Positions 1 through 64,000 of a stretch of DNA of 64,000 nucleotides are shown piece after piece. Source of the DNA: Gracilariopsis chorda (taxonomy: Eukaryota > Rhodophyta > Florideophyceae > Gracilariales > Gracilariaceae). How positions within the stretch are numbered: position 1 is the stretch's first letter; each line of letters opens with the position of its first letter. Location: contig NBIV01000104.1 in assembly GCA_003194525.1 (NCBI GenBank), positions 62,001 through 126,000 of the forward strand, in the 5' to 3' direction. Made by a program: the position numbers and the translations under genes. The notes beneath the pieces are model-generated. The model saw only the letters and a list, made by a program, of their open reading frames with translations. It was not told where the DNA came from and made no database searches.

Positions 1-2639
1 TTATGAGCCAACTGCAGGGAATCGTATAATACCACAAGCTTTTCAGCACGTTTCAGGGCTTCAATATCCCCTGACTCCTTAGCTTCAGCCTTGAGCTTCT
101 TTTGCTTCTTCAGGAGAGCTTTGTATTCGTATCGACGGTCACGGAAAGCACGCACGGTATCCACGTAGAATGGATTTTCTCGTTGGCAAATGGTCGCAGT
201 TTTCGGCTCGACCCGGGTGTCTAGCGTCTTCCTGTAGTTTCGTCGACAATACTCTTTTAAGCGGCTTCTGAACAAAACGTTCTTTCGGGCTTCCTCGTCG
301 TTGAAACTGGCCACGGCGGAACTGCCTTTGTTTCTGTACGGCGAAGGGCGATCGCGGTTGAATGGTGGAGACTTGGCTTGTTCTTCGTGTTTGTTTGGAG
401 ACTTACTCTTGGCAGCTTCTTCACTGGCACGGAGCTCAGTTTGTCGTTGTTCATGAGCCGTTCTTCTCTGGATCATTTCCGCTTCTCCACGGGAGGCCGG
501 ATAAAACTCTCCACGCCACGTCCATTCCATGTCGCGTTGGCATTCCGACATTCCATTGAAATCGCATGCTGCGCACTGAGCTGGGGTAACAACGGCATGC
601 GGCTGAAGTCGATTTGTTAGAATGATGTTTGGATACATGGCCGAAACATCTAAATGGTAGATGAGTGGCTTCTCACTTCGTCTAGGTTTCTCACGCAGTG
701 CGTGAAGTTGTCTCACGATCTCATTCCGAACTTCGTCGTAGTTGGTGATGTCATCGATGTTCGTTTTGGATTCAACGGTGATGGCGAACCTAAGGGTCTC
801 GTTCAACGTCTTTTCCAGATCCTCCAGAGCATCAACGTCAACATCAAAACACAGCGGTAAGTCGCTTCGATAAACCCCAGTTCGAAGAGCTTCTACATGA
901 CCGCCGATGTAGGTCTCAGACTCCAGAACATGCCCATCCTCCGTGAGTTTACCTATGGCAGATCCATTGTGCTTGTTCGGAGCCACGATCCTTTTTTCAC
1001 GTGCCTGGCACATAAGCAACATTTCGCACAACGTACCCGAACCCTTACGGAGTACGTCATCAGGACTGAGAGGGATGATATTGCAAAGTGAGAATATAAA
1101 CGGATGTACGTACTTCATGTACAGGTGAAAAGTGCACACCGCGTCTGAAACGGAATACTTTGCCATTTCATCCGGTCTCTCAATAGCGGCTCTGACCATT
1201 TCCTCTGGAGGAATTTCCTCTGGTTCGAACCCCAGGAGTACGCGAGTAACCGCCTTCAAGCCGCGAGATCCCTGCGGAAGGTAGGAGTCGCGATTGACCC
1301 AGTGAAACACATCCATATGAATCGTGGACCTTCCTTCGGTTTGCCTTGTCATTCGAAGATCGGTTTGACACCTCATGGAAATCTCCTTACCCATATCCAT
1401 GCCCAGCATGGACGCCCTGGTCTCAATGAAGGGCCAGTCAAAGTAGTCGCCATTGAAAGTGACAAACACTCTTGGTGCCGCGAGGCGGACTTCGCTGAAG
1501 AAACGTTGCAACACAGCCTTTTCATTTGGCTCGTTATAAACTTCAAAGGATCCGTGGAACTCCGGGTGAGGTCGGTATTCAAAATTATCTATATCTTTGG
1601 AGACTACCTCTCGATTGATGGCCAAAAACCCGTTTCCATCAACCATCCAAGAAATCATCATGACCTGGTCTCCAGCCTCTGCATCTGGAAACTTGAGTGG
1701 TTTCTTGGTACATTCAATGTCGAATGCTAGCACGACGGGGGACGCACGTTCAACGATTTCAGGCAGTCTGGTAAGATGTGCACTGAGAAAGTCATTGGCG
1801 TGACCCTCATTAAGATCGGGGTCGCGCTCTGTGGCGAGAGGATGTTGTTGTTGATCACGAAGCAAGTGCTCTTCATAGTCCTGATGTGACTGATGAGCGT
1901 GGTGTGTATCGCCACCAGGAGTGACCTTGTACCAATAACCAACGTTAATCTTCTTGTCAATGGCCAGTCGATTAACCGGTGCAACATCGTACTCACGCAT
2001 ATCCAGAATGGCATCTAGAGGGTTCGCGGGAACGGCCATGTTATCGTGTTGCAGCTCAAGCATGGGGCCCGATCGTTCGTTGCGTTCCGTGTTTCGTTTG
2101 ATAATCGGTAGCAAAGTCTTGCGCACGGAAAACAAATCGCCCAAAGTTCGAGCTTCAAGTTTGAGAAAGGGGGCGCCTTTGAGATGGGCGAGATGGTTCG
2201 GGGCGGACATGTCGTTGAGATGAACGGTTGAAATATCCGCGACAGTGTCTACAAAACGTTTTCGAAGAGCGATGTCGACTTCGCGAAGGAGGTGTGGATA
2301 GGTGGCGAGATACATGTACGGGCGGGACACAATTGTGGTACGGAAGTCCGATACGGCGGCATCTTCGGATAGGAAGAAAAGGTCGACTGCTTGAACGGGA
2401 CGCCTTGTGAGGGGTTCTTCAATCATGGAGGGGACCATGTTGACGAGCCAGCCGACGCGAGGCTTGGAGCCTGGAGGAAGCTCCTCGAATCCCATGAGTT
2501 TGTCCTCGTTTAGCTGGTCGACGCGGGCCTGCTTCCATGATGGTTGGTGCGAGGGATCTCTAGCAGTGAAGGGCGTTGAGGAGGCGTGCGCAAAGGCGGA
2601 GCGGTAGTTTCGTGTTGCACGGTTGCGGAAGTTGCCCAT
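1..2639 (-). CDS. POLE: DNA polymerase epsilon catalytic subunit, N-terminal part (cut by window start)
   Basis: Catalytic subunit of the leading-strand replicative polymerase, a nuclear B-family polymerase with 3'-5' proofreading exonuclease. About 880 codons are present, read leftward from the ATG at 2639; the family is usually about 2,200 residues, so the rest lies beyond base 1. The open frame has no intron. Early residues read GFEELPPGSKPRVGWLVNM, typical of the family. Exonuclease motif I is LAFDIECT (D307, E309) and motif II is FNGDYFDWPF. Polymerase motif A is HLDVSAMYPNIILTNR (D664). Four cysteines (C689, C692, C700 and C818, in CAACDFN, SEC and ICQREN contexts) match the iron-sulphur cluster site peculiar to Pol epsilon and separate it from Pol delta. 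The last visible residues are YDSLQLAH. The gene is divergent from the GH36 gene. No lesion was seen. Confidence 0.97.
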   Translation of the reverse strand, partial: MGNFRNRATRNYRSAFAHASSTPFTARDPSHQPSWKQARVDQLNEDKLMGFEELPPGSKPRVGWLVNMVPSMIEEPLTRRPVQAVDLFFLSEDAAVSDFRTTIVSRPYMYLATYPHLLREVDIALRKRFVDTVADISTVHLNDMSAPNHLAHLKGAPFLKLEARTLGDLFSVRKTLLPIIKRNTERNERSGPMLELQHDNMAVPANPLDAILDMREYDVAPVNRLAIDKKINVGYWYKVTPGGDTHHAHQSHQDYEEHLLRDQQQHPLATERDPDLNEGHANDFLSAHLTRLPEIVERASPVVLAFDIECTKKPLKFPDAEAGDQVMMISWMVDGNGFLAINREVVSKDIDNFEYRPHPEFHGSFEVYNEPNEKAVLQRFFSEVRLAAPRVFVTFNGDYFDWPFIETRASMLGMDMGKEISMRCQTDLRMTRQTEGRSTIHMDVFHWVNRDSYLPQGSRGLKAVTRVLLGFEPEEIPPEEMVRAAIERPDEMAKYSVSDAVCTFHLYMKYVHPFIFSLCNIIPLSPDDVLRKGSGTLCEMLLMCQAREKRIVAPNKHNGSAIGKLTEDGHVLESETYIGGHVEALRTGVYRSDLPLCFDVDVDALEDLEKTLNETLRFAITVESKTNIDDITNYDEVRNEIVRQLHALREKPRRSEKPLIYHLDVSAMYPNIILTNRLQPHAVVTPAQCAACDFNGMSECQRDMEWTWRGEFYPASRGEAEMIQRRTAHEQRQTELRASEEAAKSKSPNKHEEQAKSPPFNRDRPSPYRNKGSSAVASFNDEEARKNVLFRSRLKEYCRRNYRKTLDTRVEPKTATICQRENPFYVDTVRAFRDRRYEYKALLKKQKKLKAEAKESGDIEALKRAEKLVVLYDSLQLAH

Positions 2640-3461
2640 CGCGGAAGAGATGGGGGGGTTAAGGGGTGAGGGGAGGGGTATGGAGTGGGAAGCACTTGGG
2701 TGTTAGGAGGAGTGGTAGAGTGGCGAAGAGTCGCGTTGGGGGGTGGGGGGGCGGGCAGAATGAGCGGGAGCGTAGGGTTGGGGAGCGGTGCGGCAGCACA
2801 GGCGAGCGGTGCGCCGTTTCGATTTTGGCGCGAGCGGCTGTGCCGTCTCGTTTTGGCGGCGGCACGGGGGGTTTGCATCGAGCACAACAGTTTGGCGCCA
2901 ATTGAACATCCGCCAGGTGTGCGACGTGTGACCGTGTGCAACGTGGCGGGGCGGGCCGTATTGATTGAAGGAGCAGTCACGCTCCTTCGGTCGATGACGT
3001 GTGACGGGAAGCATTTCTCCGCCGTTGTGCTGCGCTCGTGTGCACCAGTGGCGCGTGCAGGAGACTCCCGCGGCACACTGTTGCGATTGGGTGCAGGTGA
3101 ACACGCGCCTTCGCTCGGCATGAAGGGGCGTCGGCCCAGCGCTCCGCCGCCACTGTTGGGCTCTGTTGGCGGCGGCGCCGACGGCAGGGAGCCGCCTCTC
3201 GGCAATCGCAAGTGAATCAAGTTAAACGACGCCAATGCCTTCGGGGCAAGTCCGCCCGTCGCCGACCTCAACACATGTTCCTTCTTCAGCTGCGCATCAC
3301 ACAACGGCTGTAAGCACCTACACACGGATCCCGTTGCCGAAGTTCGCGCATATCTCGACCACGAGATACGCCCTAGATACCCCTCTCCGACACCGCCCAA
3401 CAAGCGATAACCTTCGGTATATACTTTGTCACCCCTTGTACATAGTCTGGTACAGGCGATA

Positions 3462-3481
3462 CCCCCCCCCCCCCCCCCCCC
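3462..3481 (+). repeat. Homopolymer C20 tract
   Basis: Twenty consecutive C residues on the coding strand, about 370 bp before the GH36 start codon. A similar C17 tract lies about 450 bp before the SAPS gene. A simple repeat; a role in promoter structure is only a suggestion. Confidence 0.95.
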
Positions 3482-3679
3482 AGCGCCTCGTTTAACACGC
3501 GGCTAAATTGGAGTACCGAAAAGCACCCTTGCACAGATTGTTTTGCATGCATCATTATGTTCTCGCTGGCATCTTTCATGGGCCAACACGGCGATAGCGA
3601 TATACCGCCGCTCCTACTTCCACTCGCTCCCGCTCCGTTTCCCTGTCTCATCGCACTCTGGAACCGCCTCAGCCGCCTT

Positions 3680-3687
3680 TATAAATA
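3680..3687 (+). promoter_or_regulatory. Possible TATA box of the GH36 gene
   Basis: TATAAATA in otherwise GC-rich DNA, about 165 bp before the ATG at 3850 and followed by a long C/T-rich leader. Position and sequence suit a core promoter; no transcript start is known. Confidence 0.4.
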
Positions 3688-3849
3688 ATATCCCCCTCGT
3701 CCTCCGTTCTTGCGTTCCCCGTCGACGCGCACTTGCCGTTCCCTGTTCCTTGTTTCACTTCTACCTCGTCCCCACCTTCCCCCTCCCCTTTCCATTTACA
3801 ATACACTCCTTTATTCCCGCTTTGTTCGCCTCAGCGCCGCCCAGCTGCC

Positions 3850-6831
3850 ATGAATGCTTCCAAGCAGTTTAAGGAAAGTGTGCACGATCAACCGGGCATT
3901 TATTACGATGGTCAGCTTCGTCTCTTCCGTCTGCGCTGCAAGAACTCTCTGTACGCCTTTCGAGTCGATGACGCCCGAAATCTAGAGCACCTGTACTGGG
4001 GTCCCCCGCTCACGCACGATGACGATATCACCTATCTCATCCGATCCCACGTCCCAGCCCCGTTCGATCCCAAAGGAACAGTCTCCGTCGCAAAGATCAT
4101 GGGTCTTGACGAGCTTGCCGAGATTGAAGACTTCCAAGAACTCTCTGACAAGTGGAAGATCTACACCAGACAGCACGATGAAGACGATCCAGAGGGAGAC
4201 AAACGCAGTCGTCGTCTTGAGAATGCCTCTTGGCGTATTTGGCACCGTGAGCGCAATCGAGGGGGCGATCTCTCCGATCCTCTCTCCGCGGACGCTGTTG
4301 CTGATGCCTTGAAGCTGGAGAAACGCCGTAGAGAGCAGTCTGAATCGCCCGCGTTGGACCAGCCGCGAGAGCCTATGGCCAATGGTGCCGCCCAAGGCCG
4401 CTTCTCTCGACCAGCTCATCAGCCGTCCGCTCCCGGGTTGAAGAGAGGTCCTGGTGTTGTTAGCATGGTCAACGTCGCAGCCCTTGGACGGGAAAGCGAA
4501 TTCCCTTCCCTCACTGCTCCAGCACTGGACACTCCTCATGCGCGTGCCTCGCCGTTACAACCAATGGACAGAAAGGATCGTCTTCCGAGCTCCTCCTCGA
4601 GCCCGAAAATGCTACCGAAAGTGCCAAGCACTATCTACAGTCCTCTCGCAGGCTCATTTGGAGATCTCACCATGCAGGAACAGGCCACCAACTGGAGGGA
4701 ATTGGACCCGGAAGTTCTTGGAAAGAACACCAAATTGCTCGAGTTTTCCGACCAAGGAACTGGTGACTATCGTGACCCTTCTTTCAAGGTCATCTTTTCC
4801 AAGGACGGATCCAGTGTCTGTCCAATTGAATATGTACGACATCGAATCGTTGATGGAAAGGTGATGCCGCGACGTATGCCCGCCTTGTACACTGATAGTT
4901 CTGAGGAAGCTACAACGCTCATTGTGGAGATGGAAGATAGGCTCACTGGATTGCGATTCGCGTTGCACTACACGGTGATGCATGACTACGATATTATTAC
5001 TCGCCGCACGGTTGTCGTAAACAGTGGTAAGGATCCGGTCACACTGAATCACATTTATTCAGGAACGTTCGACTTTGATGCAGAGTCGCAGTTCTACATG
5101 ACTCATCTTGCTGGAGGCTGGGCCAGAGAGCGGGACGTTATTACTCAAAAACTAGAATACGGTACCAATGTGGTCAAGTCGAGTCGTGGTGCGAGTTCTC
5201 ATCAGTTCAACCCCCATATCGTTATTCACCCAGGTGAGGAAGCGACAGAAGACCGCGGTGAATGTTTCGGCTTCACGCTTGTCTACTCTGGCAACTTTGC
5301 CGCCTCCTGCGAAATCACCGAATACGGTCGCCTTCGTGTCAATATGGGTATTAACCCTGAGGGGTTCACATGGTATCTGGACACAAAAAGGGAAACGAAC
5401 ACATTCCGCAGCCCAGAAGTTGTCATGTCTTACAGCAATGCTGGAGTGGGTGGGCTCTCAAGAACTCTACACAGAGTGTTCCGTGAGCGTCTGATCCCGA
5501 GGCAATGGAGGTACAAGATCCCTCCTGTGCTCATCAACACTTGGGAGGCAGCCTACTTTGATGTCAACCATGAAATTGTTGTGTCGATCGCCAGTGCAGC
5601 TGCGAAGGCAGACATTGAGATGCTTGTGCTTGACGATGGATGGTTTGGACAACGAAACGATACACGAAGTGGTCTTGGAGATTGGTATCCTAATTTGGAC
5701 AAGTTTCCGAGGGGGCTCAAAGGTATTGCGCGTGACGTAAACCAAATAGGACTGAAGTTTGGTATCTGGGTTGAACCGGAAATGGTTTCCATGAACAGTG
5801 ATCTGTATCGTGCTCATCCGGAATGGTGCCTCTGCGTCCCCGAAAGAAAGCTCACCACTGGACGAAATCAACTGGTTCTTGATTTCTCTCGAAAGGAGGT
5901 GCAGGACCACATCTACAATGAACTTCACAAAATGCTCAACTCGGCGAATATTGAATATGTCAAATGGGATATGAATCGGCATCTTACTGAGGTCTTCTCC
6001 CAACAATGGGACAGGACACGTCAAGGAGAAATAGCACATCGCTTTATTCTCGGGGTATACGAAGTGTTTAGACGATTGACAGAGGCTTTTCCGCAGGTTC
6101 TATTCGAGAGTTGTTCTGGAGGTGGTGGGAGGTTTGATGCTGGATTTTTGTACTACTCTCCGCAGATATGGACATCAGATAACACTGACGCTTTGTCGCG
6201 TTCTGCAATCCAATACGGAACATCTCTGGCATACCCTTGCAGTGCTATGGGTGCGCATGTATCGACGGTCCCGAACCATCAAACCCATCGATCAACTCCG
6301 ATGAAGACTAGATCTATCGTCGCCATGTCGGGGACGTTTGGGTATGAGTTGGATCCGAGAACTTTGACGTCGGACGAAATCAAGGAGATTAAGGGGTACA
6401 TCGAGCTACAGAAGCGTATTGCACCACTTGTGTACGAGGGTGATATGTACCGGCTGTGGTCACCGTTTAAGTCGAATTCGGCTGCGTGGATGTTTGTTTC
6501 TCGAGACCAGAAACGGGCTGTGGTCATGGGGATAAACATACGTCGGATTGTTGGCCGTCTTTTGCCCCGGCTTAAACTTCGGGGGTTGTGTCCGAATACA
6601 AAATATGAGGTTGAAGAGCTCTGTCCAGGCACCTTGATGAGAAACAACGATACTGGGGCAATCGAACATGTAATAGGTGGAGTGTATCAATATGGAGAAA
6701 AGCTGCATATGACGGGCAAGACACTGCAAAACGCCGGTCTTCCAGTCAAGTTCATTTTCGATGCTGATTCTGTCCTTATTGCGATATCGGCCGTGCCAGG
6801 AGACCAAAGCTCAGCCTCCGTGCTTAACTAG
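3850..6831 (+). CDS. GH36 family alpha-galactosidase with inserted disordered segment and DUF1752-like motif
   Basis: A 993-residue enzyme expected to hydrolyse terminal alpha-1,6-galactosides or similar alpha-galactosides. The ATG at 3850 is chosen because it follows a purine-poor leader and begins the first family-like sequence; an upstream in-frame ATG at 3733 would only add a low-complexity leader. GH36 blocks run in order: LYWGPPL near the N-terminus; LVLDDGWFGQRND; GIWVEPEMVS; KWDMNR with nucleophile D707; ESCSGGGGRFD; WTSDNTDALSR with acid/base D777; MGAHVSTVPNHQT. Family members are usually 700-750 residues. The extra length is a hydrophilic insert at about residues 95-300, within the N-terminal beta-sandwich. 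It contains WKIYTRQ followed by RLENASWRIW (122-131), which resembles the fungal DUF1752 (AreA/Mks1-type) signature. No signal peptide from this start, so probably cytosolic. In red algae such an enzyme could recycle floridoside (inference). Confidence 0.95.
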   Translation: MNASKQFKESVHDQPGIYYDGQLRLFRLRCKNSLYAFRVDDARNLEHLYWGPPLTHDDDITYLIRSHVPAPFDPKGTVSVAKIMGLDELAEIEDFQELSDKWKIYTRQHDEDDPEGDKRSRRLENASWRIWHRERNRGGDLSDPLSADAVADALKLEKRRREQSESPALDQPREPMANGAAQGRFSRPAHQPSAPGLKRGPGVVSMVNVAALGRESEFPSLTAPALDTPHARASPLQPMDRKDRLPSSSSSPKMLPKVPSTIYSPLAGSFGDLTMQEQATNWRELDPEVLGKNTKLLEFSDQGTGDYRDPSFKVIFSKDGSSVCPIEYVRHRIVDGKVMPRRMPALYTDSSEEATTLIVEMEDRLTGLRFALHYTVMHDYDIITRRTVVVNSGKDPVTLNHIYSGTFDFDAESQFYMTHLAGGWARERDVITQKLEYGTNVVKSSRGASSHQFNPHIVIHPGEEATEDRGECFGFTLVYSGNFAASCEITEYGRLRVNMGINPEGFTWYLDTKRETNTFRSPEVVMSYSNAGVGGLSRTLHRVFRERLIPRQWRYKIPPVLINTWEAAYFDVNHEIVVSIASAAAKADIEMLVLDDGWFGQRNDTRSGLGDWYPNLDKFPRGLKGIARDVNQIGLKFGIWVEPEMVSMNSDLYRAHPEWCLCVPERKLTTGRNQLVLDFSRKEVQDHIYNELHKMLNSANIEYVKWDMNRHLTEVFSQQWDRTRQGEIAHRFILGVYEVFRRLTEAFPQVLFESCSGGGGRFDAGFLYYSPQIWTSDNTDALSRSAIQYGTSLAYPCSAMGAHVSTVPNHQTHRSTPMKTRSIVAMSGTFGYELDPRTLTSDEIKEIKGYIELQKRIAPLVYEGDMYRLWSPFKSNSAAWMFVSRDQKRAVVMGINIRRIVGRLLPRLKLRGLCPNTKYEVEELCPGTLMRNNDTGAIEHVIGGVYQYGEKLHMTGKTLQNAGLPVKFIFDADSVLIAISAVPGDQSSASVLN

Positions 6832-7831
6832 GTTGCCGAATGACAGAGGTTACACTCGTGAGATATGAAGGTTTGAGGCAACACTTTGATCAACTCTAGA
6901 ACTGCACATCGATCCCAGCCGAGAGTAATCTTTGATACATACAAGTAGATCGGCAGTGATTGCGGACACGGCAACTCCATTGAGTTCGCAATCCAGCATT
7001 AGCAAGTCATATCTCATTCTAACTTCAGTGTTTCATCAAAGCAAGGCATGTGCACAGCTTGTGGGTACATTTATCGCATGCAAAAAAAAAAAACGGGATA
7101 AACTGACTTGAAGTTGTGTAGCTTGCAACATTGACGCCCAACATTGCAACAATATCTCTTCTCCCCAAGAAAAACGCGAATGTCTCTTGTGACACCAACT
7201 ACTCGATCCTTGCGTGGTCTTCGTGTCCTGTCGGTATCCTCATCCAAGCGGGAAAACGCAAAGTTTGATGTTGAGTAACGAACCTCGCCTCCCTTGCTGC
7301 TGCCTATTCACTGGCTGTACTGTACCTGGGACCGGCAATTCGCTGCTCTTGCAATGCTCACCATAGCTCGTAGCTTGTCCATGTCAGCTATTTTCCTCCT
7401 CCCGCTTCAACCAGTTCTCACCATGTAACCCTAGAGAGCACTCAAACCACGCTACTTTTTTCTGCCCGCCCGATACCACACCCCTTCCCAATCTTCCACC
7501 CTTCTTCTGTACTGGCTGCCTCTCTTCACCGTCCGTTACTCGGGCCTTAGTCCCCTGGACCACGCGCGCAAAAGAGTGACTCCAACGCACAGTTTTTTCT
7601 TCCCTAACTGGGAAAAGAGTTTGCGGTGTATCACATGGTTCTAGAGGGACAATATCAATTTGGACAAAACATACTTCTCGGTTTCCGTAGGTACGTTTGA
7701 TCCGCTGGGTTGTCATCGATTGCCATCAACGGTAGAAACGTGCCTATTGCGCCTTTTGGACAGCCGCGTTAGCGCTTTGGCCACAAGCATTATCAGTTAT
7801 GTAGTGGTTGCTCATACATTCTGAGGCCGGC
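6832..7831. other. Intergenic region between convergent GH36 and RING genes
   Basis: About 1 kb between two 3' ends. It contains an A12 run at about 7082-7093 and short open frames with no recognisable family. I see no gene or repeat here; it should hold both 3' UTRs. Confidence 0.6.
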
Positions 7832-9088
7832 TCAAAACAGCGTGCGTCTATTGGGGGGCAAACCACGATCAGAGCGAAAGCGCTTTTGATAAGAGCCGAG
7901 AGTGGAAGCAGAGGGTTTCACAACGCTGGAAACCCGTCGATATTGCGATGTGCGAAAAAACTGCTGACGCCCAGACAAGGCACGATCAGCCTGCATTCTG
8001 GTGCTAGCGTATTGTGACCAATCACTTCTCCTTCTCAACTTTGTAGGACGACTTTCTTCGGTCGAATCTCTTAATCTGTACTGCGGTTGACCTCTCTTCC
8101 CAATGGGGCCAGCAGCTAGGGATGGATAGGACTTCTGGGGCGCATTACGCGTCGTAGAGAAGGTAGCATACACATCGTTGGTACGCCTTATACCGCCGTT
8201 GCGAGCAATGGCCTCAGCGATTTTACCCTGGTGATCATTTTGGTATCGAGCAATTTCATGAGAATGAGGAATAGTGGCTTTGTCCCTTCCAGAGATAGCC
8301 GCGTTGGTTTCTCCGGCATGATGACGAGCTCTTCCATACAAACTATCCCTGTACTGGACTCCTTGCCCGGAGGGAAGAGCGGGTGGCCTTAATGGTTTCC
8401 GAGGGTCTCTGCTTAATTTCTTGAATTGAGTCTGCTTTGGACGGGTGACAGGACTTGCGTCGCCATAAGGATCCGAGGGCCTTTGAGTCAAACCGTTCGC
8501 CAACATCTTCGGCTCTTGGCTAGCAGCGTCGAGCTGGGAATTTGTCCGAATCTTCGTGAGCTCCCGACGCAGCGACGTATTTGCGCTTCGCAATGCGTCA
8601 ATCTGTTCCATGAACTTGTCCTGCTGCAGACGAAGCTGCTGGTTCAACTCATGAATGTTGGAATTCAAGGATCGAGCCTCCTCTCGAAGAGATTGTACTG
8701 TGGCTTTCAACTCACGATCTCGCTGTTTGAGCGCATCAATCTCCTGACGATGTCTGTGCAAGTTGGCGACGTTGTAAGTCAGTATCTCCTTGTGTGTGTG
8801 TCGAAAGTCGAGAACATCGGCCAGATTGCGCAGCTGCTGAGCAACGTTTGTAAAGACGAACTGCTGTACTCGCGAGTCGTGGTTCGCGGCTTTGTTTTCA
8901 AGGGTGGCGCTGTTGCAGTTTCGTCCACACTGTTCACAACGGCCGACAAGAGCCGGGTTGAGCTTGGAGCAATGCGAATCGCCACAGAAGAAGTGACCAC
9001 ATGAGGTGAGGAGCGCGGAGTCTTCATTGAGTGGTGCTGCACATACACCGCAATGAAACGGCACTGATGACTGCTTGCGGTCGGCCAT
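7832..9088 (-). CDS. RING-finger coiled-coil protein, Zip3/RNF212/HEI10-like
   Basis: A 418-residue protein. The N-terminal RING-type zinc finger uses C13-x2-C16, C30-x-H32-x2-C35, C40 and C51-x2-C54. It is followed directly by about 90 residues of predicted coiled coil (roughly 80-170, rich in RQEIDALKQRDRELKA-like heptads), then a basic Ser/Arg-rich tail ending near SDRGLPPNRRTLF. This order (N-terminal single RING, coiled coil, basic disordered tail) is that of the meiotic crossover E3 ligases Zip3/RNF212/ZHP-3/HEI10, which attach SUMO or ubiquitin at recombination sites. The RING spacing is compatible, but other small RING proteins share the plan, so the functional call is inference. Single exon; the start is the only ATG ahead of the RING. 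Convergent with the GH36 gene. Confidence 0.65.
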   Translation of the reverse strand: MADRKQSSVPFHCGVCAAPLNEDSALLTSCGHFFCGDSHCSKLNPALVGRCEQCGRNCNSATLENKAANHDSRVQQFVFTNVAQQLRNLADVLDFRHTHKEILTYNVANLHRHRQEIDALKQRDRELKATVQSLREEARSLNSNIHELNQQLRLQQDKFMEQIDALRSANTSLRRELTKIRTNSQLDAASQEPKMLANGLTQRPSDPYGDASPVTRPKQTQFKKLSRDPRKPLRPPALPSGQGVQYRDSLYGRARHHAGETNAAISGRDKATIPHSHEIARYQNDHQGKIAEAIARNGGIRRTNDVYATFSTTRNAPQKSYPSLAAGPIGKRGQPQYRLRDSTEESRPTKLRRRSDWSQYASTRMQADRALSGRQQFFRTSQYRRVSSVVKPSASTLGSYQKRFRSDRGLPPNRRTLF

Positions 9089-10538
9089 GACAGCGGTGTG
9101 ATAAAATGGTTCTGGGTGGTGGTCCGTTGGAGAAAATCTGAATGTGGAAGGCGAGCAGCTCCATAATGATACGATGGCGCACGAACCAAAGTGAAACGTA
9201 GCTGCATTCGGCAGAAATCGACAAGTTGGGTTGCAGGACGAAGTCGAAAAACTTGCACGGGTTTTTCGTTTGGTTCGCGAGAATACGGAAGAGATTCACC
9301 ACCAAACGAAAAGACTCACCCGCACGACCAGCACGACACCCTAATACAAGACATGTGAGTCCGATAGCGTTGGCCTAGGATGTACTTGATTGGCAAATGT
9401 GGGGTTGCTACCGAACGAGGTACAAGCGGATCCTCCTTCTCGAGATGTGCGCATCTTTCTTCATCTTCCTAGCGAAGGGAAATGTCGCAGCGACTGGAAC
9501 TCTACCGGAGACCAGCATCTCCTCTTCCGGCGAGCAGAGGCACGCTCGTTAACTCTGTCACACAGAACCTGCGCTTAAGTTTCATCATTGTTTGGCTTTC
9601 AGTGGTTCAAGTTATCACCTCGCGAAGAATTGGCAGAGGCCTTCCTATACCCGCCGCAGACATGGTTTACCATTCGGTACCATTCATAAAGTCCATTGAT
9701 AAGATCACGTCCCTGATAAACCTCTTCCACATGTTTCCTTTGGTTTCTAATTTTTGGTCAACTTCTTCTTTTCTTTCTTTTTTATGGGCACACATTACCT
9801 GATTACGGCATTGTGGTAGAATCTAACTCTACAGGGGAGCTTTTCTTCGTCTAGCATGCTAAACTCTATGTACGTAAAGCTCCTCGGAAAGAAAGATTTT
9901 CTCTGTCCCGTAGTACCAATCTGTATTCATGTCCCCGGAATACAGCCGATGACTGCTGCTTGCTCTCACCTTGCAGCCGCCGTGTTGCGCTCACTAGCTA
10001 CTATCTCGGAACATGGAAAGATCAGCACCAAGCTTCTACGGGAAGACCCGAGACCGGATCCATTTCGTTCTGACGCGCCTCGCCTTTTCCATTCTTTTCT
10101 CTGCTATTCCTTCCCTTTGCACAAGAAGACGTCAGCTAGGGGGCACACCACGACAAAACAGATTCCAATGTGCCTCGTGTTCGTCGTCTAGAAGCACTAA
10201 CGACGTTCTACTCACCCTTTCCTTTTTACTCTTTGCGATTTCGGGTAGCTAAACGGACCTAACACACGTGCTTTTCTTCAATCCTGGCGCAAGTTCCGTA
10301 AAAACCCTGTAAAACCATTCAGATCCTTGTACGGGCGTTAGGTCAACTGTACAATCCCTTCCATCAACAACTCCGATTCTACGTTATTGAATGGAAGCCT
10401 TGGATTCCCATGTTGCTACACATGAAACCTGACTGCAAGAGCAACAGACATCACAATTCCATCGTTCGTTCGCGGTATCTACATCTCCTGGAGCGTGCCG
10501 AGAACGAGTCGTGGGCCTCTTTGAATCGTTTCAAGTGC
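9089..10538. other. Intergenic region, no gene recognised
   Basis: About 1.45 kb upstream of the RING gene, up to the TA target site of the DNA transposon. Only short open frames (up to about 110 codons) without family features were seen. No repeat or RNA gene was recognised. Confidence 0.55.
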
Positions 10539-10540
10539 TA

Positions 10541-10566
10541 CAGGTGAACACTGTGATTAGTGTGGG
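10541..10566 (+). repeat. Left terminal inverted repeat of the DNA transposon
   Basis: Starts CAGGTGAACACTGTGATTAG immediately after TA at 10539-10540. Its reverse complement lies at 56766-56791 with a single difference (G versus T at position 20). Confidence 0.93.
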
Positions 10567-10712
10567 CCACACTATTTTTGGATTGTGTTTTCCTGAGCAC
10601 TTCACACAAAATAGTGTGGCCCACACTATTATGCAATCCACACTAATTATGGTACGGAAAAATTGGTGTGGGCCACACTAATTTCATGTGACTTCATTAT
10701 TAGTGTGGGTTT
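10556..10712. repeat. Left subterminal palindromic repeats
   Basis: Four to five copies of a palindromic core TAGTGTGGGCCACACTA or half of it occur in both orientations just inside the left end. They are separated by AT-rich spacers and one half-site merges with the terminal repeat. Such clusters commonly act as transposase binding sites in DNA transposons. Confidence 0.75.
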
Positions 10713-10879
10713 TCTATCCGCCCTCACGCTCATTGGCGCACGCCCATTGACGCACGCAAATCGCGACCCACTGCTGAAGAGTCTGGCGTCGAGGTTGTGT
10801 GGCGAACAAGCTGCGTTGCTTCGTTGCCTCCATTTCCGCGCCCACGCACTCCAAAATACTCCCATATATGGCTACCGAC

Positions 10880-11510
10880 CACGCACTTCTCCAAGCCAAG
10901 CCAAGCCCAACCTTTTCGCCCCACACCCCACGCCACCTTTCACCCCTCCCCCCTTCTCAGGCCCCCATCTTCTCGCTCCCTTGCTTTGCAGCTTTGTGGC
11001 GGTGGCCTTGCTGGGGCCTCACCGCATTACTCCTGCCCCGCCGCCTTCCCCCCCACCTCGTTGCGTTACTGCCACCTTTAGGCCTCACCGCGTTGCCGCC
11101 ACCTCACAGCGAAGCGCCGTCTTGCCACCACCTTGCCGCATTTACAGCTCACCACCTCACTGCTTTTCCACCACCTTGCTCTGATGCACCGTCTTGCCGC
11201 CGCCTTTCCACTTTTCCAACTCGCCGCCTTGCGGCCACCTCGCTCTGACGTGCTGTTTTGCCGCCACCTTGCCGCCTTTCTGCCTTACCGCCTTACCGCC
11301 TTGACGCGGCCTTGCTGCCTTGGTGCAGCCTCGACTCGCTACTTTGCGGCTTTGCCGCCTTGCTGCCGCCCCGCTTTGGCGCCTTTTCGCCGCCTTGCCG
11401 CCTCTTTAACAGCCTTTGCCTTTTCTTATTGCCTTGCCACCACCTCTCCCACTTGCAGCCGTTTTTGCATTACCTTGCAGCCTCGCAGCGTTGCAGCCTT
11501 CCTCGGCGGA
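10880..11510 (+). repeat. C/T-rich degenerate minisatellite-like tract (CCGCCTTG-type)
   Basis: About 630 bp inside the transposon built from loosely repeated words such as CCGCCTTGCCGCC and CCACCTTG, with very few purine runs on this strand. Open frames across it are low-complexity Pro/Leu/Ala/Arg strings with no family and are not annotated as genes. The rest of 10713-11748 holds nothing else I recognise. Confidence 0.6.
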
Positions 11511-11748
11511 TAACTGTGGCAAGAGTCAACGTTCGCCCATGCCGGGCAGTTGCCGTTGCCGCTTTCTTTGCCTTCGTCACCCTAATTGAAGACTTCGGTT
11601 TGGCTTATACCGCATATTGTCGGCGCTCTCTCTTCCGTTCTTCAGTTGAGCAACGGTAATCATGATTTATTACTTTGTCATTACCGTAATATTAATGTCG
11701 CGCCATTCTGCAAACATGTTTACGAGACACACCGGTTCGCAAGGGAGA

Positions 11749-12410
11749 TCAGGCAATCTCCCCGACAACTTGACCCTCAAAATGGGATCGATTCTTGCGT
11801 ATAATTGCCAGCAGTTGAGGGAATAACTGCCTCTCCTCCCACTTCCCGTTCAGATTCAGGGCCATTCCGCACTGTATCATCGCTTTTCGAACGTAGCCCA
11901 CACCGTCGCTATCGCGTTGGGCGCTTACTGCGCGAACAGACTTCGTCGCTAGCTTGGGAAAATGACGCTTTCCTTGGTTGGTAAGAGTCCCTTACGACCT
12001 CGTGCCATCCGACCACAGCCCATCATCTAACGCCTCCATCTTGTAATCATCCCACTCATTTCGCCGGAACGTTTTCAGCTTCTGGATAATAAAGCTATCT
12101 GTAGGTTGTACTAAGTGCGTTGCATTGACTGGAAAGAATCTTATTTCAGTATTACTCTCTTGTAGTGCGACCTTCACCCCCTCTGTTACGTCATGCGTGT
12201 TGACATTGTCCATGTAGAGAACACGTTTGCGCCCGTTCGGTAGGGGTTGAAACACACATTTTTCCTGCACCCACTGCAGGAAAACCCGTTTTTCCATCCA
12301 TGCTTTAGGTCCCGTACGGTAGAACACCCCGGGAACATTATCAGGGAGACCACGGATTGGATAGTACTTGTCCACGTTCTTAAATATCAGCATTGGTGTT
12401 TCGAGACGCA
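11749..12410 (-). pseudogene. DDE_1 (pogo-like) transposase, C-terminal half
   Basis: Continues the N-terminal half found 43 kb away. If one copy of the 5-bp target duplication and the inserted block are ignored, the frame is restored across the junction as ...GGPTA / RLETPMLIFKN. Conserved blocks are YPIRGLPDNVPGVFYRTGP, RVLYMDNVNTHD with the second catalytic aspartate, and NATHLVQPTDSFIIQKLK, the DDE_1 signature. A TAA near 11985 interrupts the frame, which then continues in phase (GKRHFPKLATKSVRAVSAQR, RKAMIQCGMALNLNG) to a natural-looking stop at about 11749. Inactive by nonsense mutation and by the insertion. Confidence 0.87.
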
Positions 12411-12725
12411 TGTAGTGCAATGCCCGGAAGCGGGAGCGCACCGAAAGACGTTCGGGAGTTTTCCTCGTTAGAGGTGAGCCCAGTTGGGTAGAGCCCTCCC
12501 AGGAGTGGCACGACTATGTCGGGTTGTAAGGCCGAGGCCACCCGTCGTGACTTGCGCAGGGAGGTTGAGGCAAGAATCTGGTATCCGCAGGAGCGTTGTA
12601 TGGGGTTTGTTATCCTCTGGAGAGGTGAGGGTTCCAAGTTAGTGGCACGCGCGAACACGAGCCGTGGGTAGCGGGAAAGCCACCCTATAAAGGGAAAGAT
12701 AAGGGGGAGCTGAGTCACGAGTGTC
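12411..12725 (-). repeat. Solo LTR, part 1 of 3
   Basis: Starts TGTAGTGCAATGCCCGG directly after ACGCA (12406-12410); this is the inverted 3' end of an LTR alignable with the E1/E2/E4 type. Target duplication ACGCA on the left, ACGCG on the right (55574-55578). Interrupted at 12725 by element E1, whose target duplication GTGTC (12721-12725) is the last five bases of this part. Confidence 0.88.
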
Positions 12726-13533
12726 TGAAGTGCAACGCCCTCAGGGAGGGATTCTGGGTACTTGAACGCTTTCCCGATATTATCGGTTGTGTAGTGTGTA
12801 TATGAACTACGCCCCACAATGGTGGGTATGGACACGTGGGACACGGTTTTGGGTCAATTGGCGGTTGGCCACAGTAGTGGATGTTGCCACGGAATGTGGA
12901 GTATTTTAGTTAATTTTATTTATTATTTTCACACCCATTTCTGGGAAGCTAGTACTTAGTGCGACGGCGCACTGCCGTCGCACCAGTAAACCTTCCCCAA
13001 CAAGGGACCCCAACCTGGGGAATTGGCTCTGAGCTTTACCGCCTCCGCGTGTTCTCAACTCCTCCTTGGAGGGAAGCACCGTAGTGTACGGAAGTTCACC
13101 CCCCTTGCACATCTAAAGGAGACCCATCATTGGGAGTACTAATTGTTCCAATCATATTGGTGTTTCGCCCTGTATAGGGAGTCCTGTCCACCGGCATCGC
13201 CGTATCTACTCGTCGCTCTCGCGACCCACTCGTCCTTCCTCCTTCCCCTTTTTAGGGTAGCACCTCCCGCTATCCGCGGCCCTCGTGTGCGCATCCGCTC
13301 ACACACCCCCCACTTACGTGGAAACATACCTCTACTGAGGATCACACCCCGCTCACGCGGATACCGATTCTTCGCCTTCACCTCCCTGCGCGAGTCGCGA
13401 CAGGTGTCCCTGGTCTTACAAACCGGCTTCGCCGTGACACCTCTGGGAGGGCTCTACCCAACTGGGTTCACCTCGTGAGAGGAAGATCCCGGACGTCTTT
13501 CGGTGTTTTTCCCCTTTGGGGCATTGCACCACA
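12726..13533 (+). repeat. E1 5' LTR
   Basis: Starts TGAAGTGCAACGCCC and ends GGGCATTGCACCACA, near-inverted ends much longer than the usual TG/CA. It contains a perfect 10-bp stem with 5-nt loop at 12959-12983 (arms GTGCGACGGC and GCCGTCGCAC) and many smaller hairpins, e.g. CCGATA T TATCGG and ACCC AACT GGGT. Confidence 0.95.
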
Positions 13534-13536
13534 AAG

Positions 13537-13555
13537 TGGTCTCCTGACCTAGAAT
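13537..13555 (+). promoter_or_regulatory. E1 primer-binding site for reverse transcription
   Basis: TGGTCTCCTGACCTAGAAT begins three bases after the 5' LTR and starts with TGG, complementary to a tRNA CCA end. E2 (25258-25277), E3 (47813-47832, minus) and E4 (42708-42727, minus) carry the same site with CC(C)GGCC or CCCGACC variants. I cannot assign the tRNA. Confidence 0.7.
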
Positions 13556-13638
13556 CGGTTTTTGCTTTCCCTCTTACGAGGTTTGTTTTCATTCACCGGA
13601 AGTTCCGTGATCGTTTCCCGTCGTAACGGTATTTTCTC

Positions 13639-15813
13639 ATGTCGAGAAATCCCTCCGACGCGGAGCCAGTGGTTACGCGTAGTCGCTCCCGCGACAACGC
13701 GGACTCTTCCGAAGTTCGGTTCGTACCCCGTATCCCTATACGGACAAGTTCCAGCCGTGCTGGCGCCGCTTCATCGCGGAATGATACCCCCGACCGGGAA
13801 CCCCGGAACCTCCTTTTGCCCTCGTTATCACCCCCGCAGGGGAATGCAGCATCGACTCCGGCTGTTGCCGCAGTGCCCCAGGCACCCCGGCCTGCTCCCG
13901 CTGTCGCGGCTTCAAGCCCCCATGGAACGGGCGATAACACCCCCCAGGGGACTTCCCTGGAATCCCAGGTCCGCGCTCTGTGGACCGCCCATGACACCCT
14001 TGTAGGGGAACTAAAATCCCTCCAAGAGGTGGTCTCGGCAACCCCCGTAAAGGAGGTCGCCGAGGAGCTCCGTATTTTACGGTCTGACGTCAACTCCGTG
14101 TTGGAGAGTTTGGGACAACCCGCCGCCTTCATCGAAGGAGTTGAAGCCCGATTTGATCGGATTGGTGCCCGCCTGGAGACGCTGGAGCAGTTCTTCCTCA
14201 TGGACGAACCATCCCCGGGTGATCCGGTAAACGAGGCATCGCACAACGACCAGCTTGCTGGGAAGAAGAAACGCCGTCACCGACGGAAACATCACCGAAA
14301 ATATTCGGACTCCGATTCTTCGACATCGTCGGACTCACCCCGAAACCAATCGGTTAGCTCGAGCTCCTCGGACTCCGACTCGGAGGACGAGAAGCGAGGC
14401 TACTCCTCCCGCTCGAAGCGGTCATCGGCCACTGAAGGTGTGGTCCGAAACCGCCAGAAGGGGAGAAGACACCCCGGTCTCCGGGAATTGAAACCGACAA
14501 ACCCGGATTACCGGAAGCTTTTATCATACCGGTACTACCGGCTTGAAGATTCGTCACTTGGACGTACGCCCCGTGGTACGGGAAAGGTGCGAGAATGCAT
14601 TAAGCGAATGCAGCTCTCGCTCCGCAACCAGTATTTTACTGGAGAGGACCCAGTCCTAGTACTGGATTTCCTATCCCGCTTTGTAGCGGAGGCCGATATC
14701 CTCGGTATGAATGAGGGACAAGCCTATTTGGCTTTACCGTATTTCTTACGGGGAGTGGCCGAGGACCAATACACCTCTGTCCGAGGATCTTCTCGCGCCT
14801 CCGAGGGAGGAGTTACTTGCTGGCCGGAGGCTGTGCAGTATCTTCTGCGCTCCTACGCCACCAACACCGCTATTCAGCAGGCTATCCTCGCTTTGCGAGA
14901 TACACGCCAGCGTGCTGGAGAGACCGAGACCGATTACTCGGTGCGCCTTAACAAGGCTTTCCACAGATGTGGTAACGTATACCCCGCTGGGGAGCGCAGT
15001 ACCATGTTCATTGATGGTCTTGACACGGCAATCCGGAGTTTAGTTACCCGTTATCGGGAGGACAAGCGAAGGATCACCTACCTCGAGCTGGTCCAACACG
15101 CTCGAGCGGAAGGGGATGCACTTCGTGCAAGAACTCCGAACAATCGGTCTAAATCCGCCAAGGCGTTGTTGCTGGAAAGCGAAGCTTCCTCTCTCCCGCT
15201 CACCGCGGATGGGAACCCTGGACAGGGATTTGATACCGTGCATTTAGCGCAGGGGGATGGTGTGTCGATACCCACCAGTGAGTTACCGTCAACGACGGAG
15301 ATGACCCATGATACGGGAACAGAAGATCCCGTTCTATACGGTGGTAACAGTCGGGTTCAACCCCAACGACTCCCGTTTTCAAACGGTCAATCCCGTTATC
15401 AACGGCCTGGATGGACTGACACCCGCCCTGCGGTTCGCTTCTCCGATACTCGGAATGATAATCCGCGTGTCGCGGTGCTGGCTCTCATTTGCCACCTGTG
15501 CTATGCCCATGGCCATACCTCTCCTCAGTGTATTTGTTCACTGAAGGATATGGCCAAGGTGGTGGCAAATTATGAGGCCCTCACTCCAGAGGAGAAACGT
15601 TCCGTCCCGACGGCTTCCTACCTCCGTGCTAAAACGGACTTTTCTCACGCCCTACCACAGACCCCGCGTGCGCGGCAAGCTTCATACACCCCGATTCGGG
15701 AGATCACGCAACCATCCGTTGCAACCCCCGCTTACGCGGATAGAAACCCCCGTCAACGGGATGAAGCACTCGTTGTCGAGGAAACCAACCCACCGCCGAA
15801 GGCGGAAAACTAA
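13639..15813 (+). CDS. gag: E1 gag polyprotein
   Basis: A 724-residue capsid/nucleocapsid precursor. The order is: a Ser/Pro/Arg-rich N-terminus; a predicted coiled region with EELRILRSDVNSVLE; a basic then Ser/Asp/Glu-rich stretch at about 205-265; a capsid-like region at about 310-505 (KRMQLSLRNQYFTGEDPVLV, FLSRFVAEADILGMNEG, VQYLLRSYATNTAIQQ); and one CCHC zinc knuckle, C618-x2-C-x4-H-x4-C631. The start MSRNPSDAEP is shared by the E2 and E4 copies, and E3 has the related MSWRPSSAEP. The TAA at 15811 lies just before pol in another frame. E2 gag, when its insertion is disregarded, has the same codon count, supporting these limits. Confidence 0.93.
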   Translation: MSRNPSDAEPVVTRSRSRDNADSSEVRFVPRIPIRTSSSRAGAASSRNDTPDREPRNLLLPSLSPPQGNAASTPAVAAVPQAPRPAPAVAASSPHGTGDNTPQGTSLESQVRALWTAHDTLVGELKSLQEVVSATPVKEVAEELRILRSDVNSVLESLGQPAAFIEGVEARFDRIGARLETLEQFFLMDEPSPGDPVNEASHNDQLAGKKKRRHRRKHHRKYSDSDSSTSSDSPRNQSVSSSSSDSDSEDEKRGYSSRSKRSSATEGVVRNRQKGRRHPGLRELKPTNPDYRKLLSYRYYRLEDSSLGRTPRGTGKVRECIKRMQLSLRNQYFTGEDPVLVLDFLSRFVAEADILGMNEGQAYLALPYFLRGVAEDQYTSVRGSSRASEGGVTCWPEAVQYLLRSYATNTAIQQAILALRDTRQRAGETETDYSVRLNKAFHRCGNVYPAGERSTMFIDGLDTAIRSLVTRYREDKRRITYLELVQHARAEGDALRARTPNNRSKSAKALLLESEASSLPLTADGNPGQGFDTVHLAQGDGVSIPTSELPSTTEMTHDTGTEDPVLYGGNSRVQPQRLPFSNGQSRYQRPGWTDTRPAVRFSDTRNDNPRVAVLALICHLCYAHGHTSPQCICSLKDMAKVVANYEALTPEEKRSVPTASYLRAKTDFSHALPQTPRARQASYTPIREITQPSVATPAYADRNPRQRDEALVVEETNPPPKAEN

Positions 15814-15830
15814 CTGAGGGAGTCTCCCCT

Positions 15831-18800
15831 TTGGGAGAGGCGTCCTCAGACAAGAGGCTGTTGGCGCCCGAGGCGTCCCTGCCTCGCTCCCCGGTGAAAA
15901 TCCTCTCGAGGAAAGACACCGCTGACGCGGACTCTGCGCACCTCGGTGTGTTGCGTCGCCCGTGGATACGGAGTAAAAATCCCCGGATTCCCGGTAGAGT
16001 CTTGATCATGGCCAAGCGCAACTATAAGGTCTATGCCGACCTTGGCCTTGATCCCCAGTTTATGGTGAGGTTTCTCACCGTCCTGGATACAGGTGCAGGC
16101 CCCAACTTCGTTGTGGAATCATTGTTACCCCCGCTTGTGCGGTCTCGTATCCGCTCTGACGCGGTCCCCGACATTTCGGATGCGAACAACAATCCGTTAC
16201 AAACGGTGGGCACAGTGGACCTCGTCGTGAGACTTGGTACATCTGTGGTGAAGTTGGACTTCATCGTTTGCCGTTCACTGGCAGCACCAGTCATACTGGG
16301 ATGTGATTACTGCGACAGATTTGTCGACGCAATCAGGCCCCGCCTCAGGCGTGTAGAACTTGACGACGGATCGTCGGTTCCGATTGTTCGCCGCCCGCTA
16401 AAGCGGTCCTCTCGGAAACAAGTTCCGCTCCCTGCTGCGCAGGAACCACCGCCCGCGTCCCGCGAGTCCACCAAGCTCCGCGTCGCTGCCTCGGTTTCTA
16501 TACTGGCTGAGTCCCAAGTCTGGGTACAGGTAAATTCCCGTCAACACGGTCTTCGGGTTATACAACCCCTCGCCTCGTTGTACGAGAAATCCCAGCTGGC
16601 GCTGGCTAATGGAATTGTCTCCATTTCCCCGGATGTTCCTTTCCGGATATTGGTTGCCAACCTTGGCAAACACCCCCAGTATCTGGTCAAACACCAAGTA
16701 ATTGGGAGTGTAACCCCCCATCCTATGGGAATGCTGCCAACGAAGATGACAGCCGCCGATGTACTCGGAGTTACCACCTCTTCTGAGGAGTTCACCCCGC
16801 CGTCCGAAGACGTCAAGTCTAAGGAGGGGGAGGAAACCGCTACTTCAGCGTCGAACATACCGAGTAACTCGGAATTGCGAACCACACCTTTTCCACAGGA
16901 CAATGCTCCATCGAGCAATGACCGGATTGATCCGGAAAAAGCACTTGAAGCGCTGGACTTCAGCCACGTGCCAGAGTCGCACCGCGACAAACTCCGTACT
17001 ATGTTACGGGAATTCACCACAATGTGGGATGGCTCGCTTGGCGAGATTGATGCAACGGAACACCGGATCGATTTAATCCCCGGTGCGCGACCGGTTGCAC
17101 AACCCCCTTACAGGGCAGGTCCGAAAGCTCGGGAAGAGGAGCAGTCCCAAGTGGACAAGATGCTCCGCGCAGGTGTGATTGAGCCCGCTCAATCGCCCTG
17201 GGCATCCCCAGTTGTACTGGCTTTAAAGGCTGACGGAACCTGGAGGTTCTGTGTCGACTACCGCCGGCTCAATGCCGTGACTGTTAGGGACACGTACCCC
17301 ATCCCTCGTATGGACGAGTGCATTGACTCCCTTGGAGACGCCACCGTGTTCACGGCCCTTGATGCCAATTGGGGATATTGGCAAGTACCTGTCAGACAGG
17401 AGGATCGCGACAAAACCGCATTCACCTGCCATGCAGGAACGTTCCGCTTCAAGCGGATGCCATTTGGGTTAACCAACGCCCCCGCCACCTTTCAGCGTGC
17501 AGTAGATATTCTACTCAACCGCTTTAAGTGGCGGAGTTGTCTGGTCTACCTTGATGATATTATCATCTTCTCCAACTCGTTGGACGACCATCTCACTCAC
17601 GTCCGAGACGTGCTGACCGTACTCCGCGATGCGGGAATTACCCTCAAGTTGAGGAAATGCGAGTTTTTCACAGATACTGTGAAGTATCTGGGTCACATTA
17701 TCCGTCCTGGACGGTTAGCGATCGAGAAAGCTCGAGTCAAATCCCTCGTTGAGGCGAAAGAACCCCGTACTCAAACGGAACTGCGCTCCTTTCTGGGGCT
17801 GGTCAACGTCTATCGACGGTTTATCCCGAACTTTTCGGATACTGCAGCGCCCCTGAACGCGTTGTTGCGAAAGGGGAACCCCCCAAAACTGGGAACATTT
17901 ACGCCCGAGCAATCGGAAGCCTTTAACTCCTTGAAGGAGGCTGTCACATCAGCACCAATCCTACATCTCCCAAAACTTGGGTTGCCATACTCCGTAGATA
18001 CGGACTCGAGCGACTACCAAGTCGGGTGTGCTCTTTTTCAAACCACCCCCGAGGGGGAACGACACCCAATTGGTTATTGGTCGCGCTCGCTCAATGTCCA
18101 TGAGCGGAACTACTCCGTATCGGAGAAAGAGTGCCTCGCCGTCGTATGGGCGATGACCACTCTGCGCCCCTACCTTATGGGAGTCCATTTCACCGTGTAC
18201 ACGGATCATTCCTCACTGAGGTGGTTAATGAATATCTCCGACCCGTCGGGACGCCTCATGCGCTGGAGACTCCGCCTCGCGGAATATGACTTCCAAGTCA
18301 TTTATAAAAAGGGCGCGCAGAACACCCAAGCCGACACTCTGTCGCGTTTACCCACAAGTGGGGAGGCACTCCCAACGGAGGATGATGAAGTCCCATGTTT
18401 CATGGCAATGGACCCGGATGATCCGGAATGTGCCGTCGGGGCTGAGCCAGAAAACTGGGACGAAGATGCTGACTTCGACTACCTACTCGCATCGCGAGAT
18501 GATTCTGAGAAACCCATACCGGGAAATTATGTACCGGTTGAGACCGAGGAAATGATCCGAGAACAATTCGGGGACCCCTTCTGTACAAGGATACGTGCAC
18601 GCCTCAACGGCGGAGAGAACCTCCCCTTCGGGGTGAACGACATTGGTTACCTCGTGAGGACCGTCGAGGCTACCCCACAAGTTGTGGTACCGCACACGCT
18701 ACAGAAGCGGATATCGCACCTTTCGCATTACCCGAAACTCGGGGGACACTCCGGTGGGAGGAAGCTTTATCTAACCCTTCGCAGGGATTTCTACTGGCCC

Positions 18801-21422
18801 GCCATGGCGGTTGATTGCTACGCTACGGTGCGGTTTTGCACGCAATGCGCGAAGAACCGGGTCAAACTCCGGAAGCACTCCAAACGGATGAAGCTATTCC
18901 CCGCCAGGGCGCCGCTCGAGTTTGTCGCAATTGACATTCTCGGACCATTGCTCTCTACCAGGAGAGGCAACAAGTTCCTACTCGTTATTACGGACAGGTT
19001 CTCGAAATTAGTTCGGACAGTCCCTCTAAAGAGGATTACCGCCTACACGGTCGCTCACGCCTTTGTGCGGCATTGGGTGTTTGCCTACGGACCTCCTTTG
19101 GAGCTACTTTCCGACAACGGGAAACAGTTCGCATCGCGATTTTTCCAGGACGTCTGTCGGATACTGGACGTGAAGAATCTCTTCACGACCACGTATCATC
19201 CCCAGTCTAATGGGCAGGTCGAGCGTTTCAACCGGACAATGCTCGCAGCTCTCCGTGCTTACACGGCTGACCACCCCAAGACTTGGGATATCTACACGGA
19301 TGCCGTGACCTTTGCGTACAATACGCAGGTACACCGGACTACCGGAATATCCCCTTTCGAGTTGGTCCTTTCACGGACACCCCCGCCAATGGCGTTGGAA
19401 TCCCAACCTACGTTGGACGCGTCCCCTTCTGTGAAGGATTACCGCCAGAAGTGGAAAGCATGGCTGACCAAGCTGGTACCCGCAGCGCGGAAGGCGATGG
19501 ACCACGCCCAAGCCGTCTACAAACGGAATTTCGATGCTCGCTTGCGAGGAGGCAAACCGGAACAGATCAACTCCGGGGACTTCGTATTCGTCCGCAAGGA
19601 GTACTACAACCCTGAAAGGGAGAAGCACCATAAGCTCTCGCCTGTGGCGGATGGTCCTTTCAAGGTTATCTCCGTCACGACGGACACAGTGGTTGTGGAA
19701 ATGGGTGACGCGCATGAGCGGTTATCTCGCGATCGCATCGTGCTAGCTCCGCCACCCTCGACTGAGGCTGCACCAGCTACGCTGGACCCTACGCTGGAAT
19801 ATGGCTCTGCATCCGATACATCGGTGGTGAGACGGCCTACCGTGCTACCACACCCCTCCCGGGGACTCTCAGACCTACCGACCCTGTCGGACTCACCGGC
19901 TCAGCCGGGTAATTCGGGCCTCTCTGTGCCCGCCCCTATGGCGCGAATCTACACCCGCCAGGCGGGGCATGTTATCCCTTATCCCGCCGCTCCGTCTCAG
20001 GAGGGGGAGGAGAACACTCGTTTTCGAGGAATGAGATCGCCGTCGCAACGGGAAACACGCCGTACCATACGGACAACTGACCGTGGAGCACGGAGTATCT
20101 CACGCGACAGTAATCCCCCGTCCTCGGGCAGCGCTGTGCAACAGGAACCAGACGCGCAGGTCCCGCAAAGGCGGCAAATACACCGTGTTACACGGGAAGC
20201 TGAAACGCAGCTACCGCACACCCCTGTCAGGGAAGGATCCCCGATACGGGAGTACGGCGACAATCGCCCTCAATCCCCTGAGCAGGGAGATGCCTCAAAG
20301 CCGCCATTGGCGGAAGTCCCCGCGGAAGCGGTTCAATCAGGTCGCTCAGACCCGCGCCCCGCGGAGAAGAGGCGCCCAGATACACCAGCGCCGCTGGGAA
20401 ATACCCACACCCCTATCGGGGAAAAGGGTAGCCAAGCCGCATCCGAAGCTTCAGGCCCTGGCGCGCAGCGCTCGGAAACGCTCCCCGTCGCAGACGGAAT
20501 CGAAGCCCCCGTTCCAGGGAATAATTTGCGCCAACCACCGCAACGCTGCGGCGAAGAACCGAGGAACTCGGGAAAAACGCGCGCCATCGCACGCTCGAAA
20601 CCGGTCGTACCGGACGCTGCTCCTCCTCATGGAGACGGTGCACCGCACTTAGCGGCCAGGCCCCTGAAAAGGGTGTCATCGGCACCTGCCCGGCACCCCC
20701 CAAAGGGGAATTTTGACCAAAATACCGGTGTACCGGAGTTAGCCTTAGGCAACCCCCCAGTAGCCGGGGACACCACGGCGCCGCCGGAACGTACGGTGCA
20801 GAGCGCTCGTGCGCCTGGCAGGGAGGCGGTTTGCCATCCAACCACCGTGTCGCACGGGACCCCCCAGGGGATCGTGGAAACGCCGATTCCGCAGGAGCGG
20901 TCATCTTCCCGCAAACTCGCGGTTCGTGAGTTCAACCGCGAATGCGGAGTTCAAGTCCCCCGCCGGTTGGCGGTTCGCCTGGCCTACCGTGAAGACGGGA
21001 ACAACGACACCCCAATGGGGAATGACTTGCCGGGGAAAACCGTGACACCACATACCCTCTTGAGGGATATTTTCCCGCATGAGCAGCGGCCACTAGGACA
21101 GCGCACGGCAACGTCGGAGTTATCGCCGAACACCCTGCTAAGGGACATTATACCGCACCGCGGACAACCCTCGCAAGGGAGTACAACCACCACCTGGCAC
21201 GGCCGGCAGGTCTACGAACGAGAGTTCGTAGTAGACCGACTTGTCGGACACACCTGGGACCAGGATGGTATTCTACAATACCGCGTCCGCTGGTACGGGT
21301 ACGACCCCAGTGGGGATACGTGGGAGCCAATGGAACACCTCCCACGGTCGCAGGTCGTGCGATACCACCGTCAAACGGGAACTGCAGCTCCAGCCACGCT
21401 GGTAAATGCCCAAGTTGGGTAA
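15831..21422 (+). CDS. pol: E1 pol polyprotein: PR-RT-RNase H-IN-chromodomain
   Basis: 1,863 codons. Protease LDTGAGPNF (D86-T-G); reverse transcriptase with CVDYRRLNAVT and YLDD (573-576); RNase H from about YSVDTDSSDYQVGCALFQ (near 720) and YTDHSSLRWL; integrase with an HHCC finger (HLSHYPKLGGH, CTQC) and catalytic D1035, D1095, E1131 (D-x59-D-x35-E). A Pro/Arg-rich linker of about 450 residues follows, then a C-terminal chromodomain from about 1795 (FVVDRLVG, YRVRWYGYDPSGDTWEP). This order defines Ty3/gypsy chromoviruses. The first codon listed is TTG; the frame is open upstream through the end of gag and is -1 relative to it, so expression probably needs a -1 frameshift near GGCGGAAAAC just before the gag stop or re-initiation. 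No canonical slippery heptamer was seen. Confidence 0.95.
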   Translation: MGEASSDKRLLAPEASLPRSPVKILSRKDTADADSAHLGVLRRPWIRSKNPRIPGRVLIMAKRNYKVYADLGLDPQFMVRFLTVLDTGAGPNFVVESLLPPLVRSRIRSDAVPDISDANNNPLQTVGTVDLVVRLGTSVVKLDFIVCRSLAAPVILGCDYCDRFVDAIRPRLRRVELDDGSSVPIVRRPLKRSSRKQVPLPAAQEPPPASRESTKLRVAASVSILAESQVWVQVNSRQHGLRVIQPLASLYEKSQLALANGIVSISPDVPFRILVANLGKHPQYLVKHQVIGSVTPHPMGMLPTKMTAADVLGVTTSSEEFTPPSEDVKSKEGEETATSASNIPSNSELRTTPFPQDNAPSSNDRIDPEKALEALDFSHVPESHRDKLRTMLREFTTMWDGSLGEIDATEHRIDLIPGARPVAQPPYRAGPKAREEEQSQVDKMLRAGVIEPAQSPWASPVVLALKADGTWRFCVDYRRLNAVTVRDTYPIPRMDECIDSLGDATVFTALDANWGYWQVPVRQEDRDKTAFTCHAGTFRFKRMPFGLTNAPATFQRAVDILLNRFKWRSCLVYLDDIIIFSNSLDDHLTHVRDVLTVLRDAGITLKLRKCEFFTDTVKYLGHIIRPGRLAIEKARVKSLVEAKEPRTQTELRSFLGLVNVYRRFIPNFSDTAAPLNALLRKGNPPKLGTFTPEQSEAFNSLKEAVTSAPILHLPKLGLPYSVDTDSSDYQVGCALFQTTPEGERHPIGYWSRSLNVHERNYSVSEKECLAVVWAMTTLRPYLMGVHFTVYTDHSSLRWLMNISDPSGRLMRWRLRLAEYDFQVIYKKGAQNTQADTLSRLPTSGEALPTEDDEVPCFMAMDPDDPECAVGAEPENWDEDADFDYLLASRDDSEKPIPGNYVPVETEEMIREQFGDPFCTRIRARLNGGENLPFGVNDIGYLVRTVEATPQVVVPHTLQKRISHLSHYPKLGGHSGGRKLYLTLRRDFYWPAMAVDCYATVRFCTQCAKNRVKLRKHSKRMKLFPARAPLEFVAIDILGPLLSTRRGNKFLLVITDRFSKLVRTVPLKRITAYTVAHAFVRHWVFAYGPPLELLSDNGKQFASRFFQDVCRILDVKNLFTTTYHPQSNGQVERFNRTMLAALRAYTADHPKTWDIYTDAVTFAYNTQVHRTTGISPFELVLSRTPPPMALESQPTLDASPSVKDYRQKWKAWLTKLVPAARKAMDHAQAVYKRNFDARLRGGKPEQINSGDFVFVRKEYYNPEREKHHKLSPVADGPFKVISVTTDTVVVEMGDAHERLSRDRIVLAPPPSTEAAPATLDPTLEYGSASDTSVVRRPTVLPHPSRGLSDLPTLSDSPAQPGNSGLSVPAPMARIYTRQAGHVIPYPAAPSQEGEENTRFRGMRSPSQRETRRTIRTTDRGARSISRDSNPPSSGSAVQQEPDAQVPQRRQIHRVTREAETQLPHTPVREGSPIREYGDNRPQSPEQGDASKPPLAEVPAEAVQSGRSDPRPAEKRRPDTPAPLGNTHTPIGEKGSQAASEASGPGAQRSETLPVADGIEAPVPGNNLRQPPQRCGEEPRNSGKTRAIARSKPVVPDAAPPHGDGAPHLAARPLKRVSSAPARHPPKGNFDQNTGVPELALGNPPVAGDTTAPPERTVQSARAPGREAVCHPTTVSHGTPQGIVETPIPQERSSSRKLAVREFNRECGVQVPRRLAVRLAYREDGNNDTPMGNDLPGKTVTPHTLLRDIFPHEQRPLGQRTATSELSPNTLLRDIIPHRGQPSQGSTTTTWHGRQVYEREFVVDRLVGHTWDQDGILQYRVRWYGYDPSGDTWEPMEHLPRSQVVRYHRQTGTAAPATLVNAQVG

Positions 21423-21613
21423 CGTTGCCGCGCGAGCGGAGAGCGAAAGGAAAGAATAACAAGACAAGGTCCGTCGAAGACGGGGAACTCAACCGAGAAG
21501 CACCGTTCTAAACGGGAAAGTTTATTCAAGGGAGCAGCTAGCTCCCCACAATACTACACTACACTAACTGGCATAACCAGGGAAAGAAGAACCAGGAAAC
21601 TGGACTAGAGGTT

Positions 21614-23401
21614 TCACTCATCCCCATCGTCCGGGGCGTAACCCCCAGCAAGGCGGTAGGCCAACGCGTCCGCCATGGTGGTGACATCCCCCGATACCTC
21701 GGCAGCGCTAAGACCGGCACCCCGGAGGAAACGTGCGATGATTTCGTTTTCATTCGCCGTCACCCCGCTGGGGATAGAAGGTCCGGCAATTGCCGTTGAA
21801 GGGTCAGCAGCCGGCTCGGCCGGAGATACCCCCTCTGGGAAAGCTTCCGCGCTAGCGCCGGTTTCCTCTACGTCCATCTCCCCGGGTTCTTCCGGTTCGT
21901 TATCGACCATTGGGTCATCCCCGCCGTATGCGCGGTAGTAGTCGTCAGAATCGACGTACCCCACCGGGTGGTCTTCCGGCACATGCCGGGGCGTATCGTG
22001 AAGCTCTCGCGCCTCCTCGGAGGAAATTTCCCGGAACTCCCAGGGGTCGAAGTAGATAAAATCCCCCGCAAGGGCGGTGTTTCTACCGAGTCCCGGACCA
22101 CCGGTGTTACCGCTGCCGCCATCCAGACGACCGCTTTGCTCCAGCGGGACCTCACTCCAGCTAACGCTGTCGATGTACCCAAGTAATTGGAGGACCTCTT
22201 CATTGTTGGCCTGGCCCCCAAGGGGGATGCGAAGATCCAGGTTTCGGATCGCTGCCCGCACACGCGGTTGAAGGAACCAGAGACGATACTGGTCGTACGC
22301 CTCGTTGAGGATATAAGCCGCAGTGCGGGCCGCCCACTCCGTAACCACTACGGACCACAACCCCGACCGGGGATCCTGCATGAGCAGCGAACCGAGGTAC
22401 GTAAGTACCAGCGGGAGTTCTATGTAGCACCCCCGGCAGGCTTCATGGAAGCGCCACCACTCGGGGAGTGCTACATACCGACCTAGTCGGTGAGGCGGCG
22501 CAATCCGCTCTATCTCCACGTTCTGATACGGGATAAAGTACCCGAATCGGGATCGCCAACGCCGCTCGTAGCGGATGAAGTTTTGGAGAAAGTTGGACCG
22601 GTATTGCCGGGGAAGGTACCTGAACTCCGCCCGAATAATCGGTCGCTCCCAGCAAAGGGCCTCTTGCCGCGCTGCGGGGAAATTCCTCCAAGCGAGGGTC
22701 TCGAGGCGGAACAGGTTCTCGCCGTACCCAATCTCCCCGCGAGTGCGGAAGTAGCTAACGTCGAAGCCAAACTCCGGTGGGACCGGTACATCGAATGGAG
22801 CCCGGCTCTGCCGTTGGTACGCCATCCGCGTCAACGCGGTCTGCGCCGCAGCGACGGTCTCGCCCGAGTTTCTTCGGAGGTGGTGACGCGGAATCGCAAT
22901 CCGGTGACGCCAATCCCACGATGTGGTGACTGTTCTGGGCAGATCCCCCGGAAGGGTGTCTGAACCATCCGCATAAGCGGTGACCAACCCCTCATTGAGG
23001 ACAGCGACCGGGTGAAACCACGGGGCAAGGCGCAGGCGCGACGCGTGATTCCGATTCATCGGGTTGAGCCCCACCAGGGTGTTGTAGGTTGGCCAGTTGG
23101 ACACCGGAGTGGTTCCGGAGGACACCACCGAAGGTGGTAGTGCGAAGGGATGGTCGGCTGCAGCAGCCATATTCCCCGGTTGTACCGGATTTCGATCGCC
23201 CTGAGGCAGGGGAACTGACCGGAAACCGGTGGTGTACCGCCCGAGAAGTCTCGGCAGTTGGCTGTGGCTGTTGATATGGTTGTCGTTGTTCATTTGTCCC
23301 TTTTGGAGGGTGGCTGTTGTTGTCGTTTGTGTGCTTGATGACTCTGGTGCAGATGGATTTACCGGAGAACCGGAGACAAAGCACGCGCTTTTATCACCCA
23401 T
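21614..23401 (-). CDS. E1 antisense ORF, conserved protein of unknown function
   Basis: A 595-residue protein coded opposite to gag-pol. Its ATG lies 58 bp inside the 3' LTR and its stop 192 bp beyond the pol stop, so the two transcripts would converge. Not a family I recognise. The N-terminal 60-90 residues are Ser/Thr/Asn/Gln-rich. The middle (about 110-430) is dense in Trp/Tyr/Arg with blocks LRLAPWFHP, TSWDWRHRIAIP, RPIIRAEFRYL, FGYFIPYQNVEIERI, ACRGCYIELP, SGLWSVVVTEWA, DQYRLW and DLRIPLGG. The C-terminal part is acidic (AGDFIYFDPWE, then Glu/Asp-rich). No signal peptide, membrane segment or zinc motif stands out. E3 carries a clear homologue in the same relative position, which argues for a real gene. 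An antisense promoter in the LTR is the likely driver (inference). Confidence 0.82.
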   Translation of the reverse strand: MGDKSACFVSGSPVNPSAPESSSTQTTTTATLQKGQMNNDNHINSHSQLPRLLGRYTTGFRSVPLPQGDRNPVQPGNMAAAADHPFALPPSVVSSGTTPVSNWPTYNTLVGLNPMNRNHASRLRLAPWFHPVAVLNEGLVTAYADGSDTLPGDLPRTVTTSWDWRHRIAIPRHHLRRNSGETVAAAQTALTRMAYQRQSRAPFDVPVPPEFGFDVSYFRTRGEIGYGENLFRLETLAWRNFPAARQEALCWERPIIRAEFRYLPRQYRSNFLQNFIRYERRWRSRFGYFIPYQNVEIERIAPPHRLGRYVALPEWWRFHEACRGCYIELPLVLTYLGSLLMQDPRSGLWSVVVTEWAARTAAYILNEAYDQYRLWFLQPRVRAAIRNLDLRIPLGGQANNEEVLQLLGYIDSVSWSEVPLEQSGRLDGGSGNTGGPGLGRNTALAGDFIYFDPWEFREISSEEARELHDTPRHVPEDHPVGYVDSDDYYRAYGGDDPMVDNEPEEPGEMDVEETGASAEAFPEGVSPAEPAADPSTAIAGPSIPSGVTANENEIIARFLRGAGLSAAEVSGDVTTMADALAYRLAGGYAPDDGDE

Positions 23402-23445
23402 TTTCGTCTGGGAATCCTCCGCGCCCGCGGTCGTTTTCCCGTCTT

Positions 23446-23458
23446 AAGGGGGGGGATA
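23446..23458 (+). promoter_or_regulatory. E1 polypurine tract
   Basis: AAGGGGGGGGATA immediately before the 3' LTR, the expected plus-strand primer. E2 (54408-54419) and E4 (34735-34747, inverted) have nearly the same tract; E3 has a related one (28356-28371, inverted). Confidence 0.85.
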
Positions 23459-24266
23459 TGAAGTGCAACGCCCTCAGGGAGGGATTCTGGGTACTTGAAC
23501 GCTTTCCCGATATTATCGGTTGTGTAGTGTGTATATGAACTACGCCCCACAATGGTGGGTATGGACACGTGGGACACGGTTTTGGGTCAATTGGCGGTTG
23601 GCCACAGTAGTGGATGTTGCCACGGAATGTGGAGTATTTTAGTTAATTTTATTTATTATTTTCACACCCATTTCTGGGAAGCTAGTACTTAGTGCGACGG
23701 CGCACTGCCGTCGCACCAGTAAACCTTCCCCAACAAGGGACCCCAACCTGGGGAATTGGCTCTGAGCTTTACCGCCTCCGCGTGTTCTCAACTCCTCCTT
23801 GGAGGGAAGCACCGTAGTGTACGGAAGTTCACCCCCCTTGCACATCTAAAGGAGACCCATCATTGGGAGTACTAATTGTTCCAATCATATTGGTGTTTCG
23901 CCCTGTATAGGGAGTCCTGTCCACCGGCATCGCCGTATCTACTCGTCGCTCTCGCGACCCACTCGTCCTTCCTCCTTCCCCTTTTTAGGGTAGCACCTCC
24001 CGCTATCCGCGGCCCTCGTGTGCGCATCCGCTCACACACCCCCCACTTACGTGGAAACATACCTCTACTGAGGATCACACCCCGCTCACGCGGATACCGA
24101 TTCTTCGCCTTCACCTCCCTGCGCGAGTCGCGACAGGTGTCCCTGGTCTTACAAACCGGCTTCGCCGTGACACCTCTGGGAGGGCTCTACCCAACTGGGT
24201 TCACCTCGTGAGAGGAAGATCCCGGACGTCTTTCGGTGTTTTTCCCCTTTGGGGCATTGCACCACA
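23459..24266 (+). repeat. E1 3' LTR
   Basis: 808 bp, the same length as the 5' copy and without differences that I could see. Followed by the GTGTC duplication and resumed solo LTR sequence. Confidence 0.95.
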
Positions 24267-24428
24267 GTGTCGTGACGAAGACTAACGGCAGTGCCAGTAA
24301 ATAAACCTTATACAAGGCGAACACCAAGACAGTTGGAATAACAATCTGAATACTCGGGTTCTTTAGATAGGCAAGGGGGTTAGACTTCGCGTATGCGACG
24401 GTGCTTCCCTCCAACGAGGAGTACAGAA
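24267..24428 (-). repeat. Solo LTR, part 2 of 3
   Basis: Continues the interrupted solo LTR after E1, beginning with the second GTGTC copy (24267-24271). It aligns with the middle of the other LTRs in inverted orientation and is cut by element E2, whose left duplication is CAGAA (24424-24428). Confidence 0.85.
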
Positions 24429-25254
24429 TGAAGTGCAACGCCCTCAGGGAGGGATTCTTGGTACTTGAATGCTTTCCCGATATTATCGGTTGTGTAGTGT
24501 GTATATGAACTACGCCCCACAATGGTGGATATGGACACGTGGGACACGGTTTTGGGTCAATTGGCGGTTGGCCACAGTAATGGACGTTGCCACGAAATGT
24601 GGAGTATTTTAGTTAATTTTAGTTATTATTCTCACACCCATTTCTGGGAAGCTAGTACTTAGTGCGACGGCGCACTGCCGTCGCACCAATAAACCTTCCC
24701 CAGCAAGGGACCCCAACCTGGGGAATTGGCTCTAGTTGTTACCGCTTGCGCGCGTGCTCTACTCCTCCTTGGAGGGAAACGCCGTGAACCACGGGACATC
24801 TAACCCCCTTGCACATCTAAAGGGACCCATCACTGGGAGTCATATTATTCCAATTGCATTGGTGTTTCGCCCTGTATAGGGATATTGTTACCGGCATCGC
24901 CGCTCGCCCGCGTCGCTCTCGCGACTCACTTCGCCCTCTCCTCCCCCTCTTCGCCCTTCCTTTTCCCCCTTTCTAGGGTAGCATCTCCCGCTATCCGCGA
25001 CCCTCGTGTGCGCATCCGCTCACAAACCCCCACTTACGTGGAAACCTACCTCTGGCGAGGACGCATTCCCGCTCTCGCGGATACCGATTCTTGTCCTAAA
25101 CCCTCTTGCCCTAGTCGCGAAGGGTGGCCTCGGTCTTACAAACCGGCTCCGCCGTGCCACCCCTAGAGGGGCTCTACCCAACTGGGTTCACCTCCACAGA
25201 GGAAAGATACCGAACGTCTTTCGGTGTTTCTCCCCCTTGGGGCGTTGCACCACA
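24429..25254 (+). repeat. E2 5' LTR
   Basis: 826 bp, TGAAGTGCAACG to GCACCACA, followed by AAG and a TGGTCTCCCGGCC primer site. It differs from the E1 LTR at many positions, often in hairpin loops. Confidence 0.93.
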
Positions 25255-25358
25255 AAGTGGTCTCCCGGCCTAGAATCGGTTTTTGTTTTCCCTCTTACGA
25301 GGTTTGTTTTTATTACCGGAAGTTCCGTGATCGTTTCCCGTCGTAACGGTATTTTCTC

Positions 25359-27454
25359 ATGTCGAGAAATCCCTCCGATGCGGAGCCAGTGGTTACGCGT
25401 AGTCGCTCCCGCGACAACGCGGACACTTCCGAAGTTCGGTTCGTACCCCGTATCCCTATACGGACAAGTTCCAGCCATGCTGGCGCCGCTTCATCGCGGA
25501 ATGATACCCCCGACCGGCAACCCCGGAACCTCCTTTTGCCCTCGTTATCACCCCCGCAGGGGAATGCAGCATCGACTCCGACTGTTGCCACAGTGCCCCA
25601 AGTACCCCGGCCTGCTCCCGCTGTCGCGGCTTCAAGCCCCCGTGGAACGGGCGATAACACCCCCCAGGGGACTTCCCTGGAATCCGAGGTCCGCGCTCTG
25701 TGGACCGCCCATGACACCCTTGTAGGGGAACTAAAATCCCTCCAAGAGGTGGTCTTGGCAACCCCCGTAAAGGAGGTTGCCGAGGAACTCCGTATTTTAC
25801 GGTCTGACGTCAACTCCGTGTTGGAGAGTTTGAGACAACCCGCCACCTTCATCGAAGGAGTTGAAGCCCGATTTGATCGGATTGGTGCCCGCCTGGAGAC
25901 GCTGGAGCAGTTCGTTCTCATGGACAAACCATCCCCGGATGACCCAGTAAACAAGGCATCGCACAACGACCAGCTTTCTGGGAAGAAGAAACGCCGTCAT
26001 CGACGGAAACACCACCGAAAATATTCGGACTGTGATTCTTCGACATCGTCGGACTCATCCCGAAACCATTCGGTTAGCTCGAGCTCCTCGGACTCCGACT
26101 CGGAGGACGAGAAGCGACGCTACTCCTCCCGCTCGAAGCGGTCATCGGCCACTGAAGGTGTGATCCGAACCCGCCAGAAGGGGAGAAGACACCCCGGTCT
26201 TCGGGAGTTGAAGCCGACAATCCCAGATTACCGGAAGTTATTATCATACCGGTACTACCGGCTCGAAGATTCGTCACTTGGACGTATGCCCCGTGGTACG
26301 GGAAAGGTGCGAGTATGCATTAAGCGAATGCAGCTCTCGCTCCGCAACCAGTACTTTACTGGAGAGGACCCAATCCTGGTACTGGATTTCTTATCCCGCT
26401 TTGTAGCGGAGGCCGATATCCTCGGTATGAATGAGGGACACGGCTATTTAGCTTTACCGTATTTCCTACGGGGAGTGGCGGAGGACCAATACATCTCTGT
26501 CAGAAGATCTTCCCGCGCCTCCGAGGGAGAAGTTACTTGCTGGCCGGAACCGGTGCAGTATCTATTGCGTTCTTACGCCACAAACTCCGCTATTCAGCAG
26601 GCTATCCTCGCTTTGCGAGATACACGCCAGCGTGCCGGAGAGACCGAGACCGATTACTCGGTGCGCCTTAACAAGGCTTTCCACAGATGTGGTAACGTAT
26701 ACCCCGCCGGGGAGCGCAGTACCATGTTCATCGATGGTCTTGACCCGGCAATCCGGAGTTTAGGTACCCGTTATTGGGAGGACAAGCGGAGGATCACCTA
26801 TCTCGAGCTAGTCCAACACGCCCGAGCGGAAGGGGATGCACTTCGTGCAAGAACTCCGAACAATCGGTCTAAATCCGCCAAGGCGTTGTTGCTGGAAAGC
26901 GAAGCTTCCTCTCTCCCGCTCACCGCGGATGGGAACCCTGGACAGGGATTTGATACCGTGCATGTAGTGCAGGGGGATGGTGTGTCGATTCCAACCACCG
27001 ATTTACCGTCAACGACGGAGATGACCCGTGATACGGGAACGGAAGACCCCGTTTTGTACAGTGGTAACAGTCGGGTCCAACCCCAACGACTCCCGTTTTC
27101 AAACGGTCAATCCCGTTATCAACGGCCTGGATGGACTGACACCCGCCCTGCGGTTCGCTTCTCCGATACTAGGAATAATAATCCGCGTGTCGCGGTGTTG
27201 GCTCTCATTTGCCACCTTTGTTATGCCCATGGCCATACCTCGCCTCAGTGTATCTGCTCACTGAAGGATATGGCCAAGGTGGTGGCAAACTACGAGGCCC
27301 TCACTCGAGAGGAGAAACGTTCCGTCCCGACGGCTTCCTACCTCCGTGCTAAAACGGACTTTTCCCATTCCCTACCACAGACCCCGCGTGCGCAGCAAGC
27401 TTCATACACCCCGATTCGGGAGATCACGCAACCATCCGTTGCAACCCCCGCTTA
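25359..27454 (+). pseudogene. gag: E2 gag, first part (interrupted by E3)
   Basis: Gag from MSRNPSDAEP through the CCHC knuckle up to ...VATPAY, where E3 begins at 27455; the frame then runs artificially into E3 LTR sequence and stops at 27569. Together with the tail at 48742-48820 the length is 725 codons including stop, exactly as in E1, with no other lesion, so gag was open when E3 inserted. Confidence 0.9.
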
Positions 27455-28355
27455 TGTAGTGCAATACCCGCAAGCGGGACAACACACGAAGACGTTCGGA
27501 TCTTCCCCTCTGGAGGGTAGCAAAGCGAACGGAGCCTCTCCGGATGAGCACGACGAAGTCGGGTTGTAAAGCCGAGGCTCACCCTCACGCCAAGCGGGGA
27601 GAGTTGAAACAGTAGGATTAGGATCACCACGAATGGGAAAACAGCCCTTCCAAGGAGTACGAGTCCACGTAAGTTGGGGAAGACGTCACGGGATACCGGC
27701 ACGAGAGACACGCGTCAGCGGTGACGAGCAACCACACAAAGGGGTAGGAACCACGAGAGTGGGGTAAGGGAAATACGGGGGATGCCCGATTGGGGGCGAC
27801 GGGGGCGTGGGCCAACGGGGCCACGGAAAAAGATACAAAGGAACCCTATACAGGGGTGAGAACACGACGGTGGTGAATTAAGTGACAAACGCCCAAAGCG
27901 GTGATACTCCTGGTGACGCAGGGTGGATAGTTCTACCGTTAGTAACGCGGCTTTACCTCCGAGGAGTGTAGAAGACTCGCGAAAGCGGAAAAGACTTAGA
28001 GCCAAGAACGCTGGTTGGGGAAGTTTACTCAGTGTCAGGGCGAGGTCGCCGAGCCACTATATAGTGTAGTAATCTCCCTACTGTAGCGTAGATAAATTAT
28101 AAATAATAAATATAAATTAAATAAATGTCCACACTGTGGTGCCAACCTCCTCCTGACGATCCGTGTCACACGTTGTCCACTCACGCCTTGGGCGGCACAC
28201 GGCGCATGCACAGGTGTGCACCTGGTGCACAGTGCGGATCTGCTGAGGGCTGAGACACCCGCTAATAGCGGTAGTAATCATAAACACGCGAAAGCGGCAA
28301 ACGCACCAAGTCCACAGGGCATCGCTGAGTCTTCCTCCTTGAGGATTGCACTTCA
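27455..28355 (-). repeat. E3 3' LTR
   Basis: 901 bp, TGTAGTGCAATACCCGC to GAGGATTGCACTTCA on the plus strand. Followed at 28356 by the inverted polypurine tract TATACCCCTCCTGAGG. Contains the perfect 12-bp palindrome CACTATATAGTG at 28055-28066. Confidence 0.92.
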
Positions 28356-28390
28356 TATACCCCTCCTGAGGTGCGAATACGACATCCACG

Positions 28391-30202
28391 ATGGCAACGG
28401 AAGCACCGGGCAAGGTCCTTAAATGTAAGTCCGGCTCGCCGGTTCTCCATCCCACCCTGGGTAACGAGCACCTAGCTGCGAACAGCGAATCTGCGACCAA
28501 CTTTTACGAGGTTCTTCCAACAACACACACGCTTTCGCGGCCTTCTTCTCCGATTACTCGGCTTCCTTCATCTACGATGAACAACAACAACAACAACGGC
28601 AACGCCGGCAGCAACACAGCGTTACAGTACTTCTCCGGATTTCATTCCATGCCTCTACGGCAAAGCGGTCTCTCGACTCCGTCGCAACAAACAGGCGCAA
28701 ATGTGAGTGCAGCTCCCGCGGGAGGGTATCTAATGGCAGCGTGGCCTTCGTACGACATGCTGGTCGGGCTGCAGACTTCGCAACATGCGATGACTCTCCG
28801 GCTGGCGCCGTGGTTCCACCCGACTGCGGTGTTCAATGATGCGCTTCTGGCGATGTATACCGATGGAAACGGGATGCTCCCGAGTGACGTTCCGGCAATC
28901 GTGACCACTTCGTGGGATTGGCGCAATCGCGTAGCGATACCCGTGCACACGGTAATCCGACGGGGTCGGGATTCAGCAGCTTCCGCGCACGCGGCGTTGG
29001 TCTTACTTGCTCATCAGCGGCTTCGCCAGGCTCCCTTCGAATATCCCATCCACGATGGTATGGGCTCCGACATCGGATTGTATCGCACTCAAGGTGAAAT
29101 GGGGTACCTCGACCGCCTCGCGGGTTTAGAAACACTCTCGTGGAGAAGCAATCCCGTGGCGCGGCAAGACGCGGTGTGCTGGACACGGCCGATCATTCGG
29201 GCTGAATTCCGCTATATGCGTCGCTTGGCGAGGGCCAACTTCTTGTCGATGATACGCTTTGAGCGGCGAGCATGGTCCCGATTCGGGTATTTGATTCCGT
29301 ATCAGAACGTAGAAGTCGAACGCATCCGCGTGGTCAACCGACGGGGTCGGTACGTTCCGATTCCACCGTGGTGGTCGCATCTCGAAGCGTGCCGAGGTTG
29401 CTACATCGAGTTGCCTCCCGTGATCACGTATTACGGCTCATACCTCATCGGGGATCCTCAGTCCGGGCTCTGGTCCGTGGTGGTCACCGAATGGGCGGTC
29501 TGCACAGCGGCTTTCATCCTCTGGGATGTTTATGACCAGTACAGACTGTGGTGCATCCCGTTGCGGGTCCGTGCCGCCATCCGAGCGCTGGACTTACGAA
29601 TCCCACTAGGTGGTGAGGCAAACGCTGACAAAGTAGCGGGGCTCCTCGATTTCATCGACCAGGTTGACTGGGCTTCGGTTCCTCTAGAGCAGAGTGGGCG
29701 TACTGCCGGTAGCAGGATACAGGACCTGTCGCCAGGGCGTCGAACTCCGCTCGCGGGTGACTTCATCTACTTCAACCCTTGGGAGGGGCATGAGAGCTCC
29801 GCGGAGGAAGCGAACGAGCTCTGGTTCGCACTGAGATATATCCCCGAGGGGCATCCGACCGGTTTTGTTGACGCCGATGAGTACTACAACGTCTACAACG
29901 GTGAGGATCCGATGTTCGACAACGAGCCCAACGAAGGTGCCGGTCACGCCGAGGCGGAGGGAGAACCATATGGTATGGATGCTCCTGGAGTCGCCTCTGC
30001 GGGTCAGCCGTACGATCCGTCGGTCGGTCTTCCCACTGGTGGGTCCTCGACGCCAGGTGAGGCGAACGTGGCCCCTGCGGGTCAGGCTGCCATGATCTCT
30101 CAGTTCCTCCGCCAAGTGGGGCTGGGAGGTAACGAGGCCAGTGGCGATGTCACCGCGATGCGGGATGCTCTGATAGCCCGACTCCAGGGAAATAACCACT
30201 AA
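28391..30202 (+). CDS. E3 antisense ORF, homologue of the E1 antisense ORF
   Basis: A 603-residue protein read opposite to E3 gag-pol, with its ATG 36 bp inside the 3' LTR and stop 214 bp from the pol stop. It shares with E1, in the same order, SGSPV near the start, LRLAPWFHP, TSWDWRNRVAIP, RPIIRAEFRYM, FGYLIPYQNVEVERI, ACRGCYIELP, SGLWSVVVTEWA, DQYRLW, DLRIPLGG, PLEQSGR and AGDFIYFNPWE, with length differences that keep the frame. The N-terminus has an Asn6 run (MNNNNNNGN); the C-terminus is acidic, then Gly/Ser/Pro-rich. No known domain, signal peptide or membrane segment recognised. It is uninterrupted although neighbouring pol and gag are broken. Function unknown. Confidence 0.82.
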   Translation: MATEAPGKVLKCKSGSPVLHPTLGNEHLAANSESATNFYEVLPTTHTLSRPSSPITRLPSSTMNNNNNNGNAGSNTALQYFSGFHSMPLRQSGLSTPSQQTGANVSAAPAGGYLMAAWPSYDMLVGLQTSQHAMTLRLAPWFHPTAVFNDALLAMYTDGNGMLPSDVPAIVTTSWDWRNRVAIPVHTVIRRGRDSAASAHAALVLLAHQRLRQAPFEYPIHDGMGSDIGLYRTQGEMGYLDRLAGLETLSWRSNPVARQDAVCWTRPIIRAEFRYMRRLARANFLSMIRFERRAWSRFGYLIPYQNVEVERIRVVNRRGRYVPIPPWWSHLEACRGCYIELPPVITYYGSYLIGDPQSGLWSVVVTEWAVCTAAFILWDVYDQYRLWCIPLRVRAAIRALDLRIPLGGEANADKVAGLLDFIDQVDWASVPLEQSGRTAGSRIQDLSPGRRTPLAGDFIYFNPWEGHESSAEEANELWFALRYIPEGHPTGFVDADEYYNVYNGEDPMFDNEPNEGAGHAEAEGEPYGMDAPGVASAGQPYDPSVGLPTGGSSTPGEANVAPAGQAAMISQFLRQVGLGGNEASGDVTAMRDALIARLQGNNH

Positions 30203-30415
30203 GGTGGGGGCGGTTCCAACCCGTAAGGGGGCGTGTTCCCTCACCATGGGGGTGCAACCTTGTGACGTAGTGTAGTCCTTCGACTAGTCGGTGTTCCATC
30301 GATCGTATCGAATAAAATCCAAGTTGACTTGTGTTCCTTCTTCTTTCCTTTCTTTTCTTCCTTTCCACACCACAACTCGATCCTTCATTTCTTTCCTTCC
30401 ACCGCAGTGGCTTGC

Positions 30416-33400
30416 TTATCCCACTTGGGCGTTTATCACCGATGCCGGGATTCCCGTTCGCGTTCTGTGATGATATGACACCACTTTCGAACGTGGGAGG
30501 TGCTCTATCGGCTCATCCGAATCATATTCGGGCCCGAAACCGTACCAGCGTACGCGGTACTGGATGTAACCAGCTGGATGGTAAGAATGTTCCAAAATGT
30601 GGTCTACAACAAACTCCTGTTTGTAGACTTCCTGGCCTCGCCGTGTTCGCATTATCGCGTCCTGCACGGCAGGCTCTACCATCACTGCTGGGTGTTGGAC
30701 AGTCTTCCCCGGAAGGGGCATGGCTTGATACTGCCTTTCCATGCCCTTAGAGGGGTCATTAGCTGGTTTCCGGGTAGGTTCATCCGCTTCGCGGGCCTGG
30801 AGGTCCTCGGCACGGCCGGTTGCGTCGACTACTTGATGGTGCGTATCGGGACCCTTGCTGTGGGTTGAAGTATCCCGCTTCGTGGTTTCTTCACTCCTTA
30901 AGGGGGCTTCTATTGACGACACCCTTTGAGGGGCTTCTAACGCATCTGAAAGATGAGCATCTGGGTCGCGAACCACAGGTTTGTGTGTAGATATCCGTCT
31001 TGACGGGGGTGCTCCAGACGACGAAGTCGGTTGCACCACGGTGCGTCGTACAGTACGCGTCGGCTCGCCTCGGGCGGTGATTGGTGCCTTTGCCGTCCGT
31101 ACGGTGTTGGGGTCACGTGCCGTTTGCAACAGATGGTCGAGGGTTGTCAGCGCCGTGTCGCGTTCCGCCTCCTTACGTGAGGGCAGCTGCAACGGCGCTG
31201 CCGGTGTGTTGTCTCGCTTCGGCGACGAAGTATTTCCGTCTTTGACATGCTTTCCTTCGGGAGTGACCGGTGTGACTTCGGCGACACTGTCGGGATCAAC
31301 CGAGACACTCGGAGTGAGTTCGCGACTGCGCGATGGTCCTAAACCAGAATCCAGCTTGCTGGTCGTTTTCCTTCCGTTCTGTACGGTGTGCTTGCCCGGC
31401 CTGGCCGGTGTGTTCTGCCGTGCAGTAGGAGTTACCACGTCCGGTGTAGTCGGCTCAGAGGATACCGCGAGGGCCTGCTCTGCATCATCCAGCGTAGCTG
31501 TTGTTGACGAACCGTGACCCACGGAATGCGGATCAACGCTCGACGGCACAGCCGGTTCAGTATCGCAAACGCGATTAGTTTCCTGCGACGATTTAACTTT
31601 GGCGAGAGACTTCCCACTGCGTGGTGCATTTTGACGACTAGAATCCCGGTGGGGAGTGCGATCTGGCGCAGATGCGGTAGAACTGCCTCGAGAGGGTTCA
31701 GCGGTAGCTGTAGCGCGCAAATGCGAAGATGGCACGTCAGTAGACGGAACTCTTGGTCCACTATTGTCCTTTTGGATGTGTCCGGAGGTCCGTGCACCAC
31801 GGTTGTCATGACGCGACGAAGCGGTTTCAGTGTTAGGGTCCTCCTCCCCTCCTTACACGGAGCGGCATGGAGAGTGGTAGAAGCGCCCAAACTGCGGGGA
31901 TAGACACCGCGCGGTGGCGTTGGAGAAGAAAGGCCATTTGGGCCTGCGTCCGATAAGGACGGTATATCTGAAAGTCCCCTTGAACGGTGTGGCAGCACAG
32001 AATGCCTGTTAACCACAGATGTGGGTTGTTCCACTGGGGTGTGTTGGTTCTCATATTGGTAAGCAACCTCTACGGAGGGTGGCGGTGCCATAACAACGCG
32101 ATCGCGGGAAATCCGCTCATGAGCGTCGTTCATTTCCACCGCTAAGGTGTCGTTATCCACTGATATGACCTTGTAGGGACCATACGCGACGGGTGAGAGC
32201 TTATGCCGTTTCTCCTTATCTGGGTTCCAGTGCTCCTTACGGACGAAGACGTAGTCACCCTCCGTAATTGGTGGTGCTGTAACTCGTACACGAGAGTCAA
32301 AATCACGCTTGTACGCGGCCTGTGCTCGTGCCATGGAGCTCCGGGCGACCGGGATTAACTTCGTAAGCCACGCTTTCCATCGTTGGCGATAATCCTTCAC
32401 GGAAGGGAAGTTTGCCAGCGTAGTCTGGGGTTCCAACGCTACAGCGGGCGGATGAGGCGAAAGCACCAATTCAAATGGAGTCAAACCCGTTGTACGGTGT
32501 ACCTGTGTGTTATACGCAAACTTCAAGGCTTCAGTGTACAGGTCCTATGTTTTGGGTTGATCAGCAACGTAAGAACGGAGAGAGGCTAACAGCTTTCGGG
32601 TAAACCGCTCGACTTGCCCATTACACTGAGGGTGGTAGGTCGTTGTGAACAGATTCTTGATATCGAGAATCCGACACACGTCCTCAAATAATAGGGATGC
32701 GAATTGCTTTCCGTTATCGGATAGAATGTTAACCGGTGGTCCGTAGACAAATACCCAATGGTTCACGAAGGCTTGCGCCACCGCGAAAGCGGATATCTTC
32801 CGTAAAGGTACGGTGCGAACCAACTTGGAGAAACGATCCGGGATAACGAGTAAAAACTTATGTCCACGCTTTGTGGTGAGCAGCGGTCCCAAGAGGTCAA
32901 TTGCAACAAACTCGAGAGGGGCCCGTGCTGGAAATAACTTCAACTTCGTTGAGTGCTTCCGGAGTTTGACCCGGTTTTTGGCACACTCCGTGCATGAACG
33001 CACAGTCGCGTAGCAATCCACAGCCATGGCTGGCCAATAGTAACTCTGTCGCAACGTGAGGTAAAGTTTCCGTCCACCGCCGTGTCCACCAAGTTTTGCA
33101 TAGTGCGACAAGTGCAACACTCTAGATTGTAGAGTATGCGGTACCACTACCTGTGGGGTTGTTTGAACCGTCCTGACGAGGTATCCAACATCATTCACCT
33201 CGAAAGGGAGTTGCGCACCGCCATTAAGTCGGGCGCAAATCTGAGTACAGAAGGGATCACCTTGTTGTTCTCTGACCATCTCCTCCGGGGTATTGCACGA
33301 AATTACCCGGTGGGGGTTTCTGAGCATCGTCCAAGACGAGTAGTGCGTCCAGTTCATCATCCGATTCCAGTTCTTCATCCGAGTTATCGGGTTCACGGTC

Positions 33401-33907
33401 CTGGTTCTCCGGTTCTCGACTGTCAACGACGAAGCAAGGAATATCCTCGTCCCCAGCGGGTAGAGTTTCACCATCCGTGGTTAAACGCGACAGCGCGTCC
33501 GCCTGAGCGTTCTGTGTGCCCTTCTTGTAGATCACCTCGAAGTCGAATTCGGCCAGGCGGAGCCTCCAACGCATTAAGCGGCCTGACGGTTCAGAGACTG
33601 TCATGAGCCATCGTAATGACGAGTGATCCGTGTAAACGGTGAAGTGCACACCCATAAGATAGGGGCGGAGAGTGGAGAGTGCCCACACAATTGCAAGACA
33701 CTCTTTCTCCGAGACGGAGTAATTCCGCTCGTGAACATTCAGTGAGCGTGACCAGTACCCAATAGGGTTTCGCTCTCCTTCGGGAGTTGTCTGAAAGAGA
33801 GGGCAACCTACTTGGTAGTCACTAGCATCCGTGTCTACGGTAAACGGTAGTCCGGGTTTCGGTAACGATAAGACCGGTGCTGATGTTACAGCCTCCTTGA
33901 GGGAGGT
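30416..33907 (-). pseudogene. pol: E3 pol, 3' part (RNase H, integrase, chromodomain), disabled
   Basis: Continues E3 pol beyond E4. It holds RNase H (TVDTDASDYQVGCPLFQ, YTDHSSLRWL), the integrase finger (HLSHYAKLGGH, CTEC) and core (DLLGPLLTTKRGHK, LSDNGKQFAS, QCNGQVERF), and a C-terminal chromodomain (EFVVDHILEHSY, YRVRWYGFGPEYDSDEP). Lesions: a frameshift near 33280; an interruption near 32540 after ...YVADQPKT; a frameshift in the linker between about 31450 and 31740. Not functional. Confidence 0.88.
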
Positions 33908-34734
33908 TGTGGTGCAATGCCCCAAAGGGGAAAAACACCGAAAGACGTTCGGGATCTTCCTCTCACGAGGTGAACCCAGTTGGGTAGAGCCCTCCCAGAG
34001 GTGTCACGGCGAAGCCGGTTTGTAAGACCAGGGACACCTGTCGCGACTCGCGCAGGGAGGTGAAGGCGAAGAATCGGTATCCGCGTGAGCGGGGTGTGAT
34101 CCTCAGTAGAGGTATGTTTCCAAGTAAGTGGGGGGGTGTGAGCGGATGCGCACACGAGGGCCGCGGGTAGCGGGAGGTGCTACCCTAAAAAGGGGGAAAA
34201 GGAAGGGCGAAGAGGAGGAAGAGAGGACGAAGTGAGTCGCGAGAGCGACAAACAGATACGGCAATGCCGGTGGACAGGACTCCCTATACAGGTCGAAACA
34301 CCAATGCAATTGGAATAATACGACTCCCAGTGATGGGTCCCTTTAGATGTGAAACGGGGTTAGATGTCCCGTGGTTCACGGCGTTTCCCTCCTTGGAGGA
34401 GTAGAGTACGCGCGCAAGCGGCAACAACTAGAGCCAATTCCCCAGGTTTGGGTCCCTTGTTGGGGAAGGTTTACTGGTGCGACGGCAGTGCGCCGTCGCA
34501 CTAAGTACTAGCTTCCCAGAAATGGGTGTGAAAATAATAAATAATATTAACTAAAATACTCCACATTTCGTGGCAACATCCACTACTGTGGCCAACCGCC
34601 AATTGACCGAACACCGTGTCCCACGTGTCCATATCCACCATAGTTGGGCGTAGTTCATATACACACTACACAACCGATAATATCGGGAAAGCGTTCAAGT
34701 ACCAAGAATCCCTCCCTGAGGGCGTTGCACTACA
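33908..34734 (-). repeat. E4 3' LTR
   Basis: 827 bp, TGTGGTGCAATGCCCC to GAGGGCGTTGCACTACA on the plus strand, followed by the inverted polypurine tract TATCCCCCCCCTAA. Confidence 0.93.
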
Positions 34735-34790
34735 TATCCCCCCCCTAAGACGGGAAAACGACCGTGGACGCGGAGGATTCCCAGACGAAA

Positions 34791-34841
34791 ATGAGTGATA
34801 AAAGCGCGTACGCCGTCTCCGGTTCTTCTTTCCTGGCATAG
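34791..34841 (+). pseudogene. E4 relic of the antisense ORF start
   Basis: Seventeen codons including stop, beginning MSDKSAYAVSGSSF, i.e. the first codons of the E1 antisense ORF followed directly by sequence from downstream of its end. Same breakpoint as in E2. Confidence 0.75.
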
Positions 34842-34990
34842 CCGGCTATTGTAGTATAGTGTTGTGGGGAGCTAGCTGATCCCTTGAATAAACTTTCCCG
34901 TTTTGAATAGTGATTCTCGTTTGACTTCCCCGTCTTCGACGGACCTTGCCTTGTTATCCTTTCCTATCGCCCTCCGTTCGCGCGGCAACG

Positions 34991-37900
34991 TTACCCAACT
35001 TGGGCATTTACCAGCGTGGCTGGAGCTGCAGTTCCCGTTTGACGGTGGTATCGCACGACCTGCGACCGTGGGAGGTGTTTGATTGGCTCCCACGTATCCC
35101 CACTGGGGTCATACCCGTACCAGCGGACGCGGTATTGTAGAATACCATCCTGGTCCCAGGTCTGTCCGACAAGTCGGTCTACTACGAACTCTCCTTCGTA
35201 GACCTGCCGGCCGTGCCGGGTGGTGGTTGTACTCCCTTGCGAGGGTTGCCCGCTGTGCGGTATGTTGCCCCCCATCCGGGTTGTCGGCGATGTCTCCGGC
35301 GTTGCCGTGCGCTGTCCTAGTGGCCACTGCTCATGCGGGAAAATATCCCTCAAGAGGGTATGTGGCGTCACGGTTTTCACCGGCAAGTCATTCCCCAGAG
35401 GGGTGTCGTTGTTCCCGTCTTCACGGTAGGCCGGGCGAACTGCCAACCGACGGGGGACTTGAACTCCGCGAGTGCGGTCTTCTTCACGAACCGCGAGCTT
35501 GCGGGGTCTTTGCCGCGTATGCAGGAACGGCGTTTGCGACATCCCCTGCGGGGTCCCGTGCGACACGGTGATTGGTAAGCGTTCCGCTTCCCTGCCAGGT
35601 GCACGAGCGCTCTGCACCATACGTTCCGGCGACGCCGTGGTGTCCCCGGTTACTGACGGGTTGCCTGGGGCTAACTCCGGTACACCGGTATTTTAGTCAA
35701 AATTCCCCTTTGGGGGGTGCCGGGCAGGTGCCAATGACACCCTTTTCAGGTGCTTGGCCGCTAAGTGCGGTGCACCGTCTCCACGCGGAGGAGCAGCGTC
35801 CGGTATGACCGGTTTCGAGCGTGCGATGGCGTGCGCTTTTTCCAAGTTCCTCGGTTCTTCCCCGCAGCGTTGCGGGAGGTGGCGCAAATTATTCCCCGGA
35901 AAGGGGGCTTCAATTCCGTCGACGACGGGAGGCGTTTCCGGCGCTTGCGGGCCAGGGCCTGAAGCTTCGGCTGCGGCTTGGCCGCCTTTTTCCCCAGGTT
36001 GGGTGTGGGGATTTCCCAGTGGCGCTGGTGTATCTGGGCGCCTCTTTTCCGCAAGGCGCAGGTCTGATCGACCTGATTGAACCGCTTCAGCGGGGACTTC
36101 TGCCAACGGCGGCTTCGAGGCATCGCCCTGCGCAGGGGATTGAGGGCGATCGTCGCCGTACTCCCGTAACGGGGATCCCTCCCTGAAAGGGGTGTGCGGT
36201 AGCTGCGTTTCAACTTCCCGTTGCGACGGCGATATCGTTCTTCGAAAACGAGTGTTCTCCTCCCCCTTCTTAGATGGAGCGGCGGGATAAGGGATAACAT
36301 TCCCCGCCTGGCGGGTGTAAATTCGTGCCAGGGGGGCGGGCACTGAGAGGCCCAAATTACCCGGCTGAGCCGGTGAGTCCGACAGGGTCGGTAGGTCTGA
36401 GAGTCCCCGGCTGGGGTGTGGTAGTACCGTAGGCCTAGTACTCCCGGAGGATTCCGGTGTTGCAGAGTCCCTAGAAACGGGATGTTCTGAATCCAGGATT
36501 ACCTCTGAGGAGGGAGGGGGGGCGAGTACGACACGATCGCGGGAGATCCGCTCGTGTGCTCCACCTATCTCTACAACGACAGTGTCGGCATTAACAGAGA
36601 TGAACTTGAAGGGTCCGTCTGCCACAGGCGAGAGTTTGTGACGCTCCTCCCGTTCCGGGTTGTAGTACTCCTTCCTTATGAAGATGTAGTTATTCGCCCG
36701 AATCGGGGACGTCTTTCCTCGCAAGCGAGCGCCAAAATCCCGCTTGTAAGCGGCTTGGGCCCGTGCCATCGACATCCGCGCAGCGGGGACCAGCTTGGAA
36801 AGCCATTGCTTCCATTGCTGCCGGTAGATACCAACTGATGGGAAACTTTCCAAGGAAGCTTGGGATTCCAGTGCCACAAGCGGGGGTGTTCTGGATAGAA
36901 CCAACTCGAATGGCGAAACTCCGGTAGTCCGGTGTACCTGCGTATTGTACGCGTAGGTTACCGCATCAGCGTACATGTCCCAGTTCTTTGGGTGCTCTGC
37001 GACGTAGGAACGTAACGCCGCCAGTAACGTCCGGTTAAACCGTTCAACTTGCCCATTACACTGGGGGTGGTACGTAGTCGTGAACAAGTTCTTGACATCC
37101 AGGATGCGACAAACATCCTGGAAGAACTTGCTCACGAATTATTTCCCGTTATCGGAGAGCACCTCCACAGGGGGACCGTAGACAAAAATCCAGTGCGTCA
37201 CCAGAGCCTGGGCCACCGTGAGAGCGGTTATCCTCCGAAGAGGGACAGTCCGTACCAGCTTAGAAAAGCGGTCGGTAATGACAAGTAGAAACTTGTTTCC
37301 ACGTTTCGTGGTGAGTAGTGGTCCGAGAATATCGATGGCGATAAACTCGAGCGGCGCCCTTGCGGGGAATAGTTTCATCTCCTTCGAATTTTTGCGGAGT
37401 TTCACGCGATTCTTCGCGCATTCGCTACAAAACCGCACGGTTGCGTAGCAATCCACCGCCATGGCGGGCCAATAGAAATCCCTTCGCAGGGTTAGGTAGA
37501 GTTTCCTCCCACCTGGGTGACCTCCAATGGGGGCGTAGTGTGATAGATGTAACACCCGCGACTGCAGGGAATGAGGTACCACAGTCTGTGGGCGGGCTTC
37601 GACTTTCCTTACGAGGGAGCCTTTGTCGTTTACCCCGAATGGGAGATCTTCACCACCGTTAAGACGGGCACGAATCCTCGTACAGAATGGGTCGCCGAAT
37701 TGTTCTTGGATCATTTCTTCCGGTGATACCAGTACAAAGTTTCCCGGTAACGGGATCTCAGATTTCTCGCGATGTGAGTAGGTCTTCAAAGTCAGCATCC
37801 TCGTCCGAGTTTTCTGGCCCAGCGTCGACGGCACATTCCGGATCATCCGGGTCTATGGCCATGAAACATGGGACTTCATCATCCTCCGTTGGGAGTGCTT

Positions 37901-40434
37901 CCCCACTTGTGGGTAACCGCGACAAAGCGTCGGCCTGGGTGTTCTGCGCGCCCTTTTTATAAATGACTTGAAAGTCATATTCCGCGAGGCGGAGTCTCCA
38001 GCGCATGAGGCGTCCCGACGGGTCCGAGATATTCATCAACCACCTCAATGAGGAATGATCCGTGTACACGGTGAAGTGAACTCCCATAAGGTAGGGGCGC
38101 AGAGTGGTCATCGCCCATACGACGGCGAGGCACTCTTTCTCCGATACGGAGTAGTTCCGCTCATGAACATTGAGCGAGCGCGACCAATAACCAATTGGAT
38201 GTCGTTCCCCCTCGGGGGTGGTTTGAAAAAGAGCACACCCGACTTGGTAGTCGCTCGAGTCCGTATCTACAGAGTATGGCAACCCAAGTTTTGGGAGATG
38301 TAGGATTCGTGCTGATGTGACAGCCTCCTTCAAGGAGTTAAAAGCTTCCGATTGCTCGGGCGTAAATGTTCCCAGTTTTGGGGGGTTCCACTTTCGCAAC
38401 AACGCGTTCAGGGGCGCCGCGGTATCCGAGAAGCTCGGGATAAACCGTCGATAGACGTTGACCAGCCCCAAAAAGGAGCACACTTCCGTTTGAGTACGGG
38501 GTTCTTTCGCCTCAATGAGGGATTTGACTCGAGCTTTCTCGATCGCTAACCATCCAGGACGGATAATGTGACCCAGATACTTCACCGTATCTGTGAAAAA
38601 AATCGCATTTCCTCAACTTGAGGGTAATTCCCGCATCGCAGAGTACGGTCAGCACGTCTCGGACGTGAGTGAGATGGTCGTCCAACGAGTTGGAGAGGAT
38701 GATAATATCATCAAGGTAGACCAGACAACTCCGCCACCTAAAGCGGTTGAGTAGAATATCTACTGCACGCTTAAAGGTGGCGGGGGGGTTGGTTAACCCA
38801 AATGGCATCCGCTTGAAGCGGTACGTTCCTGCGTGGCAGGTGAATGCAGTTTTGTCGCGATCCTCCTGTCTGACAGTTACTTGCCAATATCCCCAATTGG
38901 CATCAAGAGCCGTGAACACGGTGGCGTCTCCGAGAGAGTCAATACACTCTTATAGACGAGGGATAGGGTACGTGTGCCTAACAGTCACGGCATTGAGCCG
39001 GCGGTAGTAGACACAGAACCTCCAGGTTCCGTCGGCCTTCAAAGCCAGTACAACTGGGGATGCCCAGGGTGATTGAGCGGGCTCAATCACACCTGCGCGG
39101 AGCATCTTGTCCACTTGGGATTGCTCCTCTTCCCGAGCTTTCGGACCTGCCCTGTAAGGGGGTTGTGCATCCGGTCGCGCACCGGGGATTAAATCGATCC
39201 GGTGTTCCGTTGCATTAATCTCGCCAAGCGAACCATCCCACATTGTGGTGAATTCCCGTAACATGGTACGGAGTTTGTCGCGGTGCAACTCTGGCACGTG
39301 GCTAAAGTCCAGCGCTTCAAGTGCCTTTTCCGGATCAATCCGGTCGTTGCTCGATGGAGCATTGTCCTGTGGAACAGGTGTGGTTCGCAATTCCGAGTTA
39401 CTCGGTATGTTCGACGCTAAAGTAGCGGTTTCCTCCCCCTCCTTAAACTTGACGTCTCCGGACGGCGGGGCGAACTCCTCAGAAGAGGTGGAAACTCCGA
39501 GTACATCGGCGGCTGTCATCTTCGCTGGCAGCATTCCCATAGGATGGGGGGTTACACTCCCAATTACTTGGTGTTTCACCAGATACTGGGGGTGTTTGCC
39601 AAGGTTGGCAACCAATATCCGGAAAGAAACATCCGGGGAAATGGAGACAATTCCATTAGCCAGCGCCAGCTGGGATTTCTCGTACAACGAGGCGAGGGGT
39701 TGTATAACCCGAAGACCGTGTTGACGGGAATTTACCTGCACCCAGACTTGGGACTCAGGCGGTATAGAAACCGAGGAAGCGACGCGGAGCTTGGTGGACT
39801 CGTGGGACGCAGGCGATGGTTCCTGCACAGCAGGGAGCGGAACTTGTTTCCGAGAGGACCGCATTAGCGGGCAGCGAACAATCGGAACCAACGATCCATC
39901 GTCAAGTTCTACACGCCTGAGGCGTGGCCTGATTGCGTCGAAAAATCTGTCGCAGTAATCACATCCCAGTATGACTGGTGCTGCCAATGAACGGCAAACG
40001 ATGAAGTCCAACTTCACCACAGAGGTACCAAGTCTCAAGACGAGGTCCAATGTGCCCACCGTTTGTAACGGATTGTTGTTTGCATTCGAAATGTCGGGGA
40101 CCACGTCAGAGCGGATACGAGACCGCACAAGCGGGGGTAACAATGATTCCACAACAAAGTTGGGGCCTGCACCTGTATCCAGGACGGTGAGAAAGCTCAC
40201 CATAAACTGGGGATCAAGGCCAAGTTCGGCATAGATCTTGTAATTGCGCTTGGCCAAGACCAAGAGTCTACCGGGAATCCGGGGATTTTTACTCCGTATC
40301 CACGGGCGACGAAACACACCGAGGTGCGCAGAGTCCGCGTCAGCGGTGTCTTTCCTCGAGAGGACTCTCACCGGGGAGCGAGGCGAGGACGCCTCGGGCG
40401 CCAACAGCCTCTCGTCTGAGGACGCCTCTCCCAA
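34991..40434 (-). pseudogene. pol: E4 pol, disabled
   Basis: E1-like pol from protease (VLDTGAGPNF) to chromodomain (VRWYGYDPSGDTWEP). Lesions: TAA at 38950-38952 in the reverse transcriptase, at a hairpin whose loop is inverted relative to E2; a one-base gain in a T-run near 38600 (shared with E2); a frameshift near 37750 after TSREI (shared with E2); TAA for Gln near 37137 in the integrase; TAA for Gln near 35694 in the linker. Not functional. Confidence 0.9.
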
Positions 40435-40451
40435 AGGGGAGACTCCCTCAG

Positions 40452-42626
40452 TTAGTTTTCCGCCTTCGGCGGTGGGTTGTTATCCTCCACAACGAGTGCT
40501 TCATCCCGTTGAAGAGGGTTTCTATCCGCATAAGCGGGGGTTGCAACGGATGGTTGCGTGATCTCCCGAATCGGGGTGTATGAAGCTTGCCACGCACGCG
40601 GGGTCTGTGGTAGGGCATGGGAAAAGTCCGTTTTAGCACGGAGGTAGGAAGCCGTCGGGACGGAACGTTTCTCCTCTGGAGTGAGGGCCTCATAATTTGC
40701 CACCACCTTGGCCATATCCTTCAGTGAACAAATACACTGAGGTGAGGTATGGCCATGGGCATAGCACAGGTGGCAAATGAGATCCAGCACCGCGACACGC
40801 GGATTATTATTCCGAGTGTCGGAGAAGCGAACCACAGGGCGGGTGTCAGTCCACCCAGGCCGTTAATAACGGGATTGACCGTTTGAAAACGGGAGTCGTT
40901 GGGGTTGAACCCGAGTGTTACCACCGTACAAAACGGGGTCTTCCGTTCCCGTATCACGGGTCATCTCCGTCGTTGACGGTAAATCGGTGGTTGGAATCGA
41001 CACACCATCCCCCTGCACCAAATGCACGGTATCAAATCCCTGTCCAGGGTTCCCATCCGCGGTGAGCGGGAGAGAGGAAGCTTCGCTTTCCAGCAACAAC
41101 GCCTTGGCGGATTTAGACCGATTGTTCGGAGTTCTTGCACGAAGTGCATCCCCTTCCGCTCGAGCGTGTTGGACCAGCTCGAGGTAGGTGATCCTTCGCT
41201 TGTCCTCCCGATAACGGGTAACTAAACTCCGGATTGCCGTGTCAAGACCATCAATGAACATGGTACTGCGCTCCCCAGCGGGGTATACGTTACCACATCT
41301 GTGGAAAGCCTTGTTAAGGCGCACCGAGTAATCGGTCTCGGTCTCTCCAGCACGCTGGCGTGTATCTCGCAAAGCGAGGATAGCCTGCTGAATAGCGGTG
41401 TTGGTGGCGTAGGAGCGCAGAAGATACTGCACAGCCTCCGGCCAGCAAGTAACTCCTCCCTCGGAGGCGCGAGAAGATCCTCGGACAGAGGTGTATTGGT
41501 CCTCGGCCACTCCCCGTAAGAAATACGGTAAAGCCAAATAGGCTTGTCCCTCATTCATACCGAGGATATCGGCCTCCGCTACAAAGCGGGATAGGAAATC
41601 CAGTACTAGGACTGGGTCCTCTCCAGTAAAATACTGGTTGCGGAGCGAGAGCTGCATTCGCTTAATGCATTCTCGCACCTTTCCCGTACCACGGGGCGTA
41701 CGTCCAAGTGACGAATCTTCAAGCCGGTAGTACCGGTATGATAAAAGCTTCCGGTAATCCGGGTTTGTCGGTTTCAATTCCCGAAGACCGGGGTGTCTTC
41801 TCCCCTTCTGGCGGGTTCGGACCACACCTTCAGTGGCCGATGACCGCTTCGAGCGGGAGGAGTAGCCTCGCTTCTCGTCCTCCGAGTCGGAGTCCGAGGA
41901 GCTCGAGCTAACCGAATGGTTTCGGGATGAGTCCGACGATGTCGAAGAATCAGATTCCGAATATTTTCGGTGGTGTTTCCGTCGATGACGGCGTTTCTGC
42001 TTCCCAGCAAGCTGGTCGTTGTGCGATGCCTCGTTTACCGGATCATCCGGGGATGGTTTTTCCATGAGGACGAACTGCTCCAGCGTCTCCAGGCGGGCAC
42101 CAATCCGATCAAATCGGGCTTCAACTCCTTCGATGAAGGTGGCGGGTTGTCCCAAACTCTCCAACACGGAGTTGACGTCAGACCGTAAAATACGGAGTTC
42201 CTCGGCGACCTCCTTTACGGGGGTTGCCAAGACCACCTCTTGGAGGGATTTTAGTTCCCCTACAAGGGTGTCATGGGCGGTCCACAGAGCGCGGACCTCG
42301 GATTCCAGGGAAGTCCCCTGGGGGGTGTTATCGCCCGTTCCACGGGGGCTTGAAGCCGCGACAGCTGGAGCAGGCCGGGGTGCCTGGGGCACTGCAGCAA
42401 CAGTCGGAGTCGATGCTGCATTCCCCTGCGGGGGTGATAACGAGGGAAAAAGGAGGTTCCGGGGTTGCCGGTCGGGGGTATCATTCCGCGATGAAGCGGC
42501 GCCAGCATGGCTGGAACTTGTCCGTATAGGGATACGGGGTACGAACCGAACTTCGGAAGTGTCCGCGTTGTCGCGGGAGCGACTACGCGTAACCACTGGC
42601 TCCGAATCGGAGGGATTTCTCGACAT
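40452..42626 (-). pseudogene. gag: E4 gag with one premature stop
   Basis: 725 codons, the same length as E1 gag, with CCHC knuckle CHLCYAHGHTSPQC near the end. A TAA replaces CAA just after ...NGQSRY (40863-40865), ahead of the knuckle. Otherwise open. Confidence 0.9.
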
Positions 42627-42730
42627 GAGAAGATACCTTTACGACGGGAAACGATCACGGAACTTCCGGTAATAAAAACAAACCTCGTAAGAGGGAAAAC
42701 AAAAACCGATTCTAGGCCGGGAGACCACTT

Positions 42731-43557
42731 TGTGGTGCAATGCCCCAAAGGGGAAAAACACCGAAAGACGTTTGGGACCTTCCTCTCACGAGGTGAACCC
42801 AGTTGGGTAGAGCCCTCCCAGAGGTGTCACGGCGAAGCAGGTTTGTAAGACCAGGGACACCTGTCGCGACTCGCGCAGGGAGGTGAAGGCGAAGAATCGG
42901 TATCCGCGTGAGCGGGGTGTGATCCTCAGTAGAGGTATGTTTCCAAGTAAGTGGGGGGGTGTGAGCGGATGCGCACACGAGGGCCGCGGGTAGCGGGAGG
43001 TGCTACCCTAAAAAGGGGGAAAAGGAAGGGCGAAGAGGAGGAAGAGAGGACGAAGTGAGTCGCGAGAGCGACAAACAGATGCGGCAATGCCGGTGGACAG
43101 GACTCCCTATACAGGGCGAAACACCAATGCAATTGGAATAATACGACTCCCAGTGATGGGTCCCTTTAGATGTGAAAGGGGGTTAGATGTCCCGTGGTTC
43201 ACGGCGTTTCCCTCCTTGGAGGAGTAGAGTACGCGCGCAAGCGGCAACAACTAGAGCCAATTCCCCAGGTTTGGGTCCCTTGTTGGGGAAGGTTTACTGG
43301 TGCGACGGCAGTGCGCCGTCGCACTAAGTACTAGCTTCCCAGAAATGGGTGTGAAAAAAATAAATAATATTAACTAAAATACTCCACATTTCGTGGCAAC
43401 ATCCACTACTGTGGCCAACCGCCAATTGACCGAAAACCGTGTCCCACGTGTCCATATCCACCATAGTTGGGCGTAGTTCATATACACACTACACAACCGA
43501 TAATATCGGGAAAGCGTTCAAGTACCAAGAATCCCTCCCTGAGGGCGTTGCACTACA
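42731..43557 (-). repeat. E4 5' LTR
   Basis: 827 bp; the primer-binding site lies to its left at 42708-42727 after a CTT spacer. The GAGGT duplication follows at 43558. Confidence 0.93.
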
Positions 43558-45568
43558 GAGGTAAACGCCTCCGTCTCGACGGACGTAAAGGGTTCTAATT
43601 TCGGTGGTTGGCCTTTCTGCAAGAGCGCGTTCAAGGGTGCTGAGATGTCCGCACAATTCGGGATAAACCGTCGATAGACGTTGACTAATCCTAGAAAGGA
43701 GCGTAGTTCCGTTTGAGTGGCGGGTTCCTTCGCTTGACGGAGCGACTTAACTCGAGCTTCCTCGATCATCACACGCCCAGGGCGGATTATGTGGCCCAGA
43801 TACTTCACAGTATCTGTAAAGAACTCACATTTCCTCAACTTGAGAGTAACTCCAGCCTCACGTAGCGTGGTCATGATATCTCTCACGTGTGTGAGGTGGT
43901 CATCCAGATTATCTGAGAATACTATGATATCGTCCAGGTAGACGAGGCATGTACGCCATTTGAATCGAGCCAGTAGTATGTCGATAGCACGCTGGAAAGT
44001 AGCGGGAGCATTGGTCAAACCAAAAGGCATCCGTTTGAAACGGTAGAGTCCGGAGTGACAGAAAAAAGCAGTCTTGTCGCGGTCTTGTTCCCTGACGGGC
44101 ACCTGCCAGTATCCCCAATTGGCGTCTAGAGCCGTGAAAACTGTAGCATTTCCGAGTGAATCGATGTACTCATCCATTCGTGGGATCGGGTACACATCCT
44201 TGATGGTTACGGCGTTCAGTCGACGGTAGTCGATGAAAAAGCGCCAGGATCCATCCGGGTCTGGAGCCAGTACCACTGGGGATGCCCACGGCGACTGAGC
44301 CGGTTCTATTACTACAGCTCGGAGCATCTTTTCCACTTGGAATTCTTCCTCTTCTCGAGCTTTAGGGCCTGCCCTATAGGGGTGCTGAGCGATCGGCCTG
44401 GTATCAGGTAGCAAGTCAATCCGGTGCTCCGTTGTAGTAGTCTCCCTTAGATAGCCATCCCACATCGTGGTGAAATTCCGTAGCATCTCACGGAGACGTT
44501 CACGGTGCGATTCCGCACATGACCGAGGTCGAATTCCTCGAGTTCTTTCACGGGATCAATCCGGTCGTAACTCGTTGGAATGGGCTTAGCATCCGAGCAT
44601 TTCGGAATTTGGACGGCAGTTTCCTCCCTTTCCTTAGAGTGAACGAGACCGAGCACATCGGCGGCGGTCATTCTTGTGGGAACCATCGTGGTGGGGTGGG
44701 GCATTACCGAACCAATGACTTGGTTCTTCACCAGTGACTGGGGCGTAGTGCCTAGACTGGCGACCAGCACGTTGAACGGTTTGTCGGGCTCAATTTGAGC
44801 TACCCCATTCGCCACGGCGAGTTGATACCTATCATATAGGGATGAAAGGGGTTGAATTACTCGTAAACCGTGTTGACGGGAAGTGACTCGTACCCAAACT
44901 TGGGATTCCGGTGGGAGTTGGAAAGACGCGGCAACGCGTAGCTTTGTAGAGTCCTGGGAAGCCGGTGGGGGTTCCTGCGCAGCAGGTAATGGAACGTGCT
45001 TCTTCGAGGCACGTCGTAGAGGACGAAATACGATCGGAACGGAGGAGCCGTCTTCCATTTCCACACGTCTTAGACGGGGCCTGATGGCATCGACGAATCT
45101 GTCACAGAAGTTGCATCCCAAGATCAAAGGGGCGGCAAGTTTCCGACAAACAATAAAGTCGGGTTTCACAAGAAAAGAGCCAAGGCGCACGACCAGGTCG
45201 ATTGTCCCAACCGTTGATAACGGGTTATCATTCGCATCCGTGACATCCGGTGTCATGCCTTGGGGGATCTGAGACTGCAATGACGGTGGCAGGAGCGACT
45301 CAACGATGAAGTTCGGGCCTGCAACTGTGTCCAAAACAGTGAGAACTCGCACCATAAACTGGGTGGAAAGGCCAAGGTCAGCATATACCTTGTAGTTTCT
45401 CTTGGCCATTACCAAAACTCTGTCCGGGAACCGGTTGTTTCGAACACGTTTCCACGGTCGACGCAGAACACCAAAGTGTTCAGAGTTCACGTCTGAGACG
45501 GCCTGTTTCCTAGTAAGGATTTTGACCGGGGAGCGAGGCAGTGACGCCTCGGGCGCCTTCAACCTCAA
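43558..45568 (-). pseudogene. pol: E3 pol, 5' part (protease, reverse transcriptase), disabled
   Basis: Begins APEASLPRSPVKILTRKQ, as in E1. The protease active site reads LDTVAGPNF, so the usual DTG is DTV. A frameshift lies near 44450-44490. The reverse transcriptase then reads FIDYRRLNAVT, RFKRMPFGLTNAPATF and YLDDIIVFS, up to the E4 insertion, whose GAGGT duplication is at 43558-43562. Not functional. Confidence 0.88.
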
Positions 45569-47720
45569 CTCTGAGGGCGCCTCTCCCGTAAGGGAGACTC
45601 CCGAAACCAGTTTTTCTGAGCCTTTTCCCCCTGAGGCGGGGTCTCAGAATCCTGAACCACTAGCAGTGGAGCGCTAGCGGGGTTGCCTTGTCGAACAAGA
45701 CGGGGGTTAGTGACCTGCTCAGCAGGGGAAAGCAACGCGGGTCGCGGGTTCGTATCCGGGATATTCCGGGGGAAGTCCGTCTTCGCTCGTAAGTACGATG
45801 CAATCGGAACGGTCTGCTTCTCCGCTGGAGTAAGGGCTTCATAGTTACTGATCACTCGGGTTACTTCTCTCAAAGTGAGGATGCAGTCCGGTGAAATGTG
45901 ACCGTGTTCGTAACATATGTGGCATATGACTCCAGAGCGTGGGGGCGGCTGACCGGAACGAGCATCCGTGTGTCTCACCGCTGGGCGGGTATCCTTCCAT
46001 CCGGGACGACTCTGCCGGAGGGCACCATTCACATAGGGAATGCGAGGTCCGTGGACAGGGGTCCGTCAACATACAGCAGGGAATTCTCCTGAGCTGTGTC
46101 GTAGGACGCATCCGTCGTGGACGGCAGTTCCGTGGTCGGAATAGACTGGGCACCGGCCTGAGTGAGGTACACGTTATCGCAGTCCCTTGAAGAGCGTCCA
46201 CTCGCTGCTAGTGATAAAGACGGTGAAGGGGCTTCCATCATCAACGCCTTGGCGGAACGAGACTTCGATGCAGGGATACGAGCTCGAAGTGCATCACCTT
46301 CCGCTAGCGCGTGTTGAATCAACTCCAGATAGGTGGTGTTACGACGATCCTCCCGATATCGGGCCACCAGCGTACGGATTGCCGGATCCAATCCATCGAT
46401 GTACATGGTGCAGCGCTCTCCAGAGGATTAAACATTGCCACACCTGTGGAAAGCCTTATTAAGGCGTACCGAGAATTCGGTTTCCGTTACTCCAGATTTC
46501 TGGCAGGTATCGCGTAAAGCAAAAATAGCCGCTTGAATAGCGTTGTTCGTCGCGTAGGATCGCAGGAGGTACTGAACCGCTTCCGGCCAGCACGTTACAC
46601 CTCCTTCGGAGGCTCGGGAAGAACCTCTTAGAGAGTTGTATTGATCCTCGGCGAGGCCACGTAGAAAATACGGTAGGGCAATAAACGCCTGTCCTTCGTT
46701 CATACCAAGTATGTCCGCTTCGGAAACGAACCTTCCGAGGAAGTCTAACACCAATATGGGATCTTCTCCAGAAAAGGACTGGTTACGAAGGGAAAGCTGC
46801 ATACGCTTTATGCAGTCCTTCACCTTACCCGTACCACGGGGTGTACGATCCAATGAGGAGTCCTCAAGCCGATAATATCGGTACGATACCAACCTCTTGT
46901 AGAGGGGATTAGTACATTTGCGTTCCCTCAATCCTAATTGTTTCCTCCCCTTCCTCCCGGGGCGAATCACACCTTGGGTGGAAGAAGACCGTTTAGAATG
47001 GGACGTGCGTCGGCGACGATCATCGTCCGACGAAGAATCCGACGACACTGAACCATCAGAATGGTGAGAATCCTGTGAAAACAGGGAGGAACCCGACGAG
47101 TCGGGATCGTGCTTGGGCTGCTTCTTACGAGTGCAGCGGGTAGAATCTTTCTTCTTGCGCTTCGCTTTTTGCGAGACAGCAGCGCCCTCACCCGGGACGT
47201 TGTCATCCATCAAGATAGTTTGCTCCAACGTCCCCAGACGGGCACTGACACGATCAAATCGGGTTTCCACATTCTCAACATAGTTGGCAGGACCACCAAA
47301 ACATTCCAGCACAGTTTTGACATCCGCCCTTAAAAGGCGAATGTCCTCAGCCAAATCCTTCATAAAAGAGGTATCAAACCTGGCACGCAGGACTTCAAAA
47401 TCCTCCACGAGGGTATTGTGTGCTTCACGCACCTCATCAAGCTGCGCTTGGACACTAGGGGGGGCGTCGGTATCGGGTTCTCCCCTCCGGGGTGCAGCTA
47501 CATCGGCAGAAGCCGGGTGGACACCAGAGTTGGGAGCGTCCTTCAATGCCGTAGGCGGGGGTTTCTGGGCTCTCGACGAGTCTTGGCCCTTGGACTTGCC
47601 TTTACAAGTGGCAAGTCGAGGGTGGCCATCGGGGACCTTCGAGATCTCTGCCGGTTCCATGCCACTGACGGAGCGACTCCGCGTGACAGCGGGTTCGGCG
47701 GAGGATGGTCGCCAAGACAT
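45565..47720 (-). pseudogene. gag: E3 gag, disabled
   Basis: Starts MSWRPSSAEPAVTRSRS at 47720, homologous to E1 gag. It keeps the Ser-rich basic stretch, the capsid-like region (KRMQLSLRNQSFSGEDPILV) and a CCHC knuckle (CHICYEHGHISPDC). A TAA replaces a Tyr codon in ...HRCGNV/SSGERC at about 46428, and a one-base shift lies near 46030. The last frame overlaps the pol frame by four bases (45565-45568). Confidence 0.87.
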
Positions 47721-47835
47721 GTGTAGACCAAAAACTCCCACAAAGTGGTAAGAAACCAAAAGTTTGGACAGTGAATCTCCGAGGAGAGGTAATACAAAAC
47801 CTAACCGTTTCCGATTCTAGGTCGGGAGACCACTT

Positions 47836-48736
47836 TGTAGTGCAATACCCGCAAGTGGGACAACACACGAAGACGTTCGGATCTTCCCCTCTGGAGTGTA
47901 ACACAGCGAACGGAGTCTCTCCGGATGAGCACGACGAAGTCGGGTTGTAAAGCCGATCCTCACCCTCACGCCAAGCGGGGAGAGTTGAAACGGTAGGATT
48001 AGGATCACCACGAATGGGAAAACAGCCCTTCCAAGGAGTACGAGTCCACGTAAGTGGGGGAAGACGTCACGGGATACCGGCACGAGAGACACGCGTCAGC
48101 GGTGACGAGCAACCACAAACAGGGGTAGGAACCACGAGAGTGGGGTAAGGGAAATACGGGGGATGCCCGATTGGGGGCGACGGGGGCGTGGGCCAACGGG
48201 GCCACGGAAAAAGGTACAAAGGAACCCTATACAGGGGTGGGAACACGGCGGTGGTGAATTAAGTGACAAACGCCCAAGGCGGTGATACTCCTTGTGACGC
48301 AGGGTGGATAGTTCTACCGTTAGTAACGCGGCTTTACCTCCGAGGAGTGTAGAAGACTCGCGAAAGCGGAAAAGACTTAGAGCCAAGAACGCTGGTTGGG
48401 AAAGTTTACTCAGTGTCAGGGCGAGGTCGCCGAGCCACTATATAGTGTAGTAATCTCCCTACTGTAGCGTAGATAAATTATAAATAATAAATATAAATTA
48501 AATAAATGTCCACACTGTGGGGCCAACCTCCTCCTGACGATCCATGTCACACGTTGTCCACTCATGCCTTGGGCGGCACATGGCGCATGCACAGGTGTGC
48601 ACCTGGTGCACAGTGCGGATCCGCTGAGGGCTGAGACACCCGCTAATAGTGGTAGTAATCATAAACACGCGAAAGCGGCAAAAACACCAAGTCAACAGGG
48701 CATCGCTGAGTCTTCCTCCTTGAGGATTGCACTTTA
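47836..48736 (-). repeat. E3 5' LTR
   Basis: 901 bp, like the left copy but with scattered differences; the end reads GCACTTTA instead of GCACTTCA. The primer-binding site lies to its left at 47813-47832 (minus strand TGGTCTCCCGACC). Confidence 0.92.
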
Positions 48737-48741
48737 ACTTA

Positions 48742-48820
48742 TGCGGATAGAAACCCCCGTCAACGGGATGAAGCACTCGTTGTCGAGGAAACAAACCCAC
48801 AGTTGAAGGCGGAAAACTAA
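48742..48820 (+). pseudogene. gag: E2 gag, C-terminal tail
   Basis: Continuation of E2 gag after E3, reading ...ADRNPRQRDEALVVEETNPQ... to TAA at 48818. The flanking GCTTA (27450-27454) and ACTTA (48737-48741) are the E3 target duplication. Confidence 0.88.
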
Positions 48821-48837
48821 CTGAGGGAGTCTCCCCT

Positions 48838-51800
48838 TTGGGAGAGGCGTCCTCAGACGAGAGGCTGTTGGCGCCCGAGGCGTCCTCGCCTCGCTCCCCG
48901 GTGAAAGTCCTCTCGAGAAAGACACCGCTGACGCTGACTCTGCGCACCTCGGTGTGTTGCGTCGCTCGTGGATACGGAGTAAAAATCCCCGGATTCCCGG
49001 TAGACTCTTGGTCTTGGCCAAGCGCAATTACAAGATCTATGCCGACCTTGGCCTTGATCCCCAGTTTATGGTCAGGTTTCTCACCGTCCTGGATACAGGT
49101 GCAGGCCCCAACTTTGTTGTGGAATCATTGTTACCCCCGCTTGTGCGGTCTCGTATCCGCTCTGACGTGGTCCCCGACATTTCGAATGCGAACAACAATC
49201 CGTTACAAACGGTGGGCACATTGGACCTCGTCTTGAGACTTGGTACCTCTGTGGTGAAGTTGGACTTCATCGTTTGCCGTTCATTGGCAGCACCAGTCAT
49301 ACTGGGATGTGATTACTGCGACAGATTTTTCGACGCAATCAGGCCACGCCTCAGGCGTGTAGAACTTGACGATGGATCGTTGGTTCCGATTGTTCGCTGC
49401 CCGCTAATGCGGTCCTCTCGGAAACAAGTTCCGCTCCCTGCTGTGCAGGAGCCATCGCCCGCTTCCCGCGAGTCCACCAAGCTCCGCGTCGCTTCCTCGG
49501 TTTCTATAACGCCTGAGTCCCAAGTCTGGGTGCAGGTAAATTCCCGTCAATATGGTCTTCGGGTTATACAACACCTCGCGTCGTTGTACGAGAAATCTCA
49601 GCTGGCGCTGGCTAATGGAATTGTTTCCATTTCCCCGGATGTTTCTTTCCGGATATTGGTTGCCAACCTCGGCAAACACCCCCAGTATCTGGTAAAACAC
49701 CAAGTAATTGGGAGTGTAACCCCCCATTTTATGGGAATGCTGCCAGCGAAGATGACAGCCCCCGATGTACTCGGAGTTTCCACCTCTTCTGAGGAGTTCG
49801 CCCCGCCGTCCGGAGACGTCAAGTTTAAGGAGGGGGAGGAAACCGCTACTTCAGCGTCGAACATACTGAGCAACTCGGAATTGCGAACCACACCTGTTCC
49901 ACAGGACAATGCTCCATCGAGCAACGACCGGATTGATCCGGAAAAGGCACTTGAAGCGCTGGACTTTAGCCACGTGCCAGAGTTGCACCGCGACAAACTC
50001 CGTACCATGTTACGGGAATTCACCACAATGTGGGATGGCTCGCTTGGCGAGATTGATGCAACGGAACACCGGATCGATTTAATCCCCGGTGCGCGACCGG
50101 TTGCACAACCCCCTTACAGGGCAGGTCCGAAAGCTCGGGAAGAGGAGCAATCCCAAGTGGACAAGATGCTCCGAGCAGGTGTGATTGAGCCCGCTCAATC
50201 ACCCTGGGCATCCCCAGTTGTACTGGCTTTGAAGGCCGACGGAACCTGGAGGTTCTGTGTCGACTACCGCCGGCTCAATGCCGTGACTGTTAGGCACACG
50301 TACCCTATCCCTCGTATAGACGAGTGTATTGACTCTCTCGGAGACGCCACCGTGTTCACGGCTCTCGATGCCAATTGGGGATATTGGCAAGTACCTGTCA
50401 GACAGGAGGATCGCGACAAAACTGCATTCACCTGCCACTCAGGAACGTAGCGCTTCAAGCGGATGCCATTTGGGTTAACCAACCCCCCCGCCACCTTTAA
50501 GCGTGCAGTAGATATTCTACTCAACCGCTTTAAGTGGGGGAGTTGTCTGGTCTACCTTGATGATATTATCATCTTCTCCAACTCGTTGGACGACCATCTC
50601 ACTCACGTCCGAGACGTGCTGACCGTACTCTGCGATGCGGGAATTACCCTCAAGTTGAGGAAATGCGATTTTTTTCACAGATACGGTGAAGTATCTGGGT
50701 CACATTATCCGTCCTGGACGGTTAGCGATCGAGAAAGCTCGAGTCAAATCCCTCATTGAGGCGAAAGAGCCCCGTACTCAAACGGAAGTGCGCTCCTTTT
50801 TGGGGCTGGTCAACGTCTATCGACGGTTTATCCCGAACTTTTCGGATACCGCGGCGCCCCTGAACGCGTTGTTGCGAAAGAGGAACCCCCCAAAACTGGG
50901 AACATTTACGCCCGAGCAATCGGAAGCTTTTAACTCCTTGAAGGAGGCTGTCACATCAGCACCAATCCTACATCTCCCAAAGCTTGGGTTGCCATACTCC
51001 GTAGATACGGACTCGAGCGACTACCAAGTCGGGTGTGCTCTTTTTCAAACCACCCCCGAGGGGGAACGACACCCAATCGGTTATTGGTCACGCTCGCTCA
51101 ATGTTCATGAGCGGAACTACTCCGTATCGGAGAAAGAGTGCCTCGCCGTCGTATGGGCGATGACCACTCTGCGCCCCTACCTTATGGGAGTTCACTTCAC
51201 CGTGTACACGGATCATTCCTCATTGAGGTGGTTGATGAATATCTCGAACCCGTCGGGACGCCTCATGCGCTGGAGACTCCGCCTCGCGGAATATGACTTT
51301 CAAGTCATTTATAAAAAGGGCGCGCAGAACACCCAGGCCGACGCTTTGTCGCGGTTACCCACAAGTGGGGAAGCACTCCCAACGGAGGATGATGAAGTCC
51401 CATGTTTCATGGCCATAGACCCGGATGATCCGGAATGTGCCGTCGACGCTGGGCCAGAAAACTCGGACGAGGATGCTGACTTTGAAGACCTACTCACATC
51501 GCGAGAAATCTGAGAACCCGTTACCGGGAAATTTTGTACCGGTTTCACCGGAAGAGATGATCCGAGAACAGTTCGGTGACCCCTTCTGCACGAGGATTCG
51601 TGCCCGTCTTAACGGTGGTGAAGATCTCCCTTTCGGGGTAAATGACAAAGGCTACCTCGTAAGGAAGGTCGAAGCCCGCCCACAGACTGTGGTACCTCAT
51701 TCCCTGCAGTCGCGGGTGTTACATCTATCACACTACGCCCCCATTGGAGGTCACCCAGGTTAGAGAAAACTCTACCTAACCCTGCGAAGAGATTTGTATT

Positions 51801-54163
51801 GGCCCGCCATGGCGGTGGATTGTTACGCAACTGTGCGGTTTTGTAGCGAATGCGCGAAGAATCGCGTGAAACTCCGCAAAAATTCGAAGGAGATGAAACT
51901 ATTCCCCGCAAGGGCGCCGCTCGAGTTTATCGTGATCGATGTTCTCGGACCACTACTCACCAAGAAACGTGGAAACAAGTTTCTACTTGTCATTACCGAC
52001 CGCTTTTCTAAGCTGGTACGTACTGTCCCTCTTCGGAGGATAACCGCTCTCACGGTGGCCCAGGCTCTAGTGACGCACTGGATTTTCGTCTACGGTGCCC
52101 CTGTGGAGGTGCTCTCCGATAACGGGAAACAATTCGCTAGCAAGTTCTTCCAGGATGTTTGTCGCATCCTGGATGTCAAGAACTTGTTCACGACTACCCA
52201 CCACCCCCAATGTAATGGGCAAGTTGAGCGGTTTAACCGGACGTTACTGGTGGCGTTACGTTCCTACGTCGCAGAGCACCCAAAGAACTGGGACATGTAC
52301 GCTGATGCGGTAACCTACGCGTACAATACGCAGGTACACCGGACTACCGGAGTTTCGCCATTCGAGTTGGTTCTATCCAGAACACCCCCGCTTGTGGCAC
52401 TGGAATCCCAAGCTTCCTTGGAAAGTTTCCCATCAGTTGGTATCTACCGGCAGCAATGGAAGCAATGGCTTTCCAAGCTGGTCCACGCTGCGCGAGAGTC
52501 AATGGCACGTGCACAAGCCGCGTAAAAGCGGGATTTTGATACTCGCTTGCGAGGGAAACCGTCCCCGATTCGGGCGAATAACTACGTTTTCATCAGGAAG
52601 GAGTACTACAACCCGGAACGGGAGAAGCGCCATAAACTTTCGCCTGTGGCGGATGGACCATTCAAGGTCATCTCCGTAAACACCGACACTGTCGTGGTAG
52701 AGATGGGTGACACGCACGAACGGATTTCCCGTGATCGTGTTGTCCTCGCCCCTCCTTCCTCGTCAGAGGTAGTCCTGTATCCACGCAACCCCGTTTCTAC
52801 GTACTCTGCAACACCGGAATCATCCGGGAGTACTAGGCCTACGGTACTACCACACCCCAGCCGGGGACTCTCAGATCTACCGACCCTGTCGGACTCACCG
52901 GCTCAGCCGGGTAATTCGGGCCTCTCAGCGCCCGCCTCTACCACGCCCGCCCCCCTGGCGCGAATTTACACCCGCCAGGCGGGGAAGTTTCTCCCTTATC
53001 CCGCCGCTCCGTCTAAGGAGGGGGAGGAGAACACTCCTTTTCGAGGAACGATATCGCCGTCGCAACGGAAAACACACCATAACATACGGAACACTGACCG
53101 TGGAGCACGGAGTATGTCACGCGACACTAATTCCCCGTTCTCGGGCAGTGCTGTGCAACAGGAACCAGACGCGCAGGCCCTGCAAAAGCGGCAAATACAC
53201 CGTTTGTCATGGGAAAACGAAAAGCTCCCCTCCAATACCACAGCAGCGGAAAGGCAATCGCCCGATCCATCCCCGGAGGCATCGCCACGAACGCGGGAAC
53301 CGAGGAACTCGGGAAAAACGCGCGCCATCGCACGCTCGAAACCGGTCGTAAAGGACGCTGCCCCTCCTCATGGAGAAGTTGCACCGCACTTAGCGGCAAG
53401 GCCCCTGAAAAGGGTGTCATCGGCACCTGCCCGGCACCCCCCAAAGGGGAAGTTTTACCAAAATACCGCTGTACCGGAGTTAGCCCCAGGCAACCCGTCA
53501 GTAGCCGGGGACACCACGGCATCGCCGGAACGTATGGTGCAGAGCACTCGTGCGCCTGGCAGGGAAGCGGTTCGCCATCCAATCACCGTGTCACACGGGA
53601 CCCCCCAGGGGATCGCGGAAACGCCGATTCTGCAGGAGCGGTCGTCTTCCCGCAAACTTGCGGTTCGTGAGCTTCACCGCGAATTCGGAGCCCAAGTCCC
53701 CCGCCGACTGGCGGTTCGCCCGCAATACCGCGAAAGCGGAAACGACTCTGCCCCAATGGGGAATGACTTGGTGGTGAAAACCATGACGCCAAACACCCTC
53801 TTGAGGGGTATCCTCCCGCACGAGCAGTGGCCGCTACCACAGCGCATGGCAACGCCGGAGTTATCGCCGAACACCCTGCTAAGGGACGTTATACAGCACC
53901 TCGGGCAACCCTCGCAAGGGAGTACAACCACCACCCGGCACGGCGGGCAGGTCTACGAACGAGAGTTCGTAGTAGACCGACTTGTCGGACGCACCTGGGA
54001 CCAGGATGGTATTCTACAATACTGCGTCCGCTGGTACGGGTATGACCCCAGTGGGGATACGTGGGAGCCAATCGAACACCTCCCACGGTCGCAGGTCGTA
54101 CGATACCACCGTCAAACGGGAACTGCAGCTCCAGCCACGCTGGTAAATGCCCAAGTTGGGTAA
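48838..54163 (+). pseudogene. pol: E2 pol, disabled
   Basis: Same domain order as E1 pol, ending in the chromodomain (FVVDRLVGRTWDQDG, RWYGYDPSGDTWEP). Lesions seen: one-base loss near 48915; TAG at 50448-50450 in the reverse transcriptase; one-base gain in a T-run near 50672; a frameshift near 51505 after ...TSREI; TAG near 51763 before the integrase finger; TAA at 52523-52525. The protease motif VLDTGAGPN and the integrase core (LSDNGKQFAS, QCNGQVERF) remain readable. The pol linker is shorter than in E1. Not functional. Confidence 0.9.
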
Positions 54164-54312
54164 CGTTGCCGCGCGAGCGGAGGGCGATAGGAAAGGATAT
54201 CAAGGCAAGGTCCGTCGAAGACGGGGAAGTCAAACGAGAATCACCGTTCTAAACTGGAAAGTTTATTCAAGGGAGCAGCTAGCTCCCCACAACACTATAC
54301 TACACTAGCTGG

Positions 54313-54363
54313 CTATGCCAGGAAAGAAGAACCGGAGACGGCGCACGCGCTTTTATCACCCAT
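54313..54363 (-). pseudogene. E2 relic of the antisense ORF start
   Basis: The first dozen codons of the E1-type antisense ORF survive (MGDKSACAVSGSSF-like), then the sequence jumps across a deletion and stops after 16 codons. The junction lies in an AGAACCGGA word. E4 has the same relic. Confidence 0.75.
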
Positions 54364-54419
54364 TTTCGTCTGGGAATCCTCTGCGTCCGCGGTCGTTTTC
54401 CCGTCTTAGGGGGGGGATA

Positions 54420-55244
54420 TGAAGTGAAACGCCCTCAGGGAGGGATTCTTGGTACTTGAATGCTTTCCCGATATTATCGGTTGTGTAGTGTGTATATGAA
54501 CTACGCCCCACAATGGTGGATATGTACACGTGGGACACGGTTTTGGGTCAATTGGCGGTTGGCCACAGTAGTGGACGTTGCCACGAAATGTGGAGTATTT
54601 TAGTTAATTTTAGTTATTATTTTCACACCCATTTCTGGGAAGCTAGTACTTAGTGCGACGGGGCACTGCCGTCGCACCAATAAACCTTCCCCAAAAAGGG
54701 ACCCCAACCTGGGGAATAGGCTCTAGTTGTTACCGCTTGCGCGCGTGCTCTACTCCTCCTTGGAGGGAAACGCCGTGAACCACGGGACATCTAACCCCCT
54801 TGCACATCTAAAGGGACCCATCACTGGGAGTCATATTATTCCAATTGCATTGGTGTTTCGCCCTGTATAGGGATATTGTTACCGGCATCGCCGCTCGCCC
54901 GCGTCGCTCTCGCGACTCACTTCGCCCTCTCCTCCCCTCTTCGCCCTTCCTTTTCCCCCTTTCTAGGGTAGCATCTCCCGCTATCCGCGGCCCTCGTGTG
55001 CGCATCCGCTCACACACCCTCACTTACGTAGAAACCTACCTCTGGCGAGGACGCATTCCCGCTCTCGTGGATACTGATTCTTGTCGTAAACCCTCTTGCG
55101 CTAGTCGCGAAGGGTGGCCTCGGTCTTACAAACCGGCTCCGCCATGCCACCCCTAGAGGGGCTCTACTCAACTGGGTTCACCTTCACGGAGGAAAGATCC
55201 CGAACGTCTTTCGGTGTTTCTCCCCTTTGGGGCGTTGCACCACA
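54420..55244 (+). repeat. E2 3' LTR
   Basis: 825 bp, preceded by the AGGGGGGGGATA polypurine tract. Several substitutions relative to the E2 5' LTR, consistent with an older insertion than E1. Confidence 0.93.
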
Positions 55245-55573
55245 GAGAACATGCGAAGGCGGTGAGGTCTAGAGCCAGTTCCCCAGGTTGGGGTCCCTTC
55301 TCGGGGAAGGTTTAATGGTGCGACGGCAATCCACCGGCGCACTAAGTACTAACCATCCCAGAAATGGGTGTAAAAACAATAAATAGAATTAACTAAATTA
55401 CTCCACTTTGGTGGTTCATGCCCACTACTGTGGCCAAGCGCCAATTGACTCTTCCGTGTCTCACGTGTCACCTCCACTATTAGTGGTCGTAGTTCATGCA
55501 ATGACTACATTACCGAAACATTCTTGAAATCAACCAAGTACCAAGAATCCCTCTTTGAGGGCATCGCACTTCA
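55245..55573 (-). repeat. Solo LTR, part 3 of 3
   Basis: Begins with GAGAA (55245-55249), the E2 duplication with one change, and ends GCATCGCACTTCA, the inverted LTR start. The three parts total about 800 bp, one full LTR, with no internal region of its own, so this is a solo LTR left by LTR-LTR recombination. ACGCG follows at 55574. Confidence 0.87.
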
Positions 55574-56559
55574 ACGCGCAGTAGGGCCCCCAGAGATTAA
55601 TACCATCATAGTCATTCCGTCGTCACCAGATAAAACATCAGCATATCTGACATTCTTCTCACCAACTAAAGCCAAAGTCTTGTGATTGTCCATGTTTATA
55701 CAGAAATGAGTCTCGTCAGCGTTGAATACATCCTCTTCCTTAAATAGATTTGAACGAAACTCTCTGGCCAATTGACCAAGATGGAACGCAACCTCTCGTT
55801 CAATCTGTTCTTGTTTCGTCGGCGAGATCATTAGCTTCCCGCACTGCGCTCGATTGACAATATTACTTTTTCCATGAAGGACTGAATCCATCGCAAAGTT
55901 ATACAATCTTTGATTGGTTTACCGCTCCTAAGGTCCGTCATTTTTTAATGATATTCGCCCTCTGTGTTTCCCAAAATGAAGTGTATACTCAGCTTTCGGA
56001 GGAAACGAGCATTAAATTTGATTCCCGCCTTCCTCATGCGATTGAAATCTTCTAGCAAATGTTTTTGAAGAGAAGCTACCCGCGGCATCATTTTAAGGCC
56101 ATGTCCATTCCCAGCTTTTGGATAATGTCGCTACAATTCATTCTTCGTGTTTTTGACAAACAATAGGTTACTTCTTTTTGAAACCTGATCGTCAGTAGTA
56201 TTGTGAACGTTTCGGAGCTTCCAATATAGACTCGCTCTCTGCAAGTGGGCTCTTAGAGTTCTTCTGAAAAGCTGAGGAAACTGTTTGAGGGTTAGGGAGA
56301 TGATGTGCGTTTTTCCTTTTGCTTCAGTTGTTTGAATCATCCACTTAGCTACAGGCGCTTTGTTAGTGTTCATGAGAAAATTTTGGAGTTTTTGTTTAGT
56401 CTGGCCAGTGTGAAGGGCACTTGATGCTGGTTCTGAGACGTTGTTGTGTTTTGAAGCGATAGAGATATTTGGTGCAGTGGCGGCGTCACTGAAGGCTGGA
56501 TTGGTTTGCGCAGCTGAACAAAAAAACGCGGTAAGCAGTAGAGAGCCATGGAGGGACAT
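55574..56559 (-). pseudogene. DDE_1 (pogo-like) transposase, N-terminal half
   Basis: Reads leftward from about 56559. The first open stretch (56559-56131) ends at a TAG with the same frame continuing. It holds the HTH-like region, FNRMRKAGIKFNARFLRKL (about 56050-55990). Next come an in-frame TAA near 55945 and a one-base frame change in an A-run near 55865. After that the frame 55906-55571 reads KLMISPTKQEQIEREVAFHLGQ and the first catalytic aspartate in VFNADETHFCINMDNHKTLA. The open stretch ends exactly where a solo LTR begins (55573). The arrangement (KFxxxLLR, AFHLG, NADETHF) is that of a transposase type I know from oomycete genomes. Clearly inactive. Confidence 0.85.
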
Positions 56560-56677
56560 GGTTATGCTCTTGTGATTGTTTCATGACATGAAAGCTCTCA
56601 GGTGGAGTGACGTTCTCCTACCTTTAGTGATCTGTTTTTACGCGCGCTTTCCGTTTGAATTACAAAGAGGTGCCCCG

Positions 56678-56765
56678 AACCCACACTATTTTGGTGAAGA
56701 TACTGGCTCCCGCCACATGAATTAGTGGGGGCCACACTATATAGCGTTTCTACACTATTTTTGAA
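56678..56765. repeat. Right subterminal repeats
   Basis: Degenerate copies of the left-end palindrome: ACCCACACTATTTT, TTAGTGGGGGCCACACTATA and CTACACTATTTTT. This mirrors the left subterminal cluster and supports pairing of the two ends. Confidence 0.7.
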
Positions 56766-56791
56766 CCCACAATAATCACAGTGTTCACCTG
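56766..56791 (-). repeat. Right terminal inverted repeat of the DNA transposon
   Basis: Ends AATCACAGTGTTCACCTG, directly followed by TA at 56792-56793. Inverted copy of the left end, 25 of 26 positions the same. Confidence 0.93.
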
Positions 56792-57176
56792 TACCATTGG
56801 TGCCACAGAGTTAGCAATTGCTAGCTCTTGATCCAGAGCTGAAGCGATCAAAGCCTGATTCAGATGCAATTTGCAACACGCGGACAAGAATAAAAGGTGT
56901 ACACATTGTTCTGACAATACTTGGGGCTACCCAAGACGCTTTCTTATCAAATCTGGCGTACGCACATCAAAACACTGCTGTATACCCTTTTCCTAATGGA
57001 CAAGAAGAACCTTTCACTGACTTGAAAGGGTTGGGGTCGATAAAGAGCCGTCTGGTGGTGGCCGCCCCACTAGAGCTCTCCCAGCTTTTTGGAGAATCGG
57101 GACGTCTAGTACGAAAGATCAGCTGCGTTTTTGAGCTTCATCTATACCAGAGTTCAGACTCTCAGCAAGTCAAACA
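56792..57176. other. Short intergenic region upstream of Elf1
   Basis: About 385 bp from the right TA site of the transposon to the Elf1 ATG. An open frame that starts here and runs into Elf1 in another phase has no family features and is not annotated. It presumably contains the Elf1 promoter, so the transposon end lies close to it. Confidence 0.6.
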
Positions 57177-57572
57177 ATGGGAAAGCGCAAAAGGGCCACC
57201 AAGCCGCCGCCGAAGAAAAAAATGCCCAAGCTCGAAAAGGTGTTTAACTGTCCGTTCTGTGGGCATGAAAACAGCGTTGAGTGCGAGGTGCTGCGAAGTG
57301 AGAACCTTGGAAAATTGGAATGTCGACTGTGCGGAGTAAGATACTCTACGACAGTAGGCAGACTGGAAGAAGCAATAGACGTTTATTACAAATGGATTGA
57401 CGCTTGTGACGCGGCCAATCAAGGTGGAGCAGCAGATGAACAGGTGGAATTGGAGGAGATTGATAAGGTTAACGCAGCTGCTGAAATTGCTGAGGAGGAT
57501 GAACACCATTTGCCTGTTAAAGCTCCAGTGAAAGCGGTTGTGGACGATGATGATGTCGACGACGAAGTGTAG
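57177..57572 (+). CDS. ELOF1: Elf1 transcription elongation factor
   Basis: 131 residues. Elf1 is a small nuclear zinc-ribbon protein that binds RNA polymerase II and chromatin during elongation. It begins MGKRKRATKPPPKKK (basic tail), then the zinc ribbon FNCPFCGHENSVECEV...KLECRLCGVRY with two CxxC pairs, then the family's DVYYKWIDACDAAN motif. After about residue 85 comes an acidic tail (EEDEH...DDDDVDDEV) like that of the longer fungal forms. Single exon. Its 3' end faces the neighbouring secreted-protein gene about 300 bp away. The start is fixed by the conserved MGKRK. Confidence 0.95.
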   Translation: MGKRKRATKPPPKKKMPKLEKVFNCPFCGHENSVECEVLRSENLGKLECRLCGVRYSTTVGRLEEAIDVYYKWIDACDAANQGGAADEQVELEEIDKVNAAAEIAEEDEHHLPVKAPVKAVVDDDDVDDEV

Positions 57573-57871
57573 TGTAGGATGCATTTCCTGCGTGTGATGT
57601 GATATACAGAGAGTTGAGTGAATCGCTCTCTGATTCGAGGTGTGAGAAAGGAAACGAACAGCAGGAAATGCACAGGAAATGCACAGGAAATGCACTGGGT
57701 GGGCTGAACTGAAGACGTGATGGACGGTAAACCACACGTACAGTTTTGCTGAGAGGAATGGTTTCGCAACGGTGTACCAGATGTATGGGAAGTCACGGTC
57801 AGTGAGTGGTCAGTGCGCTGCACTCAACCAGCGCATGACATTTCACTCAAGGCTCCGAAATGCTAGAGCGC
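57573..57871. other. Intergenic region between convergent genes
   Basis: 299 bp between the Elf1 stop and the stop of the minus-strand gene. It includes a short tandem repeat ACAGGAAATGC (three copies near 57665-57695). Nothing else was recognised. Confidence 0.6.
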
Positions 57872-58912
57872 TCATGAGCTAATTTCAGACTTGAATGCCG
57901 AAGTGACGGTTTCACTCAAGACATCTCGACCACATGAAATAGCAAGGCGACGTTTTCTGATGTCCTGCCAAATGCTAAGCAGCAAGTGGTAAAGCTCTGT
58001 TCGCGCTTCCTGAATGAATTGTGCTTCACGCAGAACTCGTTCGTTTTGGGTGCGAAGTCGTTCAAGCTGCTTGCTGATTTTCTTTCTAAGACGGATTGTA
58101 AAGCGAGCTTGTTTTTCTTTTGTGTACGAACCGGTTCGCAGCGATTTGATGATAAGCGCATCAGTTTCATAGTTTTTCATTTCTTTGTAGAGCGCGTCGC
58201 GGGCATCTCTAAGGGCGTCTGGACTGGTGCGCGTGACGAGGGTGAGCGTTTGATTATGACGCTTCCAAAAGTTTAGATGTCGTGCAAAGTCGTCATTTTC
58301 AAAGCGGAGACGTTTGACTTCTTGGCGGATGATGCGGTAATCTACAGACTGCATGTACTCTGAGAGGTCAAAATGGTGTGCACGTTGAGTGAGGGCGCGT
58401 ATGAAAAGCTTGTCACACTGTCTGATTTGTTGCATAGAACGAGTGTAGTATTGTTGCAGGGTGGAGTTGACGACTCGAGATTTGAAGTATTGTTGGCGTT
58501 TATGAATGAGTTTACGGATGCGAGCGGAGATAGTGTCGAGTTGGGCGTCGATCTGGGAGAGACGGGAGGAGGAATTTTGAGGTTTGAATAACCCGCAGAC
58601 GTGTTGGAAGAAGTAAGGGGTGCATTGCTGATGAACACAGGTCATGTATGCATCCCATGGCCAGATGGATGCCGTGTGGGGAAGGGAATTTTCACAGTTT
58701 TGCTGATGGGTCTGTAAGACGTGGTAGGGACGGCAGAAAGTTTGACAGTCGCTGCAGGACTGGGTGTCGCACAGTGGAGAGGCTTGTCGCGCAGTTGTGG
58801 AAAAGGTTGTTACAGTGGGAATGGGAGCTGGAGGCGAGATGGACTTGTGGTGGGGTTGGAAAAACGGGAGCGCGAGGGACAGGAAGGTGAGGAAGACTGT
58901 GGAGAATGTCAT
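57872..58912 (-). CDS. Predicted secreted Cys-rich coiled-coil protein, unknown function
   Basis: About 346 residues from the ATG at 58912, chosen because it begins a signal-peptide-like stretch (MTFSTVFLTFLSLALPFF). The same frame is open to 59203, but that extension is low-complexity. After the signal region comes a segment with about a dozen cysteines (CDTQSCSDCQTFC, CVHQQC, HVCGLF) at about residues 45-115. A long, charged, probably helical region follows (SQIDAQLDTISARIRKLIHKR, KEKQARFTIRLRKKISKQLERL) to the end. I do not recognise the family. The Cys-rich lumenal or extracellular head plus coiled coil suggests disulphide-stabilised oligomers, which is inference. Divergent from the SAPS gene. 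Confidence 0.65.
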   Translation of the reverse strand: MTFSTVFLTFLSLALPFFQPHHKSISPPAPIPTVTTFSTTARQASPLCDTQSCSDCQTFCRPYHVLQTHQQNCENSLPHTASIWPWDAYMTCVHQQCTPYFFQHVCGLFKPQNSSSRLSQIDAQLDTISARIRKLIHKRQQYFKSRVVNSTLQQYYTRSMQQIRQCDKLFIRALTQRAHHFDLSEYMQSVDYRIIRQEVKRLRFENDDFARHLNFWKRHNQTLTLVTRTSPDALRDARDALYKEMKNYETDALIIKSLRTGSYTKEKQARFTIRLRKKISKQLERLRTQNERVLREAQFIQEARTELYHLLLSIWQDIRKRRLAISCGRDVLSETVTSAFKSEISS

Positions 58913-60029
58913 GGTGGACGCTGGGTGGTAGGTAGGCGATGGGGTAGGGACGAGTGGTAGAGTTCGGAAGAGCGCATTGTTAAGAAGGGTTGGGCGAATG
59001 CATCGCGAGGGAGTGGGCTGCTGTGGGGTGAATTTACGCGGGCGGGCGGACGGGACGGAGAATGTAATAGCGGCTATGGTTGGGTTCAGCGGCTCTGTGG
59101 AGATTGAGGAGCGGGTGTGAGGGCTACGGCCGCTGAAGAAGGGGGTACAGCGTCGTGGAGCGGCGCGGAGGGACGAGCAACGGTCGCGACGAGAGAAAGG
59201 CAAGAAGCAGAAGGCGGCAGTGGCAGTGGCGGGACGGCGCAGTGCTGCGCGGGCTGATCAGCGCACAAACGTGGCAGTCGCATCCACCGCACGACGCCGA
59301 TTACAGCGACGCGCTGGAGGCAAAAAGCAGGCGCGCAGCACCAGCCCGCCACCCGCCCGAAATTTTTCGCCAATCCGAAACCTGCGCCCCGCGCACTGCG
59401 CAGTGTGCGACGTCGTTGCGGCTTGGGGCGGAAGCCACGCGGGGGGCTCGCCCGAAGCCGCGTGCTGTGTGTCTGGACTGTCTCATGCGCCCCTCCACCG
59501 CCGTGTGCTACTACCCTTGGTACTCTCTTCTGTCAGTTTTCGCGCGCCTTTTGTTGTAGTCCCCCACCCCCCCCCCCCCCCCCTTTCAAAGCCTCCGCTT
59601 CGTTTCGAGTGTCCGCCCTTCTTCCTCTCGTTACACCCCACCCCGTCACACTTCCTTCTTTCGCACCCAACGTCTTCCTCGCGTGCCCCACCGCTCTTTT
59701 TTCTCCCCGAGCGCGCACTGCCATCGCGCGCCATTTCTCGCTTTTAACCTCTTGCTCCTCCAACGGTAGCAACACCATCGTACTTTCCACCTCCCGATCT
59801 CCTTTGCAAACCATCTTCATCCCTCCTTTCCTTGGTGCAAAACACTCCACCCCCACCAACAACGCGAATCAAAAACTCACCCGCGAACCCGCAATCCCCT
59901 CCATTGTGCGTCTTCCATTTGCATCAGCCTTGATTTTCGTTTACCATTTCGCTCTTCCTCACTGCGCTCCCTTTTCTCGCGGCATTTCCAGCCGCTCGAA
60001 GAGCATTTGTCGCCGCTCGAAACTCCATC
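58913..60029. other. Divergent intergenic region before the SAPS gene
   Basis: About 1.1 kb, GC-rich then strongly C/T-rich towards 60030. It includes a C17 tract at 59567-59583 on the coding strand of the SAPS gene. Several overlapping low-complexity open frames (Arg/Pro/Ser) are present and are not considered genes. Probable bidirectional promoter and leader. Confidence 0.6.
59567..59583 (+). repeat. Homopolymer C17 tract
   Basis: Seventeen consecutive C residues, with a further CCCCC directly before an intervening A, about 450 bp upstream of the SAPS start codon and on its coding strand. Confidence 0.95.
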
Positions 60030-63000
60030 ATGGCGCACATGGCACCCCAACTGCACATATCCCCTGTCAATGACCTTCTCGACGCCATAGACAAAGCTAC
60101 CGCTGAAGATCTCACGGACAGTTCCGATGCGCAACCCCCAATTCCCTCGCTTGACCGCTTCCTCAATGAAGAAGGTGCGTTCCTTCCACCCGCTCCTCAA
60201 CCGCGCTCATCGCACGCTTTCTTCTTTCTTGCGTCTACGTGCGTCTAACCAATAGCGCTTTCTCCTTCGTCACGCAATTGATCTAACCGCTTGTTTTGTT
60301 TTCTTGCTTCTTGTCCGTGTAGATGTCGTTAGAGAGTTGCGTTCCGACAACGCCCGTCTCGTCGCTTACCTCTGTCAATCTCATGTCATTTACCAGCTTT
60401 TCGACAAGTGTTTCGACATTCCCCCGGTTACTGTACCTCAACAGGTAGCAGCAGGCGCCAATCAAACCTCTCCGCCATCCCCGCAAAGTCCCACAACCCA
60501 AACGCTCCAAGTGTCTCGTCAACTTCAATTAAAGCACGCGTACGTCGCGTGCGAGCTCCTCACTTCGGAAAACAAATCAATTAGCGCCGCCATCGTCACT
60601 GATGATAATGCCATGGCGAAGCTTTTTGCCAGTCTGGAGCGAGCCGACCCCGGTACTTTGGAACCACTAGTCGCCGTCCATTTCTCTAAGATCGTCATTG
60701 CCCTGCTTAAGACAAGCAATGCACAACTCGTTCAAAAGCTTTCTGTCCGTCCGTCCTTCTTACCCGTTATTCTCAAGCACATGGATTGCGCCGCCCTTGC
60801 GGAGTTACTGGTTCGTATTCTTGACGCCCCGGAACCAGATGCCAATTTTTCGGATACCATCAAGCGACCAACCGATGATGCGCTCACTTTGTTGGCAGAG
60901 GCCGACCTCCTGGGTGGGCTCGCTCAATGTTTTGTGTGCGCGTCAGGCGAGCAAGTTGACCCACAGCGGACCGTACAAGACGATATGGCAAACAAGTCGG
61001 ACGTTGCCACAGCTACCGTTTCCATTCAAAGTGAGGAGGAACAAGCGAAACAAAGGCGTTTGCGAGAGGAGACTATGGCCAACGTTTCAATCACCATTTA
61101 TGAACTGACTGACCGAATGCTCCAGTTGCCGGAGTTGGGAGTCCCTATCCCCCCAAAGCTTAGCCCCTTTAGTACTCCACAGTTTATTTCTCGTATTCTA
61201 GACGCAGGATTGTATGCGTACTCCAATGGTATGGTTGATGCGAATGGCGTACCGCGTGCGTTCGAAGAACCAACTACCAACGAGGAAAGAGTTGTTGCAT
61301 TCAGTGCTGGAAACAACTCGGCTTTGCTCAACAGCCTTGGCCTAGCAGCAGACCTTATGACGACTGAAGCTAATGTATTCCGTGACGAAGACGATGAGCT
61401 TGGACAGTCTGATTTTGACCATGGAACCGTTATTCGGCCTGTCACTATAGGCGTGGGGAAGCCTATGTTTGTCGGCAAGGGTATTGGTCCTAGTGTTGTG
61501 GCTGCATATGCAGCTTCAAAGGTGGAGGCCAATGAACGGCAAGCACCGTCAAAGCCCAAACCTCTTCCTGAGTTGGCGAACAAGAAAGCTGGCGATCCCA
61601 TCGTGGAAACAACTGCGTTGCAAAAAGAACTGGCACTCCGCTTTCCGAGATTATCGGAGATGTTTGGCCAAGATGTGGAACAGAATGTCAGCGATCAGGT
61701 GAAGCCTTTGGGCTCACTGCGTCTGAAGCTTGCCGAGTTTTTCGTGGCGTGTATGAAGAATGCAACCCAGGAAACTGTCGATCAAATTACAGAGCGTGAT
61801 GTACCGGGAAAGTTGCTCTCCTTGTTCAGCAGGTATCAGTGGAGCTCAATGCTTCACTCAGTTGTAACGAAGTCTATTGTGGACTCATTCCATATGGTTG
61901 ACCGCGGTCGACCTTCACGAACCGCATGGCTCCAAGCGGGGCTGATCCCGTGGCTTATCGAATCTTGGTCGCAAAATGCCGAAGCTGAAGAAGCGAAGGA
62001 TCGGAAGAGATCACGTGCAGGCTACATGGGCCATCTTATTCGCATTGGCACAGCGCTGCAATTCTACATCGAAGAATTCAAGCATGAAGACCATGCTGAC
62101 ATGCCGGAGCGCTCGCAGCTCGAAGCATTTTCCGTTTTCGCTCGAGAAGCACTTAGTCCCGCCCAAAAATTGGAGATTACCCCTCTTTGTGACGTTCGGT
62201 CCGAAGAGGAGGTAGAGGCTACAGATTTGTTAGACATGGGTAGGCTGAACTTCGGTGGTGGTGGATTTGGACCGGGGGCGGGCGCTGTGCCGATTTCATT
62301 GGGACAGCACTCTTCCGGCCGAGACAACGACATTGACGAAGACGAGGAAATCAGACCTGTTGATGTAGATGTGGATGTTGAAGATTTGGAGCAGTTCGCA
62401 GCAGAAGACGAAGACGCTCGAAATGCAAGACCTGTGGACCATGATATACCTCCGGAGATGAGGGCACGGCTTTCGAAAGAAGTTGAAGAAGTTGAAGAAG
62501 TCAGACCCCTTCCGGACCCTAACGAACAAGAAGAGATCATGAAGTCCTACCGTGCTCCCAAAAGCAGCACTCGTGATCGGAGTCAAAAGGCTTATATGTC
62601 AAGGCTTCGCGAGACCCGGGATATTGAGCTCGAAGAAGTGATTGATACTGTGGACTCTTCCTCAGACGACGAGGAGTCGTACGAGACCTTTGTTGACACA
62701 AGAGCAAAGACGACGGCACGCGCATCGGAAGTCCTTGAGAAATTTTCCAACCTGAAAGTGGTTGATAGCGAGCCAGGTTCCGCTTCACTGGAAGGGGCCG
62801 TCACGGAGATTGAAGAGGAGGCTGTTCCACTTACTCCGGAGAGCAATATCATGCAGCTGGCTACAAACGTAATATCCGTTGTCGATGACACAGCCGAATC
62901 TTCAGATGACGATGAGTATGAAGAATGGAATGAGCCGAGTAGAGTAGACATGTTTACAAGTTCGCAGCAACATTCTCAGAACGACCAGCCACAGACAGGT

Positions 63001-63033
63001 GAAAGCGGAGAATCAGCGGCACAGGTAGGATAG
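60030..63033 (+). CDS. SAPS-domain protein (Sit4/PP6 phosphatase regulatory subunit), two exons
   Basis: Exons 60030-60174 and 60323-63033 encode 951 residues. Splicing joins ...LDRFLNEE with a split GAT codon to VVRELRSDNARLVAYLCQ, which restores the SAPS N-terminal pattern (LDxLLxxE, then ExLRxxNxxLxxYL) that neither exon shows alone. The SAPS region occupies about the first 600 residues, helical and repeat-like, including RLKLAEFFVACMKNATQETV, SMLHSVVTKSIVDSF and GYMGHLIRIGTALQF. The rest is acidic and disordered (DIDEDEEIRPVDVDVD, SSSDDEESYE). The family binds Sit4/PP6 catalytic subunits and directs them in cell-cycle and stress control. Convergent with the downstream gene, about 200 bp apart. 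Confidence 0.88.
60175..60322 (+). other. Spliceosomal intron of the SAPS gene
   Basis: 148 bp, GTGCGT...GTGTAG. Branch-like GATCTAAC lies about 40 bp before the 3' end and is followed by a T/C-rich tract. Phase 1. Without it a stop follows the first exon after about 68 codons. The only intron found in the host genes here. Confidence 0.85.
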
Positions 63034-63231
63034 CTAAAGAGACAAAGACTGTTGAGCTCTACTTTGGCATTCTTTTTGACGATTGATGAGACAAACAGAC
63101 AAGCAACAACCGACACTAGCAAAGGAGCCTGGTCGCTGGTCGGTGGCTTCTATTTTACATATACATCTTACTCATTGCAACACTTCTTTCGAGGTATAGG
63201 TCTAAAGATCTGGCATCTATGCGGCACTGTG
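63034..63231. other. Short intergenic region between convergent genes
   Basis: 198 bp shared by two 3' ends. No feature recognised. Confidence 0.6.
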
Positions 63232-64000
63232 TTACATATCTTGAGTGCTTGTAAAGTATGCTCCAATACGATTGATGTTGCCCGCAACGAAGGAGATAAC
63301 GGCTTCTCGAAGGATCTCAAGTTGTTCCTCCTTACCTCGAAGACGAGATTCTACCTTCTCACATCGGCTTTTGAGAGAGCTTGCTCTTTTTCGATGGCGC
63401 CGTATTGTTCGCGCAGAATAAATGGAGGTGCGCAAGATTGCTTTGGCGTGGACTAGGTCATGCTTCTCGCTGACGGCGCGAAACTGCGCGTCTTGCACTG
63501 CGACTAGGGGAAAGCGAGGCCTGAGACCACCCCGAAATCGCAAGGCCCTAGGAAGACAGGCCGCATCATGATCCGATAGTTCGAGCGCTAAAACCTTTAT
63601 ATCGTCACCTGGATCATCAATCATGTAGACGAAGCGTGTCGATTCATTAGACTCGTTTGGTGCAACATGCAGGACTGAATAGACTCCATCAAAGTCTTCA
63701 CCACGTTGCACATGTTCGTTCTGCAGCTCTGTTACCGAGCAAATCTTTCGTGGAAACTGAGAGAGAACTGAAGCTGCAGTAGCAGCCTGTTCGCGCAGTT
63801 CGTGAACAGCTTCCGGCTTGCATGTCCAGATGCCAGTCCGTGGCCAAACTTGCGTCATGCAGAACGCCTGACCTTCTTTGGTCAGCATGGTTTGCACGAT
63901 ATCGGATGCGTTGTATATGCGAATCAACTTCCGCGTTACAGTGTCATTAGGATCATCTTCTAAACCACAAACCAGCAAGTCCTTGACACATGTAACTGAT
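63232..64000 (-). CDS. BRCA2-like C-terminal OB-fold region (cut by window end)
   Basis: 256 visible codons, open to the right edge, so the start lies outside. Successive blocks resemble the end of the BRCA2 DNA-binding domain: SVTCVKDLLVCGL...RKLIRIYNASDIVQTMLTKEG (OB2 end), then FDGVYSVLHVAP...FVYMIDDPGDDIKVLALEL and PLVAVQDAQFRAVSEKHDL (OB3). A basic helical tail follows (TIRRHRKRASSLKSRCEKVE), with VISFVAGNINRIGAYF near the stop. BRCA2 loads RAD51 on single-stranded DNA in homologous recombination. Similarity is in pattern rather than strong identity, so another OB-fold protein is possible. No lesion seen. Confidence 0.55.
   Translation of the reverse strand, partial: SVTCVKDLLVCGLEDDPNDTVTRKLIRIYNASDIVQTMLTKEGQAFCMTQVWPRTGIWTCKPEAVHELREQAATAASVLSQFPRKICSVTELQNEHVQRGEDFDGVYSVLHVAPNESNESTRFVYMIDDPGDDIKVLALELSDHDAACLPRALRFRGGLRPRFPLVAVQDAQFRAVSEKHDLVHAKAILRTSIYSARTIRRHRKRASSLKSRCEKVESRLRGKEEQLEILREAVISFVAGNINRIGAYFTSTQDM

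Follow-up and report, generated by a model that had tools for sequence, protein, structure and literature searches.

A probable protein-coding antisense accessory gene lies tail to tail with pol in chromoviruses of the red alga Gracilariopsis chorda

Introduction

An open reading frame of about 600 codons runs opposite to gag and pol near the 3' end of two LTR retrotransposons, designated E1 and E3, in the red alga Gracilariopsis chorda. Its presence raises the question of whether the frame encodes a protein and, if so, what such a protein could do for elements that already carry gag and pol. The elements were characterized in a 64,000-nucleotide stretch of contig NBIV01000104.1, referred to below as the window, and the antisense frame was followed through the 91.3 Mb genome (1081 contigs).

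Results

E1 is an 11.5-kb element on the plus strand, with two identical 808-bp LTRs (5' LTR, 12726..13533; 3' LTR, 23459..24266) that have TG...CA ends and are flanked by a 5-bp target duplication (GTGTC at 12721-12725 and 24267-24271). Between the LTRs lie a 724 aa gag (13639..15813), which was assigned by position and gave no gag match in Pfam, pol (15831..21422) and a polypurine tract read from the sequence (23446..23458), which adjoins the 3' LTR. The Pfam domain order within pol is RT (residues 466-624), RNase H (718-819), integrase (953-1124) and a C-terminal chromodomain (1799-1840). Together with the LTR features, this order bears out the assignment of the carrier to the chromoviruses in the preliminary description. 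Directly before the 5' LTR, at 12411-12595, lies an inverted piece that is about 80% identical to an LTR end.

E3 belongs to a nest at 24428-55244, in which it lies within E2 and itself contains E4. The element entered by E3, E2, is on the plus strand and consists of a 5' part (24428..27456) and a 3' part (48738..55244). E3 is on the minus strand and comprises a 5' LTR (47836..48736), a 5' half containing gag and the start of pol (43599..47830), the 3' half of pol (30416..33906) and a 3' LTR (27455..28355), with the LTR ends placed by eye. The 3' half of pol is split over several frames and is interrupted upstream by E4 (33907..43557, minus strand), whose LTRs are 99% identical. The antisense frame of E3 is open despite the broken pol, and E2 and E4 are without the antisense gene. 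LTR-pair identity is 100% for E1, 99.0% for E4, 97.2% for E2 and 96.9% for E3. Between E1 (18500-19560) and E4 (36700-37771) the integrase region is only about 76% identical, compared to 95-97% over gag and RT and 89-92% further on, as if segments had been exchanged between element types.

The antisense ORFs were found where the preliminary description had placed them, at 21614..23401 on the minus strand in E1 (595 aa) and at 28391..30202 on the plus strand in E3 (603 aa), each opposite to its own pol. By coordinates, the gap between the ORF stop and the pol stop is 191 bp in E1 and 213 bp in E3, where 192 and 214 had been given. A start within the 3' LTR had also been reported and proved incorrect. 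Because the E1 LTR maps to 23459-24266, the ATG at 23401 lies outside it, preceding the LTR by 57 bp and adjoining the polypurine tract; in E3 the corresponding gap is about 35 bp, measured to an LTR end at approximately 28355 that was read by eye from the sequence. The two proteins are 53% identical and 65% positive over 540 aligned columns, and the ordered blocks noted earlier are visible in this alignment.

The longest open frame in the interval between pol and LTR spans 609 codons in E1 and 610 in E3, compared to maxima of 396 and 451 in 300 first-order shuffles per element. On the sense strand each frame contains 8-21 stops and no open stretch exceeds 158 codons in E1 or 172 in E3, which upholds the earlier statement that no frame on that strand explains the conservation. 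With E1-E3 identities of 46-55% for gag, 52% for the chromodomain end of pol and 81% for RT, the antisense protein is conserved like other proteins of the element, close to gag and less well than RT.

The antisense gene is under purifying selection between lineages. The dN/dS check proposed in the preliminary description returned omega values of 0.14 at a dS of 1.8 and of about 0.4 at a dS of 0.06-0.11. Over 567 codons of the E1-E3 alignment in the ORF frame, differences fell at 202 first, 175 second and 362 third positions; omega was far below 1 and a value of 1 was rejected (likelihood ratio, 943), a comparison in which silent change is saturated and the protein-based codon alignment favours a low omega. 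Unsaturated pairs depend on the alignment little. The pair L044-L046 gave an omega of 0.143 (dS 1.77, 273 codons), and three less diverged pairs gave 0.41 (E1-L109), 0.45 (E1-L110) and 0.39 (L109-L110), with likelihood ratios of 14.6, 9.5 and 20.3, respectively. Values for four recent copy pairs (1.12, 0.63, 1.37 and 0.88) were none of them clearly different from 1, an outcome expected once a copy has inserted, and give the selection reading no help. Variants shared among 30 E3-type copies, which were chosen by score and are hence tilted to intact ones, comprised 1 stop where 6.6 were expected (p 0.009) and 104 replacements out of 166 (p 0.035), and singleton variants in the same copies displayed no deficit of stops or replacements. 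Shared variants were too few to tell in eight E1-type copies.

The gene had been described as common to two divergent elements. It is indeed present in both E1 and E3 but is not limited to them, as relatives of the protein are encoded at a minimum of 261 distinct places in the genome. Among the matches listed, the E1 query contributed 74 places, E3 a further 68, and the relatives P0002, P0007 and P0018 contributed 16, 75 and 28; the count used every listed E1 and E3 match, 28 of 82 for P0002, 77 of 82 for P0007 and 32 of 76 for P0018, and left out matches judged already counted. At all 8 E1-type and 29 of 30 E3-type loci the gene is followed by pol on the opposite strand, and 37 of these 38 loci have an intact ATG. 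Of 13 loci of other types, whose best stretch is 35-56% identical to E1, 8 have the chromodomain end of pol next to the end of the gene; in the remaining 5 no pol was found behind it in the flank examined, and in one of them pol was matched on the LTR side. The frame is without a stop at 62 of the 74 E1-type places among the matches listed, a fraction biased toward good copies because matches were sorted by score. The ORF is best read as an accessory gene that codes for a protein in red-algal chromoviruses. It is an old part of these elements and is repeatedly arranged tail to tail with pol.

Named relatives outside Gracilariopsis chorda come from Gracilaria domingensis and Agarophyton chilense, both Gracilariaceae. 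Nineteen aligned relatives are 27-60% identical to the E1 protein and similar in length, and five residues are invariant in the 19-sequence alignment (E259, F260, R261, R280 and P291). P0002 corresponds to the public gene model BWQ96_03215 (G000:C30:292265-293737), which matches the genome at 100% over residues 1-491. The model is without some 20 residues found there in most aligned relatives, perhaps owing to a mispredicted intron.

As the preliminary description had supposed, Pfam and PDB sequence searches assign the protein to no recognised family. The E1 protein gave no match in Pfam, the 19 relatives gave two weak single-member matches, and a PDB profile search returned no match. An AlphaFold model built from 19 sequences reached a mean pLDDT of 72.6 and a pTM of 0.65, with 277 residues at pLDDT ≥ 90, mostly in a confident core at residues 101-480. 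Foldseek searches of this model at E up to 10 found no match in the PDB and viral libraries, a result that falls short of proving a new fold. An acidic stretch at residues 481-548 (17 D/E, 1 K/R) is followed by a C-terminal module predicted to be small and helical (helices at 549-561, 566-569 and 573-584). This module may be weakly Ish1-like in one relative, since one of seven tails matched the Ish1 profile with an E of 0.0019 and 19 bits, under the cut-off of 26.6. By these searches the protein family appears to be new.

An AT-rich block (28/30) is located within the E1 LTR at 23635..23664 on the minus strand, 263 bp upstream of the ATG of the antisense gene. For the most AT-rich 30-mer upstream of the gene, the distance to the start codon is 262-331 bp in E1, E3 and a further four types, and 155-230 bp in L105, L106 and L108, where it was measured from another ATG. 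The block is a possible core promoter of the antisense gene.

E2 and E4 have lost most of the antisense gene by the same kind of deletion, with junctions near 54328-54336 in E2 and at 34815/34826 in E4. The E4 junction was matched at ≥ 95% in all 40 scored places, which were the best 40 of 853 candidates. A wider sample was drawn from the best 92 of 4967 RT matches, of which five were excluded (four near contig ends, one beyond the contig). Among the 87 E1-type elements examined at their 3' ends, 57 hold the gene or its examined part (26 near-complete and listed, 30 matched without gaps inside a stretch of 600-700 bases, and 1 with a divergent match), at least 27 carry a deletion that takes away much or all of the gene, and 3 gave no match. 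The 27 deletions are a lower bound because deletions beyond the examined stretch are missed; the stretches of L047, L068, L073 and L083 stop short of one known breakpoint. The 21 deletions located within examined stretches represent a minimum of five breakpoint pairs (12, 1, 1, 6 and 1). At 18 of the 21 junctions the two matched parts share 6-22 bases, and at the other 3 there are 24 unmatched bases. The overlaps suggest template switching.

Elements from which an internal deletion removed the gene have increased in number. A pol frame that reaches ≥ 1800 aa and has no stop in its RT part was present in 7 of 27 deleted and 16 of 57 gene-holding elements (p 1.0). Since open pol is equally common with the deletion, there is no strict requirement for the gene in cis. 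The amplified derivatives are likewise compatible with a gene of little present use, or with a loss that is favoured.

A separate property of these elements is an abundance of short perfect hairpins. From approximately 12000 to 56000 in the window, and most strongly at 13639-21422, hairpins with 5-bp stems and 1-4-nt loops are enriched several-fold over shuffles; the enrichment covers gag, pol, the LTR and the antisense gene, and the typical hairpin is about 13 nt long with CC...GG ends. In E1 gag-pol, perfect 5-bp stems with a loop of 3 nt numbered 77, against 8.5 in 20 shuffles or 6.9 in 15 shuffles, and loops of 1, 2 and 4 nt were enriched about fourfold and those of 5-8 nt up to about 2.5-fold, with no enrichment at 0. 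Under synonymous-codon shuffling, pol contained 53 hairpins compared to 7.7 (sd 3.1, largest 20 of 100 shuffles), gag 24 compared to 3.1 and the antisense gene 11 compared to 2.5. Stems of exactly 5 bp numbered 68 against 5.8 expected and those of 6 bp 7 against 1.8; C-G ends closed 59 of the 68, and CC-N9-GG occurred 142 times against 57.8. Enrichment was also observed in E2, E3, E4, L039, L044 and L104, was weaker at loop 3 in L106 and L111, and was absent from the two flanks tested (17 kb together). Individual positions turn over, with 24 of 163 aligned E1 hairpins fully kept in E3 and no clear covariation at the aligned E1-E3 hairpins. Compared with 20 shuffles, two element stretches folded better (z -2.40 and -2.16) and one host stretch worse (+1.62). 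Selection on hairpin density or a mutational process could produce the enrichment.

Discussion

The arrangement found here has precedents. Antisense genes termed aORF-3R are described in plant Ty3/gypsy elements, including Grande (gene23), RIRE2, Retand and PvRetro13 (PMC7264820, PMC11963269), and are reported from most or many copies, with a degree of conservation similar to that of other element proteins and with no settled function (PMC7264820). Grande gene23 is described as having a promoter of its own and as giving rise to a product that is nuclear (PMC7264820). Like the aORF-3R genes, the E1/E3 gene is antisense and lies between pol and the 3' LTR; unlike them, it occurs in a red-algal host phylum and is accompanied by many amplified deletion derivatives. 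Its carrier also has a chromodomain, in contrast to Retand, which is placed in a non-chromovirus lineage. TRP28 (PF04195), the domain of the Retand-type protein, gave no Pfam match in E1, E3 or the 19 relatives, and there was no SMC match either. By description, a further parallel is brtn, an antisense gene of the fungal LTR element Boty of Botrytis (PMC8365987, PMC7264820). The architecture is therefore a known one (Grande, Retand, Boty) and the protein apparently unrelated, since the aORF-3R and brtn layout is present but TRP28, by Pfam, is not. The HBZ-type antisense genes of deltaretroviruses likewise lie on the 3' LTR side (PMC11963269), but the antisense protein has no Pfam match of any kind, and host and element are unrelated.

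A trans-acting accessory protein, expressed from the 3' LTR side and perhaps nuclear, is on balance the probable account of the gene. The gene would be transcribed separately from the gag-pol RNA, from a promoter in the 3' LTR that faces the antisense direction, the protein would serve the family in trans, and deletion derivatives, probably arising by template switching in reverse transcription, would borrow it. A gene that is not strictly required in cis yet selected is most simply explained by a trans-acting product, with weak cis use and self-regulation remaining as rivals. An analogous case of a helper that is encoded by an element and acts in trans on its family may be found in the VANC proteins, which oppose the silencing of VANDAL elements in Arabidopsis and bind motifs, often tandem repeats (PMC5735166); VANDALs are DNA transposons, whereas E1 and E3 are LTR elements. 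More tentatively, and with well under even confidence, the role proposed as most likely would be that of a nuclear helper that binds nucleic acid or chromatin and works against silencing or assists in the handling of RNA or cDNA. The small helical module at the C-terminus, with its weak likeness to Ish1 in one relative, counts in favour of this account; the lack of a Pfam domain and an Ish1 match under the cut-off speak against a nuclear role.

The protein could instead limit its own family, repressing it in trans as a form of copy-number control, with the derivatives as escapees or passengers. The frequency of deletion derivatives, some with open pol, fits this explanation, and trans action is compatible with it. 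It is nonetheless unlikely: long-term purifying selection would require selection at the level of host or clone, and the derivatives would be repressed too, yet one junction has reached at least 40 places. A dispensable function that favours its own copy, for example in assembly or integration, and is often lost under weak selection would account for the repeated losses and for an omega of about 0.4 at recent divergence, weaker than the 0.14 at greater divergence. An RNA separate from the genomic RNA would give such a function little cis preference, however, and it is considered rather improbable.

Two further explanations have little to recommend them. Convergent pol and antisense genes would yield overlapping RNAs, and non-coding antisense RNAs are known from other elements (PMC7264820), so that the transcript might act through double-stranded RNA with the long ORF incidental. 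That is scarcely probable, being largely contradicted by the omega results, which indicate frame-specific purifying selection, and opposed by an ORF longer than in shuffles and by relatives of similar length at 27-60% identity. The open antisense frame of E3 beside a broken pol could point to a captured or domesticated host gene maintained by host-level selection, but all places examined closely are repeated, singleton changes are near neutral, and no single-copy relative appeared among the matches listed for the E1, E3, P0002, P0007 and P0018 queries; this origin is hardly credible.

A long shot within the trans-acting account is that the antisense protein, with a new fold, recognises micro-hairpins of 11-14 nt (CCNNN-NNN-NNNGG) and thereby marks family RNA or cDNA for protection, export or packaging. 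If so, deletion derivatives, which would retain the hairpins, would continue to be served by the protein that full copies produce.

Antisense accessory genes are known in plants and fungi, where they are described as having no settled function (PMC7264820), and the present one is in a red alga. Its copies number in the hundreds, naturally deleted elements with open pol occur alongside them in one genome, and the structure model is confident. A comparison of RNA, small RNA and chromatin between copies that have the gene and copies that lack it could directly test what such genes do and whether they act in trans.
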